From Polytrichum commune (lineage: Eukaryota; Streptophyta; Polytrichopsida; Polytrichales; Polytrichaceae), in assembly GCA_950295325.1 (NCBI GenBank), contig OX485807.1, positions 28,615,666 through 28,679,665 of the forward strand: a DNA stretch of 64,000 nt, given 5' to 3'. Each line of letters opens with the position of its first letter. Position 1 is the stretch's first letter. This document shows, in pieces, positions 1-64,000 of the stretch. Below the pieces are notes generated by a model. It searched no databases. It saw only the letters and a list, made by a program, of their open reading frames with translations, and was not told the origin of the DNA. Position numbers and translations under genes: made by a program.

Positions 1-600
1 TATCAATAAGAGTTTTCAAAGAATCATTTCTTTGATTCCACCCATTGATCCTCTAAGGACTTTCATCCCACTATGAATTGCTATGCTCCTAACATAATTA
101 AGACCTATAAGGCTTGCACTGCTATGCCCTTGATGGCCCTAGACCACACTATATTTTCTTGAGCCCTAAGACCAAACTTAAACTTGAAAAAGATTTAGTA
201 TGGGTTAGCAAGGTCCATGTAGGCCATAATACTTTGGGGTTACTAACAATAAGATTGACTAAGGATATCCCTAAACTAGTGGGGAAGAAAATTATGAACA
301 AATCTGGAAGGGGTACCACATTTGCAAGATTAATGCAAGCAACAATGCCAATGGAATATGGACTGAAAGTCACTAGACATCACAAATCAAAATCATATCT
401 AAGTAAGGGCTATATGTAATTTTAATTTTATGACTATCTAATGTAGTAACGTGTTGTTTGCTAGTGGGTGGCTTACATTCTTCTTGACATGTGATCAAGG
501 GAATCAGGATGCTTGGGGGCATGTGATACAACGCATTATTAGTGGGGAATGCAAGGGTGACCATGCATTGACTCATGATGAGGTAATCGTTTAGAGAGTT
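1..600. other. AT-rich stretch with one unrecognised ORF
   Basis: The plus strand is open for about 100 codons at 114-419, beginning at a TTG codon rather than ATG. The predicted peptide is basic and resembles no family I know. No splice context, promoter or repeat boundary is visible. It could be a fragment of a decayed mobile element or chance. I do not assign a function. Confidence 0.2.
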
Positions 601-849
601 TCAGACCTTATACCACTACGCTAGTTAACTATTTTAACTACTTTTCTTGTACTTGGTTTAGGGCATCACTATAGTTAACTAGACCACGAGGCCGATCCGA
701 TTGCTCATCACTATAGTTAACTATTGCACAACCTGGCCCGCTTCTGCAACCATTATAGTTAAATAGGTCCACGAGGCCGACCTGTTACCACACCACTATA
801 GTTAACTACGATGCCGACTCTCATCAGTAGGCTGCAAGAAAAAAATACC

Positions 850-915
850 AATGCCATCGAGGGACTCGAACCCAGACGAATCCACAACAAACAACCCAAC
901 TGAACCATTGCACAG
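850..915 (-). repeat. tRNA-related SINE head (Pol III A and B boxes)
   Basis: On the minus strand TGGTTCAGTTGG (896-907) fits the Pol III A-box consensus, and GGTTCGAGTCC (862-872) is an exact B box, about 24 bases downstream. The surrounding bases form the T loop, but the T-stem and acceptor stem pair poorly, so this is not a functional tRNA. A tRNA-derived SINE head or tRNA relic fits best. No clear A-rich tail or target duplication was found. Confidence 0.5.
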
Positions 916-1172
916 TGAAAGTCGATTTCCGGACGTTACCATGTTCGACCGATAATATGAATATAGAGTATCACCTTTTTAGCAATTCTAGTTCATATAA
1001 GCGTCACTTGCCTTTAGTACTGTCCCCGATAATTCGATTTCTTCAAATCTCAAGGTTCGGAGAGATACACAGAAAAGAACACAAAAGAGAACATGATTTG
1101 AATTAACAACGACACTGAAGTGAGATCAAAGAAACTCGAAAGTCAAAGTTGGCTCAGAGATCAGAGAATGTT

Positions 1173-1365
1173 GTCACGGAGTCGCGTAAGGCACGGGTGT
1201 CTGCATATTAGGGCACTTTGCCATATAGTTGCCCCACTATAGTTAACTATAGTTGTTAAGAAAGTTGGCAATTCCGTGACGGAGTCGCCTAAGGTAGGGA
1301 TATCTGCATTATTAGGGCACTATTACCATATAGTCCACCCACTATAATTAACTATAGTTAACTAA
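1173..1365. repeat. Local direct duplication (~85-90 bp, two copies)
   Basis: The segment running from GACGGAGTCGC through TAGGGCAC and CCATATAGT to ACTATAGTTAAC occurs at about 1173-1255 and again at 1275-1365 with scattered differences. Both copies follow an AAGTTGGC stretch. It looks like a tandem duplication inside the palindromic cluster. Confidence 0.6.
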
Positions 1366-1449
1366 CTATTTTGAGACAACTCTTCTCACACAACTATAGT
1401 TAACTAACATTTTTGAGGCGATGTTTCTCGCACCACTATACCCCATTTA

Positions 1450-3000
1450 GTGTAATTAGTGCCACTTTAGTGATGACTACGGGTTTAGTGGTATAAGGTT
1501 TGGAGAGTTTGTAGCCGATGAATGTATGGAAGATCATTGAGAATAATCACTAATAATATTATATGATTGAAGACATGTAGTGCATACACAAAGACATGCA
1601 TAACATTTGATGGAGGATTGATTTCAATTAGGAGTAACAACTTGATAGTCAAACTACAACTTAGCAAACCGATTTACAATTTAGCATATTGGTTACAATG
1701 CAATTATGCAAATGGAACCTTACATTAACATGATTCTTAACCAATAATACAAGTAAACAATATCTTTCAATACTTTCCTCATAATACATGGGTGCATTTT
1801 ATAATTTCCTTGTGTGCTCATATTCTTGGCCACATAAATCAATTCCATTTTAATGCATTCTAGTAGACAATGTGTGAGGCAATGGTTGTATGTATTATGC
1901 ATTTTCATGGATTGTTGTATCTTAGTTGAATGGCATGTGCATTTGAGTCTATGTCCATGTCCATACTTTTCAGTTAGTATGGAATTTTGTTTATAAATTT
2001 AGAGATTGGTTTCTGATTGAGCTAAAAGGCAATGCCAAAAAAACTTAATGTGGTGAAGTGCATCTAAACATGACGAAATTAAACATGATACAATCCATCT
2101 AAAGTTTGAAGTCATAACAAACCCTTCCATAAATTTGGATTAAAAAACAATATCCATCCAACTACCAAGGCATTATGTAAAAATTTAATGCACTAGCAGG
2201 TTTTGTAATGCATTACCAGTTCTCATAATGCACTCCATGATGGGGGGGGGGGGGGTACGTCGATTAATTGGAAAAATTAATTAAAAAAAGGCTAAACCTA
2301 AAATGCTTATCATATTTTGAACATGTAGTCCAATCTCTTTTAAACACGTGTGTTTCTAGTATTCAGTGTGTGGCTTTGAGAAAACAAAGTTAAAATACAA
2401 ACTAAACACCCAAAAATGTGACAAAACATGGATGCAAGAGGATTGAAAGAATGGCCTCTTCTACTGCAGTTTCAAAGTATAATGGTATGAGGTAATAAAA
2501 GGGAGCTACCATTGTAACTATAGTAACTTGTGGCCCAAATTGTTTTTTTATTAAAAAATGATTAAAGACTGCATTTCTTTGCCATGGCCCCCTGACTTTT
2601 GCTTCTTTTGCCTCTCTCACCGCAAAACATGTTGGACCATGACAATAGATAAAGTAGGCTTGAAAATAGGCTATGCCTAGTCGTCTGCGTAAATATATTT
2701 ACATAGATGATGCATTGTGCTCACAAATCATACATCCCATTTTTAATGATGGCTTATCTCTATGTGGACACAAGTGAACGCTATGGCTATCCTTATGAAA
2801 CTGTCATGAGCGAAGCCAAGGCTTTGAAGAAGATGGTCAATTAGTGCACAAACATAGAGGTGGTGTTTGCTTTCCAATTCTACAAGATGAACACATTCAA
2901 GGTTAGTAGAGAGGCTTGATACAAATTCAAATTTCACTGTAAAATCTTCCATCGTCAACTGAATGAAGTTTTTCAATTCCCACACCTTGTATCTATCGGT
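1450..3000. other. AT-rich intergenic DNA, no gene seen
   Basis: Only short unrelated open frames occur. A 14-base G run lies near 2242-2255. I see no conserved coding signal, TIR or tRNA. Confidence 0.5.
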
Positions 3001-3009
3001 TGTGTTTCA

Positions 3010-3605
3010 AAAGTCATTTGAAGTCGAGTTGAATTTACCCTCAAGTTGATGCACTATGAACTAGATGATTGTAACAATGAAAAACGTCTTAGAAAGCATA
3101 TAGAGTGGTGTCAAAAGTTTTTTGAGCTTAGTGGTAGTATGGTTGATGTTGCATACATGGATGAATTTGGTTTCAATTTACTTTTTCAAAAGTTGATTTG
3201 GAAGGGCTCATCGAGGGCAAAGATGCCAACAAATTTGTCCAACTTAAAGGGGTTGAAATTTATCTTTGGTGGTTGCAGCTGGTTGTGAAGGAATCATTGC
3301 ACACAATGTCACACTTGGTGTTACAATACATACAAGTTCTTAGAATTCATTCAAACCAAGGTCATTCGCAACCTTCATAGACAAAAGCCATTTGAAATAC
3401 TTTTGAAGATGTTGGACACATCCACTTCCGTTTGCCATCATATAGTCCATTTCTCAATGTTGCATAATGGGTATATGGACACATCAAAAGCCATCTCCGA
3501 TAAAATGATCTCCAAAATCAACAAAGATTTTTTGGTCACATTAATGATGACGTACAAGCAATCACTACATATATACATGCTCTAGGGTTGGATAAGAGAT
3601 GTCAA
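3010..3605 (+). pseudogene. Dead IS630/Tc1-mariner-type DDE transposase fragment
   Basis: At 3046-3288 the plus strand encodes a stretch containing VAYMDEFGFNL, the hallmark of the first catalytic Asp region of IS630/Tc1-like transposases. A second frame continues with remnants of the EGIIAHNVTLG-type strand. From about 3430 a third frame reads SYSPFLNVA, a stop, then WVYGHIKSHLR, matching the family signature around the last catalytic acid (YSP.LN..E..W...K). The acidic codon itself is TAA. At least two frameshifts and several stops make it non-functional. The N-terminal DNA-binding region and the inverted repeats were not located. Confidence 0.7.
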
Positions 3606-4579
3606 TCAAAATTTTGTTAGAGCTAGTTGTGGGGAGTGATTAGGAGAATCTTAATACATGATGTACCGTTCTTTGTGAAATAAAGTTATATAATTCATGA
3701 AATTATTATTTTTTAATTATGAATATAGGTGCCAAATCATGAAATTGTTCACAACATGTATTGAAATTGGTTGAAAGCTGGAGCTAAATTGGTTATCTAT
3801 ATAGTGAACTTGGTTCACGATTCCAATGAAATTGGTAGAACATATTGAGAAATTTTTGTAGATCATGAAATTGAGTGTGCACTTCTATGAATTCATCTTA
3901 CCAAAGGAGTAGTTAGGGGGAGGGTTACATTCAAGTACATATAATTTGTTGATTGGTGAGTATATCATGTTTGGATTGGTTCATGTTTTGTTGTGATCTC
4001 ACTTGTAAAAAATGGTGGAAACTACACAAAATTTAGAAGAACATATAATATGTGAGGGTACATCAAAGACAACAACAATCATAAAATAAAAAAGATGTAG
4101 ACAAATTGTGACTATGGAACATTTAGCTAGACTTACTTAGTCCATAGACAACTAGGAGTGACAACTAGGGGGACTCTATGTTTTACAAACAACATCATAA
4201 TATACAACTAACTGATGGATTGCACACAAAACTATTTCCCGACTATGAGCATCATCATCACCAAGGGCCAAGATTCGGTCACGCCCAACCACCAATGTGC
4301 ATTATAGGGTGAAGATTTACCGATTACACCCACCGACTCATTAAACCACCGAGTAAACCACTATCAACTTGTAGTTTCACAACGGTTTGGGACCTCAAGT
4401 GACTTGTTAAAGCACATCCAATTCTAATTCCCAAATTATGTGCCTTTAATGCATCGCCCCTTGCCATGTCTTGAAATTGGTAGGATTCAAACTCATTGTT
4501 CCAAATAACCCAAAGAATTATAATACATGTGAAGCAATCTAATTGCAATATCAACCACACACCAACAACAAGCCTATTA
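3606..4579. other. AT-rich DNA without recognisable gene
   Basis: No family-level coding signal is visible in any frame. It may include the 3' remainder of the adjacent dead transposon, but no terminal repeat could be paired. Confidence 0.4.
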
Positions 4580-4801
4580 GACTACACTAGTTTTGTATTT
4601 AATGTCACATACACAGTGCTATGAATAACTATTTACTATACATCTTTTTTTTGCCAAAAAAGGTCAAATTGGTTGTTTGGACATTATAGAACATTAACAT
4701 CTTTACTTGGTTTAATCTTACGTTACTACCATTGTGTAAAAAACATAGCACTGTGCAACTCCAAATAGTAAGTGACATTAAATACAACATTTAGTGTAGT
4801 C
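4580..4801. mobile_element. MITE with ~30 bp terminal inverted repeats
   Basis: The left end GACTACACTAG followed by TGTATTTAATGTCAC (4580-4608) is inverted at the right end (4771-4801). The inner parts also pair (CACAGTGCTATG near 4611-4623 against its complement near 4742-4755), so the whole 222 bp can fold into a hairpin. It has no coding capacity. A clean target duplication is not evident, so the superfamily is open. Confidence 0.6.
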
Positions 4802-4894
4802 CTACCCCAAGTTGTAATACCACTGCCTACCAAACATTGATACGCTCCAAACAACCTCACCACTAGAACCCAACATTTTTCCTTTTTAATTGCA

Positions 4895-5195
4895 CCCATA
4901 CCCAGACCATGCCCACCCATGCCCACCCACGCCCCACCCACGCCCACCCATGCTATTCAAATTGTGCCCATGTATTCAAAAATTGTGTAATGTGTATTGT
5001 GTAATTGTGTAATGTGTCTTGTATGATTGTGTAATTGTGCCCCACCCATGCCCACCCATTGTAATATCAAACCCATGCCCACCCATGAACAATAATATCG
5101 CAGCCATGCCCACCCATGCCCACCCATGAACATTAATATTGCACCCATGCCCACCCAAAACCCATGGGCATGGGCATGGGTATGGGCACCCAATG
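4895..5195. repeat. GCCCACCCAT minisatellite with an inverted end
   Basis: The decamer-like unit GCCCACCCAT and the longer unit containing ATGAACA.TAATAT recur from 4905 to 5155. They are followed directly by complementary units GGGCATGGGCATGGG at about 5164-5190. The stretch TGTGTAATTGTGTAATGTGT at about 4984-5035 is a second short tandem. Open frames here are products of the repeat. Confidence 0.7.
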
Positions 5196-5199
5196 TAGG

Positions 5200-5985
5200 G
5201 CTCTGCTCACCACTAAACCAATGTGTTTCATTTGCCAACACCTACCAAGGGGCCCAGGAAAAAACTTGCCCCAACTATAAGTTTGTTGTTGATTCATTCA
5301 AATTTGATATCACTAACATTGTGTATAGTATTTAGTGTCACTAACCCTATTTTGAGACATATGCTAGGTTACACTAATGATCAACAACTTTACCAATAGT
5401 GTCACCTCATGACATTGGACATTCAAGTGCACTTACCAATATCTTGGCATGAGCATGCTCAATAATACTTGAGGTGTTATGCCTATGTTATGGTCTACAA
5501 GTTAACTTAAGTGTACACAAATGACAGTTGGCATTAACATGCTCAAGATTATCTTCCTCTGGCATGCTAAATGTAAACACATGACATAGTTGGTGACCCA
5601 ACTGGTCATAACTTAGTGCTCCTTCAATTTGTCTGCTGTTGATATTAATTACCACGCCTCTGGTGATATTAATGTTCATTGCTGACAGAGCTTTGAATTT
5701 TGAGTTTGTATTAGAAGTCCTCATTGTGTATGAAATGGATAGTAAAAAACCCTTCTCATGCTAAAAGCCCACCTCAAAAGGACTATTTTCCAAGTTTCCT
5801 CTTTGAAATTAGAATTCTCCATGCAAAGTCAAAATGTCTGGCAGTGGTGGAGCAATTCCACAACACTGCAGAATACTTCAAGACAAGAATTACATTCTCA
5901 GCTCAACATAAGAACTCTGACAAACAATAAAACAAAATACCTGATCTTCAATACCGCCGTCATAATCGTTCAACAACATAGAACA
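5200..5985. other. AT-rich DNA between minisatellite and WDR26 pseudogene
   Basis: No gene is recognised. Short frames at 5488-5724 (minus) and 5724-5991 (plus) lack family features. Confidence 0.4.
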
Positions 5986-5989
5986 GACT

Positions 5990-8900
5990 AGCAGGACTCT
6001 CTTCCTTTGGAGGAAAACACGAAGAACCCAAGAAACTACAACACCGAGTATTTTCAGCAAACTATACAAGGTTGAGGCTGTGGCCAGTCACAAACCATAC
6101 CAGCACACTGAACCTCACCATCATTATATTAAACATTCTGACATACCTGAACATTACATTTAAACCTTGCACTAAATCTACAAGACATGCGGAAGAATCT
6201 CTGCATATGATTACATCACCACATGCAGAAGAATCAGTGGTGGGAGGATCAAATGTACAAATCAGAAACGAACTCAATGCTGAGCCCCTACACTGACAAG
6301 ATCATCAACAGTACTGATTGTCTGTAATTGGATGAAAGGGTCTCAGAATTTCCAACAGGTCTCTAGTCCCACCATTTATTAAATGATCAAAACCATTCAA
6401 TGAGCCTGCAGCTTTTTCATGACTCTTTTTGGGCTCTGGCCTGCTTTGTAAACCCTAGATTTGAATGTTGTGGTCATCACTTGCTGACCTGAAGACATGG
6501 GGATTCACTGGGTTCCAGTTTACGCCGTTCACCGCACCTAAATGGTCTAGCAATACCTCAAGCAGCTCACCATTCCCCCTATGCCACATGTGTGCCTGCA
6601 CTCCCACAACCAGAAACTTCATTATCCTTTCCACTGATTTACCTCTAAAGCCCTTCTGCACAGGAGAAACTGATGTATGCTTCAAGTGCAAACAAATACA
6701 GTCCTATTCCCAGTTTAGCCCATGAGGAAAAGAAAGGTGCGATGACAGCGACAGTAAGAAGAGGCTCCAATAAGCAGAAGCATCCAAGACCACCTTCAGC
6801 AACAAGAAAGATGAAAAAATGAACAAAACCTAACAGATTTACTGAAGGCCTGGTTGATGCTGACAATCCATGAATTCTAGAAAGAGTCAGGTCATTGCTA
6901 ACTTTGGAGTAAAAAAAATTTGCAAACCTACAGCCAAGAGTAGGATGAAGAAAACAAACCTGTGAATCTTCATTCCCACTGATAGTGAATGGATGATGAA
7001 CGCATGGTTAAATCCACCAAATCAAGACCAAATGACATATCGCCCTTGCCGATGCCCTCTAAACTTCAAAGGTAGTTTAGAGTTGGCTAGAATATCCAAC
7101 AAGTGAATTTCCTCACTCAGCAGATTCCCCAATGAGCAGCTTCATCATTACCGAATTGAAGTGAAGTTATTGGTCTCTCATCCTCAGTCACCCGGTTAGT
7201 TCTCTCCTCCAAGTTGTGAACGCAGATCTCCTTGTGAGCGGATATACTCATCTACAGTTAACCAGAATTGTCGTAAGTATCTACGCTGTAATCTCTATCA
7301 CTCAAGCCAGCACCGGCAGCAGCCATCTTGTTTCAAAGTTTGAAGTCAAGCAATCTGTTCTCCACAGACCACGAATAGCAGAAGCCGTGGTCTTCATACA
7401 GAAACTTCTCTTACATGTCCAAGCCAATGTGCAAAGAGGAAGAATATCCATTCTCTGCTGTATTAGCATATCGTTTCATCAGATGGTATATTGATGAGAA
7501 GTATTTCACTTTCAAGTCTTGGATCTCACCCAAAGAAAAACTGGAACGTCCTCTGCAACACTTTTCGGCAACATAAGATTGGACAAAATAATACTTCGTC
7601 CAAGTATTGCGCAGCAACCACTACAAGATATTTGTTCATTTTCAATTTCCTCTAGCCCACTCTAAATTATCGAGTTTTGAGGTGCATCCCATGATTTTAT
7701 AAAACTTACCATGGGACTTCCATCTGTAATGATAAGCATATATTAATTCGAGGTGTACAGGCACCCTTCAAGCCTCCAACTCAGTTCCCTGGAAGCCATT
7801 GATAGGCCACATGGAATTGTTCATGGGAAAGGCAGCAACAATTTACTTGCAAGGTCTCCGTTGCTTTCGTGTACAGCGATGGTCTGTATATAGTGACAAT
7901 GCGTGATCCGTAGAATTATGGAACACGCACGATTCCCGCTGCACTTCAAGTGCCTGCTCTACAAGGTGCTCTAACCTCTTCTCTGGAACCATGATTGACG
8001 GTGGAAGCAACTGCTGCAACTCTTCCAGTAACCTCTGTCGAGACTCTTGCCCGGCACCCTCCCATTCAACGCTCTCCAAAAGAACTTCGGATGAGGAACA
8101 CAAAGTGAAGCTGGCCAGCTGGTGAACTCTGCGAATATTTATACCTAGAGGTGTAATTTCCGTCCGCAAGGTTTTCAACCCTCCGATAGTATCACCGCTC
8201 TCTAGGGACTCCAGAAACTTCTGCTGCAATATCAGGAAAGATGCTGACTTAAGGATTTCCTCCTCCGATATGTCAAGCTTCGCCAAGGTCGCCACACTTT
8301 CGTCCCACCGCCCTGCCAGAACATCCTCCCGAAACTTTGTCACCACCGGTGACTGCAACCGAATCCCCGATTCTTCTTCTAGCGTTGCACCTGCTTGGTG
8401 GTAGCCCAGAGCAAACAGCGCTTGCACAATAATTCTAACAAACTCCACCTTGCGTATTTGACCTTGAGACCCAACTGTTTCGCCATCGTTGGCAGGCAAA
8501 TCTCTAGCCATGAGGGCGGCGGACCCCGTGGCTGCAACACCGTTCTGAAACCCCTCCAAAGCAATTTTAGGGTTAGGATTTGACAGCTTCAGTCGTTTCA
8601 ATGGGGGTTGCCCAACGTCGCTATCTCCTCCCATTTGAAGCAACCTAATGGCTAGCCCATAAATAAATAGGCAACCGAGCAGGAGGCGAATTTGGCCAGA
8701 TGTCTTCACATAATCCCGAAGGTAGGTCGTATCCACACATCTGAGATGCCCTTCCCCGATTCCAATTCGCATTAACACCACCCTTCATCAGCCACCCCCA
8801 TTCACATCATGATGAAACTTGCACCCTAGGATATCCCAACACCGTTCACACGAAACGGACTTTTGATTACCGAAAAGCAATGTATCGCTTCGTTAAGATA

Positions 8901-9190
8901 AGGGCAGAGCTGCCGCCATACAACCCTAGGGCAGAAAATAATCCTGTGCAGACAATCATTGGCTCAAGTTCCAAAAAGAAAGCTCAAGTATATTGGACCT
9001 CCGAATTCAAGATTGAGGCACACAGCACCAGAACAATTTGCATCTTCGTGACTACGCCATTCCTCAAGAAAATCCCACGCCCTCTCATTGGAACTCCCTC
9101 CTCATTCCCCCATCCAAACGCCTCAATTCTAGGGTTCGAACTTCGTAGCGTTGCCGCTCAGCGGCCAAACCTCATCGACAGACCCAACAA
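5990..9190 (-). repeat. Inverted segmental duplicate of the WDR26 locus
   Basis: The minus strand here matches the plus strand of about 47630-51950 over the 5' flank, exons and 3' flank. Examples are the 3' region at 6060-6300 against 51660-51860, and the 5' flank at 8800-9190 against 47640-48290, including the shared CGAACCCTAGAATTGAGGC at the far end. The duplicate is about 1.1 kb shorter because an internal exon block is missing. The similarity is old enough for many substitutions and small gaps. Confidence 0.85.
6320..8634 (-). pseudogene. WDR26: WDR26-like pseudogene, exons 2-3 missing
   Basis: The first exon begins with ATG at 8634 and keeps the LisH/CTLH half ([25 protein letters not shown]). 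Near 7870-7880 a deletion of about 7 nt relative to the intact copy shifts the frame just before the exon end. The next recognisable block (7709-7793) corresponds to exon 4 of the intact gene, so exons 2 and 3 (the first WD40 repeats) are gone. Exon 5 is recognisable at about 6960-7249 with many substitutions. Exon 6 begins at 6595 and ends early because the Trp codon of IRIWGL is TAG. It cannot make a complete beta-propeller. Confidence 0.9.
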
Positions 9191-9199
9191 TATCACAGG

Positions 9200-9770
9200 A
9201 CGTCATTTGTCGTTTCCGTAAAACCCTGGCTGGTTTTCTTCTTTGATTTTTAAGGAACCTTATTAACCCCTAAATCCCTGCCCCTAAATGTCAAAGCACC
9301 ATATGAGTCATTTTTGTTCATTTAAAGGAGCGCAAATTTCTAAAGTAAAAACCTACATACGTACTACACAAATGCATATTGAACCTATAACCAAACTTTC
9401 AACATTAGTTATGAATTTTTGCATGTAAACAAGATACTTTTGAAAATAATATACAAAATTTCATCCAAATTTTTATGTGTGGTGGAGACAATATGTGTTC
9501 GTTAATAGGTAAGAAAAATCAAATGAAAAAGTTACAAGAGGCACATGATTGCAGCATCCCTAGAATTTGGTTCATATTTTGGGCACTTAATTTTCAATTT
9601 TCTCAATGATGTTGAAATTTACAAATTAGGTATTATTCTCAATTTCAGTAATCAAAAGATGCACCGTATCCTAACTTACACATCTTGTGAAAGGAGTATC
9701 TTTAACATAGGTATGGAAATTGTTGATTTGGCCCTTTGACCAAAAATCAACCACCTCATGGTCGCTCATG
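9200..9770. other. AT-rich intergenic DNA
   Basis: No coding or RNA gene is recognised. Confidence 0.4.
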
Positions 9771-10500
9771 CATTTAAGAGTTAAAGTACGTGGGCTCTCA
9801 ATGTATGGCCATATACATAATTTACACATGATTCATTGAGTTTGTAAATCACATTGTCTTATGTTAAGGAGAAGATAAGGATTTATTTATTTATTTTTAT
9901 ACTAGACATTGATGATTGAAATACAATATTTGTATTTGCATCCAAAGGCATCCAAGCCACATATTTGACCTTAAATATTCAATAGCTTCAAAGTGTTTAA
10001 CTTATTCAAATAATGCACTTGAAGATTAAGTTGATTTTAGACCAAGTCACTTTTGACTTGATTAGCTAACATGGAAAGTATGTAGCTCAAATATGCAATT
10101 TTTTTGCTCGGGGAGGTTCATTACAGTGTGTTAGACGCTTAGAGGTTAACTCTTAAAGGATGCAAGGTCTCAATATATACCTATCTACACAATTTATACA
10201 AGACACTCGAAGTTCATATGTTACATTTTTTTTATTTTTTTATTTTTTTTCATATGTGACATTGGTGATCAAAATCCAACATATGTATCTGCATCCAAGG
10301 GCACTCATATTGTGTTTTTGAAATTAAATCTTTAATAGGATCGAGATATTCAACCAATCATTAAGCACACTTGAATAGTAAGTGAATTCTAGATAGGTTA
10401 TTTTTATCACAATCTTTTTAAATGGAAATACATAGTTCAATTACATGGTTTTATGCATGGAGAGGCCCAATCTAAGTGTATTGGACGATTAAGGGTTAAA
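9771..10500. repeat. Diverged tandem duplication of a ~360 bp unit
   Basis: Two successive units (about 9771-10145 and 10146-10500) share the same order of landmarks: TTAA.AGTTAA.., TCTCAAT.TAT, ACA.AATTTA.ACA, a T-rich block, GACATTG.TGAT, GTAT.TGCATCCAA.GGCA, AATGGAAA, and GGGGAGG or GGAGAGG before GTGT.TT.GACG. Divergence is high. No protein is encoded. Confidence 0.5.
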
Positions 10501-11467
10501 AAGTGGAAGGGGTTGGCTTAACTCCACAAGGAATACATTAAGCATAAGAGGAGTGTCCACGGTAAGAACAAACGGGATGGGTTTAGGATCAAATATAAAG
10601 GTTTGGGAATGCATGGATTTCATGCATGAAAATGATAGCTCCCTTGGGCATTTCTAAAATTCTAGATTTGGGAACTCATGATCCCAACCTTGTTCCCAAA
10701 TCCTTTAATCCACAAATGCCCTCTTCAACTATACTCCTCCTACTCATACAATGCCAATTCAATATCCAATAATGAATGAATACAAGCTTCACCGTCATGG
10801 AATAAGAAAATTTGTGCAATCCCAAGTTCTCGAACATCTTGGACTCATCATGACTTTCAATTATGGAGAACTAAAAGAAAAAATGTCCATTACACCATAG
10901 TTGATTTTCAAGAGAGACTACAAATAAGAATGAAAACCACTCCCAATGGTTTCACTTGTTTTTGGTGTGGGGGTGAGTGTCGCGCACCTCTCCATGAGGA
11001 GTGTCCACAACATCATGGGCACAATGGGGACCCTGGAGTGACACCCGAGACTTGTGGCGCCATAGGTGAGAGGACCCAAGTGATCCTAATGTGGGTGAGG
11101 GCCCTGGGGGTTGAGAATGCCTCCCACTCACAGAGACTAAGAGTCACGAGGGTAAGGTCATCAACATTGATTAACTTACGGCATTTGGATTCTAGAATGC
11201 TCAAGGACACCCCAATCGGAGGTGTGAGCTAGGAGATGTGTCAATTTGAGTGGGGCGTTGCCTAAGGACAACATTAAGCACTCCAGGATGCACTGTGGTG
11301 GGACATCACTGACTTTGGAGTGGTGCCCAAGATTACCGAGGTTATAATAGCCATAACTTCTGCAATACTTCCATAAGTGAGGTAAGTGAGGAGTTTATCA
11401 ACATCTACGTGAAGAGTAAATGACAATGGACTAATCACTCAATGAAATCATGGATCGAATGACAAAG
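10500..11467. other. Left flank of the gypsy element, no clear gene
   Basis: A 100-codon plus-strand frame at 10930-11232 contains a Cys/His-rich CFWCGGEC start but no complete zinc-binding pattern, so I leave it uncalled. Confidence 0.3.
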
Positions 11468-11471
11468 TTAT

Positions 11472-11986
11472 TGTCGTGTAAACTAAGATCGTTAAACACA
11501 ACAGATCGAGTGTCGTCATCAACATCAATTAGCAAAATAAACATAACAAACTAATATGCTAAACAACCACCTCTTCAAGAAACTAAGAAGTCTTCTTACA
11601 AAGCTTAAGAAACTTTAAAATTCACACACAAGAGTCAAGCTATCTCTCACTCCACAAAGGGAGAATCCAAGAGTGCAAGTGATGGAGAAAAAATGCAAAG
11701 GCTTTACTCATGATCTACTATACCATAGCCATAAGATAACAACAACAAGCTCTCTCTCTCTCAAAAAACACTCACAAGACTTGACTTGACAACAATGGCA
11801 AGTCAAGATGCCTTCATCTCCACATAATCCCAATCTTATGTGGATTTCATCCATGGAGTGGATGAACAACTAACTAGGACTCCCAATGGAGTCCATAATC
11901 CATCCAAACATACATGGACTCCTAATGGAGTCCATTTACTCCTAATTTGACGTGACTTGGCCCCCGATGTCGCCTCACGTGATAGC
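11472..11986 (-). repeat. 3' LTR of the gypsy element (atypical structure)
   Basis: The core (11575-11982) matches 32793-33200 with 11 differences in 408 positions by my count, which marks it as the partner LTR. On the minus strand it begins near T(A/G)TCACGTGAGG. Beyond the core the 3' end is a 108 bp block (11472-11579) that the 5' LTR lacks. That block occurs again at 11987-12094, just inside the core, with two differences. The outer boundary is taken from the terminal GACA and the TTAT flank. Confidence 0.65.
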
Positions 11987-12094
11987 TGTCGTGTAAACTA
12001 AGATCGTTAAACACAACAGATCGAGTGTCGTCATCAACATCAATTAGCAAAATAAACATAGCAAATTAATATGCTAAACAACCACCTCTTCAAG
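11987..12094 (-). repeat. 108 bp block duplicated on both sides of the 3' LTR core
   Basis: It is nearly identical to 11472-11579 in the same orientation (two mismatches seen). On the minus strand it directly follows a G-rich purine tract (CTAGGGGGGG, about 12095-12105) that could serve as polypurine tract. Confidence 0.7.
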
Positions 12095-12419
12095 TGCCCC
12101 CCCTAGCAGATAAGGAGCCCCTCCAATCGGCTAGGAACAAACACACTCATCGGTAGAGGTGTTGAACATGATGAGGTTGTTGCTACATCTATACATATCC
12201 AATTGGGTAGTGGTAATCTAAGGAATTAAATTCATGGTTGAGGAAGTAAGCCAAGAACTGTAGGCTGGGTGTAATGTGAGCCCCATCCTTAATCGCCTTC
12301 AACAATTTATGTTGAATTCTTTGATAACTCTCCCAATGTGATTTTCAATCCCATAAAACTTCCGACCAACTAGATAACAACTTCACCACTAAGACATGTG
12401 ACAAACATCCACAAAGTCC
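12095..12419 (-). other. Non-coding tail of gypsy between pol and 3' LTR
   Basis: No reading frame of note is present. On the minus strand it ends in a purine-rich CTAGGGGGGG tract next to the LTR-associated block, a plausible primer site for plus-strand DNA synthesis. Confidence 0.4.
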
Positions 12420-12941
12420 CTAATCATGATCATTAATGGCCATGGAGTGGGAGGCTTTCCGACAACGAGGACAAACCCAATTGCCAAAAGGAAGAGTCAA
12501 AAGGGGAGGTGTCAAACATGCCATGTGCCATCCACGTTGACAATGGTCGCACAATAACATCGTTGCAGCTCCTTTCTTCTCTCCACACACATAACAAGGC
12601 AGACCCTGTGGTACAACCGCCAACTCGGGATGCACAGAGCCGTCGATGGGAAGGTGACATGGAGCACAATTCTTTGAATGCTCACGACATTCCCGTCCAT
12701 CCTTGCCTTCAAGCAATAATATACCACTTGGTAAAACATCTTTTACCCGCAAAATTGTGCGCCCAACCTTGACATCCAATGTCGTAGGCGCCTCCCGTTG
12801 CAAGTAAACATAATCTCCCTTGGAAAATCTACGAACCTGAGGTCGATAAGCTCCACTGCGGATCCGGGCATACCGTAATGTATCACGATGTTGAGCTATG
12901 TTTAAGTTCTCCATGGCCATAGGCATGGCCTTTTGAAAGAA
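12420..12941 (-). CDS. Integrase C-terminal region with terminal PHD finger
   Basis: The first ~90 residues hold the integrase C-terminal SH3-like region (FSKGDYVYLQRE) and end in HSKNCAPCHLP. Residues 111-155 of the open segment that starts at 12926 (12462-12596) form a complete C4HC3 PHD finger: CYVC, CDHC, GWH, MAC, CPRC, with the usual aromatic residue before the last Cys pair (NWVCPRC). PHD fingers commonly bind histone H3 tails, so this module may steer integration or tether the particle to chromatin, as chromodomains do in chromoviruses. It lies in the same frame as the integrase core, separated from it only by a TAA at 12942-12944. Confidence 0.85.
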   Translation of the reverse strand, partial: FFQKAMPMAMENLNIAQHRDTLRYARIRSGAYRPQVRRFSKGDYVYLQREAPTTLDVKVGRTILRVKDVLPSGILLLEGKDGRECREHSKNCAPCHLPIDGSVHPELAVVPQGLPCYVCGEKKGAATMLLCDHCQRGWHMACLTPPLLTLPFGNWVCPRCRKASHSMAINDHD

Positions 12942-14141
12942 TTATGCTCGGTCATAAAGACATTGAGCCCAAACATCTAGATCATCCAAGTCTACCACAG
13001 GAGCCAATTTCTTTCGCACGGAGCTAGGTAAAATTGGTTCCCGTCCATACAAGAGTTGGTAAGGACTATAGGATGCCAAAGATGTTTGCCTGCTGAAACG
13101 GTAACCCATTGCTATCCATGGTAACATCAAGTCCCAATCGCGATGGTTACCATGAAACAACCCATACTTCCACAAACCGCGTTTGACAGTCTGAACAACT
13201 CGTTCAGCTAAGCCATCTGCCTCAGGGTGATCTCTGGAAGTTGTTCGATGATCAATCAAAGCCTTAGTACATAAAGCCTCGAAAGATCCAAGAAATTCTT
13301 TCCCTTGATCTGTCAACACCTCTGCAGGTGCTCCAAACCGTGCCAAAACTCGATTAAGAAATGCCATAGCCGCCAATTCTGAGGAATTTTGGGGAAGAGC
13401 CACGAGTTCAATCCACTTACTAAAATGCTCCACCATCACAAATACATACTTTGCCCCACGTGGAGTGATAGTAAGCGGTCTGGCAAAATCCAAAGACCAA
13501 CGATATCCCAAACCCATAATAGGTAAAGGCTGAAGTTGAGGTGATAAAATATTAAAACTTGACCTGACCTGGTCACATACTTCACACCTAGAAACATAAG
13601 TGACAACCTGTTGATACATACCAGTCCACCAATATTGGTTGCGCAACATAGAGTGTGTCCTTCGCACTCCAAAATGTCCAAGCTCCTCGTGCACTTGCCG
13701 CACTAAAGAAGCTCTTTGATCTGGCCTTGGAACGATGCGCCTCATTCCGTTCGGCCACACACGAAATAACAAGCTGTTTGCCCAATGAAACCTTGTTATT
13801 CGATGGCTAACTCTATCTCGCTCCATAGCAGATAGTCCAAGAGGAAATATCCCTTGTTGAAGTTTGTGCAAGACCGCCTGGTCTTCCCACACATCACTAA
13901 CAACGAGAGATTTATCAACCTCCTCATCTTGTTCTTCCACAAGGATCTCAGCAGCCAATTCCGACATCATTGTAAGATATGTGGCAGCATGCCAACCCGA
14001 CACTGCCTCACGATTACAATCTCCATGCCACCTGGCTCCAATTAAATCCTTATCTGAAGGACTTGGATTGCGAGACAATCCGTTTGCATCTAAGTTGGCA
14101 ATTCTTGCTCGGTGAACAACTTCAAAGTCATATTCTTGAAG
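12942..14141 (-). CDS. Gypsy integrase: zinc-binding and DDE catalytic core
   Basis: The HHCC zinc-binding module is visible (HEELGHFGVRRTH followed by CEVCDQ). The catalytic core has the three acidic positions in SLDFA, LTDQGKEF and ADGLAERVVQ. The downstream W..GYR and LLYGREP stretches are typical of Ty3/gypsy integrases. The segment reads without a stop for about 400 codons, in phase with RNase H upstream (TAA at 14142-14144 between them) and the PHD segment downstream. Confidence 0.93.
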   Translation of the reverse strand, partial: LQEYDFEVVHRARIANLDANGLSRNPSPSDKDLIGARWHGDCNREAVSGWHAATYLTMMSELAAEILVEEQDEEVDKSLVVSDVWEDQAVLHKLQQGIFPLGLSAMERDRVSHRITRFHWANSLLFRVWPNGMRRIVPRPDQRASLVRQVHEELGHFGVRRTHSMLRNQYWWTGMYQQVVTYVSRCEVCDQVRSSFNILSPQLQPLPIMGLGYRWSLDFARPLTITPRGAKYVFVMVEHFSKWIELVALPQNSSELAAMAFLNRVLARFGAPAEVLTDQGKEFLGSFEALCTKALIDHRTTSRDHPEADGLAERVVQTVKRGLWKYGLFHGNHRDWDLMLPWIAMGYRFSRQTSLASYSPYQLLYGREPILPSSVRKKLAPVVDLDDLDVWAQCLYDRA

Positions 14142-14522
14142 TTACAATGCCCACCTAGCAAATTTCCCGGTGAGTTTATTTGATTTCATAAGCCATTTTA
14201 AAGGCTGATGATCAGTCACCAAAGTAAATTTTTGCCCATATAAATAAGGTCGAAAATGTGCAATGGCCCAAACAGCCGCCAAGGCCTCGCCTTCATAAGA
14301 AGAATAATTAGATTCAGCATTATTATTGCTTCTAGATGCATAAGCCACCACATATTCCTTTCCCTCTTCATCTTTCTGTGTTAATACCACTCCCAATCCC
14401 ACTGCACTCCAATCCGTGTGCAATTGAAAAGCTCTAGACATATCCGGGCGTTGAAGCACTGGCGCTGAACCGAGCCTCTGCTGTAATGTATCAAATGCAT
14501 GTTGTTGTTCCCGACTCCAAAT
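14142..14522 (-). pseudogene. RNase H domain of gypsy pol
   Basis: Catalytic-type positions are visible in LHTDWSAVGLG, YEGEALAAVWA and VTDHQPLKWL. The domain joins the reverse transcriptase in the same frame. It is bounded by a TGA at 14523-14525, in a context expecting Trp, and a TAA at 14142-14144, in a context compatible with Gln. Confidence 0.9.
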
Positions 14523-15562
14523 TCATGGTTGGTCTTTCCCCGTGAGAATGGTGAGAGGTTTGGCAATCAAACTAAAGTTTTTGACAAACCTTCTATAATA
14601 ATTTGCCAATCCTAGAAATGCCCGAAGTCGTGGTACATCACTAGGTGCGGGAATTTTGTGCAAAGCATCCACCTTCGCCTGTTGCACACCAAGACCGCCA
14701 GGAACAATCATGTGGCCTAAATAGGGCAATCGATCATGGAAAAACTTACATTTGCCATGATGTAAACGGAGTCCCCACTGTTATAGTCGTTCAAATACCG
14801 CTTGCAAATGTCTCACATGATCCTGTGGACTATTACTAAAGATGATAGCATCATCAATGTAACATCTAGCAAACGGTAAACCAGCCAATAATTGGTCCAT
14901 CACCCGCTGAAATTTAGCTGGTGCATTCTTAAGACCAAATGGCAAAAATTTCCAATGATAAAGTTGATCCTTGCCATCTTTATCAATTCCCCAAAATGCG
15001 GTCTTCATCCGATCACCCAACAACAAAGGTAATTGATGATAACCAGACCTCAAATCCAGAGTGCTGAAAATTCTAGCAAATCCCAGTGCATCAAACAACT
15101 CCTCTGGCATTGGCATTGGATATCGATCCGACTTGGTCTTGCGGTTGATTGGACGATAATCACCACACATCCGTTTTCCGTCCAGTTGCCAAAGATATCT
15201 TTCTTTGAAGGCATAACCGTGGCACAAGCATACTCTCCATTGGAGAGTTCAATCAATTCCGCTGCCAATAATTCTTGACATCGAGTTTGAACACCCAACC
15301 TTTCAGATGTACTAAGTCTGTACGGCCGTCTGAAAATAGGATGGTCGTCCTCGAGTTGAATACGAACAAGTTTACCTTTATATCCTTCAAGATCATGAAG
15401 ACTAAAGGCAAAACAATTACGGTAAGAGCGAATAAATGCCCGTACCTTTCGTGCTTCGACACCAGTAAATTTTGGCCCCACTTCAATTGGCCAATCGTCA
15501 AACTCCGTGGTTTCCTTCTTCATAGAAGGATTGCCACTTGGTGCCAGCACAACCTGTGATTG
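14523..15562 (-). pseudogene. Gypsy reverse transcriptase
   Basis: The N-terminal part (frame open 15550-15050) covers the connector and finger region. The palm continues in another frame with CGDYRPINR, LDLRSGYHQ, FLPFGLKNAPA and the active-site YIDDAIIFS. The thumb side follows with PYLGHMIVPGG and LGLANYYRRF. Damage consists of one frameshift near 15170-15200, a TAA at 14781-14783 and a TGA at 14523-14525. The N-terminal frame is the same one used by the methyltransferase upstream. Confidence 0.92.
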
Positions 15563-15879
15563 CTAGTCCGTGGAGAGGGCAACACCTTTGCCCCCATCAT
15601 CTGTACTTGAATCCAAATGCGTATTCTCTCCACTACAATCAGTTTGTGTAGCTAAATAGCTACCTATATATGAAGTGTCACCAAGAAATAGGAGTGGAAA
15701 CATTTTATGGGCCTCCAACTTCCCAAAATCTTAGGCCAAAGCCGAAAAAATACGTTGGGCTCGAAACTCTTCCGCAACCTGTTGTTTCAAAGAAAATAAT
15801 TCCTCGGTGTCATTGACCTCCATGTGATCCTTGGATTGCGGCTCCATTGCCCGCTGACCATTGTTCTCTGCCCTCAGAG
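15563..15879 (-). pseudogene. Pol linker between methyltransferase and reverse transcriptase
   Basis: The stretch is readable in the methyltransferase/RT frame as a Glu/Gln-rich linker, interrupted by TAA (15731-15733) and TAG (15563-15565). No domain is recognised. Its open, in-phase nature shows that the methyltransferase belongs to the same polyprotein as the reverse transcriptase. Confidence 0.6.
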
Positions 15880-16942
15880 GAAGCTATTGGTCATCCATAC
15901 GTTGTTGAGCAGCAAGACAAATTCCAATTATCCACACAATGCTATTGAGATCCATAGCTTGTCCCAATAGGAAACGTCTCTGACCTTCCTGAAGCCCATG
16001 AGCAGCCGTGGTGCCTGTAGGAAAACCCATGGCTCGTTCCCGCTCATCTGTCGTAGGCTCATCATGAGTTTGGGATTTTTAATCCCAAACCATGCCTGGT
16101 CCACGAGATCGAAATGCAAAAGATTGTGGATATGTCACAAAAGTAGGTAGTGCACCTCTCGGAATTCCCACCTTGTTAATTAATGCAAATGGCAAGGTGT
16201 CATCCTTGATAACTGCCAAAGAAACACGATGAGCATCTAAAATGTCATCCACCTTGCGATTCATAAGGCGGGGAATGCGGGTGATCGCCGCTGAAAGCAC
16301 CTGAGGTGATACCAAATTGGTCCAAAACCAACGAGGCCGATGAGCAAAGGATCCCAAGGATGCAGCATCCAGAAATGTTGGAGTACCCAGAATTTGGTTA
16401 ATGTACTCACCATCCTTCACCACTTTGTGCCGTGTATCACCCAATAATGACACATTTTCAAAAATGTACCCTGGCGGAGTTGATTGGTGGGTAAACCACC
16501 ATTGTGTCAATCGCATCAAATCCGCGAACAAACTAGACCTAGGATCATCCAAACCCTGGCCAGTTCCTGCCCGTGAATGGCCTTGACAAGGCCATCCTGC
16601 AATAATTAAATCCACGTGGCCCAATCTTCTCAAATCCTCATCATTAATCATAGTGACATCTTGAGGAAGTTGACCACAACATCCAAGAATGGCAGTGGCT
16701 GACAATTGTGCGGGGTACCTCAACAACAATTGTTGAATGTAGTGTCGGACGGCTCTGTTGGCTACATATCCATTATCCACATGAATATATCGCCTAACTG
16801 TAATCCCAGCCTCCAACACTGCCGCCAAACCTGTGCCAATGCCCCCAAAGATTTCTACAAAGGACAATACCTTCAGGTGGTGGTTGCCAACGAATGGGTT
16901 AAGCAAAAGAAAATGAGGATGACGTTGGAGGTGTCTCTCCAA
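15880..16942 (-). pseudogene. C5-cytosine DNA methyltransferase domain inside gypsy pol
   Basis: This enzyme class transfers a methyl group from S-adenosylmethionine to cytosine in DNA. Motif I is FGGIGTG (16829-16849); the acidic motif-II-like residue is in IHVDNG; motif IV is WPCQGHS with the catalytic Cys (PCQ 16583-16591). Motif VI is IFENV (ENV 16451-16459) and motif VIII HRPRWFWTN. After a variable target-recognition stretch and one TAA (16079-16081), motif IX/X follows as AMGFPTG (16013-16033) and GQRRFLLGQAMD (15950-15985). All catalytic motifs are therefore present in order in about 340 residues. PCQGxS with downstream AGxxxGxxDxRSxLF recalls Dcm/DNMT1-type enzymes, whereas HRPRWFW and the motif IX/X region recall DNMT3/DRM. 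Its frame differs from the protease (shift near 16900-16940) but equals that of the reverse transcriptase start. Confidence 0.92.
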
Positions 16943-17721
16943 GCCCCAAATCCGCTACAATGTGTCGACAATGGTCGGATAACTCCTTAGGAGTACGCCA
17001 TGGTGGAGGTGGATCCTTGAAATGTCGAGCATAAATTTGTAAAAATGGCAAAATTTGTTGTTTTGCTACATTACAAGCGTAGTCCAATGTTTCCTCCAAC
17101 AAAACTGGAGCACAAGGCAAATCCGCAACTGAACCGCTACAACCAAACATTGCCTCCGCAACCATAGTCATAGAAGTAGCTGCAAATGCTACAGGAATAA
17201 ATACCTTCTTGCCATCTCTAGAAGACCATCCCGGTCTAATCCATGCCTTTTCAGTCCAATTATCCAAACCAAAGCCAAGTGGATAAAGAGCTTGCTGACC
17301 AACAAGTATATCATAGTTGGTAGCATTAGTAACAACACACTTCATTAACAAATGGATGTATGTAGGTCCTGCCCCCACATTAAAAATCAAACGTAGAGGT
17401 GTCTTGGTGTAACCTATTGCATGTTCAGTGCCCCCTACTGAAGTCATAATTGTGAATGGACAAGGATCTAAGTTTGCTGGCGTCAATCCAAGACTGTCAG
17501 CAAGTCCTTTGCCAATCATAACCGGTTGAGCACCGGAATCCATCATAACTCTCAGTGGTGTAGCACGAATAGTAGGCATATCCGCGCGTGAAACGACAAA
17601 CAAAGATTTGTCGTTCATCAGCCGTACAACTCCAGGTTGCAAATTATGCCGCTCGCGAGCAGGCCTTGCAGACACTATAAGAAACCTGCGTTTTTGGGGT
17701 CGTTTTAGGTAAACGGGTTTT
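16899..17721 (-). CDS. Gypsy aspartic protease region
   Basis: The aspartic protease signature MMDSGAQPVMIG sits about 75 residues into the open segment, followed by the usual beta-rich fold including NYDILVGQQALYPLG. Retropepsins cut the Gag-Pol polyprotein. The frame continues gag across the CACTA insertion site: with the insertion and one GTTTT copy removed, gag and protease are in the same phase. The frame ends at about 16899, overlapping the methyltransferase frame, probably because of a mutation near 16900-16940. Confidence 0.88.
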
Positions 17722-17726
17722 GTTTT
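17722..17726. repeat. Left target duplication of the CACTA insertion (GTTTT)
   Basis: GTTTT here and at 29646-29650 flank the insertion. Joining them restores one continuous gag-protease reading phase. The CACTA family normally makes 3 bp duplications, so only part of the five may be true duplication. Confidence 0.6.
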
Positions 17727-18700
17727 CACAGATGTCACTATGTCCGGCAAAAAACATGCTCAGTATTGTAAATTTAAATGGATGTTGCGGGAAACATGTA
17801 ACAGAATTATGCACGACATGTAGATGTTGTGAAGGACGGGCATGTTTTGTTGGATGTCATTTCAATCATGTAGACGTTCTCCAGCAACGTGTGCGAGAAA
17901 CATAAGCACGCCACGTCATCCCCACAGGTCAACCTCTGTGCATGTATAGTCACACTGGTCGTAATGGGCAGATTTACAGAGCTGCCCGGGAAAAAAAATG
18001 TAGGGGAATGGGCAGCTACGTGCGGTTAGCTATGGGAATGGAGCTTCTTCCTAAACAATTTAGGGAATGCCACATAAAGTCCGCATAATCGCTGAATATG
18101 GTGATTTGCTAGCTTCATATTGTCCTCGTACCCATTGAAATATTTTCTGATTGTGAACAAGAGAACAAAGACTTTTGAGGTTTATAGTGTCTTTATGTCT
18201 TTGCCATAATGTCCACATCTTCGGTAAACAATGTAAGACATGAAGGGCACGACTCCCTTTTGTGTTTGTGGCAGTACCGACATTGTAGGTGTACATTGTT
18301 TTTAATTTTATAAGCTTTTCATGTGTTCATTTGAGCTTGCGGCCTATAATTTAAATTCAAATACACAAAGAATCTTCCAATCATTGAAAAATGTGGCACT
18401 TTATTCATCATAAAAACCCGAAAATACATGCGTGGAACTATTCTTGCTCTTATCCAGAGGCTCATGGCCACATTACATAGTGAAATGAACACCCGCTCAT
18501 GCTGAAAATAATGCGCGAAACATATTGTCATCCGTTGGTACATCGTTGATCAGTCAACTGTAGTGGACATTTTTGTGGACGCATGAGTAGACGTCAACTT
18601 TGACATTGGGTTCCTGTCCTGCATGACATGTGTTGTGACACTCTTCGGTACATTGGATGCCACGTGCGCTGTGACGTTGCTTCAGGTGCTTTGGGTCGTC
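17727..18700. repeat. Left subterminal region of CACTA
   Basis: No gene is present. Short repeated words such as ACATGT, GTAGA(T/C)GTT and a GCCACGTCATCC box resemble the subterminal binding sites of CACTA elements. Confidence 0.45.
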
Positions 18701-18706
18701 GCCATT

Positions 18707-21700
18707 TCACTGTGTTTCTTCATGGTCTTCTGGCCCACGATCATCTGCTGCTGCTGGGATGTACACCCCGCCGTCTGTTGCAGGCTCCCTAGTGGGCTCC
18801 ACGTCTTCCAGCTGTGGTTGTAAACCCAAGAAGTCAGCGTCGTTTCCCACATCTATTATGTTTGGCATAGGGTGGTTGATTTGTAGTTTTCTGCGTCTAC
18901 CCCTCACGTCCATTCGACATACAACCTTCCATCCTGGCCTCGTCGGGTCGTTGGAAAAGAAGACTTGTTGACAATGCAATGGAAATGCAAAAGAATTTGA
19001 GTACACTTTGCCATCCATGCGGTTGAAGTTGGCAACAGTGAAGCCATACCGATCCCGTTCGATGTTTGGATGTCGAGAATCCTGGCTTGTGCGGACCCAA
19101 TCGCATACTAGCACAGTCGTGCAATGGTTTCTATAGTCCAACTCTAAAATCTCCTCAATGTAACCCACATACTCCTCGGTTGTCTCTATGGGTTCCCCAT
19201 TTCGCAAGCCCCACGGTACTTGCCGTGTGAAAGAGGCCACAACACATGAATCACGCGTGACGAGGCCGCCCTCAGCGCTACGGACCCGGAAATGCATGCC
19301 AAATGCATACATTTTCCAGTGTGAGATAGCATATCGTTCGGGAGGTTGCGCGTACTAGAGGACATCATCGTCGACATGCTCGCCTGGCTGGCGTTGAAAA
19401 GTCAGTTGCGACGTCAACCATGATGCAAAACGTGGTAGATCCTGCAGTTCCGAGGGGTAGCGCACTGCCACGGAAGGATGGCGGCGGTGAAACATGCGCC
19501 GAAATTCCTCCCTCTCTTTCCAGCGCTCTACTCTAGCCGCCATGTATTCCCTACAAATAACCAAGTGTCAAGTTATTGCGATTGTGTGTCCACCTCATAA
19601 GCAATAAAAATGAACGCGTAACAAGATTGCACATCAACACGTATATCAGATGCAACGGTCTCTGTCAATACCGGTGTCACAAGGGACACCGTCTCCAACA
19701 CATCCTCAGGGTGACCAAAGCATGCTAGAGAATATAAAACATGGAGGCATGGACACATGTTCAGGGGTTCCACTCACTCTCGGTGAGTCTTCAAGGAAGA
19801 GGCATTGTCCAAAACAAATGCATGTGCATAGTTGCGGAACTCATCGGACATCTTCCGCTTTTGTTGTGCGTTGCAACGGAGAATCTCATCATTCATGATT
19901 GCGTCTTCTTCAACATCCCATACCCGATGTGTTGTTCCTCTGTACTGATGCATGTACTCGGTGCAAAAACCTAGCGTGTCATCCATTTGATAACCTTCCG
20001 CTATGTTGCCCTCCGGATGTGCAAGTGTTCTCATATAGTCCTTCAATGTTTTCATGTATCGTTCTATTGGATACATCCACCGACAGTGCATTGGACCGCA
20101 CGTAAACAATTGTTCCACCAAATGCACGGGAAGATGCGTCATAACGTTCATAAATGTCGGAGGAAACTCTTTCTCCAAGACACACGTCGCCATCACCACG
20201 TCCAACATCATAATCTGTGCGTCTCCTTCCCTCACCTCTTTGGCGCAAAGTCTTTGGAAAACTCTGCTCATTTTAATTATAGCAACGCGCACGCTTTCGT
20301 CTAGTATGTTCCGTATAGCCAAAGGTAAAATCTGCATCATGCATCACATTGTAGTTCAGATTGACATTGTGTCTCCTCCTGACAGACATCACCCAAAACA
20401 CAACGATAAGCATGCATCGTTGTTGGAGCACTGTCCGATGAACGTCTACATGGACGACCTCACCTCAACAACGTTTGTATGACATCATGGACGACGTCAA
20501 GTGTTGTCTACCTTCACAACTAAGCCGCATTGATACAGGATGGCGTACTAGAATTTGAGAAAGCTTGCCTGCTGCATCAGAACGTGGTAATCGTGTGTTT
20601 TCATGTACTGCAGTTTGCCATCCGCAAGTCGCTTGTGAATGCTACCAACATAGTTTGTGGGTGTCCGAATGTTGGAGATGATTCCCACAAATTGTGTGCG
20701 TTCATTTGCCCTGAATACATAGGGAGGATGTGGCATATAGTACCCATCACGTTCTCGCCGGGGGGGTTGCAACCATATCTCTTGGCGGATGCCCATGTCC
20801 TCAGCATCTACCCTGTTTCCGGGACTATCATTCATGCCCAAGAGAGTCTTCAATATGTTCTCGCACAAATTCTTCTCACAATGCATGACATCGAGGATGT
20901 GCCGTTCTAGTAGATGCTGCACAAGACACATAACATGTACCATCAATGTAAAGCCAACGCAGTGCACGCCAACTCCTCAAAGACCTCCGGGTACCATGTC
21001 CAACAAGAACATCATAAACCTCGTCAGACGTCCTTGTGGATGTCCTTCCGTCATACGCGTCTGGCTTTGCAGGCGATGTGTCTACTTAAACATTGTCATT
21101 GAACACGAACGCCAAACATGGAGTGACATATAGGCCTCACCTTCTAGTAATCTAGCTCGTACAAAGCGCTCAATCGTTTCACACCTGTGGCGTGCACAGG
21201 ATCGTTGGGTCCGTTCTCTCTCCCACCCATCTGTAGGTATGATTCGCGCCACGCTGCATACCGAATGACATCCCCTCCCGTCATGACCTTTGGCTTCGGA
21301 CGGTGTTCTTGCATGCCATTAAATCTTCTATTGCGGCGATACGGGTGGTGTCGTGGTAAGTATCGATGAATGCCTCCGTATACAATCTTGGAGCCCCTAA
21401 TGCTCCTGTTCAGTAACATGTCCCATGTTTTTGCCATCCTCGCATCCGTGTCTGGTCCACAACAAGGGCACTCCTTGTAGCCCTTACAAGTAAGACCAGA
21501 AATGAGGCCATATGCGGGGAAATCGGAAATGGTCCACATAAGTAAGGCACGCAAGGTGAAAGTGCGATTCCCCCGCGGTTGTGAGAAGTCTAGTGCTTCC
21601 ACCCCATGCCAAAGTTCTTGGAGCTCCTTCAATAGTGGACGTATGAACACATCAATATTTGCAGAGGATGGCGACTTCTTTCCTGAAATCAATATGCACA

Positions 21701-22910
21701 ATGATATGAAAAACATTTTTGTCACCAACCATGGGTTGAAGTTGTAAATCAGAATCAACACCGGCCACGTTGACCAGTTGGTGTTGCTTAGCTTGAAAGG
21801 ATTCACCCCATCCAGTGCTAGAGCCAGTCGCATGTTCCGGTCGTCACGTCTAAAATTGCCGAACGCGATGTCCGAGTTGACGTGCTTCCATGCCGGACTG
21901 TCGACCACTGAACGCATGATGCCGTCAGTACTGACGTGTTTGGTGTGGCCTGTCAATAGACGCGCTATCTCAGACGAGCGCCACATCCATTTGAACCTTG
22001 GAATTAGGGGGAAGTGTCGGATTACTCTCGCGGCAATGTTGTTGCTGCCATCTATCCATCGTCTTTGTGTGCACTTCGGACATACATCCAGTGTTGCATA
22101 TTCTTCGTCAAATAGAATACAACCATTGGGGCACGCATGGATGTTATTGTAGTTCAAACCCAGCCGGCGGATGCTCTTCCGAGCCGCATAATGAGTTTTC
22201 GGCAATTTGTTGGGCACTGGCAACAAATCACCTGACAAAAAACGAAACAACTCGTCAGTGAATGTGTTGCTCACGCGGAACACCGAGCACATGTTCATGA
22301 TGATGATTGTAGCCGACACTACACTCATTTTTGAGCCCGGGTACAATGCCGTGGTGGCTTCCGTGTACAAACCGTCCAATTCGTCTTCAATGTCGATGTC
22401 TTCCTCGTCCTCCACATGTAAGGGTCCTTCGTCCTCGGCCTCTTCATGCAGTGCATCCCCTCTGCCTAAGGCCTCTAGCACTTGCCGCTCGACCTCGTGG
22501 AATTTGTCCAGGAGGGGGGGTGGTTGTTCTTCGTCAACTCCTCCATTGTCAACGTCCAAATGAACACGTGTTGTGTCCGTTGGGATGTTTTCTATGACAT
22601 CGTTGTCACAACAGATGTCCTTGACCCACATTCCACCCGGTGGATAGCCCTCTGGGGGGTCTCCGCCTAGTAAAGACTTACGCAAAAATGGATCGCGACC
22701 AACCGCCGCATGGTGTTGTCTTATGACTTGGATGCTTTTCCTGCGACCACCCTTGCATTCTCTGCAAGGACACCTAAATGATCGTACATTATGCTCCGTC
22801 GCCACGCGCAATTCCGTGTGAAGTATGATGTCCCCAATAGGCACATGGCGTAGCGTGCGGCCATCTTCAGTGACACGAATGGTCGCACCTCGACGCTGCG
22901 CCGAGCCCAT
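18707..22910 (-). pseudogene. TNP2-type CACTA transposase gene, four exons, two UAG stops
   Basis: Exons read 22910(ATG)-21141, 20916-20569, 20331-19778 and 19550-18707, all joining in phase to ~1171 codons. Exon 1 has the transposase-associated CPCREC zinc region, an acidic linker and the Transposase_21 (TNP2) core. Exon 2 carries RHILDVMHCEKN, exon 3 the DUF4218-like part, exon 4 the DUF4216-like part (NFNRMDGKVYSN). Intron 2 has a GC donor (CAG/GCAAGC). A TAG at 21144-21146 replaces what is normally Trp (ELPYWK-like context) one codon before the first splice donor, and a second TAG lies at 19355-19357. A short upstream exon near 23277-23070 is possible, so the start is provisional. Confidence 0.85.
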
Positions 22911-22929
22911 ATGGCTCCCCCGTTGCAAT

Positions 22930-24378
22930 CCCTAGAACGCCCGTTGAAGATACTTTGAGGGTCGTGTAGCAACCGCGACTCACAGCAACCTAGCTTTAGC
23001 CCACACACATCGCCACCCTTGCTGTCAATGTTCGCAGAGTCCACCATTGAACCTGCCTAAGTGTGTGCCTCCTTGAAGATGCATCCATACCGTGCAAATC
23101 AAATGTGTGCATGTCACCGCTAGTGTCCACAATGCCGTCGGGGTTGCTGAGAACACGTCGAACATGACATCTCCCAAGACACCTAAATGAAGGTTCCCAC
23201 ACGACCCGCTGGGTGTTCAACAAAAACACATGTGTGGACTCTGATTGGTGTAGAATTCCTTGGCCATTGAAGACCATCTGCGCAAAGCGCTAGGTCTCAC
23301 ATGCATCCCCTACTCTCCAGACCTCGCTTCTTTGGAATGACCACTAAAATCACTATGCACGGAGGACTTTCGTTGTGGAGGTCACTTTGCCATTCATCTT
23401 ATCGGTGGCATGACATTTTCAGTCCATCGCTCAATGAACACCACACTTTGTGAGAATCACCCACACGCCAATTTGGGTGTCCAACATGACATCTGTGGAA
23501 ACAGTGGTTTCTACCACCCGAGTAAAAAATCCATGTAAATGTCAGTTTCCCACGTGTCCATAGGGTATCCTTCAAACTTGATGCCCCAGAAGAGCTCGAG
23601 CAGGCTCGCGGGCATCCTCTAAACCCTAAGCACGGCGGTGAACCTTTTTTGCTGCTGTGAAAGCACAACACTTGGGAACATGGCGATGTCGCGTGCAACA
23701 TGTGCGACGGCTAGGGTTGTCAACTATGCCGACACATTCCAACAAGCGTGTAGGGTGGACGCAGATGACTCCGAGGCAGCACAGGTGCTATCCAATTTGG
23801 TGTTACAATGTACATAGAACAATGCGACGACATCTACCACAAAACTCAACACCTTCGACACCACCCAACCCGCACATTGCCGCCGTAGTTCACGCCTACT
23901 CCAAATGTTTAGGAGTGAAAACCACATGGCAGATGCTCCATCAAGAAACATACATGACAATCCACCTGCGCCACAGGTGAATCTAACTTAGCCTACGTGT
24001 GCTTCATAATTTCTACAATTAACAAAGGGGGATTTTTGAGGGATGCTGAAATTTTTCGGCCGCCACCGCCGGAGCTCCTCGGCAATGGCGGTATTGGCGT
24101 CCGGACGGACAAGGGTCTTCTATTGCGGCTATGGGTCCCCATATGGCCATAGGAACCTCCATGCCCTTAGGGCTTCTGCCGAGGGGGCTCCATGTGGCAT
24201 CCACGGTTATAGGTCTATAGGAGAGCTCGGCTATAGGACTCTGCGCGGGCATAGGTCACGCTGTCATCCTCATTACGCCCAGATGCTCACACATGCGTCC
24301 TTTGTCTTTGTTTCGGTGTTCTTTGTCTTTGTTTCGGTGTTCTCTTCGACACTCCTGTGCCGCCCCCCATAGTCAAAA
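22930..24378. promoter_or_regulatory. Divergent intergenic region between the two CACTA genes
   Basis: It separates the head-to-head TNP2 and second-gene starts and should hold both promoters. A minus-strand open segment from ATG at 23277 to a possible donor near 23055 could be a 5' exon of TNP2. A GC-rich stretch lies at 24040-24260. No individual promoter element is convincing. Confidence 0.4.
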
Positions 24379-27300
24379 ATGGTGCGTTCACGCGATCGGA
24401 GCGGGAAGCGCAAGCCCACCTCTCCAGATTCCATGGCTCCCCCCGATGTGGATGTTGCTGCATTGAGGCAGCACAGTCGAGCGGCGGGAGAGAGGAGGTT
24501 GAAGGCCAGGGAGGATGTGAGGAGCGTGCTGCCCTCTAGATGTAGAGCACAAGTGAAGCGTCACTCACCTCCTCTGAAGCGCAGCAGGGTAATTGAGGTG
24601 AGCACTTCGGGTGAGGAGGCAGAAGAGGGCGACCATAGCGAAGGGATGAGTGATCGACAACAATCCTGGAGGTATGTGTTGTTGTCGCATTTGAATTTCG
24701 CTATTTCACATTGTCGCCTCACCTCGGCATAGGCTGTACTTGCCTTTCGGCACCTACATGTGGCTCCTCGTACTGGGTAGGGTTTGTTTGTTGCTCTAAG
24801 TGTGCCACAAAGAATTTCTCACTTGCCTGCGTCGACGCCGCTGTCTGCGTCACCGGATGCATCTCCTTAGACGTGCGAGTGTCTATGTTGACATCCAACC
24901 TGAAAATTAATGATGGCAGGGTTAGGGTAATACAGTAGTGGTGCCTCGTCTTTGCTTGCAGACAAAGCGCATGATACAGGGTTCAGTGCGCAGGGTAAAA
25001 TGGGTAGTGTTCGTTTGTTTGGCTAAGAGTCTCAGAAAGCAGGAATCCAGTTGTCTATGTCGACGCCATTGTCGGTGTCTACGAACGCAGCTAATTATTC
25101 GGGTTAGTGTATATGTTGACGTCTAGCCTGAAAATTTAGGGAGCCAGGGTTAGGGTAGTTGGACTAAGCAACCTTGAGCGCAATGGATGATTGAGCAGTG
25201 GATTTGTAGGACCCTTGTAGAATGGTCAAATATTTATGCTATTGTGTTGGTTTGTGTCATGTCTATCTTAGGAATGGTTTGCATGCAATTTAATATACAA
25301 TAAAATAATATTTTAGAAGATTATGGAATGATGTGCCTAATGTGACTAATACCCAGCCGGGGTATTAGTCACATTAGTCACATCAAGATAAAATCTTGCA
25401 CAACTCTCACACCCCGAGGCCTAATTTTGTGATAATTTTTGGGGTAGTTGCCACATCAAAGAAGTTTCAATTTTGCAAGTTCTTATGGGCATTGGATTTT
25501 GTGACTTATTATTATAAATTTTTGGTTTATTTAACTTTTAATTCAATTTTAAATTGAGAAACGGTTAGAATGGCTAAATGTTTATGCTATTGTGTTGGTT
25601 TGTGTCATGTCTATCATAGGAATGGCTTGCATGCAATTTAATATACAATAAAATAAAATTTTAGAAGATCATGGAATGATGTGACTAATGTGACTAATAC
25701 CCAACCGGGGTATTAGTCACATTAGTCACATTAGTTACAACATTGTAAAATCTTGCATAAATTTCATTCAAAGTGGTTGGCTAAGGCACCATGTGCCAAG
25801 ACTTTATGGCACTTCACATACCAACAATTTCCACTTGATATTAATTGTCCACATTTGATTACTGTTGATTCCATCGCAACCTCATCGCCATTTCCAATTT
25901 CCTCTTACTTCCAACAAAGTTTACTTGGTTTTCAGTTGGCTATCTTCACGTTTTTGTGTAGTGTAGGTTCGTTGCAGGCAGAGCGAATGATCCAGGGATG
26001 AGTGATTTGGGTAAACTGGGTAGGGTTCGCGTGCTGGTTTAAGTGAGTCACAAACAAGTCCAACACCTGATAGCATGGACGCGAGGATGTCTATGTTGAT
26101 GTCCAACTGGGTAGGGGGCGTTTGGTAACGCTAGCGTCGGTGACTAAGGAAAACACCTGAATGTATGTTGCTGCCCTGGCGCTATCTCAGACATCATCTA
26201 CACACAGATAGGATGTAATGGTCCAGGGAATGTGGTGTGTGCAGCCGAGGCTACGCAACACCTTCGGACACAGAAGACTCTGAGGGAGGCAACAGTGATG
26301 CGGTGGAAACCTCGCAGCGGAAACCATCACGAAAGGGAGCAGGGAGCACGGGCATGAAGAAACGAGTGGAACTGGACGCACAGGGACAACCTTTTGGCTC
26401 AATGAAGGCCGTACTCGCCAGCGATATCAAGAAGTATGCCAAGGATTTGGATCCCACGACGGGGTGGGAAGGCCAACCACGGCATGAGAGAAAGCGGTTA
26501 TTCCGCCGCTTGTACACAGGTAAGCGTAGCACATGATTTATGCCAAAGTACCTGGGCTCATGTCTCTTTAAACATTAACGCTGGTCCTTCAGATCTGTGT
26601 CCAAACCGTCATCGCTAGGAACATGTGCAGGGACACGAAGACGTCGCTTCGAACATCCACCGTGACGGCAATGCGTTTGTATTTTAATCCCTCTTTCTGC
26701 ATGAGCAATCATTGTTTCTAAGAATGAGTTGTTGTTGGTATCCTTTGCACACCAGAATGGCAGCTGTGCGGGCATAGCGATAAAGTTTGCGAGAAGTGGA
26801 TGCGGCCAATCATCACAAAGGTCCTCATCAACACTCATTGGAAACTAAATCAGCTTATTGACAACAATGCCGCCAAACTAGCTGACGTGGATGCAGAGCA
26901 CTGGAAGACACTAGTTTCTATGCGCGATACCGAGGCCGCGCAGGTAAAGTCTGACCACATGCGAACTATCTCAAAAGGGAAAGGGTCGACCACAGCTCAG
27001 ATGAAAGCAATTGAAAGGGACGTCGTGTCACGATTGGTAAGTAACCAGCGAGGTTTTGTTGAAGCAGATGTTGGTGTTGACATCAGTTGTGTCCGTATAT
27101 GTAACCTCATCCATCAAGAACGACGTCATTTTTGATGAGCTGCGTCTGACTCAGCGTAGTGTTTGCTTGAAGTGGAAGATGTTCATTTAATTTTTGAATT
27201 CATTGGAGCATACATTCATGTGAGGCTGGCCTTCTGGTGGCACTTGGTGCATTCACATGTTCTAGTCAAGCCTTTTTTGTCACGTGTAATCGAAAATAAG

Positions 27301-28440
27301 GGTTGCGGTTTTTGCAGACGATGTTGAAAAGCCGGCCACCGTATGATGTTGAGGTCGACGCAGAAGTCGCCAAAGAATACCAACGCCTACAGGAGGAAAA
27401 ACGCAGGGTGAAACCATATCATGGCCGCGAGATAGATGAGGTGTGCACTCGTGTGTCAGAGCTGGAGGGCAGCGTCACACGCCTCGGGGAGAACGTGACG
27501 GCGTCCCATAAACGCCTGGAGGATATGATGCAGTTGATTCTTCAGAATCAGGGCAAGAAGCACGCGAATGTAGGTGAGGACATTACAGAACCTTCGTCAT
27601 CTGCGAAGATCTTGGATACATCTGCTCTGACGTCCACCACGGCAGAGCCCACAACGTTGCCACATCATCCCGTCCCCGCCGCACTAGTGACCGCCTTGGC
27701 CGCTGCGGACACGCGATTGGCATCTAAGGTTCATGTTCCCTATGACGTCGCCGAAGACGCTGCGACCGAGGCTGCCACAAACAACGAAGGAGTCCACAAC
27801 AACGCTGACACCGTTATAGCGTCCATCATTGAGGATATCCTAGACGAAGAAGGTAAAAAATCTATTGATCCACAAGCAACTGAGGACGTAGCAGAGCCCG
27901 AATCAGAGGATGTGCATATGTGTGCCGTGGAAGAGGTCAACGAAGGGCAGCCCGAGGTTGAGGGCATTGCGGATGTGCCCGAAGACATTGCCAACCCAGA
28001 GCAGGTAACATCGACCAAGATCCTATGCTGAAATTCATACAGGGCATTATGTTAATAACGCTAGGCTAAGTCGTTCTTCATGTTGACGTCCTCAATGATG
28101 TTCTGCGTGACATACACCTTGTCGGCAGGATATGTCTTTGGACATCTACTCTGACATAAAGACTTCCCACCCTTGCGGTTGCACATGGGAGGAGGATGTA
28201 CAGGCAACTGAAGAGTCAGCTGGCAGACCTTGCCGCGTTGGGAGGAGCGCGGCTAAATCAGCAATGGTGAAACTCAATGCTCCAAAAGTGGTTGGTTTGC
28301 CTAAACCTCCCCAAATTCCTCCGAAGGTGAGGGAAACAGTGCATGTATGTCAATTTGGGTCGACTCCCTTTGCTTGCGGGAGCATCGACATGAACAAGTG
28401 CACATGCGCACAGTGTATGTATGGCACGTATATGGAATGA
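24379..28440 (+). CDS. Second CACTA gene (TnpA/Ptta-like), five exons
   Basis: Exons 24379-24671, 26245-26519, 26756-27036, 27318-28004 and 28129-28440 all have GT-AG borders and matching phases (2, 1, 0, 0) and give 615 aa without a stop. The N-terminus is basic and Ser-rich. Exon 3 contains a conserved-looking WKTLVSMRDTEAAQVKSD region similar in style to plant Ptta/En-Spm proteins. Exon 4 has a coiled coil (EVCTRVSELEGSVTRLGENV) and an acidic tail. The C-terminus is Cys-rich (CTCAQCMYG). By analogy it would bind subterminal repeats and assist TNP2. Family assignment is inference; the gene structure is well supported. Confidence 0.7.
24775..26118. repeat. Intron 1 of the second CACTA gene: three diverged ~150-200 bp units
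   Basis: Units at about 24775-24935, 24960-25160 and 25976-26118 share GGGTAGGGTTTG-type starts, a GTCGACGC or GACGCGAGG core, and TGTCTATGTTGAC or TATATGTTGACGTC followed by a CCAACCTG or CTAGCCTG tail. The second and third begin with an exon-like CAGACAAAGCGCATGAT or CAGGCAGAGCGAATGAT, which may be decayed duplicated exons. Confidence 0.5.
25208..25757. repeat. Pair of ~190 bp direct repeats, each with a perfect 16 bp hairpin
   Basis: 25208-25402 and 25566-25757 are similar throughout. Each contains a stem AATGTGACTAATACCC and its exact complement around a 5-base loop (25339-25375 and 25687-25723). The ~165 bp between them is AT-rich. The arrangement is like a tiny terminal-repeat element lodged in the CACTA intron. 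Confidence 0.65.
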
Positions 28441-29234
28441 AACCCATTAATACATGTCATGGTGTATTGTGAATGGCGGTGGGATGTGGCAGGTAGGGGG
28501 TGGTACGAAACCGCAGCCGCAACGGAAGAAATGAGACATCGTCAGTAATGCCTATCGTGAAGTTTGGAGTGGCTCAAGCATGTTCTAGCCAGCCTTGCAG
28601 TACTACAATAGCCATTGTAGACTTTGACATTGCAAACAAGCATTAAGTTTTGGTGGACTAGTTTCCGATATGTAATAGCGTCCATGTGGTCGCAAAGTGT
28701 TTACTCAATCAATACAATGTTTTTTATGTTTTGCAACGCCTTGGTCTACAATATTTGTTCCTTGCGTCCTTTATGTCTGTTAAATGGCCATGTGCAACAC
28801 GTGGCGTTGAGGCTGATTCATGTAGATGCCCTAAAAGATGACCCCCTCACAATTGGTAGATCTAATAGCCCTTAGACTCTGTGTCTGCATTGTCATTGAG
28901 TACTTCAGGCCAAAATCCACGCCAACTCAAGCCCATGTTGAAAACGATGTTCTCATGAATGGGATGGTGTCTCCAAGAATTCACCGTCACACATGCTATG
29001 TTTTTCCCACCACATCGTAAAAACATGTAATGTCCAACATGATGCCCCAGAAAACGTTCTTATGTCACATAGGCCATCAAACATAACAATGCACAAAATC
29101 CAAAATCCTTCGAATTGAATATCCGCGTCGACCAAGATGTCTCACATGACATTTCCCTGTCCCAGTGGACGTCTGCCAAACCGCGCACAAGACATATAAT
29201 TTCACAGAACACAATGTCCACGTCAGCAATAATG
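28441..29234. other. Non-coding right part of CACTA
   Basis: No gene is recognised between the second gene and the subterminal repeats. Confidence 0.4.
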
Positions 29235-29380
29235 AATGCCACGTCAGAATTTGGCGGTCCACATCATTTCTAAAGGTGGTCCACGTAACACCCCACGTCA
29301 GCGATAACAAAAGTCACGTCAGCAATTTGGCGGTCCACATCATTTCTAAAGGGGGTCCACATGACACCCCACGTCAGCAA
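29235..29380. repeat. Right subterminal tandem repeats of CACTA
   Basis: Two ~70 bp units (29235-29302, 29309-29380) share CACGTCAG, ATTTGGCGGTCCACATCATT, TCTAAAGG and GGTCCAC, ending in CACCCCACGTCAGC. CCACGTCA recurs further. Such subterminal clusters are where TnpA-like proteins bind in En/Spm. Confidence 0.7.
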
Positions 29381-29645
29381 GGGAACAAATGCAAAACTTG
29401 CCGTTGTGGCACTGCCCGCTTAAAACTTGCCTGCGTGGAGGCCACGTGCCCCTATGTTGGGAGCATGGAAGATGTCGTTTTATATGACGTCACATAAAAA
29501 CATGCTGAAATTCGGCATGTTATCTATGTTTATTGGGCGTTTTTTTCCATATCCTTCATAACGGATTTTAGGTGACGTCTCAGAGGAGTACTTCCATGTC
29601 AAAGCGAACGCGATTTGCCATTTTTTTTACGTCCAAAAAAACAAC

Positions 29646-29650
29646 GTTTT
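29646..29650. repeat. Right target duplication of the CACTA insertion (GTTTT)
   Basis: It matches 17722-17726 and marks the point where the gag frame resumes. Confidence 0.6.
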
Positions 29651-31654
29651 CTTATATTGAGAAATATCTGCAAGATATGCCGCTCCCGCTGCATAATGCG
29701 AAAAGGACGTGTCCACTGCTGAAATTGTTGATGGAGGAATATCAGTGTGCTTACCAAAAGCAATGATCGCCGCATCCGCAAGGCTCGCTCGTAAATTGGC
29801 TAAGTCCTCCACCTCCTCAGCTACAGGTACGTCAACAACAGCTTGGGATACTTGAAGGGATGGCAAATCCGCCTTACCTTCTAACATTTTCCCAGCTAAA
29901 TGGAAAACTCCAGCAGGCTTGAAATCCGGAGCCATCAACTCCGAACCCGAGAAAATTGGCATATGGAGAATTTTATATGCCAATGCCTGCGTAACATCCT
30001 TCGAGATGGAATCCCCATCTCTCAAAGGTACAGGGTTTTTAGCCCCAACAACAGTGGTGTCTACCAATCCAAATGAGAAAGGTAAACGTGCTTGACCAAC
30101 TTGATCCGCTGGTCCGGCATGGCGAGGATGTGACACCTCGTTGCTACCACCACTTGTAGAAGCCACCGCATTTGCCAATGTTTGTGATCGCGTAGAAGCC
30201 GCAGCCACCACCTCTCCAGATGCCCCAAACATATACATGTCCGACCCCGAGGTGCCACCACCCGCATGTGGCTCAGAAATTTGAGCAAAAAATGCAGAAG
30301 ATTTGAGCTTTTGCTCAAGCTCTGCCACCTTAGCCTCAAGACTCTGCTCCCTTGGAGATTTTCCAGTGACATAACTGGCAGGCCGCATCTCAGGATGAAG
30401 TTGGAAACAATGATCCACATCGTGATTAGTGCCACCACAATGGTTACATTTCAATTGTCTCTTCTTAGAATTATCCCCTGCCTTTATTGGTTCTATCTTT
30501 TGTTTTAATTTTCCCAAAGGCTGGGTTTTCTTCTTCTTAGGACAATTGGGATCATTCTTCGAATGACCAGCTTCTCCACAACCCCAACAATGCAAAATCT
30601 TTTGCTCCTTAACGGTTTGAGTCTTAGCTAAACTACTAGTAGCTGTGACAATTCTTCTTGATTTCGTACTCTCTGTCATCCAAGATACCATGTTTGTGGC
30701 ATCGTGTTGACAGAAAGCCCGATCACATCTCTCAACCACGGCAAACGCTTGTGCAAGCGTAGCTCTGCCTTCGTAGTCGAGGATAATCCGAGGTGATGCC
30801 AACTCAAGTAGCCGCTTGTCAATCTTAGACAAGAAGATTTTGACAAGCTGACTCTCAGCAAAAACACCTCCCGACTCAACAGCAAAGCGTGTTGCGAGTC
30901 GCGTATACATGGTCCGTGGAGTGTCATCCTTCTCTCGGCGGAAATCATGAATGCGCTGCATCTGGTCTCGCCGAAATCCACCATACTCCACCTCTAAATG
31001 TGCGACAAATTCAGCAAGGGGATTAAATGGAGGTGGTGGACCAACAGCCGTCAATGTTGCATGTATAGCACGTGCCATCCGTGAAAGGGTAGCCGTGCTA
31101 CTGCCAGCCACTATTGGCCCAAGTGCTAGTTCTTGGTCCTTAGACTCCTCCGGTGGATCCTCCTCCTTTAAGGTGGGTGGAGCTAAGGTGGCAATCGCCC
31201 CATCTTTAAGGGCTGAAATAAGCTCAACCCGGGCCTCCCAATACTGCTCCACCTCCCGAAGTTGTCGCTGATGACCCTCTGTCCAGCGTTCGTAAGTTTG
31301 GAGTGCCTCATACTCCAAATGCTGAGGCAGAAGCTCAAAGGCATACCAATCATTGAAATTGGAAGACCTTTGGCGTTTCTCCTTAATCTAGGTACGAAAT
31401 CGGAGTTCCCAATCGGGCAAGGAAATGCCCCCAGCTCGACCTGAGAACCAATCACGCACTGAACCGTGGTGATCGTCGTCCATTTCGTCGAACGTGCCAA
31501 CACTCCAAATCCGAAGCCTACTAGTAGTGTCCAACGCCGAAATAGGCTCAAAAGCCTTGTTGGTATCTACCTCTGGCTCAAGATTTGTGGTATGCACGTC
31601 CTCCAAATAATCTGGTGATGGAGATCGATAATATCGGCTCCTAGTTTGCACCAT
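29651..31654 (-). pseudogene. Gypsy gag (capsid and nucleocapsid)
   Basis: ATG at 31654 (MVQTRSRYYRS) opens a frame that runs to the CACTA insertion with a single TAG at 31388-31390. The retrotransposon gag capsid region lies around FVAHLEVEYGGFRRDQMQ to LATRFAVESGG. Two zinc knuckles follow: CWGCGEAGHSKNDPNC, with CX2CX4HX6C spacing, and CNHCGGTNHDVDHC, with classic CX2CX4HX4C spacing. Capsid and nucleocapsid package the RNA. The last codons (SQYKK) abut the inserted element, and the phase continues into the protease. Confidence 0.92.
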
Positions 31655-32763
31655 AAAATAATCACTTGAGTACCGGCAACTATCTACAAGGTAATGGCAA
31701 CCTGCACCTGTTGCGGGCTATCTAAATGGCAATCCCTTGCCAAATGCCAAGTGTTTATTTAGGCCCCCCAGAATTCCAAAATTGTGCAAAGGTTTGAGAT
31801 TGGTAATTAAAATTAAAAAAAATCAGCGTTGAAAATGTTAATTTCCAAGGTGATTATGGACTCCAATCAACAAACTAATTGCACCAATGGACTCCTAGGA
31901 AGATTTCACGCAAATTAGGCTCAAATTTCACTCCGTTCGGAGTTAATTTGCTCCCAAAAACAAAAATCAGCGTTGAAATTAATAATTTCAGCAATGATTT
32001 TGAATTCCAATCAACAATCCAATTACACCATTGGATTCCTTGGCAAATTTCACACAAGATAGGCTCAAATTTCACTCCAATCGGAGCTAGTATGCCCCCA
32101 AATTTGAACCTCAAAGTTTGTGAGAATTGGATGCCAAGTTTGAAAGGTGAAAGTAAAAATGTGAAATAAAATAAATAAAATAAAAATATTTGTTTTAATT
32201 AAACAAAAAAAAAACCAAAAATAATAAAAACCAAAAACAAAATAAACAAAAACAAAAAACAAAAAATAAACAAAAACAAAAACAAAAACAAACAAAAATA
32301 AAAATAAACAAATAAACAAATAAAAGGTAAGGGGGCTTACCTTATGGGGCTTGGCTGGCGCCGCCTGCCCGCCCCCGGCCCGGCCTGCACCGCCCGCCCG
32401 GCTTGGAGAACAGGAGCTCCAGGAGCTCCAAGAGGGTCCGGTGAGCTCCGGATCCGTCCGGAGCTCAACAAAAATTAAAAACAAATCGGATTTGAACTAA
32501 AAAAAATTAAACTTTGCTTCCACAATTTGCAAGCAAGAAAGATGTGACTTGAGATTCCATTTGGTCTCAAGATTCAACCATCAACAATTCAAGAAAACAC
32601 AAAGACACAACAAAAGAGATGTGGAGATTTTTCTCAAAATCTTCTTGAGGGTTGCAAGGAATTGCAAACTAAGCTTTCATACACTGTATCACTCATTTGC
32701 TCCCACTACTGGGCCATTCTAGCTCAGAAATACAACCAAAAATGAAAAATAAGCCCAATTGTT
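31655..32763 (-). other. Gypsy 5' leader with a duplicated segment and low-complexity tract
   Basis: It contains a diverged tandem pair (about 31815-31960 and 31962-32100) sharing AAAAATCAGCGTTGAAA, CTCAAATTTCACTCC and TCGGAG. An A/C-rich low-complexity tract follows (32160-32325), then a GC-rich box (32350-32465). A primer binding site could not be placed with confidence. Confidence 0.55.
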
Positions 32764-33202
32764 GTCAAGTATGAGGGTTTCTTTCTCCAAGCTCAAGAAA
32801 CTAAGAAGTCTTCTTACAAAGCTTAAGAAACTCTTAAATTCACACACAAGAGTCGAGGTATCTCTCACTCCACAAAGGGAGAATCCAAGAGTGCAAGTGA
32901 TGGAGAAAGAATGCAAAGGCTTTACTCATGATCTACTACACCATAGCCATAAGATAGCAACAACAAGCTCTCTCTCTCTCAAAACACACTCACAAGACTT
33001 GACTTGACAACAATGGCAAGTCAAGATGCCTTCCTCTCCACATAACCCCAATCTTATGTGGATTTCATCCATGGAGTGGATGAACAACTAACTAGGACTC
33101 CCAATGGAGTCCATAATCCATCCAAACATACATGGACTCCTAATGGAGTCCATGTACTCCTAATTTGACGTGACTTGGCCCCCGATGTCGCCTCACGTGA
33201 CA
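32764..33202 (-). repeat. 5' LTR of the gypsy element
   Basis: On the minus strand it starts TGTCACGTGAGG and appears to end TTGACA (439 bp). 33200-32793 matches the 3' LTR core with 11 differences. The last ~30 bp do not match the 3' LTR, which has the 108 bp block instead. A CTCTCTCTCTC run lies near 32970. Confidence 0.7.
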
Positions 33203-33405
33203 TTATGGAGGTTTGAAGTTGTCGGGGGGGGGGGTCCAATCCCAACGGCTAAGGGAAAACGTCCACCTGGCCCCCAACTCTTAGGAGAGGGACAAAAGCT
33301 TACTTGACGGTGGGGTAGGGGCCCTGCCCAAAGTTCTAGAGGCTTATACGAGTGAGGTGGCGTTGCCGCTTGACCCCACTCGAGGCATAACAACGCAGCC
33401 TCCGC

Positions 33406-34957
33406 TGGCGTTGGCCCAATGTGGGGGCATAGTTACAAAGTATGCTTTCGGGTTGTTGTAGTGTTGCTCCAATAACGCGATAATCAACTCAAGATTGGAC
33501 TTCTATGAATGAAAGTTTGCATTTAACTGTTGGCTACCTACTAAGGGGAGAGTCCCGAATGCATGTGTAGGAGGGGTTTGGTAACCAAGCCACGAGCTTG
33601 GAGATCCAAGGTATGGAGAGCTTGTCGCAATCCTTGCTAGTGCCCCTTAACTATCTTGACCATTTCTCAACACTACAAGAAATCGCAGTCCGAATCAACA
33701 TAAAATCAACTAATTTATGTTGATTTCAACAGATTTGGGAAAAACAATGTTGAAATGGATCCATTGTGCAACACAAATCAACAGAGGGAACATTTATCTG
33801 TTGATTTCAACAGAGGAAGATCATTTATCTGTTGATTTCAGTAGAGGAATTTTAATTATTTTATTTTAATTTTAAAATAACACTAATTATGTTAAAGTAA
33901 TCAATTACTATGATTCCTATAATTTACAATAATTAAATAGTTTTATTAATTTGCAATATTTAATTATTTTAATTACTTAAATTTACAATTATAGTAAAGT
34001 GTGAATGATTGTAAGTTTGTTCTATTTATAGTATCTTTAATTACTAATTAGCAATTACTCTAATTATTGTACTTACTCATTAAAGTAATTAAAGTAATTA
34101 CAATAATTACTAATTACAGAAAATAATAATTAAATTAATTACAGCAATTACTAATTAAAATATTTACAGAAATGACTAATTATAGTAATTATAGTAATAA
34201 AAACAATTACTGTAATTACTGTAATGATATAATTATGTAATTACTGTAATGATATAATTATGTAATCTATGTAATCTATGTAATTATAAATTTTACAAAA
34301 GTTTATAAATTTTACGGCCTCTTTATACAAATGTCTTACATACTCATTTTATATCATGTGATGAGTGGTGGCTTAGTGGCTAAGGCCTCCTCCTGGTAGC
34401 CAAGAGGTTCAAGGATCGATACCCTTGGCCTTCACCCTTGGGCCTAGCCTAGGTTAGGTAGGTGGCTAGGTCCTTTAGCCTAGGCTAGGCAAGGTGGTCC
34501 TTGGTAGTAGGTGTGTAGGCCCGGGATGTGAGGAGCGGAATTACTAATTTATATCATTTTTACTAGTATAACTTGGACATTTAACCAATGCCTCAATCAA
34601 GAGATATGTGTTAAAATTGTTCCGAATCAAGAGTTCCGAATCAACAGGTAGAATCAACAGAATTCTGTTGGAACTCTGTTGGAACGGAACCGTTTTTTCT
34701 TGTAGTGCAATTCTAGCAAGGGTCACAAGCACTAACCCTTTGCATTCCACCCATGCGAATGGTTAGCTCCCTATACCTTGGACCTTCAAGCTCATAGGTG
34801 AGTGACCAACCCTCCTACCATACATTCGGGACTCTTCCCTTAATAGGTAGCCAATGGTTAGATGTGGCCAATCTTTAGTTGATCATTGTGTAGCCAGAGC
34901 AACACTATAACAACCCGAATCATACTAAGCAACTATGCCCCACATTGGGACAACACC
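33406..34957. mobile_element. Fold-back element: ~230 bp imperfect inverted arms around a CACTA MITE
   Basis: The left arm (about 33406-33640) and the reverse complement of the right arm (about 34735-34957) share CCCAATGTGGGG, CATAGTT, TTCGGGTTGTT, TAGTGTTGCTC, GATCAACT or AATCAACTC, TTGGCTACCTA, AGAGTCCCGAATG, TAGGAGGG, TCCAAGGTAT and CTTGCTAG. With the inner insertion removed the arms would almost meet, giving a long hairpin. No coding capacity. Confidence 0.75.
33671..34707. mobile_element. Non-autonomous CACTA element (1037 bp) with CAA target duplication
   Basis: It begins CACTACAAGAAA and ends TTTCTTGTAGTG, a perfect 12 bp terminal inverted repeat of the standard plant CACTA type. CAA directly flanks both ends (33668-33670, 34708-34710). 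Inside are repeats of ATCAACAGA and TCTGTTGATTTCA near both ends and an AT-rich centre built of AATTAC words. No ORF: it must be moved by a transposase supplied from elsewhere. Confidence 0.92.
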
Positions 34958-35758
34958 CCTTGGACCCAATTGCCATCCATATTCAAGATGCATAATAAAC
35001 TAGTTTGGGTCCACATTGTCATGTCTTGTTGCACCCATGCATGTGAAAGAATTTGCTAAACCATCTACATATTGGACACCCAACATGAAGCCCTCAAACC
35101 CCCACCATTTGCACCCATACATCCTCATTGTTCCAAAATTTCAAAGTGTATATTGTATTACATTTTACACATGATCGACTATCATGTCCGGTTTCCTTGT
35201 TGAATTCCATGTTTCTCTTACATTGTTGAGGAAATTTGGTCTAGTATAAGCTTGGGTGTAGGAAAGACAAATGATGTTTCATATCCATTTAAAACATGTT
35301 GTGGCGACTTGAAAGCATCATAAGCCTCCCCATAAACAATGAGGGATCATCGATTGTTAAATCATAAACTTGCACCATGTCATATTGAATGACAACAACC
35401 ACAACTCAAGACAATGACACTACTACCAATGAGAATAAGTGCAAGACCACACTTGGCTCAACCCCTAGCTTGCATGTGATACATTCCTTTGATACAATAA
35501 ACAACGTTGACCACAACTAGGATTTGCATTTTGGAAGACATTTGGCAATTCCCCAAATCATAACATGCACAACCAAGCAACAAGAACACAAGCGCAAACC
35601 TAAACCCCCAGGGGTGGGCTCTTTCATACCATGTCCAAACTAGCATGAGTGCAAAAAGGGGGTATTCTTTAAGGTATTAGCGTACATCATATACATAAGG
35701 GAGTGATATTATTTTTCTCTAGTGTTTTCATCTAGAAAGGCTCAAATTTATATAAGGG
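34958..35758. other. Spacer between fold-back and Harbinger elements
   Basis: No gene, RNA or repeat boundary is recognised. Confidence 0.4.
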
Positions 35759-36027
35759 TAAAGCCGCACCAGGGGGTGCTGGACCCGTAGTGGATTTGGA
35801 CAGGGCCTACCCGGAAGCTCCCAACCGGGTAGGGAGCTTTAGCCGGTGCCGGAGCCGGGTCCATGGAAGGGGGGCCGCACCGGTTGGGTTTGCACCGGAG
35901 ACCTACTGGACATTCATCCATGGTTTTTTGTGACCCCCCATGCTCCAACTCGGTCGCTCGAACCGCGTCGCACGCTTCTGACTTCGCACGCTCTGACTCC
36001 CACGCTCCCACTGGCGCGCAGACTGTG

Positions 36028-36083
36028 ATGGAGGAGGCGACTCCGGCCGCGATTGACATTGAGCTTCACGACCTCCAGTTTGG
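36028..36083 (+). CDS. Possible first exon inside the Harbinger left arm
   Basis: ATG at 36028 opens a short acidic stretch (MEEATPAAIDIELHDLQF) ending at a good donor (GG/GTGAGA). The partner exon is not certain. It may be the first exon of a Harbinger-borne gene or a captured fragment. Confidence 0.3.
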
Positions 36084-36099
36084 GTGAGAACCACATGTT

Positions 36100-38880
36100 T
36101 CTTCTCACGTGGTTAAATTGGTGCACATGCGTGTGCGCGCCAAGTGTGTGGGTTCGTTCATGGATTGAAGTTATTGCTTGGTGGGTTTGAGGGTCACATG
36201 TTTGGAGGGATTCCTGTTGAGGTCTGCGTTTGTTGTCGCCTGTTTGAAGGGATTCCTGGAGAGTGCTCGCTGTTAGTGTGGGGCCGGTGTGTGTGCGTTG
36301 CTGGCAGCCCGCACCTTGCCGTGTGGCTAGAGGTGCAGCTTTTGTCGGCCCATTCTCGCGGTGGCCTCTCCCCCTTGCAGTGTGAGTTTGGCAGGGATGT
36401 GCAGTGCGCATGGGTGTGCAGCTCCGACGGTTCTGCAGCCCTCCGGAATGTGCAGGTCGGGGGGGTGTGAAATTTGGTGGGATGTGGAAATGCCGCCCGT
36501 AGAAGGCTTAAGGGTATATTCAATCGCCGCCCTGTGTGCGGCTTAGTTCTGTTCTTGGAGGACATCATGGCCTCGCAGCGACGCCGTCGCGATTGGATGT
36601 GGGGACATGTCCATATGTGGCTGGGGCGAAGGAAAGCAGCATGTTGGAGTTTAGTTGGGCAATGTGCTGCGAGGACACATTTTTTTCCATCTCCCCATAT
36701 TGGTGTGGGCCGCTGCCCCTGCAATTATGAGCGTGCACGTATCGCGGCCACGTTGCCGTCACTGGGGTCTACTGCGAGCAACTCCCTATGGACACATGCC
36801 GTGAACACTCTGTGGAGGTTTTTAGGGTTGTAATGTAGGTTCGTTTTGGGCGCGGGGAGAATTCTGTCCTCCCTGGAAGGAGATGCACTCTGCAGCATTG
36901 TGTTTGGTTTAGGCCGCAGCAAGGCAGCCCAATGTATGGTGTCGCCTGCACAATTGAACTATCTGCGGAGCCAAATTTCAACATTGTACTGCAATTTTAT
37001 TTTTATTTTTGTCGTGGTGTCAATTTTCCGCGTGCCCCGCCATGGTCTGTGCCCACACATTTGTGCCTTTCAACTGTCTGCTGGGTGACATTACAACCTT
37101 CTCATGGCTTTTTGTGTGCCTACCGACTCTTTCTCGCTCGCCCGTCCAGGGACGTTGTCGGTCTGTCCACCGCCCAGACGTTCTCTCTCCCACCTCCCTG
37201 CCTTCCCGACCATTATTGATGCTCTCTCTATAGGAAAGTCCCTGTGCGCAACAAGGCGAGCAATACAATACTGCTGTGGGTTGTGGTGCACTGCAGCCTA
37301 ATTGCTGCACAATTCATTTTCACCTCCCACTCATTTATGCACTACATTTTCTTCCTATGTGTGGTTTGCTCATGCAATAGATGTTGTTGCCGCTGTGAGT
37401 GTTTGTGCTGTTCCGAATGTGGAGTCTTTTTGCATGTCTCTTGCCTATGCATGGCCTTCTTGTACATGGCTATATTGCTTCATGTCTTCACGTGGCAATG
37501 GCGCGCATCTGGAGTCTTGTGGTTTTATTTTGCTAAATGAACATGTTGCATGCGCCCAATTTTGGCTCTAGTAGTTCTTGACTCTCTGCACAGAATATAC
37601 AGAATTGGTAGTGTGTTTGTGTGTCACAGGCAACCTACATGTTTCGGATATGAATATGGATCTTGAGCACATCGCGTCCCATTTGTGTGTCAGATACTTG
37701 AAGGGGTCCATAAAATGTTTAGGGTCGGCACACATCGCCCAAATACGTGCACGGCTCATTTTCCACAATTCTGCAAGCATAGTTCTTGTGTACATCCCGT
37801 GTGTGTCGAATAAATGTGTGGATGCGCGTAGAACTCCAATGTTGCACCAGAATTCAGTCCACATCCATGACACCCGCTCAATCATGCCGTCAATAGCTTT
37901 GTGCAGTTCGTTGCCCAGGGCGCCCAAAATTTTTTTTTAGTGTTTGTATTCCAGTCCAGGATTTGATGCTGCCCAGAAGTCATGCTCTGCAGCTCCCACT
38001 CTCTTCCTGGACACCCACAAAAGCCCAAACAAAACCAACCAGAAGCTCGCATTGTTGGGCTCCAAACAAAACGCCACGGATTCAAAATTTCCAACACACA
38101 TACAATTGGCTGCAGCAAGGTAGGGATTTGGCAAACCACAAAATTTCAAAATCCCCACCCAAATAAACTCTATGCATAGGAGTAGCCGCTTGAGGCACAA
38201 CTTTGCATCCTGGGTACTTGGGTGCAGCAGTTGACAAACAACTTCGTGTGGTTCTGCAGAAGCCTTGCCGCCATGTCATTGCCAAATGTCCAACTTTGTG
38301 TTATGAGCTTTGGTAAGTTGGCTCCATTGTTTGCTCCGAGAGCATTGTGGATTTTTGGTGTTGCCAAGCACGCCTTTGGGTGGCACACCATGGGGTGACT
38401 ATTCTATATGTGTGTGGTGTCAGTCACTTGATTCTGGATGACCATGTTTTGAATGTGCTCCACAATGTCAACATGTGTGCAGTTTTTGTTTCTAAACTTC
38501 CGGCTACATGTTTGCAGAGTGGAGGATTATTGGCAGGGGTACAAGCTGTTCTGCTACGCATACTATTCGCACTCGTTCCAACATGAGTCTGAATTTCATG
38601 ATTGCAAATTGGGTTCGTGCTTTTCCTCCATTCTTTGTTTTCTTGTCATTCTTTATTGGGGTTTCTTCCCTTTCCAAGCTCTTGTGCATGGATGTTGTGT
38701 GTGGGTTTTGAAAACCACCGTTGTGGTTGTGTTTGTGTAGGCCAACTTGTGTGGCGATGTCATGGTGGGTTGCCTCTTCCTTCCGGCCATGCGCTCCGCA
38801 CTACATGCATGCAACTTCTACCTCTTGTGGAGATGTATTGCAAGTGGGAGTTGGAAGAGGATTGCAGCAACCTTCGGGCT
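36100..38880. other. Harbinger left interior, G/T-rich, no convincing gene
   Basis: Many overlapping short frames in several phases and no family match. This may be a long intron, or sequence gathered by the element. Confidence 0.4.
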
Positions 38881-38885
38881 CTCAT

Positions 38886-39832
38886 GCTATAGTTCGACTC
38901 CGAAGTCGAATTGGAATCGCATGAATTGGGGTGCTCGCTTTTGGCCATGGTTCGGGATGACGATATGGGTTTGGATAGATTGCCACGGTATGTTCGCCCA
39001 ATACCACGGGCCAACCCATTCGGTGTTGTCAGAGAGAGGCTAGCAGCCGTTGACTTGGCTATTCGGGGACTCCGACCGCAGGTGCACTTAGTTTCCAATT
39101 CTTTATTTCGATGTAAACTAGCCTAGAATTTTGTGTTCCCTGTGAGGATGGCAACCACGTTGTTTCGTGCTTCCCATGACATTGAATTTCAAAGTGGTGT
39201 GGATGGCAAACATCTTTGCTTTAATCTTTGATGTCCCAACTTGCACATGATCGTTCTGTACGTGGTATTGAAGTTTATTTCCAAGCTCACATCCTTTGCC
39301 ACAATGGCTAAACGAGTTGCAATAGAATCGTGAATTGCATTGAAAATGTGTTTCATTTACAAGTGTCATATGTTTGCACATTCGGTGTCATTTCCGTGTC
39401 TATATTGGGTGCCACTTGTAGTCTACGTGCCAATACAATGTCATTTGGTTGTCTCCTATGCATAGAGCTATGCTTAGTATACTGGCATGCATTATTGTAT
39501 TATCAGAATCTCATTCTATATGCAAGCAGGTTGTGCAATTGCAAGAGGACAAATTGCTTCAATCGGAGTCCGAACTTGATTGTCCCTCTCGGTGGCGCCC
39601 ACCTGTTCTTCCTCTTGTTGGTGAGCCCGACGTCCCGGCTCCAACTGCAATACCGACATTCTCTGCCCCTGCATGGAAGCCTTTTGACGGAATGTGTTCA
39701 CCACCTCGCCTCCCCTTGGATGGTCCGTTGCGATGGACCTGCCAGCATTCCCCTACACCTTGCACCAATTCCACATTCAATGGCCACACCCAACATTGCC
39801 AACACCATTCGCACAATACTGGCATGCATTGA
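38886..39832 (+). CDS. Two in-phase exon-like segments upstream of the transposase
   Basis: Segment one (about 38886-39081) encodes DSEVELESHELGCSLLAMV and a basic ANPFGVVRERLAAVDLAI stretch and ends at CAG/GTGCAC. Segment two starts after CAG at 39528 with VVQLQEDKLLQSESELD and is Pro-rich before a stop at 39830-39832, which overlaps the transposase start in another frame. The phases match at the proposed junction. No domain is recognised; it could be a third Harbinger protein or a captured host fragment. Confidence 0.35.
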
Positions 39833-41232
39833 TATATGCGTAGTTATGATTGCTATGTACATAACAACAACGGAGGCAAGCGAGGGACATTTCGCACATA
39901 GGAAGAAATTGAGGAGGACGAGCGAGGACGAAGTGTATATTTCGAGGCAAAACCCATCAAGCCGACAAGAACCCGAAGACGATGCATTGGAAGACCCACA
40001 TGCGAAACAAATTTTCGACCTACTTGCTTGGCACATTGGGGTTGAAGATGCAAAATGGTATGTGAAGCCAAGATCGACATGTTGGTTCGAAGAATATCTG
40101 TTCAACATCTATATGCCCGACATGTTCTACGATATCTTGCGAATGCGGCGGAGGACATTCGATAGATTGGTGCGCGACCTACGACCTTTCATACAAGGCC
40201 AACATACTCACTGGAGAGAACCTATCGGTGTGGAGAAGAAACTGGTGGTTACACTATTCAAACTAATGCATGGTGTGTCTATACCGTTGGTCGCGGACAA
40301 GGCCACACTGGGCAAATCCACAGTACATGGAATATTGCGGCAAGTTTGTTCAGCCATAAGCAACCATTTTGGACACCTGATTGCATGGCCGGTTGGCCGA
40401 AGACTTGTGCGAATCGCGTCCGCCTTCCAATCCAAGCAATGGTTTCCAAACTGTATTGGCGCTATAGACGGCTCGCACATCTATGTTGCGGCGCCATCAA
40501 ATACTATTGTGGCGGCTGACCACCGCAACCGGAATAAATCTTTTTCTATCCTGCTCCAAGGTGTTGTGGATAGCAAGTGCTATTTCACCTCCATCAACAG
40601 CGGCCCGCCAGGCTCTCTACACGATAGTGCGCACTTCAAAAGTACGGACCTCTACCGCAAAGTGGAAGAAGGTACAATGGGTGGTTTCCATGACGATCCG
40701 TTGACTTTGGAAAACAAGTCTTCCATTCCTTCCCTATATTGTGGCGGACCGGGGGTACCCACTTTTGAGTTGGTGCATTACACCATTCAAGATGGGACCC
40801 ATGGGAGTGCCTCTGTCAAAAGAGGAGGCATGGTTCAATCGAAAGCATTCCTCTACACGAATGAGCGTCGAGAGAGGATTTGGCATATTGAAGGCAAGAT
40901 TCAAAGAGATTGGAACAAAATCATCATTGAAACTAGATTTCCTACCTACGGTTGTGCATTGTTGTTGTGTCTTGCACAACATTTTTCTTGCAAGCAAGTA
41001 CCGGACGTTGGACCAAATTCTAGTGGATTGCAATCTTCCACCAATGGACGACAACAACTTGGCACGCACATGCGAAGAAGATGGCTTTCAACCTCCTAGA
41101 CCAATGGGCCTTGTGAGCGAAGAAAGAGCTTTATTGGAAGGACTAATGGCGAGGGAGGACCTCCTAGACTACCTAGTACGTGTTGAAAACGCCAACCACA
41201 TAGCAAGCCACCCGAGAAGACGAAGAACTTGA
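39780..41232 (+). pseudogene. PIF/Harbinger DDE nuclease (HARBI1-like), one frameshift
   Basis: ATG at 39780 (MATPNIANTIRT) is chosen because coding character begins there. The helix-turn-helix-like region (FDRLVRDLRPFI, KATLGKSTVHGIL) precedes the catalytic domain. First Asp is in GAIDGSHI (near 40467), second in GSLHDSAHF (near 40623), and the Glu in MSVERGFGILK (near 40869), fitting the DDE_4 family. A one-base frame change between about 40700 and 40738 separates the second Asp from YIVADRGYPLLSW, so no full enzyme is made unless an intron removes it. The protein would be about 484 aa. Confidence 0.9.
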
Positions 41233-42352
41233 AGAGAAGGCACAATGCAAGAGAGGATGGTAGAGCACATAACCTTGTCAGAGCATCCATAGATGATGCC
41301 AACATCAACAAGGCGCTCGTCATGTTGCCCAAATTTTTGGTCCTCTCCACTTCCAATTCAAACAATTTTTTGTCCATGTTTATGACTTCCGTGTCTTTTT
41401 GTGCAATCCGTGCCTCCCTCGCCGTGTCAAATGCCAACACTTCACTCCTCCAAGTCCGTTTGTCCTTGTCTTGGGCCTCCACACGTGCAAGGTACTCAAA
41501 ATTAAAATCCTTCACAAAGTCGACCAAATTGTCGGTGCCCACAGTTTTCCTCTTGCGACCTGTCGATCCAGGCGTGTCGTCCCCTAGTGTTCCATGAGTG
41601 GGGGACCCTGATGCTGTCGTGGCGCTAGTAATGGGGCTTCTTGCCCCACCAAGAGAACGGGCCCGTGGAGTAGGAGGGGAGCGACCAAATTCTCTTGGCA
41701 CTGGCAAAGGGACACGGTCGGAGTCCACAACATTCGTTGCACGCCCAAAAATTTGCCTCTTTCCAACAAACCCTTCCATCTCGGTGTACAAGGATTCACT
41801 AAACTCCAACGACATTTTCCTAGTTTTGGACAACTGTTTCTTCTCCTCCCTACTCATTCCCCACCAATTAGCCGAACCCGACCCTTCTATGTAGTCCTTG
41901 AGTTTCTTGTAATCCTTAATCAAGCCATTCAACTTGTTGGTGATTTGGTCGGTATCCCTAGCTCGAAAACCCACCACAGCCATGCACCCTGCCAAGACCA
42001 ACTTCCATGCCGTGGTTCCATACACAAATTTGGCAAGAGACGGTTGATTGCAATTATGCCTCCCGTCCCACTCAATTCGTTTCTGGCCGATGAGGACAAG
42101 CATTTCCGCCTCAGTCCAGTTCGGCCCTCGAACCTTGTGGTGATGTGGAGGTTGCGATTGCGATGGACCCGATGACGATCTTGCAGTATCCGATCCACCT
42201 CTAGCATGCACACCCCCTCTTGAAGATTCTGGACCAAAAGAAACAAGATCTTTGCCATCCACATACTCCGACCCAAACTCACAACCCACATTAGTTGGCA
42301 CCTCGGTGGATGGGCACTGTGAGCTCTCCCCCAAATTCACAATCTCATCCAT
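41096..42352 (-). CDS. Harbinger Myb/SANT-like DNA-binding protein
   Basis: ATG at 42352 (MDEIVNLGESS) opens 418 codons. The trihelix/Myb-SANT-like domain lies around GPNWTEAEMLVLIGQKRIEW and the following helices (TDQITNKLNGLIKDYKKLKD). A Ser/Pro/Thr-rich linker and a basic GRKRKTV stretch follow, then a helical region ending about MTSALLMLASSMDALTR. In Harbinger elements such a protein recruits the nuclease to the transposon ends. The last ~45 codons lie antisense to the nuclease 3' end and become hydrophobic, so the true stop may be reached by splicing. Confidence 0.82.
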   Translation of the reverse strand: MDEIVNLGESSQCPSTEVPTNVGCEFGSEYVDGKDLVSFGPESSRGGVHARGGSDTARSSSGPSQSQPPHHHKVRGPNWTEAEMLVLIGQKRIEWDGRHNCNQPSLAKFVYGTTAWKLVLAGCMAVVGFRARDTDQITNKLNGLIKDYKKLKDYIEGSGSANWWGMSREEKKQLSKTRKMSLEFSESLYTEMEGFVGKRQIFGRATNVVDSDRVPLPVPREFGRSPPTPRARSLGGARSPITSATTASGSPTHGTLGDDTPGSTGRKRKTVGTDNLVDFVKDFNFEYLARVEAQDKDKRTWRSEVLAFDTAREARIAQKDTEVINMDKKLFELEVERTKNLGNMTSALLMLASSMDALTRLCALPSSLALCLLFKFFVFSGGLLCGWRFQHVLGSLGGPPSPLVLPIKLFLRSQGPLV

Positions 42353-42359
42353 AATTCAT

Positions 42360-44754
42360 GAAACGGCACAATCCACGCAAATGCGAAACGAAAAATCCAA
42401 ATTTCTGCAATAGTAGAGGCACAAAGATGCACACAAGAATTGATCGCATATTCAAATGATAATGGCCCCCCGAGCAGAAGAGTCCCCCACAAATTGTGCA
42501 GAGCATTTACTCATATGGACTCGCCTCATCTCACAAAACACAACAATCCAAGTTTAAACAAGCCTTGTAGAATAGAGAAAAACTAAGAGCCTTGCAATGT
42601 GCGAAAATATATTGGAGCAAAACAACACATATCGGTTTGTGTGTATGTTCAGAAAAGCAGGCCCTTGCCAATATATTGGACCAGCGTATGGAAAGGGGCC
42701 CTCACATGGTAGACACACATCGGTCAAGTGAGTTTGGAAAATGAACCTGCGGAAGAGGAGATGCAAGCAGTGGTTGTGGATGGAGCGGCTGGCCCAGAGG
42801 GATGGCTCACTGAATTTAAATATTGCAGACAGAGTACCGGAAGCCAAACTTGAAAGCATAGACCATGCCTTCGCCAAGCAGTATCGAGACCCAAGTGCAC
42901 AAACATCCAATCAGTAAGGCTTGCAAGAACATCAACAATAAGAATGAAAATCGTGCAACTCAAGAAGAACATGAGCGACAAAATGCTGCCAAAACAGCTC
43001 GAGGATTCCTCGATAACCATGAACGACTGATAGCTAAACGGCCACTTCGTAAGCAGTACTGGGCACCCAGTCAAATCGACACGACTGAAATTTGCTCATA
43101 GTCCAAAACTAACACTGCAACCCTGTAGCAAACTCTTGCACAACATATGCAAGACCAACACACATATACAGGACCAACTGAATGTGAAGGACAAGAGAAT
43201 GACCCAGCATGGACACGCCTGCTATGAGTTTGAAAAAAATCCAGAGTTCACGATCACAACGGTATTGCGCATTGCCAACACGCCGTGGATGGCATGGAAC
43301 CTGGCGATTTATTGACAGTGATCCAAATTGACGCGGAGTTTCATTGCGACGCTGAGCATGTTAAAATTTATGAAGACAGTAAAGGCTGCGCAATAGGTTC
43401 AATTCAGTTTTGTTTATTATGGAACAGGGCACTCCTCGGCAACGAAGGTCCGCCCCAACTCCACCCCAATCCGGCCCAGCAACAAATACATCGGGGAGTT
43501 TTTGGACTATTGCCTCAATTTCCAATCCAGGAGACATTGACCTCCTATCCAGGTAACGGAGGGGTTTGGACTCCATCTGCCATGCGCATTGTTGGCTGCC
43601 CCGACACCAAAGCTAGTGCCGTCGACAATCCGGCCCAACCTGCCACGCACGCCAGCAATCGAATTGTTGTTTGTTATTATGTTCGCTGCATTGCGGCTCT
43701 GCCCGGACCATGGACCGGGAATATGGGGTCCCCGATAGGGTTTCCGCGCAAGTCCACACCTGACATGGCTTGCAAAACAAGATGGTGTTCTCCAGCAAGG
43801 GATGTCTCCAATGTGGACTCGAAATGGAGCATGAAGCGCGAAAGGTTTTGCTTGCTGCAGGCATCGCCGAAAAATTCTAGCTTCTTGTTCGGCTGGAGGT
43901 CGCCGACCACGTTGGAATGCGGATGGTGCCGCATGATGTCTTGAATTCGCACCCAAACTGCGACCCAGATGTCTGAATTGCGTGTTGCCAGAGCTGGGAT
44001 AAAATTTTGGCTCGGCCCACTATGCCTGCATATACGACCGGAAACAGAGGTTTTGGCTTCGTCTCGGCTCTAGCGGGTTTCCTCGGCAATATACGTGCGG
44101 CGTGAACCTCGGCGCAGAGCCCCATAAATTCACATAGGCACCGAGGACTAGCAAGGTCGGTGACTGTGGTAGCACCCATTGACGACATTCACGACTCAAT
44201 GAAAACATCTCTACAACATGCGCACTCAACACTCATCCCCCTTGTTCACTTTCTGTCTTTCCCTCTATCTCTGTGTCTGACATTGTAGCACACCGAGAGT
44301 TTCATGCAGGGGAAAATGCTCACCTGCTGCAAACCAGAAGCCTAATCGGATCGCTGGGGATGACCACTCCACCGAAGCTGCATTGACTCGCCGCCCACAG
44401 CTCCGCGCGCATTGTCCGCCAAACCCCGACTGCACCAACCGAACCCTGGACCCAGCTCTCGGCCGCTCCCCTGCATTGCTCGCCATGTGTCGCAACGGAT
44501 GAATTTCATCGACAATTTCTGGGGAACAGTCATTTCATCCTCGTACTCAACCAAAACGTTGGTATGTACCAACGGTGAGAAAGCGGTGGGAAGAGTTGCC
44601 ATGTCACTCTTTCCGGGAGGAAGTACATGCCGACAAACCCTGACACCTTCCTCCCTCCTCCGTTCTACCACCCCCCTGTGCGGTCTCGGTTAGGCCCTGA
44701 GCACCAGTCCCGGCACTGTTTCCGCCCTGGACACCCTGGGTGTGGCCCCCCCCC
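42360..44754. other. Harbinger right interior
   Basis: It should hold the promoter of the Myb-like gene (minus strand). Frames of 150-220 codons on both strands at 43285-43956 overlap each other and carry no recognisable domain, so none is called. Confidence 0.4.
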
Positions 44755-44757
44755 TAA

Positions 44758-47630
44758 GAAGAAGAAGAAAGTGAAGGTAGATGTACAAAAGGGGGTCCTA
44801 AGGTGTAAAGAAAAAATTAACAATAGAATTGTTAGTTTGATTCATTTTCATGTTTTCATTCATTGTTGTCATATGGTACCAGTCTTAATGGTTACCAACT
44901 TCCAATGCACCAATGCATGTAACACTTACTACCCATGATTATAGAAAGGAAGACTCTTAAAGGTATCTAAGGTAGACGTGTCTTATTTGAACACAACGAT
45001 AATTTGAACACCTATATTTGAGTGGCATGTCTTTAGGTGTGAATCTTAAAGAACATGCATAATAAAGACACTTGTTTAGAAGGTATTGGGTTACGTGCTC
45101 AAGATATGATAATCATTCTAGGCTCAATAAACAATATGATTAGGGGGACCTATATCACCACTTAACGAACAAGAGAATCTTCATTTTGGTAATGAATAAG
45201 ATATTTACATGAGCTCCGGAACTTACGAGGCAAATAGCTATGGGGTCGATTGGGACATGTTAATCATCTCACACCGATTACATGTTTCATAGTTGTCAGC
45301 AATCGCAAGTTGAGATTTGTGACAAGGAAGGTAAGGGAGCTTGGTCTTTCATCTTATTGTGTTTGAGAATCGTCACGTCTTTCCATGACCATGCCAAACA
45401 ATGTCTAAGGAGATTTTTGGGCATAATTGGTCAAAATCATAGTCTTTCCAAGTCCAACCGGTTGCATGTGTGATCTTTCCGTTGTTCTTTTTATAACTTG
45501 AGGCATATTCCACACATAACTCTAAAATGATAGGTAATTTTCACGAAGTCTTGAATTTCAACTAGCCCAACATCTGTAACTAGTAGTCAGTTCTCCCCAT
45601 TCATAAGTGTAGATCTCCATAATCAATTTTTGAATAACACTCTTAAGCTGTCTAACATCGAAGTGCACAAAAAGGTGGCTCCCAACTTGCGCAAGGGAGG
45701 GGGGTTCCTTTATGTTTTGAAACGTCACACATTCGCCATGTGCGAGTGGGCTTCTTAAATATTGCAAAGGGCTTTGCATTTCATCTTTACATGTGTCAGA
45801 ATGTAGTTTTCACGTGGGATACAAAGTGGATCTTAATGAATGCCAACATGAAAAGTGACAACTTTGAGGGGAAAATAATTATTTTGTGTCGAAATAAAAA
45901 ACCATTTACAATACTTTGCACATATGATGAACTCCAAGGGAGAAGAAGAGCACACAATTGTTTTGATGTGTGCCATCTCTAGGGTATATGGTGACCCTTT
46001 CATGAGCATGAGTAATTTATCAATGTGTGTTGGTAAGCATAATATTAGTCAACAAAGAGTTCACTTTTATGCCTAGAATAACCCTGAATATGCTTACCTC
46101 GGTGTTTCTTTGCTGATGGTATAAGTTGCATTGCATTGCATTGCATCGAGGTTGTAATTCAACCTAAATAACAAGCAAATGTGGCTTTGCCATGAGAGGC
46201 TTTGCCCTAAACTGAAAATTTTAAAAACAATTCTTTAAATTATTAACTCTTTTCATATTAAATTGGAAATGTCATTGAACTTCCATTGAGCTTCATCAAA
46301 CCTTATTCATTAAGTTATGACATGCATTACCCGGACCTTATGACCACTCAAAGACAATCTCCACAATGCTTCTATCCCATGATGGGATAAAACCAATAAA
46401 CTTAGCTAAAATTCTCGGCATCTTGCAAGACTTGTGCATGGCCCACCTAACTCACCACGGGAGTTGGGTAATACCCCCCTCCCCACCTAGCTTTACCAAA
46501 TAACCAAAGTCTTTCTTAAAAACCGGGTAAAGCTCTCTTGGTTATAGCAAAGGCGTCCGGCTATCCCAATGCCCCTACAAGAGCTTGTAGAGTGTTGTCT
46601 TGTAGGGACAAGACCGCCGTCTGGGTACGGTCTCCGGAGATTGTCGAGTAGGTTTTAGTTAAGTAGCTTTCACACATGGTCATTGTTTTATCTACCAAGC
46701 AACGAATGTTGGGTAGTTTTTGTCCCATCCCCAAATGCCTTATCACTCATCTATCTTACCATCGATTTTTGTTAATGAAGCTCCTCGTGTCCTTCTGGTT
46801 GAGACTAAAAGCAACCAATCACAAGGGCGGGAGGCGACACTTTAAAAAGTCCTACATTCTTGCCTCATGTCTATGTACTGATGGGAGGGTCGGTGCTTGA
46901 GGCTTCAAAGCTCCACTTGTAAGCCATGCCACATCATTTGCCAACTAGGCTCGACACTAGATAATGTCGATGGTGTGAAGGCCGTGTTTTTAGAACCAAC
47001 TTTTAGGCTTAGCTAAAGTGAGGTGGGGAGGGGGCATAAATGTATTTTGAGATATCCTTTACAATTTCAACAATCTTGCAAATGGGAGACCCTTCTTTTC
47101 CAAGGGTAGGAGTCGGGGTATTAGGGGCGGGTACCAAGACCATACCCGGCACATACCATACCCGGCACATTCGTGGTGTCCACGACACTCGACGTAATCT
47201 AATACGGTAAGGATACCCGTAATAACACCTCCAATGATACGCGTCACCGGAAGGAGGAAGGTCATCCATCGCGATCTTTTTCATCCGAGGAGAGAAGACG
47301 AAGAAACGCCCCTGCATTGCATCGCTCGATCACAACTCCACCTCCGGATGCTCACCTCCACCATCGCCCTCCCACATTCCATGAGCGCACATCGCCAGTC
47401 GACGCGGGCGGGCAACCCCCCACGCACGTGGCGTAGATCATGAGGCGTAATTCTGCCAGCTTCGGAAATAATGGAGGTGATTCTGAGCTAGGCGAGGTGG
47501 ACGAGGGGGAGGAGATTGAAGAAGGTGCGACCTCCTTCACCTGTGCTGTCTGTGTCTGATTCCATGCTGCTGCAGCTTGTTTTGGTTCGGTCCGGGTGCC
47601 ATGAGGTGTTTGAAAATGACATTTGACATG
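44758..47630. other. Intergenic DNA between Harbinger and WDR26
   Basis: No gene is recognised. A short TGCAT-based tandem lies at 46130-46147. A 39-codon ATG frame at about 47441-47560 (MRRNSASFGNNGGDSELGE) is acidic and could be a leader exon, but nothing downstream confirms it. Confidence 0.4.
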
Positions 47631-50600
47631 CTGTGATGGTTCCCTCTGTCGATGGGCTTAGGCCGTGGGTGCAAACCCTGCGAACCCTAGGAACCCTAGA
47701 ATTGAGGCATTTGCATAGGGCGGGGGGAAATGTTCCGTGGAGAGTGCGCGGGATCGGTATCCGCGGAGGTCACGGTGGATGTGTCAAAGTTTCCGTGTAC
47801 AAGCGTAGTCGTGTCTGTGTTATCTGACGATGTGGCAATCCGAGCGATGGTCTCGGTACGACAGTCGAAGGAATGCTGTGATGACAATTTTTTTTTTGAA
47901 TTCTTGTTGTATTTGTGCCTGAATCTTGAAACTCGGAGGTCAAATGTACTTTGAACCACTTTTGGGTACGCGAGCCAATGAGTATGTGCACAGGATTGTT
48001 TTGCACGCTAGGGTTGTATGTCGGCAGTTCTGCCGTTGTGTTGACGAACGGGGTGAATGCTTTTTGGTGGTCGAAACGCCGCTCATGCGAAATTGTGGAT
48101 GGTGTTGGGATACCCCAGGGTGCACGCGATCATGATGTGAATGGGAGCGGCTGATGGAGGGTGTTGTTTTGCGAATTGGAATCGGGGAAGGGCGTTGCAG
48201 CTGCGCGGATACGAGCGATTTTGGGGAGCGTGCGAGGAGGTGTGCCGAATTCGCCCCCGATTGCCTTCCCATATATATGGGCTAGCCATTGGGTTGACGC
48301 CCTTACATGGGAGGAGATAGCGACGTTGGGCAACCCCCATTGAAACGACTGAAGCTGTCACATCCTAGCCCTAAATTTGCCCTGGAGGGGTTTCAGAACG
48401 GTGTTGCAGCCACGGGGTCCGCCGCCCTAATGGCTAGAGATTTGCCTGCCAACGGTGGCGAAACAGTTGGGTCTCAAGGTCAAATACGCAAGGTGGAGTT
48501 CGTTCGAATCATTGAGCAAGCGCTGTTCGCTCTGGGCTACCAACAGGCAGGTGCGACGCTAGAAGAAGAATCGGGGATTCGGTTGCAGTCACCGGTGGTG
48601 ACAAAGTTTCGGGAGGACGTTCTGGGAGGGCGGTGGGACGAAAGCGTGGCGAGCTTGGCGAAGCTGGGCATTTCGGAGGAGGAAATCCTTAAGTCGGCAT
48701 CTTTCCTGATATTGCAGCAGAAGTTTCTGGAGTCCCTGGAGAGCGGTGACACCATCGGAGGGTTGAAAACCTTGCGGACGGAAATAACACCTCTAGGTAT
48801 AAATATTCCCAGAGTGCACCAGCTGGCAAGCTTCATAGTGTTCTCGTCGCGGGACGTTCTGTTGGATAGCGCGGAGTGGGAGGGTGCCGGGCAAGAGTCT
48901 CGACAGAGGTTACTGGAAGAGTTGCAGCAGTTGCTTCCACCGTCGATCATGGTCCCTGAGAAGAGGTTAGAGCACCTTGTAGAGCAGGCACTGGAAGTGC
49001 AGCGGGAATCATGCGTGTTCCATAATTCTGCGGATCACGCACTGTCTCTTTACGCAGACCATCGCTGTAGTCGAGACCAAATTCCAACAGAGACCCTGCA
49101 AGTAATACCTCCTAACTTGTGAGGGAGAAGTGAGAGAGCATTGTAAGTGAATGGTTGGAATGATGTGGAGTATGGAACCCTGTGGGAGTGCATGGTTGCA
49201 ATTTGATCGTCACCTGAAAATGGATGTGTCCAGAAGAACAAGAGCGTATGGGAAGTGGGTCTATGAAAGTGGGGTTCAATTCAGAGGACAGTCCAATGAA
49301 TTGTTCTTGGAATGCATCCAGTCATTTGCAACCAGGACAGAAAAACGCCTTGATGTCCAGCAATGCGATGTATTAATCAATGCCTTGGAAGTGCTGAATT
49401 TGTGGAGTTTGGGTTGGGTATGGAACATGCAGATTCTAGAAGATCACGCGGATGAAGTGTGGTTTTTAAATTTTTCACATGATGGTCGCTACCTTGCATC
49501 TTCGTCGAAAGACCACACAGCCATTATCTGGGAGGTGTGTCTTCTGATCTTTGTGGGCTAAACCTCTGATGTTGACGGAGCATGATGGTGGTGTTCATCT
49601 GGGAGCACTGTATCTTTGATAGTGCAAGTATGGTGTAATGGTTGGCAAGCAATTATACAGGTAGTGGGCGTGCAATTTATGACTGACACAGATGATGGGA
49701 ATGCAGGTCGTAGAGGACAATCTGCTGAGGGTGAAGCACAAGTTTACAGGACACTCAAAGCCTGTTTCCTTTGTTGCTTGGAGTCCCGATGATTCCATGC
49801 TGCTGACATGTGGGAACGAGGAAAACATCAAACTTTGGAATACTGCGACAGGTGAGTGCAAGCACACATATGACAGGCCCAATAGTTGCTTCACCTCATG
49901 TGCATGGTTCCCAGACGGGCGGCGGTTTGTGTCCGGTGGAGGGGACAAGTGCATCTACATGTGGAATCTGGAGGTACGTTCCAATTCTTACACGGGTTCC
50001 TGGAACTGAGCTATTTTTGCAATAGGACCAACGGTGTTGCCTGTCTTCGTAGTTAGTGGAATAGGACAAACGCTGTTGCCAATCTTAGTATGGCATGATA
50101 TTGAATTATCAGTTGCCTATTCCGTGAACCAATGCATGTGTCGTGGTAATGGGTTCCAGGGAACTGAGTTGGAGGCCTGGAAGGGTTCTCGTATGCCTCG
50201 AATCAATGATCTGGCCATCACCACAGATGGAAGTCATATGGTACGTTCTATACAATCCTGGGATGGTCCTCACAAATAGATGATTTAAAATGGGGTTTAG
50301 CAAAGTGAAATAAGCAAAGTTTCGGTAGTGGTTGCTGTGCGATACAGGGGCGAATCTATTCCTTCTTGCATCTAACGCTGTGAAGAAAAGTGTTGCAGAG
50401 AAGGTGCGAGTTTTTCTTTGGGTTTGATACATGGCTTGGTAGTGATATAGTTTGTGGCAATTTACCATTTTGTTAGTGTGATGTAGTGATTGAAGAGAGA
50501 ATGGGTATTTGTCCTCTCTGTTCATTGCCTTGAACAGTTGACAGAAATTTCTGTGTGAAGACATGGCTGGTGTGGGTGTTGTTTGGTTAAGAGATTTGTA

Positions 50601-51950
50601 TGAAGTATGAACTGTGATCATGGGTGGTGGTGGTGGGGCTTGCTTAGGGGCTAGCCACACATCTGAGATACTTAAAGGAGGAATTTGGTTAAGTGCAGGT
50701 GAGTATCTGCGCTCACAAGGACATCCGCATATACAACTTGGAGGAGAGAACAGAGCGGTTGATTGAGGAGGAGAAACCGATAACGTCACTTTCAGTGAGT
50801 AAAGATGGAAGGTACTTGTTGGTGAATCTGGTGAGCGAGGAAATTCACTTGTGGGATATCGTAGCCAACTCCAAACTACCTTTGAAGTATAGAGGGCATC
50901 GGCAAGGGCGATATGTGATTCGGTCTTGTTTTGGTGGATCTGATCATGCATTCATCGTCAGTGGCAGTGAGGATTCACAGGTTTGTTTTCTTGATCCTAC
51001 TCTTGGTTGCAGGTTTGCAATTGATTTCTGCTCTGAAGTGAAGAGCTAGCAAGATTTGAGTGTGTGTAAAACTCATGGATTGCCAACATGAAGTATATCT
51101 GGTACAAATGTTTTGTTTTCTCATCTGTCCTGTTGGTGAGGGTGTTCTGGGGTTTCTGGGCTTGCCGTTGCTGTCATCGTACCTTTGTGTTCCGGATCGG
51201 TGCAACTGGGAAAGGACTTGAATTGTTTGCCTTTTGATGCGTACATGAGTTTGTCGCGTGCAGAAGGGCTCTAGAGGTGTTGAAATGAGTGAAATGAATA
51301 ACGAAGTTGGTGGGCGTGGGAGTGCAGGTATACATCTGGCATAGAGGGAATGGCGAGCTGCTTGAGGTGTTGCCAGGCCATTCTGGCACGGTGAACAGCG
51401 TAAGCTGGAACCCAGTGAATCCCCACATGTTTGCTTCAGCAAGTGATGATCACACTATCCGCATCTGGGGTTTACGAAACAGGCCAGAGCCCAAAAAGAG
51501 TCAGGAAAAAGCAGCGGGCTCATCTAATGGTTTTGATCATTTAATAAACGGCGGGACTAGAGAACTATTGGAAAGTCTGAGACCCTTTCACCCAGATACA
51601 GATTAGCAGTAGCGTTGGTGATCTTGTCAGTTGAAGGGCACAGCATTGAGTCTGTTTCCAATTTGTACATTTGATCCTCCCACCACTGATTTTCTGGATG
51701 TGGTGATGTAAGCATATGTAGGGATTCTTCGGCATGTCTTGTAGATCTAGTGCAAGGTCTAAATGTAATGTTCAGGTATGTCAGATTGTTCAATATAATG
51801 ATGGTGAGGTGCAGTGTGTTGGTATGGTTTGTGACTGGCCACAGCCTCAACCTTTTTGTTTGCTGAAAATACTTGGTGTTGTAGTTTCTGGGGTTCCTTA
51901 TGGGTTCCCTCGAAGGGAAGAAAATGAGAATTTGGAGCACTTGGGAGGGA
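47630..51950 (+). repeat. Segmental duplicate carrying the intact WDR26 gene
   Basis: It matches 5990-9190 in inverted orientation, including 5' and 3' flanks. This copy retains all exons and is longer. Confidence 0.85.
48307..51606 (+). CDS. WDR26: WDR26-like LisH/CTLH/WD40 protein, six exons
   Basis: Exons 48307-49101, 49433-49534, 49707-49973, 50160-50240, 50699-50980 and 51328-51606 join in phase (all phase 0, GT-AG) to 601 aa. Residues ~45-80 form a LisH motif ([17 protein letters not shown]) and ~80-140 the CTLH region. WD40 repeats follow: [49 protein letters not shown], an [16 protein letters not shown] blade and [16 protein letters not shown]...TIRIWGL. WDR26 proteins are subunits of the GID/CTLH ubiquitin ligase and, in plants, have been linked to TOPLESS co-repressor and stress signalling. 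The start ATG is shared with the pseudogene copy. Upstream CATATATATGG (near 48270) is very close to the ATG, so I do not call it a TATA box. Confidence 0.93.
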
Positions 51951-52950
51951 GTGAACAGGGTTATTGAATACTGCAAGACATCTCTTTCCTGACGGGCCCT
52001 TATCAAGGTGTTTGGTACTTGAATTGTGGTGGTTTGTTGGAAGTTGCTGCCTGATGAGACTTTGTCCTTGATTCCCACTGGTCTTTTCTATTTTGTTTGT
52101 TTAGTGATTATTGCAGTGGTATTGAGTATAATTGTTGGTCAGAATTCCTATGTTGGGGATGTCGGTAGTGTCTTGAAACATTCTGCAGTCTTATGGAATG
52201 GTTTTTTCCCATTATTATACGGGAAGCTTTAATATCTCATGGGTGTCTTTGGCTCCTCTGCACGTATGTTGGCTTGTTGTGTGCAAATGGATTTAACAAG
52301 TGGTTGTTGCTAAGGTAATGACTGTTTGGGATTGATTGACAGTTGGCTTGGTAACTTCTGGAACAAGATTTGGTCACATATTTGGATTTCACAAAAAGAT
52401 GTGTTGATTGTTGATCTGGTGCCCCCTGGCAGCCTACAGACAGGTTTTCACTGTTTTGGACCCCAGTTTTTGCTGTTTTAGCTGCCAATATTTTGAGTAA
52501 TATTTATGTTCAATATTACAAGGATAACTTGTAAGAGTGCCAGGTTTCATTAATTAGTGTGGTCTCCTTCCATAGCCATGACCTGTGCCCATTTCCTCTA
52601 CATATTGCATAGTTACAATGTATAAAGTTGCCTTGGACCACAGGAAAGGCTAAAATTGTAATATATTGATGCCCTCGTATATCTACATACAAAGCACAGC
52701 AACATCATGAAGATGATGTGGAATTTTTCCTGTTTACTTATATGGCATGAACCTATCATTTGAAGGTCCATATGTAACCTACTGGCCTAAATTATGTTAA
52801 CATTGGAACTCTGGGCTTTTATCGCGTGGCACAAATGCGAGTTGGATTCATGATAGACTACCATTGCTAGACATTTGGACTTTGCCGAAAAGGTCTCCAA
52901 TTATAAAGAGGGGACGAGAAAATTTGTCCTCCAGTTTACTTCTTAACCTG
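51607..52950. other. WDR26 3' flank and spacer to the TMEM245-like gene
   Basis: Up to about 51950 it is shared with the duplicate and probably includes the 3' UTR. Beyond that it is AT-rich with no gene. Confidence 0.5.
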
Positions 52951-52954
52951 ACAG

Positions 52955-55900
52955 TTATTTTTCACCATCCATTTCATACTCATTGAGGACTTTCAACACA
53001 AATTCAAAATACAAATCTCTGGCAGCTATCAACACCATCATCACCAATGGTCCCATAATGACCCCCTGCAACACATAAATGGAGGTCATTGAATACATCA
53101 GTAGACAAGCAAACAATATATGAATTTTAGTTCTGCATCCACATCGAGTTTGCATAGGACCGTTCCATCCATTGCTGTGTGTAGGTCTCTTCAACCTCCG
53201 AAGTTGTATATGAACAACTGATTGAAGTCCAGAGCATTTTCACACGATTTGTGATCTGCATACTTACGTGGACTTGACATTTGGACATACATAACATTGC
53301 CAAAACCTGGGTACGCCTTTTGCCTAAACATATTTAGGGTAAAGCAAAATCCTTAATGAGTATGGAATCAGCCCATTATTCTTGCTGCAATGGTTTTTGC
53401 TTCCTCATCTAGGAGTGAGCCCATAAGGAACTTAACAGTAATATTGCCTATAAACATGATTTTAGCAGACGATCCAAACGAGTTTTGGGCAAGTATGGAT
53501 GACATGAACCAAACCAAACTTTGGCATACCGAGATAGGAGGTGTGAAGACGGCCATCCCGCTCGCAATACTAATGCCGGTCAGGTATTCGTTGTCGATCG
53601 GCAGGTTTCCATGAATTTTCCGCACCGCGAATTCCATCACATAAACATGCAACGTTATCAAAACCACGCCTTCAATTAACCTCATTTCCACAATGAGCTG
53701 CAAGATGGCGGGCAAAGACGAGATCCATTTCGGGAAGAGGGGAACCAGCCCTTGCACCAACGCGATCAGTGTGGACATGTAGAGAAAGTGGACTCCCACA
53801 AACCGGAAGAGGAGGTGTGTAAACATGGCCTGAAACACCATGGTCTTTGTTGTCGTCAACAAAATTTTGCTGATGGTGTGGTCCAGAACGGTGGCACACC
53901 GGTGGCGCGTCGCGATGGAGAGAGGAATCAAGTCGAGAATTTGGTACATCACTCCTCCCGATTTCGAAGTGATGAAATAATACAACACGGTGACAAACAC
54001 GATCGTTTGTGTCACAAAACTGGCAACGCTCGCACCCAACATAAGCAGAATGTAAAGGCCTCCCGTCACCACCATGCTTCCGTTTTGCGTAAACTTTTTC
54101 CAAATGTTGGATAACTCACCATTCTTGATATTTTCCTGTATGAAATACATCATGACCCCTTCACATACTCAGTGCCAAATTTTAACACCTGATCCTAAAG
54201 AAACAAAAACCAAAGCAGCTCAAGAAATAGAAAGGATGTCGATGGTTTCTGCTGTGCAGACTTGAATTAAGAGAACTGCACCAATTGTGGTGTATATTGT
54301 GGTGTATATTGTGGGCCAAGCTGTTGAGTTATTTGCACATCTAAAAACATTTGGGTATAATGTTGTGGGTGCGCACTACATACACACTTTTAGTACTTAA
54401 CATCAAAGAACCATGTAGTAGGTTTTAGTAGTCATATTGGATTGAAAATGGTGTGCATTCGAAAGACTTCCAACCAAGGTGAAGGATATGAATATATCAT
54501 GGGGGCATGACAAACGTAACTAGGGTTGCACACTATTTTCCTACATGACGATGTGTATTGTGGGCCTCACTATAGGGGACAAAAGCCTTGAAACCACTAC
54601 ATAATCCATATGTTATCATGTATAGTTGATTTGACACTGGAATTAGCTTTGAACCCCCGAATCAGTCTAGTCCAAGTGATTCGAAACGAATCGGCCAACA
54701 AACCTACAGGGAGTTGAGTTTATATGTTAAATGGATAAGAGGTACAATCGTATGCAACAATTCTCACTCCCACACTATAGGGCTCCCCAGGGTAAGTTCA
54801 CAATATACATCTGCCCACAGTATTTTACCATAATCAGTGCAGCAGTTCAAGGTTGAAGGTTGCAAAAGCATGTAAGTTATATCTGCTAAATTTGAACAAT
54901 CTAAGATTCACTCTCACCATAGGTTTCTCAAGAGACCATAATTAACCTGCCTTCATAATACGGAAGTATTCGACGAAAGTCTCCCTATAACTCATTGATC
55001 CATCTGAGACTTTGGCATTACTGATACCAGTTTCTCCTACACCAAGTGCGGTCCCTCTGTGAGCGATTCCATCAAGAAATCCTTTGGCCATGTTGGCCAC
55101 CTCGGTCATGTTGTGTTTGGCGGCAATCACATCCACCTAAGGAAAAAGTTGGACAAAAACAAACTGTGATTAGAAAACATGGAAGAAAACAAACCTGGCC
55201 ATGGAATCTTCTCACAAATCAATGACATCGTACTGCAACATGATCGCAACGTGTAATGGATCAACAAGTTGTCTCATGCCGCCAATCTTGAATAGCAATT
55301 GTCTATCTGCAGTCATTATACATTGACCTCATTGATTTTATGCCATGACATAGATGTCTGATCCTTTGAAGTGGTGATCAATGTTTTGTTCTTAATGATA
55401 TGGGCGTTCATGTATCAGAATACTGAACCGACAGCTACCTTTTTTGTGTGCAGTTGCAGTGATATTGGGTTGCAAATCATGCAAATGAGAGCCTAGGATC
55501 GGTTTTGGGTTATAGCTACAAAATAATACTTTGAAATTTTACAACTTATTCATACGACATCCATATTCTAGAGTCATCCTCTAATTTGACCATGATTTGG
55601 TCAGGAATTGGTTGTTTTGCATGCAAAATTTTCCATGTTTGGTAAACTTACAATGCATGCTTGAAGTTGGTGTGGAGGTTTGAACGAAGAACATTCCTAT
55701 GTCGGTTCATTGGAGCCAAACTCATTTTAGCATGCTAAAATGATTTTGGCCCTCAATGAACCAATATAAGATTTCGTTTGTTTGTTTGGATAAGGTATAA
55801 AATTTCAAAGAATTTTTTTAAAGGATACCTCTATGGTATGCAAAGATGGGTTGGAATTCCCTTCAATTGCTAGCAGGGTTCAATAAGAATGAGGTCATTT

Positions 55901-57617
55901 AAAACAATAGGAAATATGCTCAGTTGCTTCAAAGGATGATTATACTGGTACTATACCTTGTGCACAAGTGTGTCATAGGCCGTGGTCATGTGAGAGTCAA
56001 TGTAGTTGTAGATTGTGTTGTCACCTTCTAGCCATTGTGAAAAATTTGAAGAACTCCATCGGCTTTGTTCCACGTGAGTCTTTAGGGTGACGACCGCATC
56101 CTTTGCCTCAACACCCACCTTATATGAGAAAAGTATTGCACCTCCCAAGACAATCATAATCATTGAGGTTATGAGTATGATAGCTGCCAAAGTAGGTAGA
56201 TTCTTGATCAAGGATTGTGTTACTCCACGGTTGCTCCACCTACATGTGTACTAGTGTTGAGTGTTAGAGACCCTAATTGAACTTTATAGAATGTAGTATG
56301 CATAAATTGAGTACTTTTGGACACAATACTTATTTAAAATTCATGATATTAATGCCCAAAGGACTAAAAAATAACACACGCCCAGTTCAAAAGTAGCCAA
56401 ATCACCGACTTGGCACTAGGTCTTAACTTTTATGATTTTTATCAAAATCAAATGCTGTCAATTATAAATCTCAATCTAAAACTCTAAAGTGGTTTCCTTA
56501 TTTATTTTCATAACATTGGATATTTAGTTTGTGTACTCATCTTCACTGAAAAAAAATTTAAATTCTACAACTATTTTGTGGGCCATAATAAGTTTACCCA
56601 CATTGCATGCACTTGCTTGCATCAAAGGTTGCAGGTTCTCAAAATTTTAATATAACTCAAGAGCTTCATGAATTTTGAGATGCAATGAAATGGCATGTTC
56701 ATGATTATCGGAATTTCAAAATACCTGGTGGCCCTTACAATGGGGTGCAAAGTCCATAGTATAAACTCTGCAGCACTACTTCGACGTTGTCCAATCCTTG
56801 AAGTGGTCATAGGGAAAAACACCTCTTTAAATTTTGGAAATAACCTGATGATAGACCAAAAGCTTGTGTAGCCAACACCAATAAGTATTAATAAGGGCAA
56901 TGGACCAAGAGACTCATATACCAGTGTGCATATTCCAAATGAAAGGAGCCACCGAAAAAGCTTTGAAAATGTCACCGCCTTTGGTGGAGTGGCTGAACCT
57001 CCTCTTTTCGAAAACTTCAAATAAACTTCGTGTAGATCACGTGTTGTTTCAATGAGAGTATAGAACAATGCCACGGGAATGGCTAATACAGTTTCTGCAA
57101 AACCCGATTGTAACGGCCTCTCCCAAAAGTTGACAACCACCCCTTGTAATTCTCTCAACGGCATTGAAATTAAGAATGCCCAAAATATAGGTTTCAAATA
57201 GTCTTGGAGCAACAATCCGACCCCGTACAAAATTGAAATTGCAAGCACCAATCCAACATTTACCATTCCGATGGAGATGGCCAATTGAAAGTTTCCTTCG
57301 GCATTGATTTTCTTCTTACTTAATATTGGGCCAACAAGGTTTAAATCTTTGTTTTCAATAAGCTCCATTGCTTCAGAAGTAGCATTTTCAATCATAACCT
57401 TCTTCAGGCATTGTTGTGGACTTTCGAAATCACTTGGAGCTTTGTTCTTCCTCATTTTTTTGTCATTCATCTTCATATTGTCATGAACAACAATTGATTT
57501 TTTGAATCTTGCCAAATATCTATGACATGAACGATGAAAAGTCCAAACTTTGCACAAAGTTTGAAGAGTGCTGAATGAGCACTTTGGTACCCAAATCCTA
57601 CCTCGAATGGTAAACAT
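52955..57617 (-). CDS. TMEM245: TMEM245-like (AI-2E/UPF0118 superfamily) membrane protein, five exons
   Basis: Exons: 57476 (ATG; or 57617)-56725, 56239-55957, 55136-54947, 54194-53530 and 53065-52955. Phases match throughout and give ~666 aa. Exon 1 has several membrane helices (GMVNVGLVLAISILYGVGLL, ILIGVGYTSFW). Exon 2 begins at the LPTLAAIILITSMIMIVLGG helix. Exon 4 carries TVLYYFITSKSGGV, helices near HFLYMSTLIALVQGLVPLFP and EYLTGISIASGMAVF. Exon 5 ends with GVIMGPLVMMVLIAARDLY, the family's C-terminal signature. Its cellular role is not established. With the acceptor at 54194 one TGA (54169-54171) falls in frame; an acceptor at 54167 would avoid it. Functional status is therefore open. 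Confidence 0.85.
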
Positions 57618-57619
57618 GC

Positions 57620-59930
57620 TATGCCAAAATATTGCATTATAGAAACTTCTTCAACATTTTGGTGGTCATAGCTTGATTTTGCACCAAAACATTTGACCAT
57701 GTTCTTGGTGATTATGTAAGCTTTGCTGGTCCTTTCACAAAACATTCTAAGTTGGATTTTGGTAACCTAAATAATGTCCAACTTCCAATGAAGATGACGT
57801 CTCCTTAACATTTCTTGAAGCTTAGCATTTGACCTAATTTTGTACATACTAGAGACATGGATCACAAAATGAAAAGAAAAGGGTCGATTATTGTGATTTG
57901 AGAGTCTTTGCACTCGATTGAGCTCCCACCTCAAATGCACAAATGGCACCCTTAAGTTAGTTTGAAGCAACAATTCTTGCACTAGTTGGCCATAGCCTAT
58001 AGTCCACATCATGCTTCTTTCTCAAATTGACCATCAAATTATATATGAATCCTATTGAATATTGTTTACAAATGGTCTTAGTCTAACTTATGGCATTGCT
58101 TCATAAAAATATGGAATGTTGAGATGTTCTATTTGCATTTGCATTCAAAAAAATTGTGGCTCTTGGCATTATAATACTATACAAACAGGATTGAATAGAA
58201 GAATTCAAGAGTGTTCATTCATATTAACTTGTTGTTTTGTAGTGTTCAGATCTCATATCAGGGCATTTCTTTGGTAGCCATATTTGTTGTGAACCAATTT
58301 TGTACACAAACAAATTTTACCTAATAAATTACCATGATACCTTCACAAGGTTGTTTACTCAAATATTTTTATTCAAATGAAGCAATAAAATATCTACATT
58401 TTGTCTTTGCGTTCACACTGCAGAGAATGAGATGTATACATGTGATGAAATATATATTGACTTACACCACCTATCTGTCCACAAGGCACAAGAAATAATA
58501 TGTCAAACTTTGAGTAGAATTTGAACTGCCACTCACATGGCCTTACTTCAAGTGGTTTACTTAGCAACTATGAATGATCGTGTCAACTGCACAACCTCAA
58601 AGAGAGAAATTGTGATGGCATTTTGGACATGAACAAAAATTGATGATTAAAGAGCACATCAACTACAAATATGCAATTGAACATGTGCATAACACTCATT
58701 TGAGTGGCAATTCAAAGGTGCACTTCAACTATAAAATGTAAGCATGATTTTTTTTCTGTCAATGGACTTATTCGGCCTCTAAGTTCGTACTAGTGGGCTC
58801 TTATCGTTGAGAACTAAGACAACTACCCTAAGCTTAATTCCCATGTTGCTACAATGACATGTTAAAAAAAATCTTATCTTAAAATCAACTAACCACATGA
58901 ACTTTTTAGTTCATAAACAATATACTTTGTCGAGTGACATAATCAATAGACAATCAACCAACAAATTACATAGATAATGGAAGTCCTCAATTAGGATTCA
59001 AGATATGTTGTCCACTATCCATTGAACACATGCGTGAAAATTTTGAAGGTAGATAATGAGGACATGTGAAGGACATGTGTTCACAAAAGCATAACGTGTT
59101 TATTGTTAAAAATCATTATGTATACTCATGCTAACAATTGGCATTTGGGTGGAGTTATATTCCAAACAATGCTCATTGGAAGCAATATTCATCCCAGTAC
59201 TAGTCATTGATAATACTATTCATAGCAACATTATTCACTATTCATACCGGTATCAATTACTTCTTATTATTTAGATTTCTTCCCATGAAGGTAAGACGAT
59301 GGAGGCCCTTATCAAATTCTAAATATAGAAACTGAACTCAACCATGTGGTTGAGTAATGCTATGAATCCTTTGGCGAAATCAATTCTTATTGCACATAGA
59401 CATGCATATTTTAGTACAAATTTCATTGCTGATTAATAGTACCTACCTATACGCTCGAATCATAAAAAGGTGTCACCATGTTGGCGTTCCTTCTTTACCC
59501 CTTCTCTACATGGTTCATCAATAAAATGGTGGTAGATATGTCAAGAGGTTGACTAATATTTATGCTTAATGTATTGAATTTATAAGTTGCATTCATCATT
59601 TAAGGACTTCTCATTATCCAATTACAATTCCTAACTTCAACGCATAGTATAATGTGCGTTGATCAAACAATCTATGGCTTCTAACATCCTCACCTTTACT
59701 CTCACACAACACATGCAATGGGGCAAAGCAACATGTAGAAGGTAAAGGGGTTGATTGAGTTGCACCACTCAAACGGCAGTGAGAAGTGAGGGAGCTAGCA
59801 ATGGCCCACCTCGTAGTTTGCGGTAAGCCGTCTCAACACCCTTGCTCCTAATTCTCCGCTCTCCAACCCTAGCATGATTAACGGTGACACTAAAAATGGG
59901 CTTAGGGGTGATGAAGACGCTTGCACATCC
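57620..59930. other. AT-rich DNA upstream of the TMEM245-like gene
   Basis: It should contain that gene's promoter. No element or other gene is recognised. Confidence 0.4.
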
Positions 59931-59935
59931 ACATA

Positions 59936-60328
59936 TAAGGTAGGGGTGGCAATTTCCGTCCAAATTTCAGATGTGCCTAGTTGGGATGCTGAAACTATTT
60001 TTTTTATAAATTTTGAGCGCTCCGCAAAGCTGGTGCAAGAGCAACTATGAAAAAATCAAAATTTTCCAGCATGTTTATGATTTCCTACAAATTTTTAAAG
60101 GAAACCTTGTAGAGTGACCAACACTCGCACATGGGGTACGTGGTATATCCACAGGGTGGATTTCTAAAACCGACCGCTGGCAACCAATGAAATGCTGGCA
60201 GCGCTGTGAACGGTAAAAACACCTTGATAGGTGCTTTTGTAAACCCAAGTAAAAGCACCTAGATAGGTGCTTCCGACATAGGGGTCGACTTTAGGACCCG
60301 CACGGAAATTGCCACCCCTACCTTATGT
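59936..60328. mobile_element. MITE with perfect ~25 bp TIRs (hAT-like ends)
   Basis: ATAAGGTAGGGGTGGCAATT continuing into TCCGT (59937-59961) is exactly inverted at 60303-60327. TAGGGGTGGCAA resembles hAT-type termini, although flanking 8 bp duplications are not clear. The interior holds near-palindromes around GCACCT.GATAGGTGC (60220-60270). It is non-coding. Confidence 0.7.
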
Positions 60329-60460
60329 TTTTGAAGCCCTCCCCACCCCAAACGGAGGTAGACGAAGAAAAAGTCTTAGGTTGGGGAGATTGTGACAACC
60401 CTTGCCATGGTTGCCACCAATGGCTTCACTGCTATTGTTGTCCTCCCAATTCCGTTTGTC

Positions 60461-60840
60461 CAATGTCCATAATGCCCAGGGCTAAATCAAATATGTGTTT
60501 GGCTGGGCCCCACCTCTCCCACACCTCCTTCATTGCCCGGTCTTCCCGCCCGCACCTACATGGGAACTCTTCCCCGTTGGGAACCAATGTGACAATACCC
60601 AGTCACTTAAGTCATTAAGCTCCTTTGGTAGGTGAAGGAACTCCATCAATTAAATTGAGAGAAATGAAAGTGATGTCAACTTGAATATTTGTAATTTTGA
60701 TTGGGTATTGTCACATTGGTTCCCAACGAGAAAGAGTTCTCACACGGGTGTGGGTAAGAAGACTGGGCAGTGAAGGAGGCGTGGGAGGGGTGGGGTTTAG
60801 TTGAACATAGATGTGATTTAGCTTGGGGCATCCATAATTG
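60461..60840. repeat. Long palindrome with ~140 bp arms
   Basis: 60461-60602 and the complement of 60702-60840 share CCACC.CTCCCAC.CCTCCTTCA, TGCCC.GTCTTC, GGGAACTCTT or GAGAACTCTT, and GTTGGGAACCAATGTGACAA, with ~100 bp between. It is a fold-back type structure about 130 bp from the preceding MITE. Confidence 0.8.
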
Positions 60841-60849
60841 GCTACTCTA

Positions 60850-61700
60850 TTCTCCCCTCCTATCATTAGAAACACCTATAGGCAACGCCTCCTTTCTTCG
60901 AGGAGCTTAGAATTGGATGCCAACAGAGACGGCCCTCGAAGACATGCAGATCCCTTGTCACCTCCGCTTTCCAAAGGTTTCAAAGCCTTTCAAATGTGGT
61001 TGAATCCTAGGGAGGTTGTTTTTCCCTTTCATTTTGGAGACATCTTCGCCTTGGATGTGCAAAAACATCATGGATTCTCTATTGAAAATCCAACATGCAA
61101 TTTTTAGTTTGTCTCAAATCGTGGTGGGTGAGGGGGGAGGACAACAATGGTGGTAGCTTGCCTAGGACTCCCATAGTCAATGCCAAAATGTGGGACTTGC
61201 CGAATACATGTGTGGGCAATACACAAAACTTTAAGGAGCATTGATGTGCGGAAAGTATACAAATTTCCAAGGTGGGTGTTGGTTTCCTTGTCGGCTTTGG
61301 GGTGGGGTGGACAAATAGTGACCAATCATGACTATCAATTGGTGGGTAATGCCCTAAGGTTTTACAAGTCATATTGGCACAATGAGGCACATGGGGAGGT
61401 CAATTTTGGTTAGACTACGACATTCAAGGTATTCCCTATAATACATGTAGTGACATATGTGCATTAGCAGAGGAGATCATGGAGCTTGAAATTTGGGTGT
61501 GCAACCCACATGCTCAAGGATACCATATTGGGAATGCAATTCCATAGACCTAGGGAGAAGGCGACTTCCAATTGGGCACCCATGCACCCTCTACCACCTT
61601 CTTGCAACAAATTTAGATGATTTCTCCGAAATGGGCCTTACGTTCCTACCTTATGCCATAGATGGAATGCAAATGAAGGTTGAGTAGGAGTGGCAATTTG
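60850..61700 (+). other. Unrecognised plus-strand open segments
   Basis: Frames at 60838-61107, 61180-61413 and 61493-61687 have some coding character (for example VYKFPRWVLVSLSALGWGGQ) but no known motif and no continuity. A decayed transposon gene is possible. Confidence 0.25.
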
Positions 61701-63350
61701 TCCTTTGCTTGCACACGGGAAGCAAATTCCAAAGGAAATTGCAAGTGGAGCTTGTGCATGCTTGGACTAACTTGTCCTTTTCATTTTTTTGTAGTCATCA
61801 AAAATGAATAGGGATAATTGACCGCTAGTTACATATGAACTGCTTGAGTTTGAGTGGAGGTTCAAAATTCCAAGAAAATTACTGATCAATTCAAAGGAAT
61901 CTGTGGAATATACCTAAAATCAATAAAGAAAAACCAAAAGATCATAACACGTAACTGATTGGACTTGGAAACACTATAATTCTGACCGATTATGCTTTAA
62001 AACCTCCCCGGACACTAGTCATTATTGATGACAATCATCAATTTGGTAGAGATTGTATAATGAGTTTGTAAACAAAACCTATAGCAATGACAAATTTGGA
62101 AGAATTTGAACTCCACAAGCTGCAGGTCTTTTATAAGATAGATGGTGCTAAAACCATCACTCTAACCTCTAAAGGCCGAAGCAAAATTTCTTCAAAAACG
62201 TCTTAAATATCTCAATCTAAATCAATAGTTTTTAAAAGCAAACCAACAATTCTTATGGTAGGTATGATCATACAAATGATGTTTTTGCAAAGTTGGGATT
62301 GCTCACACAAATTTCCAGCTGTCCACGTATCCAAAATAAAAAATTTATAATGAAATCGTATATGCCTTTAGGCAATTCAAAGATCATGACCAAGAGAAAT
62401 CCACATCAGTTTTTAAAAGTCTTGGTCATGGGACATAGCATAAAGGGATCAAGAATGTGCAAATGGACATGATGCGGCCCATTGCTATCACATCGCATCA
62501 CAAATGGTGTGATGATGTCACATCACATCATATTAGGACGTGAAGCCCACTGGCTTGGTAATTTTTTTACTACAACAATTTTTTTGTTTTAAACTTTCAC
62601 TTTTTGGCCGACTACTCTAGTTGATAGCTAGTAATAGTTGATTTCTACCAAAAAACAAAATTCAAAAAACAACTTGGACTATTGTATTCTCACGTGCAAG
62701 ATCTAATTGTCTTTTTTTTTGGGGGGGGGGGTTTGGTTTTTTTTGTGTTTATCCTAGAAGTCAACCGCATTAGTCAATTTTGAGCAATCAACTAGCTAGC
62801 CGACTGATCTTGGTCAACTACCACGGTCAATTCTTAGCAGTAAACTGCTTTGGTGGACTGATGTACTTGACTAGCTAGTCGATTGCTAAACCAAAAGGAA
62901 AAAATTCAAAAATATTTTTGGACCATTGGGCAATGGTATGCTATGGGTATCCTAGATGACTCCACGAAGGATGACTTTGGTTCCAGACTTTGTTTCAGGT
63001 GGGAGATTCAAATACCAAATAGACACCTAGAGTCATGTTGTAGGTCAAGCCTTATTCTCAAAATTTCCGCTCTCCCGCCTACTGTCCTTATTCATCTCCC
63101 CCCCCCCCCCCCCTCATCGTTTAATTTCCAATCTCCCACCTACCATCAAACTTCATCTTTGCCCCCAATCTTTTACTTTACATTTTTTCTTCTTCAGGAC
63201 TTGTCTCCCATCGCATTGATTGTGTCAATAGCTGCAAGTTAGTTCCAAGATTCTATGACTCTTTGAAAAGGCTACAATAAGTGTATTCTATTTGCCGTTT
63301 AATTCAAATTTAGTGTTCATAGCATGCATCTATTGCTTTATCGATTGCAT
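61700..63350. other. AT-rich DNA with G and C homopolymers
   Basis: No gene is seen. Runs of T8/G10 (62712-62731) and C16 (63098-63113) occur, as does a short TCACATCACATCAT cluster near 62510-62530. Confidence 0.4.
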
Positions 63351-63355
63351 TTCAT

Positions 63356-64000
63356 GTGGTTGAAATTTCCTATGTGAGCAAATTGCAGATGAACCAACGC
63401 TTTAATTGCAAAGGGCTACTAGAAGGTGATGTTTTGTGGGAGACATTCGCGAGGATTTGGTTCTTGAGTCACTCGTGTGGGCGTATTTCGGTCGGAAGTC
63501 CAGTAAGTCCGTATGGAAGTTTGATGGCTGAGGAGCATAGCTCTATTTGTAACCTCTACCAGAGAGTTTATGGGAGCAACGACATTCCGAATAAGGAACT
63601 CACTCTGTAGTTTGCTCATGGGCTCATCTTGATGTCTTAGGGTCGTTATGTTAATTGGGCGCAATCTAGTAAAGAGCATAAAGAGTACCAAGAGAGGGTG
63701 ACGAGGAAGAGGGAAAAGACCACAATAGAGAGGAGCGAAAGAGAGGCTCTGGACAACCTCCGCCATCCACCATTGGCAAACATCGTTGCATAGCCCCTTT
63801 AGGATCTGAGAAAAGTCTAGACTTTCCAACTTTTTTGAAACTCACTCTCAAGTCGGAAGGTTTGGAGGGTGCAAGACTAATGGGTAAGAAGATAGGCAGA
63901 AGGGGTTGGGGTTTAGGAGTCTCCCCTACTTGGGAGAAGAGCGATCTTGAAGGTATCGAGCATGTGATTGAGGAGAGGTCTTTGCTCTTGAAGTCTCGTC
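63356..64000 (+). other. Unidentified decayed coding segment running off the window
   Basis: One plus-strand frame from about 63356 to 63792 reads as a charged, helical protein (LAEEHSSICNLYQRVYGSND; later YVNWAQSSKEHKEYQERVTR) broken by two TAG codons near 63608 and 63638. A different frame is open from about 63820 to the end. No domain is recognised. It may be a transposon-derived gene that continues beyond 64000. Confidence 0.3.

Follow-up and report, generated by a model that had tools for sequence, protein, structure and literature searches.

The closest described relative of the element reported here is KnitGypsy-Dnmt3 of the alga Klebsormidium nitens, a gypsy element bearing a DNMT3 that was described by de Mendoza et al. 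in 2018 (PMC5890265). According to the parts of that article used here, the algal gypsy enzyme showed no activity in yeast, a result that the authors regard as inconclusive, and a DIRS-borne DNMT3 was active on CG in the same host (PMC5890265). A 2019 article states, in the portion considered, that transposon-encoded methylases are absent from land plants such as tracheophytes (PMC6338049), and the part of a 2025 paper that we draw on cites the streptophyte case but names Copia (PMC12344493). A sequence-only reading of the DNA analysed below had supposed that methyltransferase-bearing gypsy elements are rare, and the literature we found agrees: in the open-licence articles of PubMed Central, looking for moss or liverwort cases, gypsy elements with a PHD finger, gypsy split repeats and gypsy readthrough, we did not recognise the combination set out here.

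That combination comes from a 64,000-nucleotide stretch of the Polytrichum commune genome (the window), the minus strand of which carries, at 33202-11472, a Ty3/gypsy element encoding gag, protease (PR), methyltransferase (MTase), reverse transcriptase (RT), RNase H (RH), integrase (IN) and a PHD finger. We drew its extent from L002, a 9,285-bp relative with open frames found in a bin labelled cyanobacterium; individual features are collected in Table 1. The best explanation, to which we would give a probability of roughly 0.85, is that the window holds a decayed copy of a numerous land-plant Ty3/gypsy family with a fixed DNMT3-class MTase that would be translated ahead of a leaky stop codon.

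Table 1. Features of the retrotransposon in the window, in its 5' to 3' order
Feature	Position	Strand	Evidence or remark
Repeat A1, 5' end (TG...), ATAA outside	32793..33202	-	397/408 positions identical to A2
gag region, zinc knuckles seen in translation	29660..31693	-	L002 ORF1 match, tblastn and blastn
CACTA transposon, nested, foreign to the retrotransposon	17673..29659	-	Boundaries; Pfam Transposase_21, DUF4218, DUF4216
Aspartic protease region	16899..17672	-	gag-asp_proteas E 0.0003, under family cut-off; L002 ORF1 match
C5-cytosine methyltransferase, closest to DNMT3 class	15895..16916 (about)	-	Pfam; extents via L002 residues 731-1068 and tblastn; fold of L002 domain
TAG-CAATCA, conserved terminus of gag-PR-MTase ORF (TAG = 15565-15563)	15557..15565	-	Fits type I readthrough signal UAG-CARYYA
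Reverse transcriptase region, frameshift near 15175	14523..15562	-	RVT_1 E 3.9e-22 in ORF 14781-15248
RNase H	14142..14522	-	RT_RNaseH E 7.9e-37
Integrase, H2C2 zinc finger and rve core	12942..14141	-	E 5e-18 and 1.6e-14
PHD finger, C-terminal end of Pol	12462..12596	-	PHD E 8.1e-11
Polypurine-like tract (GCTAGGGGGGGCA) adjoining B1	12095..12107	-	Sequence; putative role
Repeat B1	11987..12094	-	106/108 identical to B2
Repeat A2	11575..11984	-	11/408 positions differ from A1
Repeat B2, 3' end (...CA), ATAA outside	11472..11579	-	Repeat alignment; ends and flanks

The order PR-RT-RNase H-IN with a DDE integrase, the TG...CA ends and the short target duplication (here 4 bp, ATAA on both sides) are those of Ty3/gypsy elements. 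The window copy is split between gag and PR by the nested 12-kb CACTA transposon (11,987 bp, with the 3-bp target duplication TCT) and measures about 9.7 kb once this insert is subtracted. An ORF in the gag region (29627-31387) had no Pfam match, and the leader between A1 and gag contains a 144-bp tandem duplication (81%) at 31815-32102. Because frameshifts lie near 16867-16842 and 15175 and several stops interrupt its frames, including further ones in RT-IN, we regard this copy as dead.

Its MTase is nonetheless readily recognised. The ORF at 16954-16079 on the minus strand matches PF00145 with E 1.2e-12 (48.4 bits against a cut-off of 22) and holds motifs I (FGGIGTG), IV (WPCQG), VI (FENV) and VIII (HRPR), while motifs IX/X (ERERAMGFPTGTT...GQAMDL) follow in the same frame beyond a TGA at 16081-16079. 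The complete set of C5-methyltransferase motifs that had been proposed for 15880-16942 is therefore present, if in a broken gene (the frameshift near 16867-16842 lies between PR and MTase), and it does sit between PR upstream and RT-RNase H-IN-PHD downstream. In NCBIfam, three queries of the gag-PR-MTase type matched nothing but the general dcm model, with scores under its cut-off, and the metagenome protein P0148 matched no methyltransferase model at all.

Elsewhere in the window, the N-terminal exon of a WDR26-like gene lies at 48298-49122 (LisH_WDR26 match). In a comparison restricted to proteins whose length was between 0.55 and 1.75 times that of the query, where full-length WDR26 of other mosses could not appear, a metagenome protein came first (97%), the best named match was Sphagnum balticum (72%) and named flowering plants reached 47-56%. 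The window is part of C5, a 53-Mb contig in an assembly whose seven contigs encountered here measure 42 to 78 Mb and total about 406 Mb; its place in so long a contig, and its plant genes, lead us to reject a bacterial origin. Taken with the very long contigs, this one gene makes a moss the probable host, and a land plant is well supported. A WDR26-like first exon is found on each side of an inverted duplication (5661-9022 and 47914-53046, 72-86% identity). At 39312-42355 a DDE_Tnp_4 transposase ORF and a Myb/SANT-like ORF converge, as in PIF/Harbinger transposons, and the membrane protein exons at 53368-57650 (AI-2E_transport-like, below cut-off) probably belong to a host gene.

To what extent is the MTase a property of the family rather than of this one copy? 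Scanning the 407.8-Mb assembly (64 contigs) with PF00145 gave 123 scored matches out of 353 candidates, all of them over the cut-off. We picked 40 of the 123, mostly by long open frames, and fetched 20 copies (L011-L030), which because of this choice are not a random sample. In every one of the 20, PR, MTase, RT, RNase H, integrase and PHD follow each other in that order, so that copies built like the window element do occur elsewhere in the genome and a chance arrangement is ruled out. The copies fall into two subfamilies, subfamily 1 with 15 members and subfamily 2 with five (L012, L013, L015, L019 and L020).

The family also shares an unusual arrangement of repeats, A1-ORFs-B1-A2-B2, with A alone at the 5' end and B-A-B at the 3' end. 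An ordinary LTR pair, with a complete LTR at each end, is excluded by this layout. B1-A2-B2 is present in 16 of the 20 copies, in which 0 to 3 differences separate B1 from B2 over 105 to 107 positions. A further two copies (L017 and L022) end at B1 (A-ORFs-B), with a target duplication present and A2-B2 absent, a form that perhaps results from recombination between B1 and B2; of the remaining two, one lacks B2 in the stretch and the other has no recognisable B end in its stretch, where the PHD is more distant by 2.4 kb than in the rest of the copies. Target duplications of 4 bp are identical in 12 of the 16 copies with both ends and show one mismatch in four. Split direct repeats of the DIRS type are thus present in the family, and among the Pfam matches there is no tyrosine recombinase; a DDE (rve) integrase is found instead. 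Given the polypurine-like tract before B1, an ordinary element would have B-A as its LTR, in which case the integrated ends fall inside the LTR, at the junction CA-GC-TG. Drawn as a circle, A-ORFs-B-A-B would correspond to a two-LTR circle opened at this junction, which may be how the split repeats arise. Some insertions are very recent, judging from the near-identity of A1 and A2: two copies have zero substitutions (over 334 positions, and over 437 positions with 3 gap positions) and two further copies have one.

By profile and by fold, the MTase domain is closest to the DNMT3 class. DNMT1, MET1 and CMT appear neither in the profile list nor among the best 50 fold rows, an absence that excludes none of them. 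To gauge selection we estimated dN/dS by NG86, leaving out domains that contained a stop or were aligned over less than 90% and dropping pairs whose dS was 0 or too large to correct. Of 21 sequences, all 21 contributed to PR, 14 each to MTase and RT, and 17 to IN. For MTase, median dN/dS is 0.48 within subfamily 1 (43 pairs), 0.27 within subfamily 2 (3 pairs) and 0.12 between subfamilies (30 pairs), where dS, near 2.3, is saturated. The corresponding values are 0.24, 0.165 and 0.03 for RT and 0.29, 0.18 and 0.04 for IN, with dS between subfamilies again saturated, and 0.52 and 0.57 for PR within the two subfamilies. The MTase is under purifying selection that is weaker than that on RT and IN; the purifying selection sought among copies is, at the level of the domain, there (dN/dS below 1). 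From PR to PHD the copies have an observed over expected CpG of 0.64-0.73, compared with 0.64 for the window and 0.83 for the WDR26 exon. This indicates mild depletion, and since the copies lie close to the window value we see no sign of special methylation.

What might such an enzyme do? The sequence-only reading had suggested that it could hide the element from host defence or mark the element's copies. That it methylates the element's own cDNA is a tentative proposal, to which we would give somewhat less than even odds. A different role has a sizeable minority chance of being correct: the enzyme may target RNA or other host DNA, or may now damp the element's own activity, rather than methylate new cDNA. 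Moderate selection on the MTase is in keeping with this, and the 2018 authors themselves, in the parts of their article considered here, name as options a slowing of transposition and, for the LINE type, methylation of RNA (PMC5890265); yet the fold is that of DNMT3 rather than DNMT2, and the related DNMT3 domains of DIRS elements are active on CG when expressed in yeast (PMC5890265). The domain could also bind nucleic acid without methylating DNA. The best explanation, a land-plant family with a fixed DNMT3-class MTase ahead of a leaky stop, is weakened by the inactivity of the algal gypsy enzyme, inconclusive as that is to its authors (PMC5890265), by selection on the MTase falling below that on RT and IN, and by a CpG ratio in the copies that resembles that of the window.

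The position of the MTase relative to the stop codon is better defined. Between MTase and RT, all 22 sequences at hand (L002, the window and the 20 copies) have an in-frame stop followed by CAATCA or CAATTA, and this stop is always TAG, never TAA or TGA. Subfamily 2 carries the version UAG-CAAUUA, which is also that of tobacco mosaic virus. In tobamoviruses and others, UAG-CARYYA constitutes the type I readthrough signal, according to the part of the source drawn on here (PMC5382211). Both this signal and a downstream ORF in frame are present at the MTase-RT junction; in eight of the 20 copies the TAG is the sole stop of the PR-PHD frame, the second ORF being in frame with the first. CARYYA stands behind none of 283 other in-frame stops in the 20 copies (a count that takes in stretches shifted out of frame by indels) and at 48 of 18,936 in-frame positions of the eight open copies, the conserved site counted in. 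At the protein level, P0002, P0003, P0004 and P0007 terminate at the place that corresponds to the TAG.

These observations modify what the sequence-only reading had made of the domain. The frame it described as common to MTase and the start of RT is indeed shared, but the conserved TAG divides the two; likewise, the MTase is borne by the element, at a fixed site in a multi-copy gypsy family, and is not a nested gene, but its description as part of pol is not supported in that form, because the TAG ends the ORF of PR and MTase. That reading had also missed that this copy is dead and interrupted by a CACTA transposon. As PR and MTase end at this codon and RT-RH-IN-PHD lies behind it in frame, the MTase closes the gag-PR product and would join Pol by readthrough only. 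We therefore favour, as very likely, a model of Gag-side readthrough in which most ribosomes would halt at UAG to yield a Gag-PR-MTase product and a few would read through to produce a fusion with RT-RH-IN-PHD, so that MTase would also be contained in the rarer readthrough product. Imagine instead that the TAG were an ordinary stop and that RT-RH-IN-PHD were made from its own start codon or from a spliced RNA, without readthrough. A Met codon 14 codons past the TAG, found in 14 of the 15 subfamily-1 copies and in the window, could serve in this scenario, but it is missing from all five subfamily-2 copies and from L002, which speaks against a start of its own for RT in general. Two more observations argue against this alternative, which we consider improbable: in the eight copies that have no further stops both ORFs lie in one frame, and all 22 sequences use TAG alone, followed by CAAT[TC]A.

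The 20 copies were obtained through their MTase, and we therefore turn to a sample that starts from the repeats and is independent of that choice. The B1-A2 junction pattern, with at most 3 mismatches, occurs at 289 places (compared to 29 for a reversed control), 100 of which were listed and form the sample. At 41 of these 100, judged by positions only, a listed MTase match of the same orientation lies upstream at a distance of 4.3 to 12.6 kb. Among 20 junctions drawn at random from the other 59 and examined by sequence, 14 have the MTase (in two of them only its C-terminal part); of the other six, one stretch begins downstream of the MTase and five have no or partial element sequence. No element sequence spanning the MTase site without the domain was present among the 61 element ends checked via this junction (41 by position only). 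Copies that lack the domain at this position, with host-gene flanks around it here, would have spoken for a local insertion, and neither the 20 copies nor the junction sample contained any.

Relatives occur in other genomes. A search with the window domain returned 115 proteins and one with the L002 domain inside its ORF 33, many of the latter metagenomic; they include a gag-PR-MTase polyprotein of the liverwort Marchantia polymorpha (P0135) and a shorter one of the liverwort Calypogeia fissa (P0133). When 27 domains are placed in a tree, that of the window joins subfamily 1 of its own genome (100/100) and the two liverwort sequences cluster with one metagenome protein. A distant group (P0143, P0144, P0147 and P0148), for which long branches leave the tree unsure, has the MTase before the integrase and a PHD finger in all four members; in P0144 and P0148, metagenome proteins that include RT, sequences and domain tables place the MTase between RNase H and integrase. 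Motif IV reads EC instead of PC in these two, and WEC also occurs in P0054 and P0140 (of 41 sequences read for motif counts, 32 had a motif IV region and were counted). Viral contigs gave one distant match, L001, at 33%. L002 and P0002 come from MAGs labelled 'Synechococcales' and 'Obscuribacterales', respectively, although both consist of land-plant-like retrotransposon DNA; going by this content, they are probably plant DNA contaminating those bins.

Taken together, this makes the MTase almost certainly a fixed, element-borne domain of a numerous Ty3/gypsy family. That a DNMT gene of the host, or one carried by a nested transposon, dropped by chance into one gypsy copy has next to no probability: the window copy does contain a CACTA transposon, but the MTase lies outside its boundaries, its site and the domain order are unchanged in 20 of 20 copies, the junction sample agrees, and PR and MTase share one ORF in relatives from other genomes.

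DNA methylation is one of the main defences of plants against transposons, and a transposon family that keeps a methyltransferase of the de novo type under selection is therefore a puzzle, one that is directly testable here, where the family is numerous and partly recent and the assembly consists largely of very long contigs. The position of the MTase before an apparently leaky stop suggests that the enzyme is made in bulk, and predicts a bulk component of the particle rather than a trace domain of Pol. The MTase would be packed in Gag-like amounts and might methylate CG sites of the new double-stranded cDNA, or DNA in the neighbourhood of the insertion, and the PHD finger could help to tether the integrase to histone tails. 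A bolder proposal, which we think unlikely as a whole, is that the element both writes and reads chromatin marks: a Gag-level DNMT3 writer would methylate the element's own cDNA in the particle, the integrase-linked PHD finger would choose the site, and the DDE integrase would insert from split repeats, a type otherwise characteristic of recombinase elements, with the junction that serves for integration inside the would-be LTR.

How does this family compare to known systems? The type I leaky UAG of tobamoviruses has the same UAG and CARYYA, and sits in virus replicase genes, as opposed to the putative signal between MTase and RT of a retrotransposon (PMC5382211, in the part considered). Gypsy elements of Phalaenopsis with an m6A RNA demethylase domain are similar in belonging to a plant gypsy lineage with a captured nucleic-acid-modifying enzyme, but that enzyme is a demethylase of the AlkB type, sits in an additional ORF and has RNA as its substrate, as far as the portion used here describes it (PMC9289625). 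SymbioDIRS-Dnmt3 and SymbioLINE-Dnmt of dinoflagellates are likewise retrotransposons bearing cytosine methyltransferases, the DIRS type with a DNMT3 in Pol; as described in the parts of the article drawn on, they differ in their DIRS and LINE machinery, with a tyrosine recombinase in DIRS, from the DDE integrase found here (PMC5890265).

Closest of all is KnitGypsy-Dnmt3, which we compare by description only, from parts of the 2018 article (PMC5890265). The two share gypsy domains, an MTase of the DNMT3 class, several copies and purifying selection, and also DIRS-like repeats together with gypsy domains, so that the split repeats are a trait common to the known element. They differ in that the algal MTase is described within the Pol polyprotein ORF whereas here it ends the gag-PR ORF before UAG-CAAUYA, and in their hosts, an alga and a land plant; neither PHD nor protease appears as a word in the main text of the 2018 article (PMC5890265). 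A DNMT3-bearing gypsy element with DIRS-like repeats was thus already known, from Klebsormidium in 2018. What is new is an MTase closing the gag-protease ORF before a UAG-CAAU(C/U)A that all 22 sequences share; split direct repeats, accompanied by 4-bp target duplications, throughout the family; and a land-plant host with liverwort relatives, contrary to the statement of 2019 in the part of it considered (PMC6338049). The range of gypsy elements that bear a DNMT, known from an alga, thereby widens to land plants.
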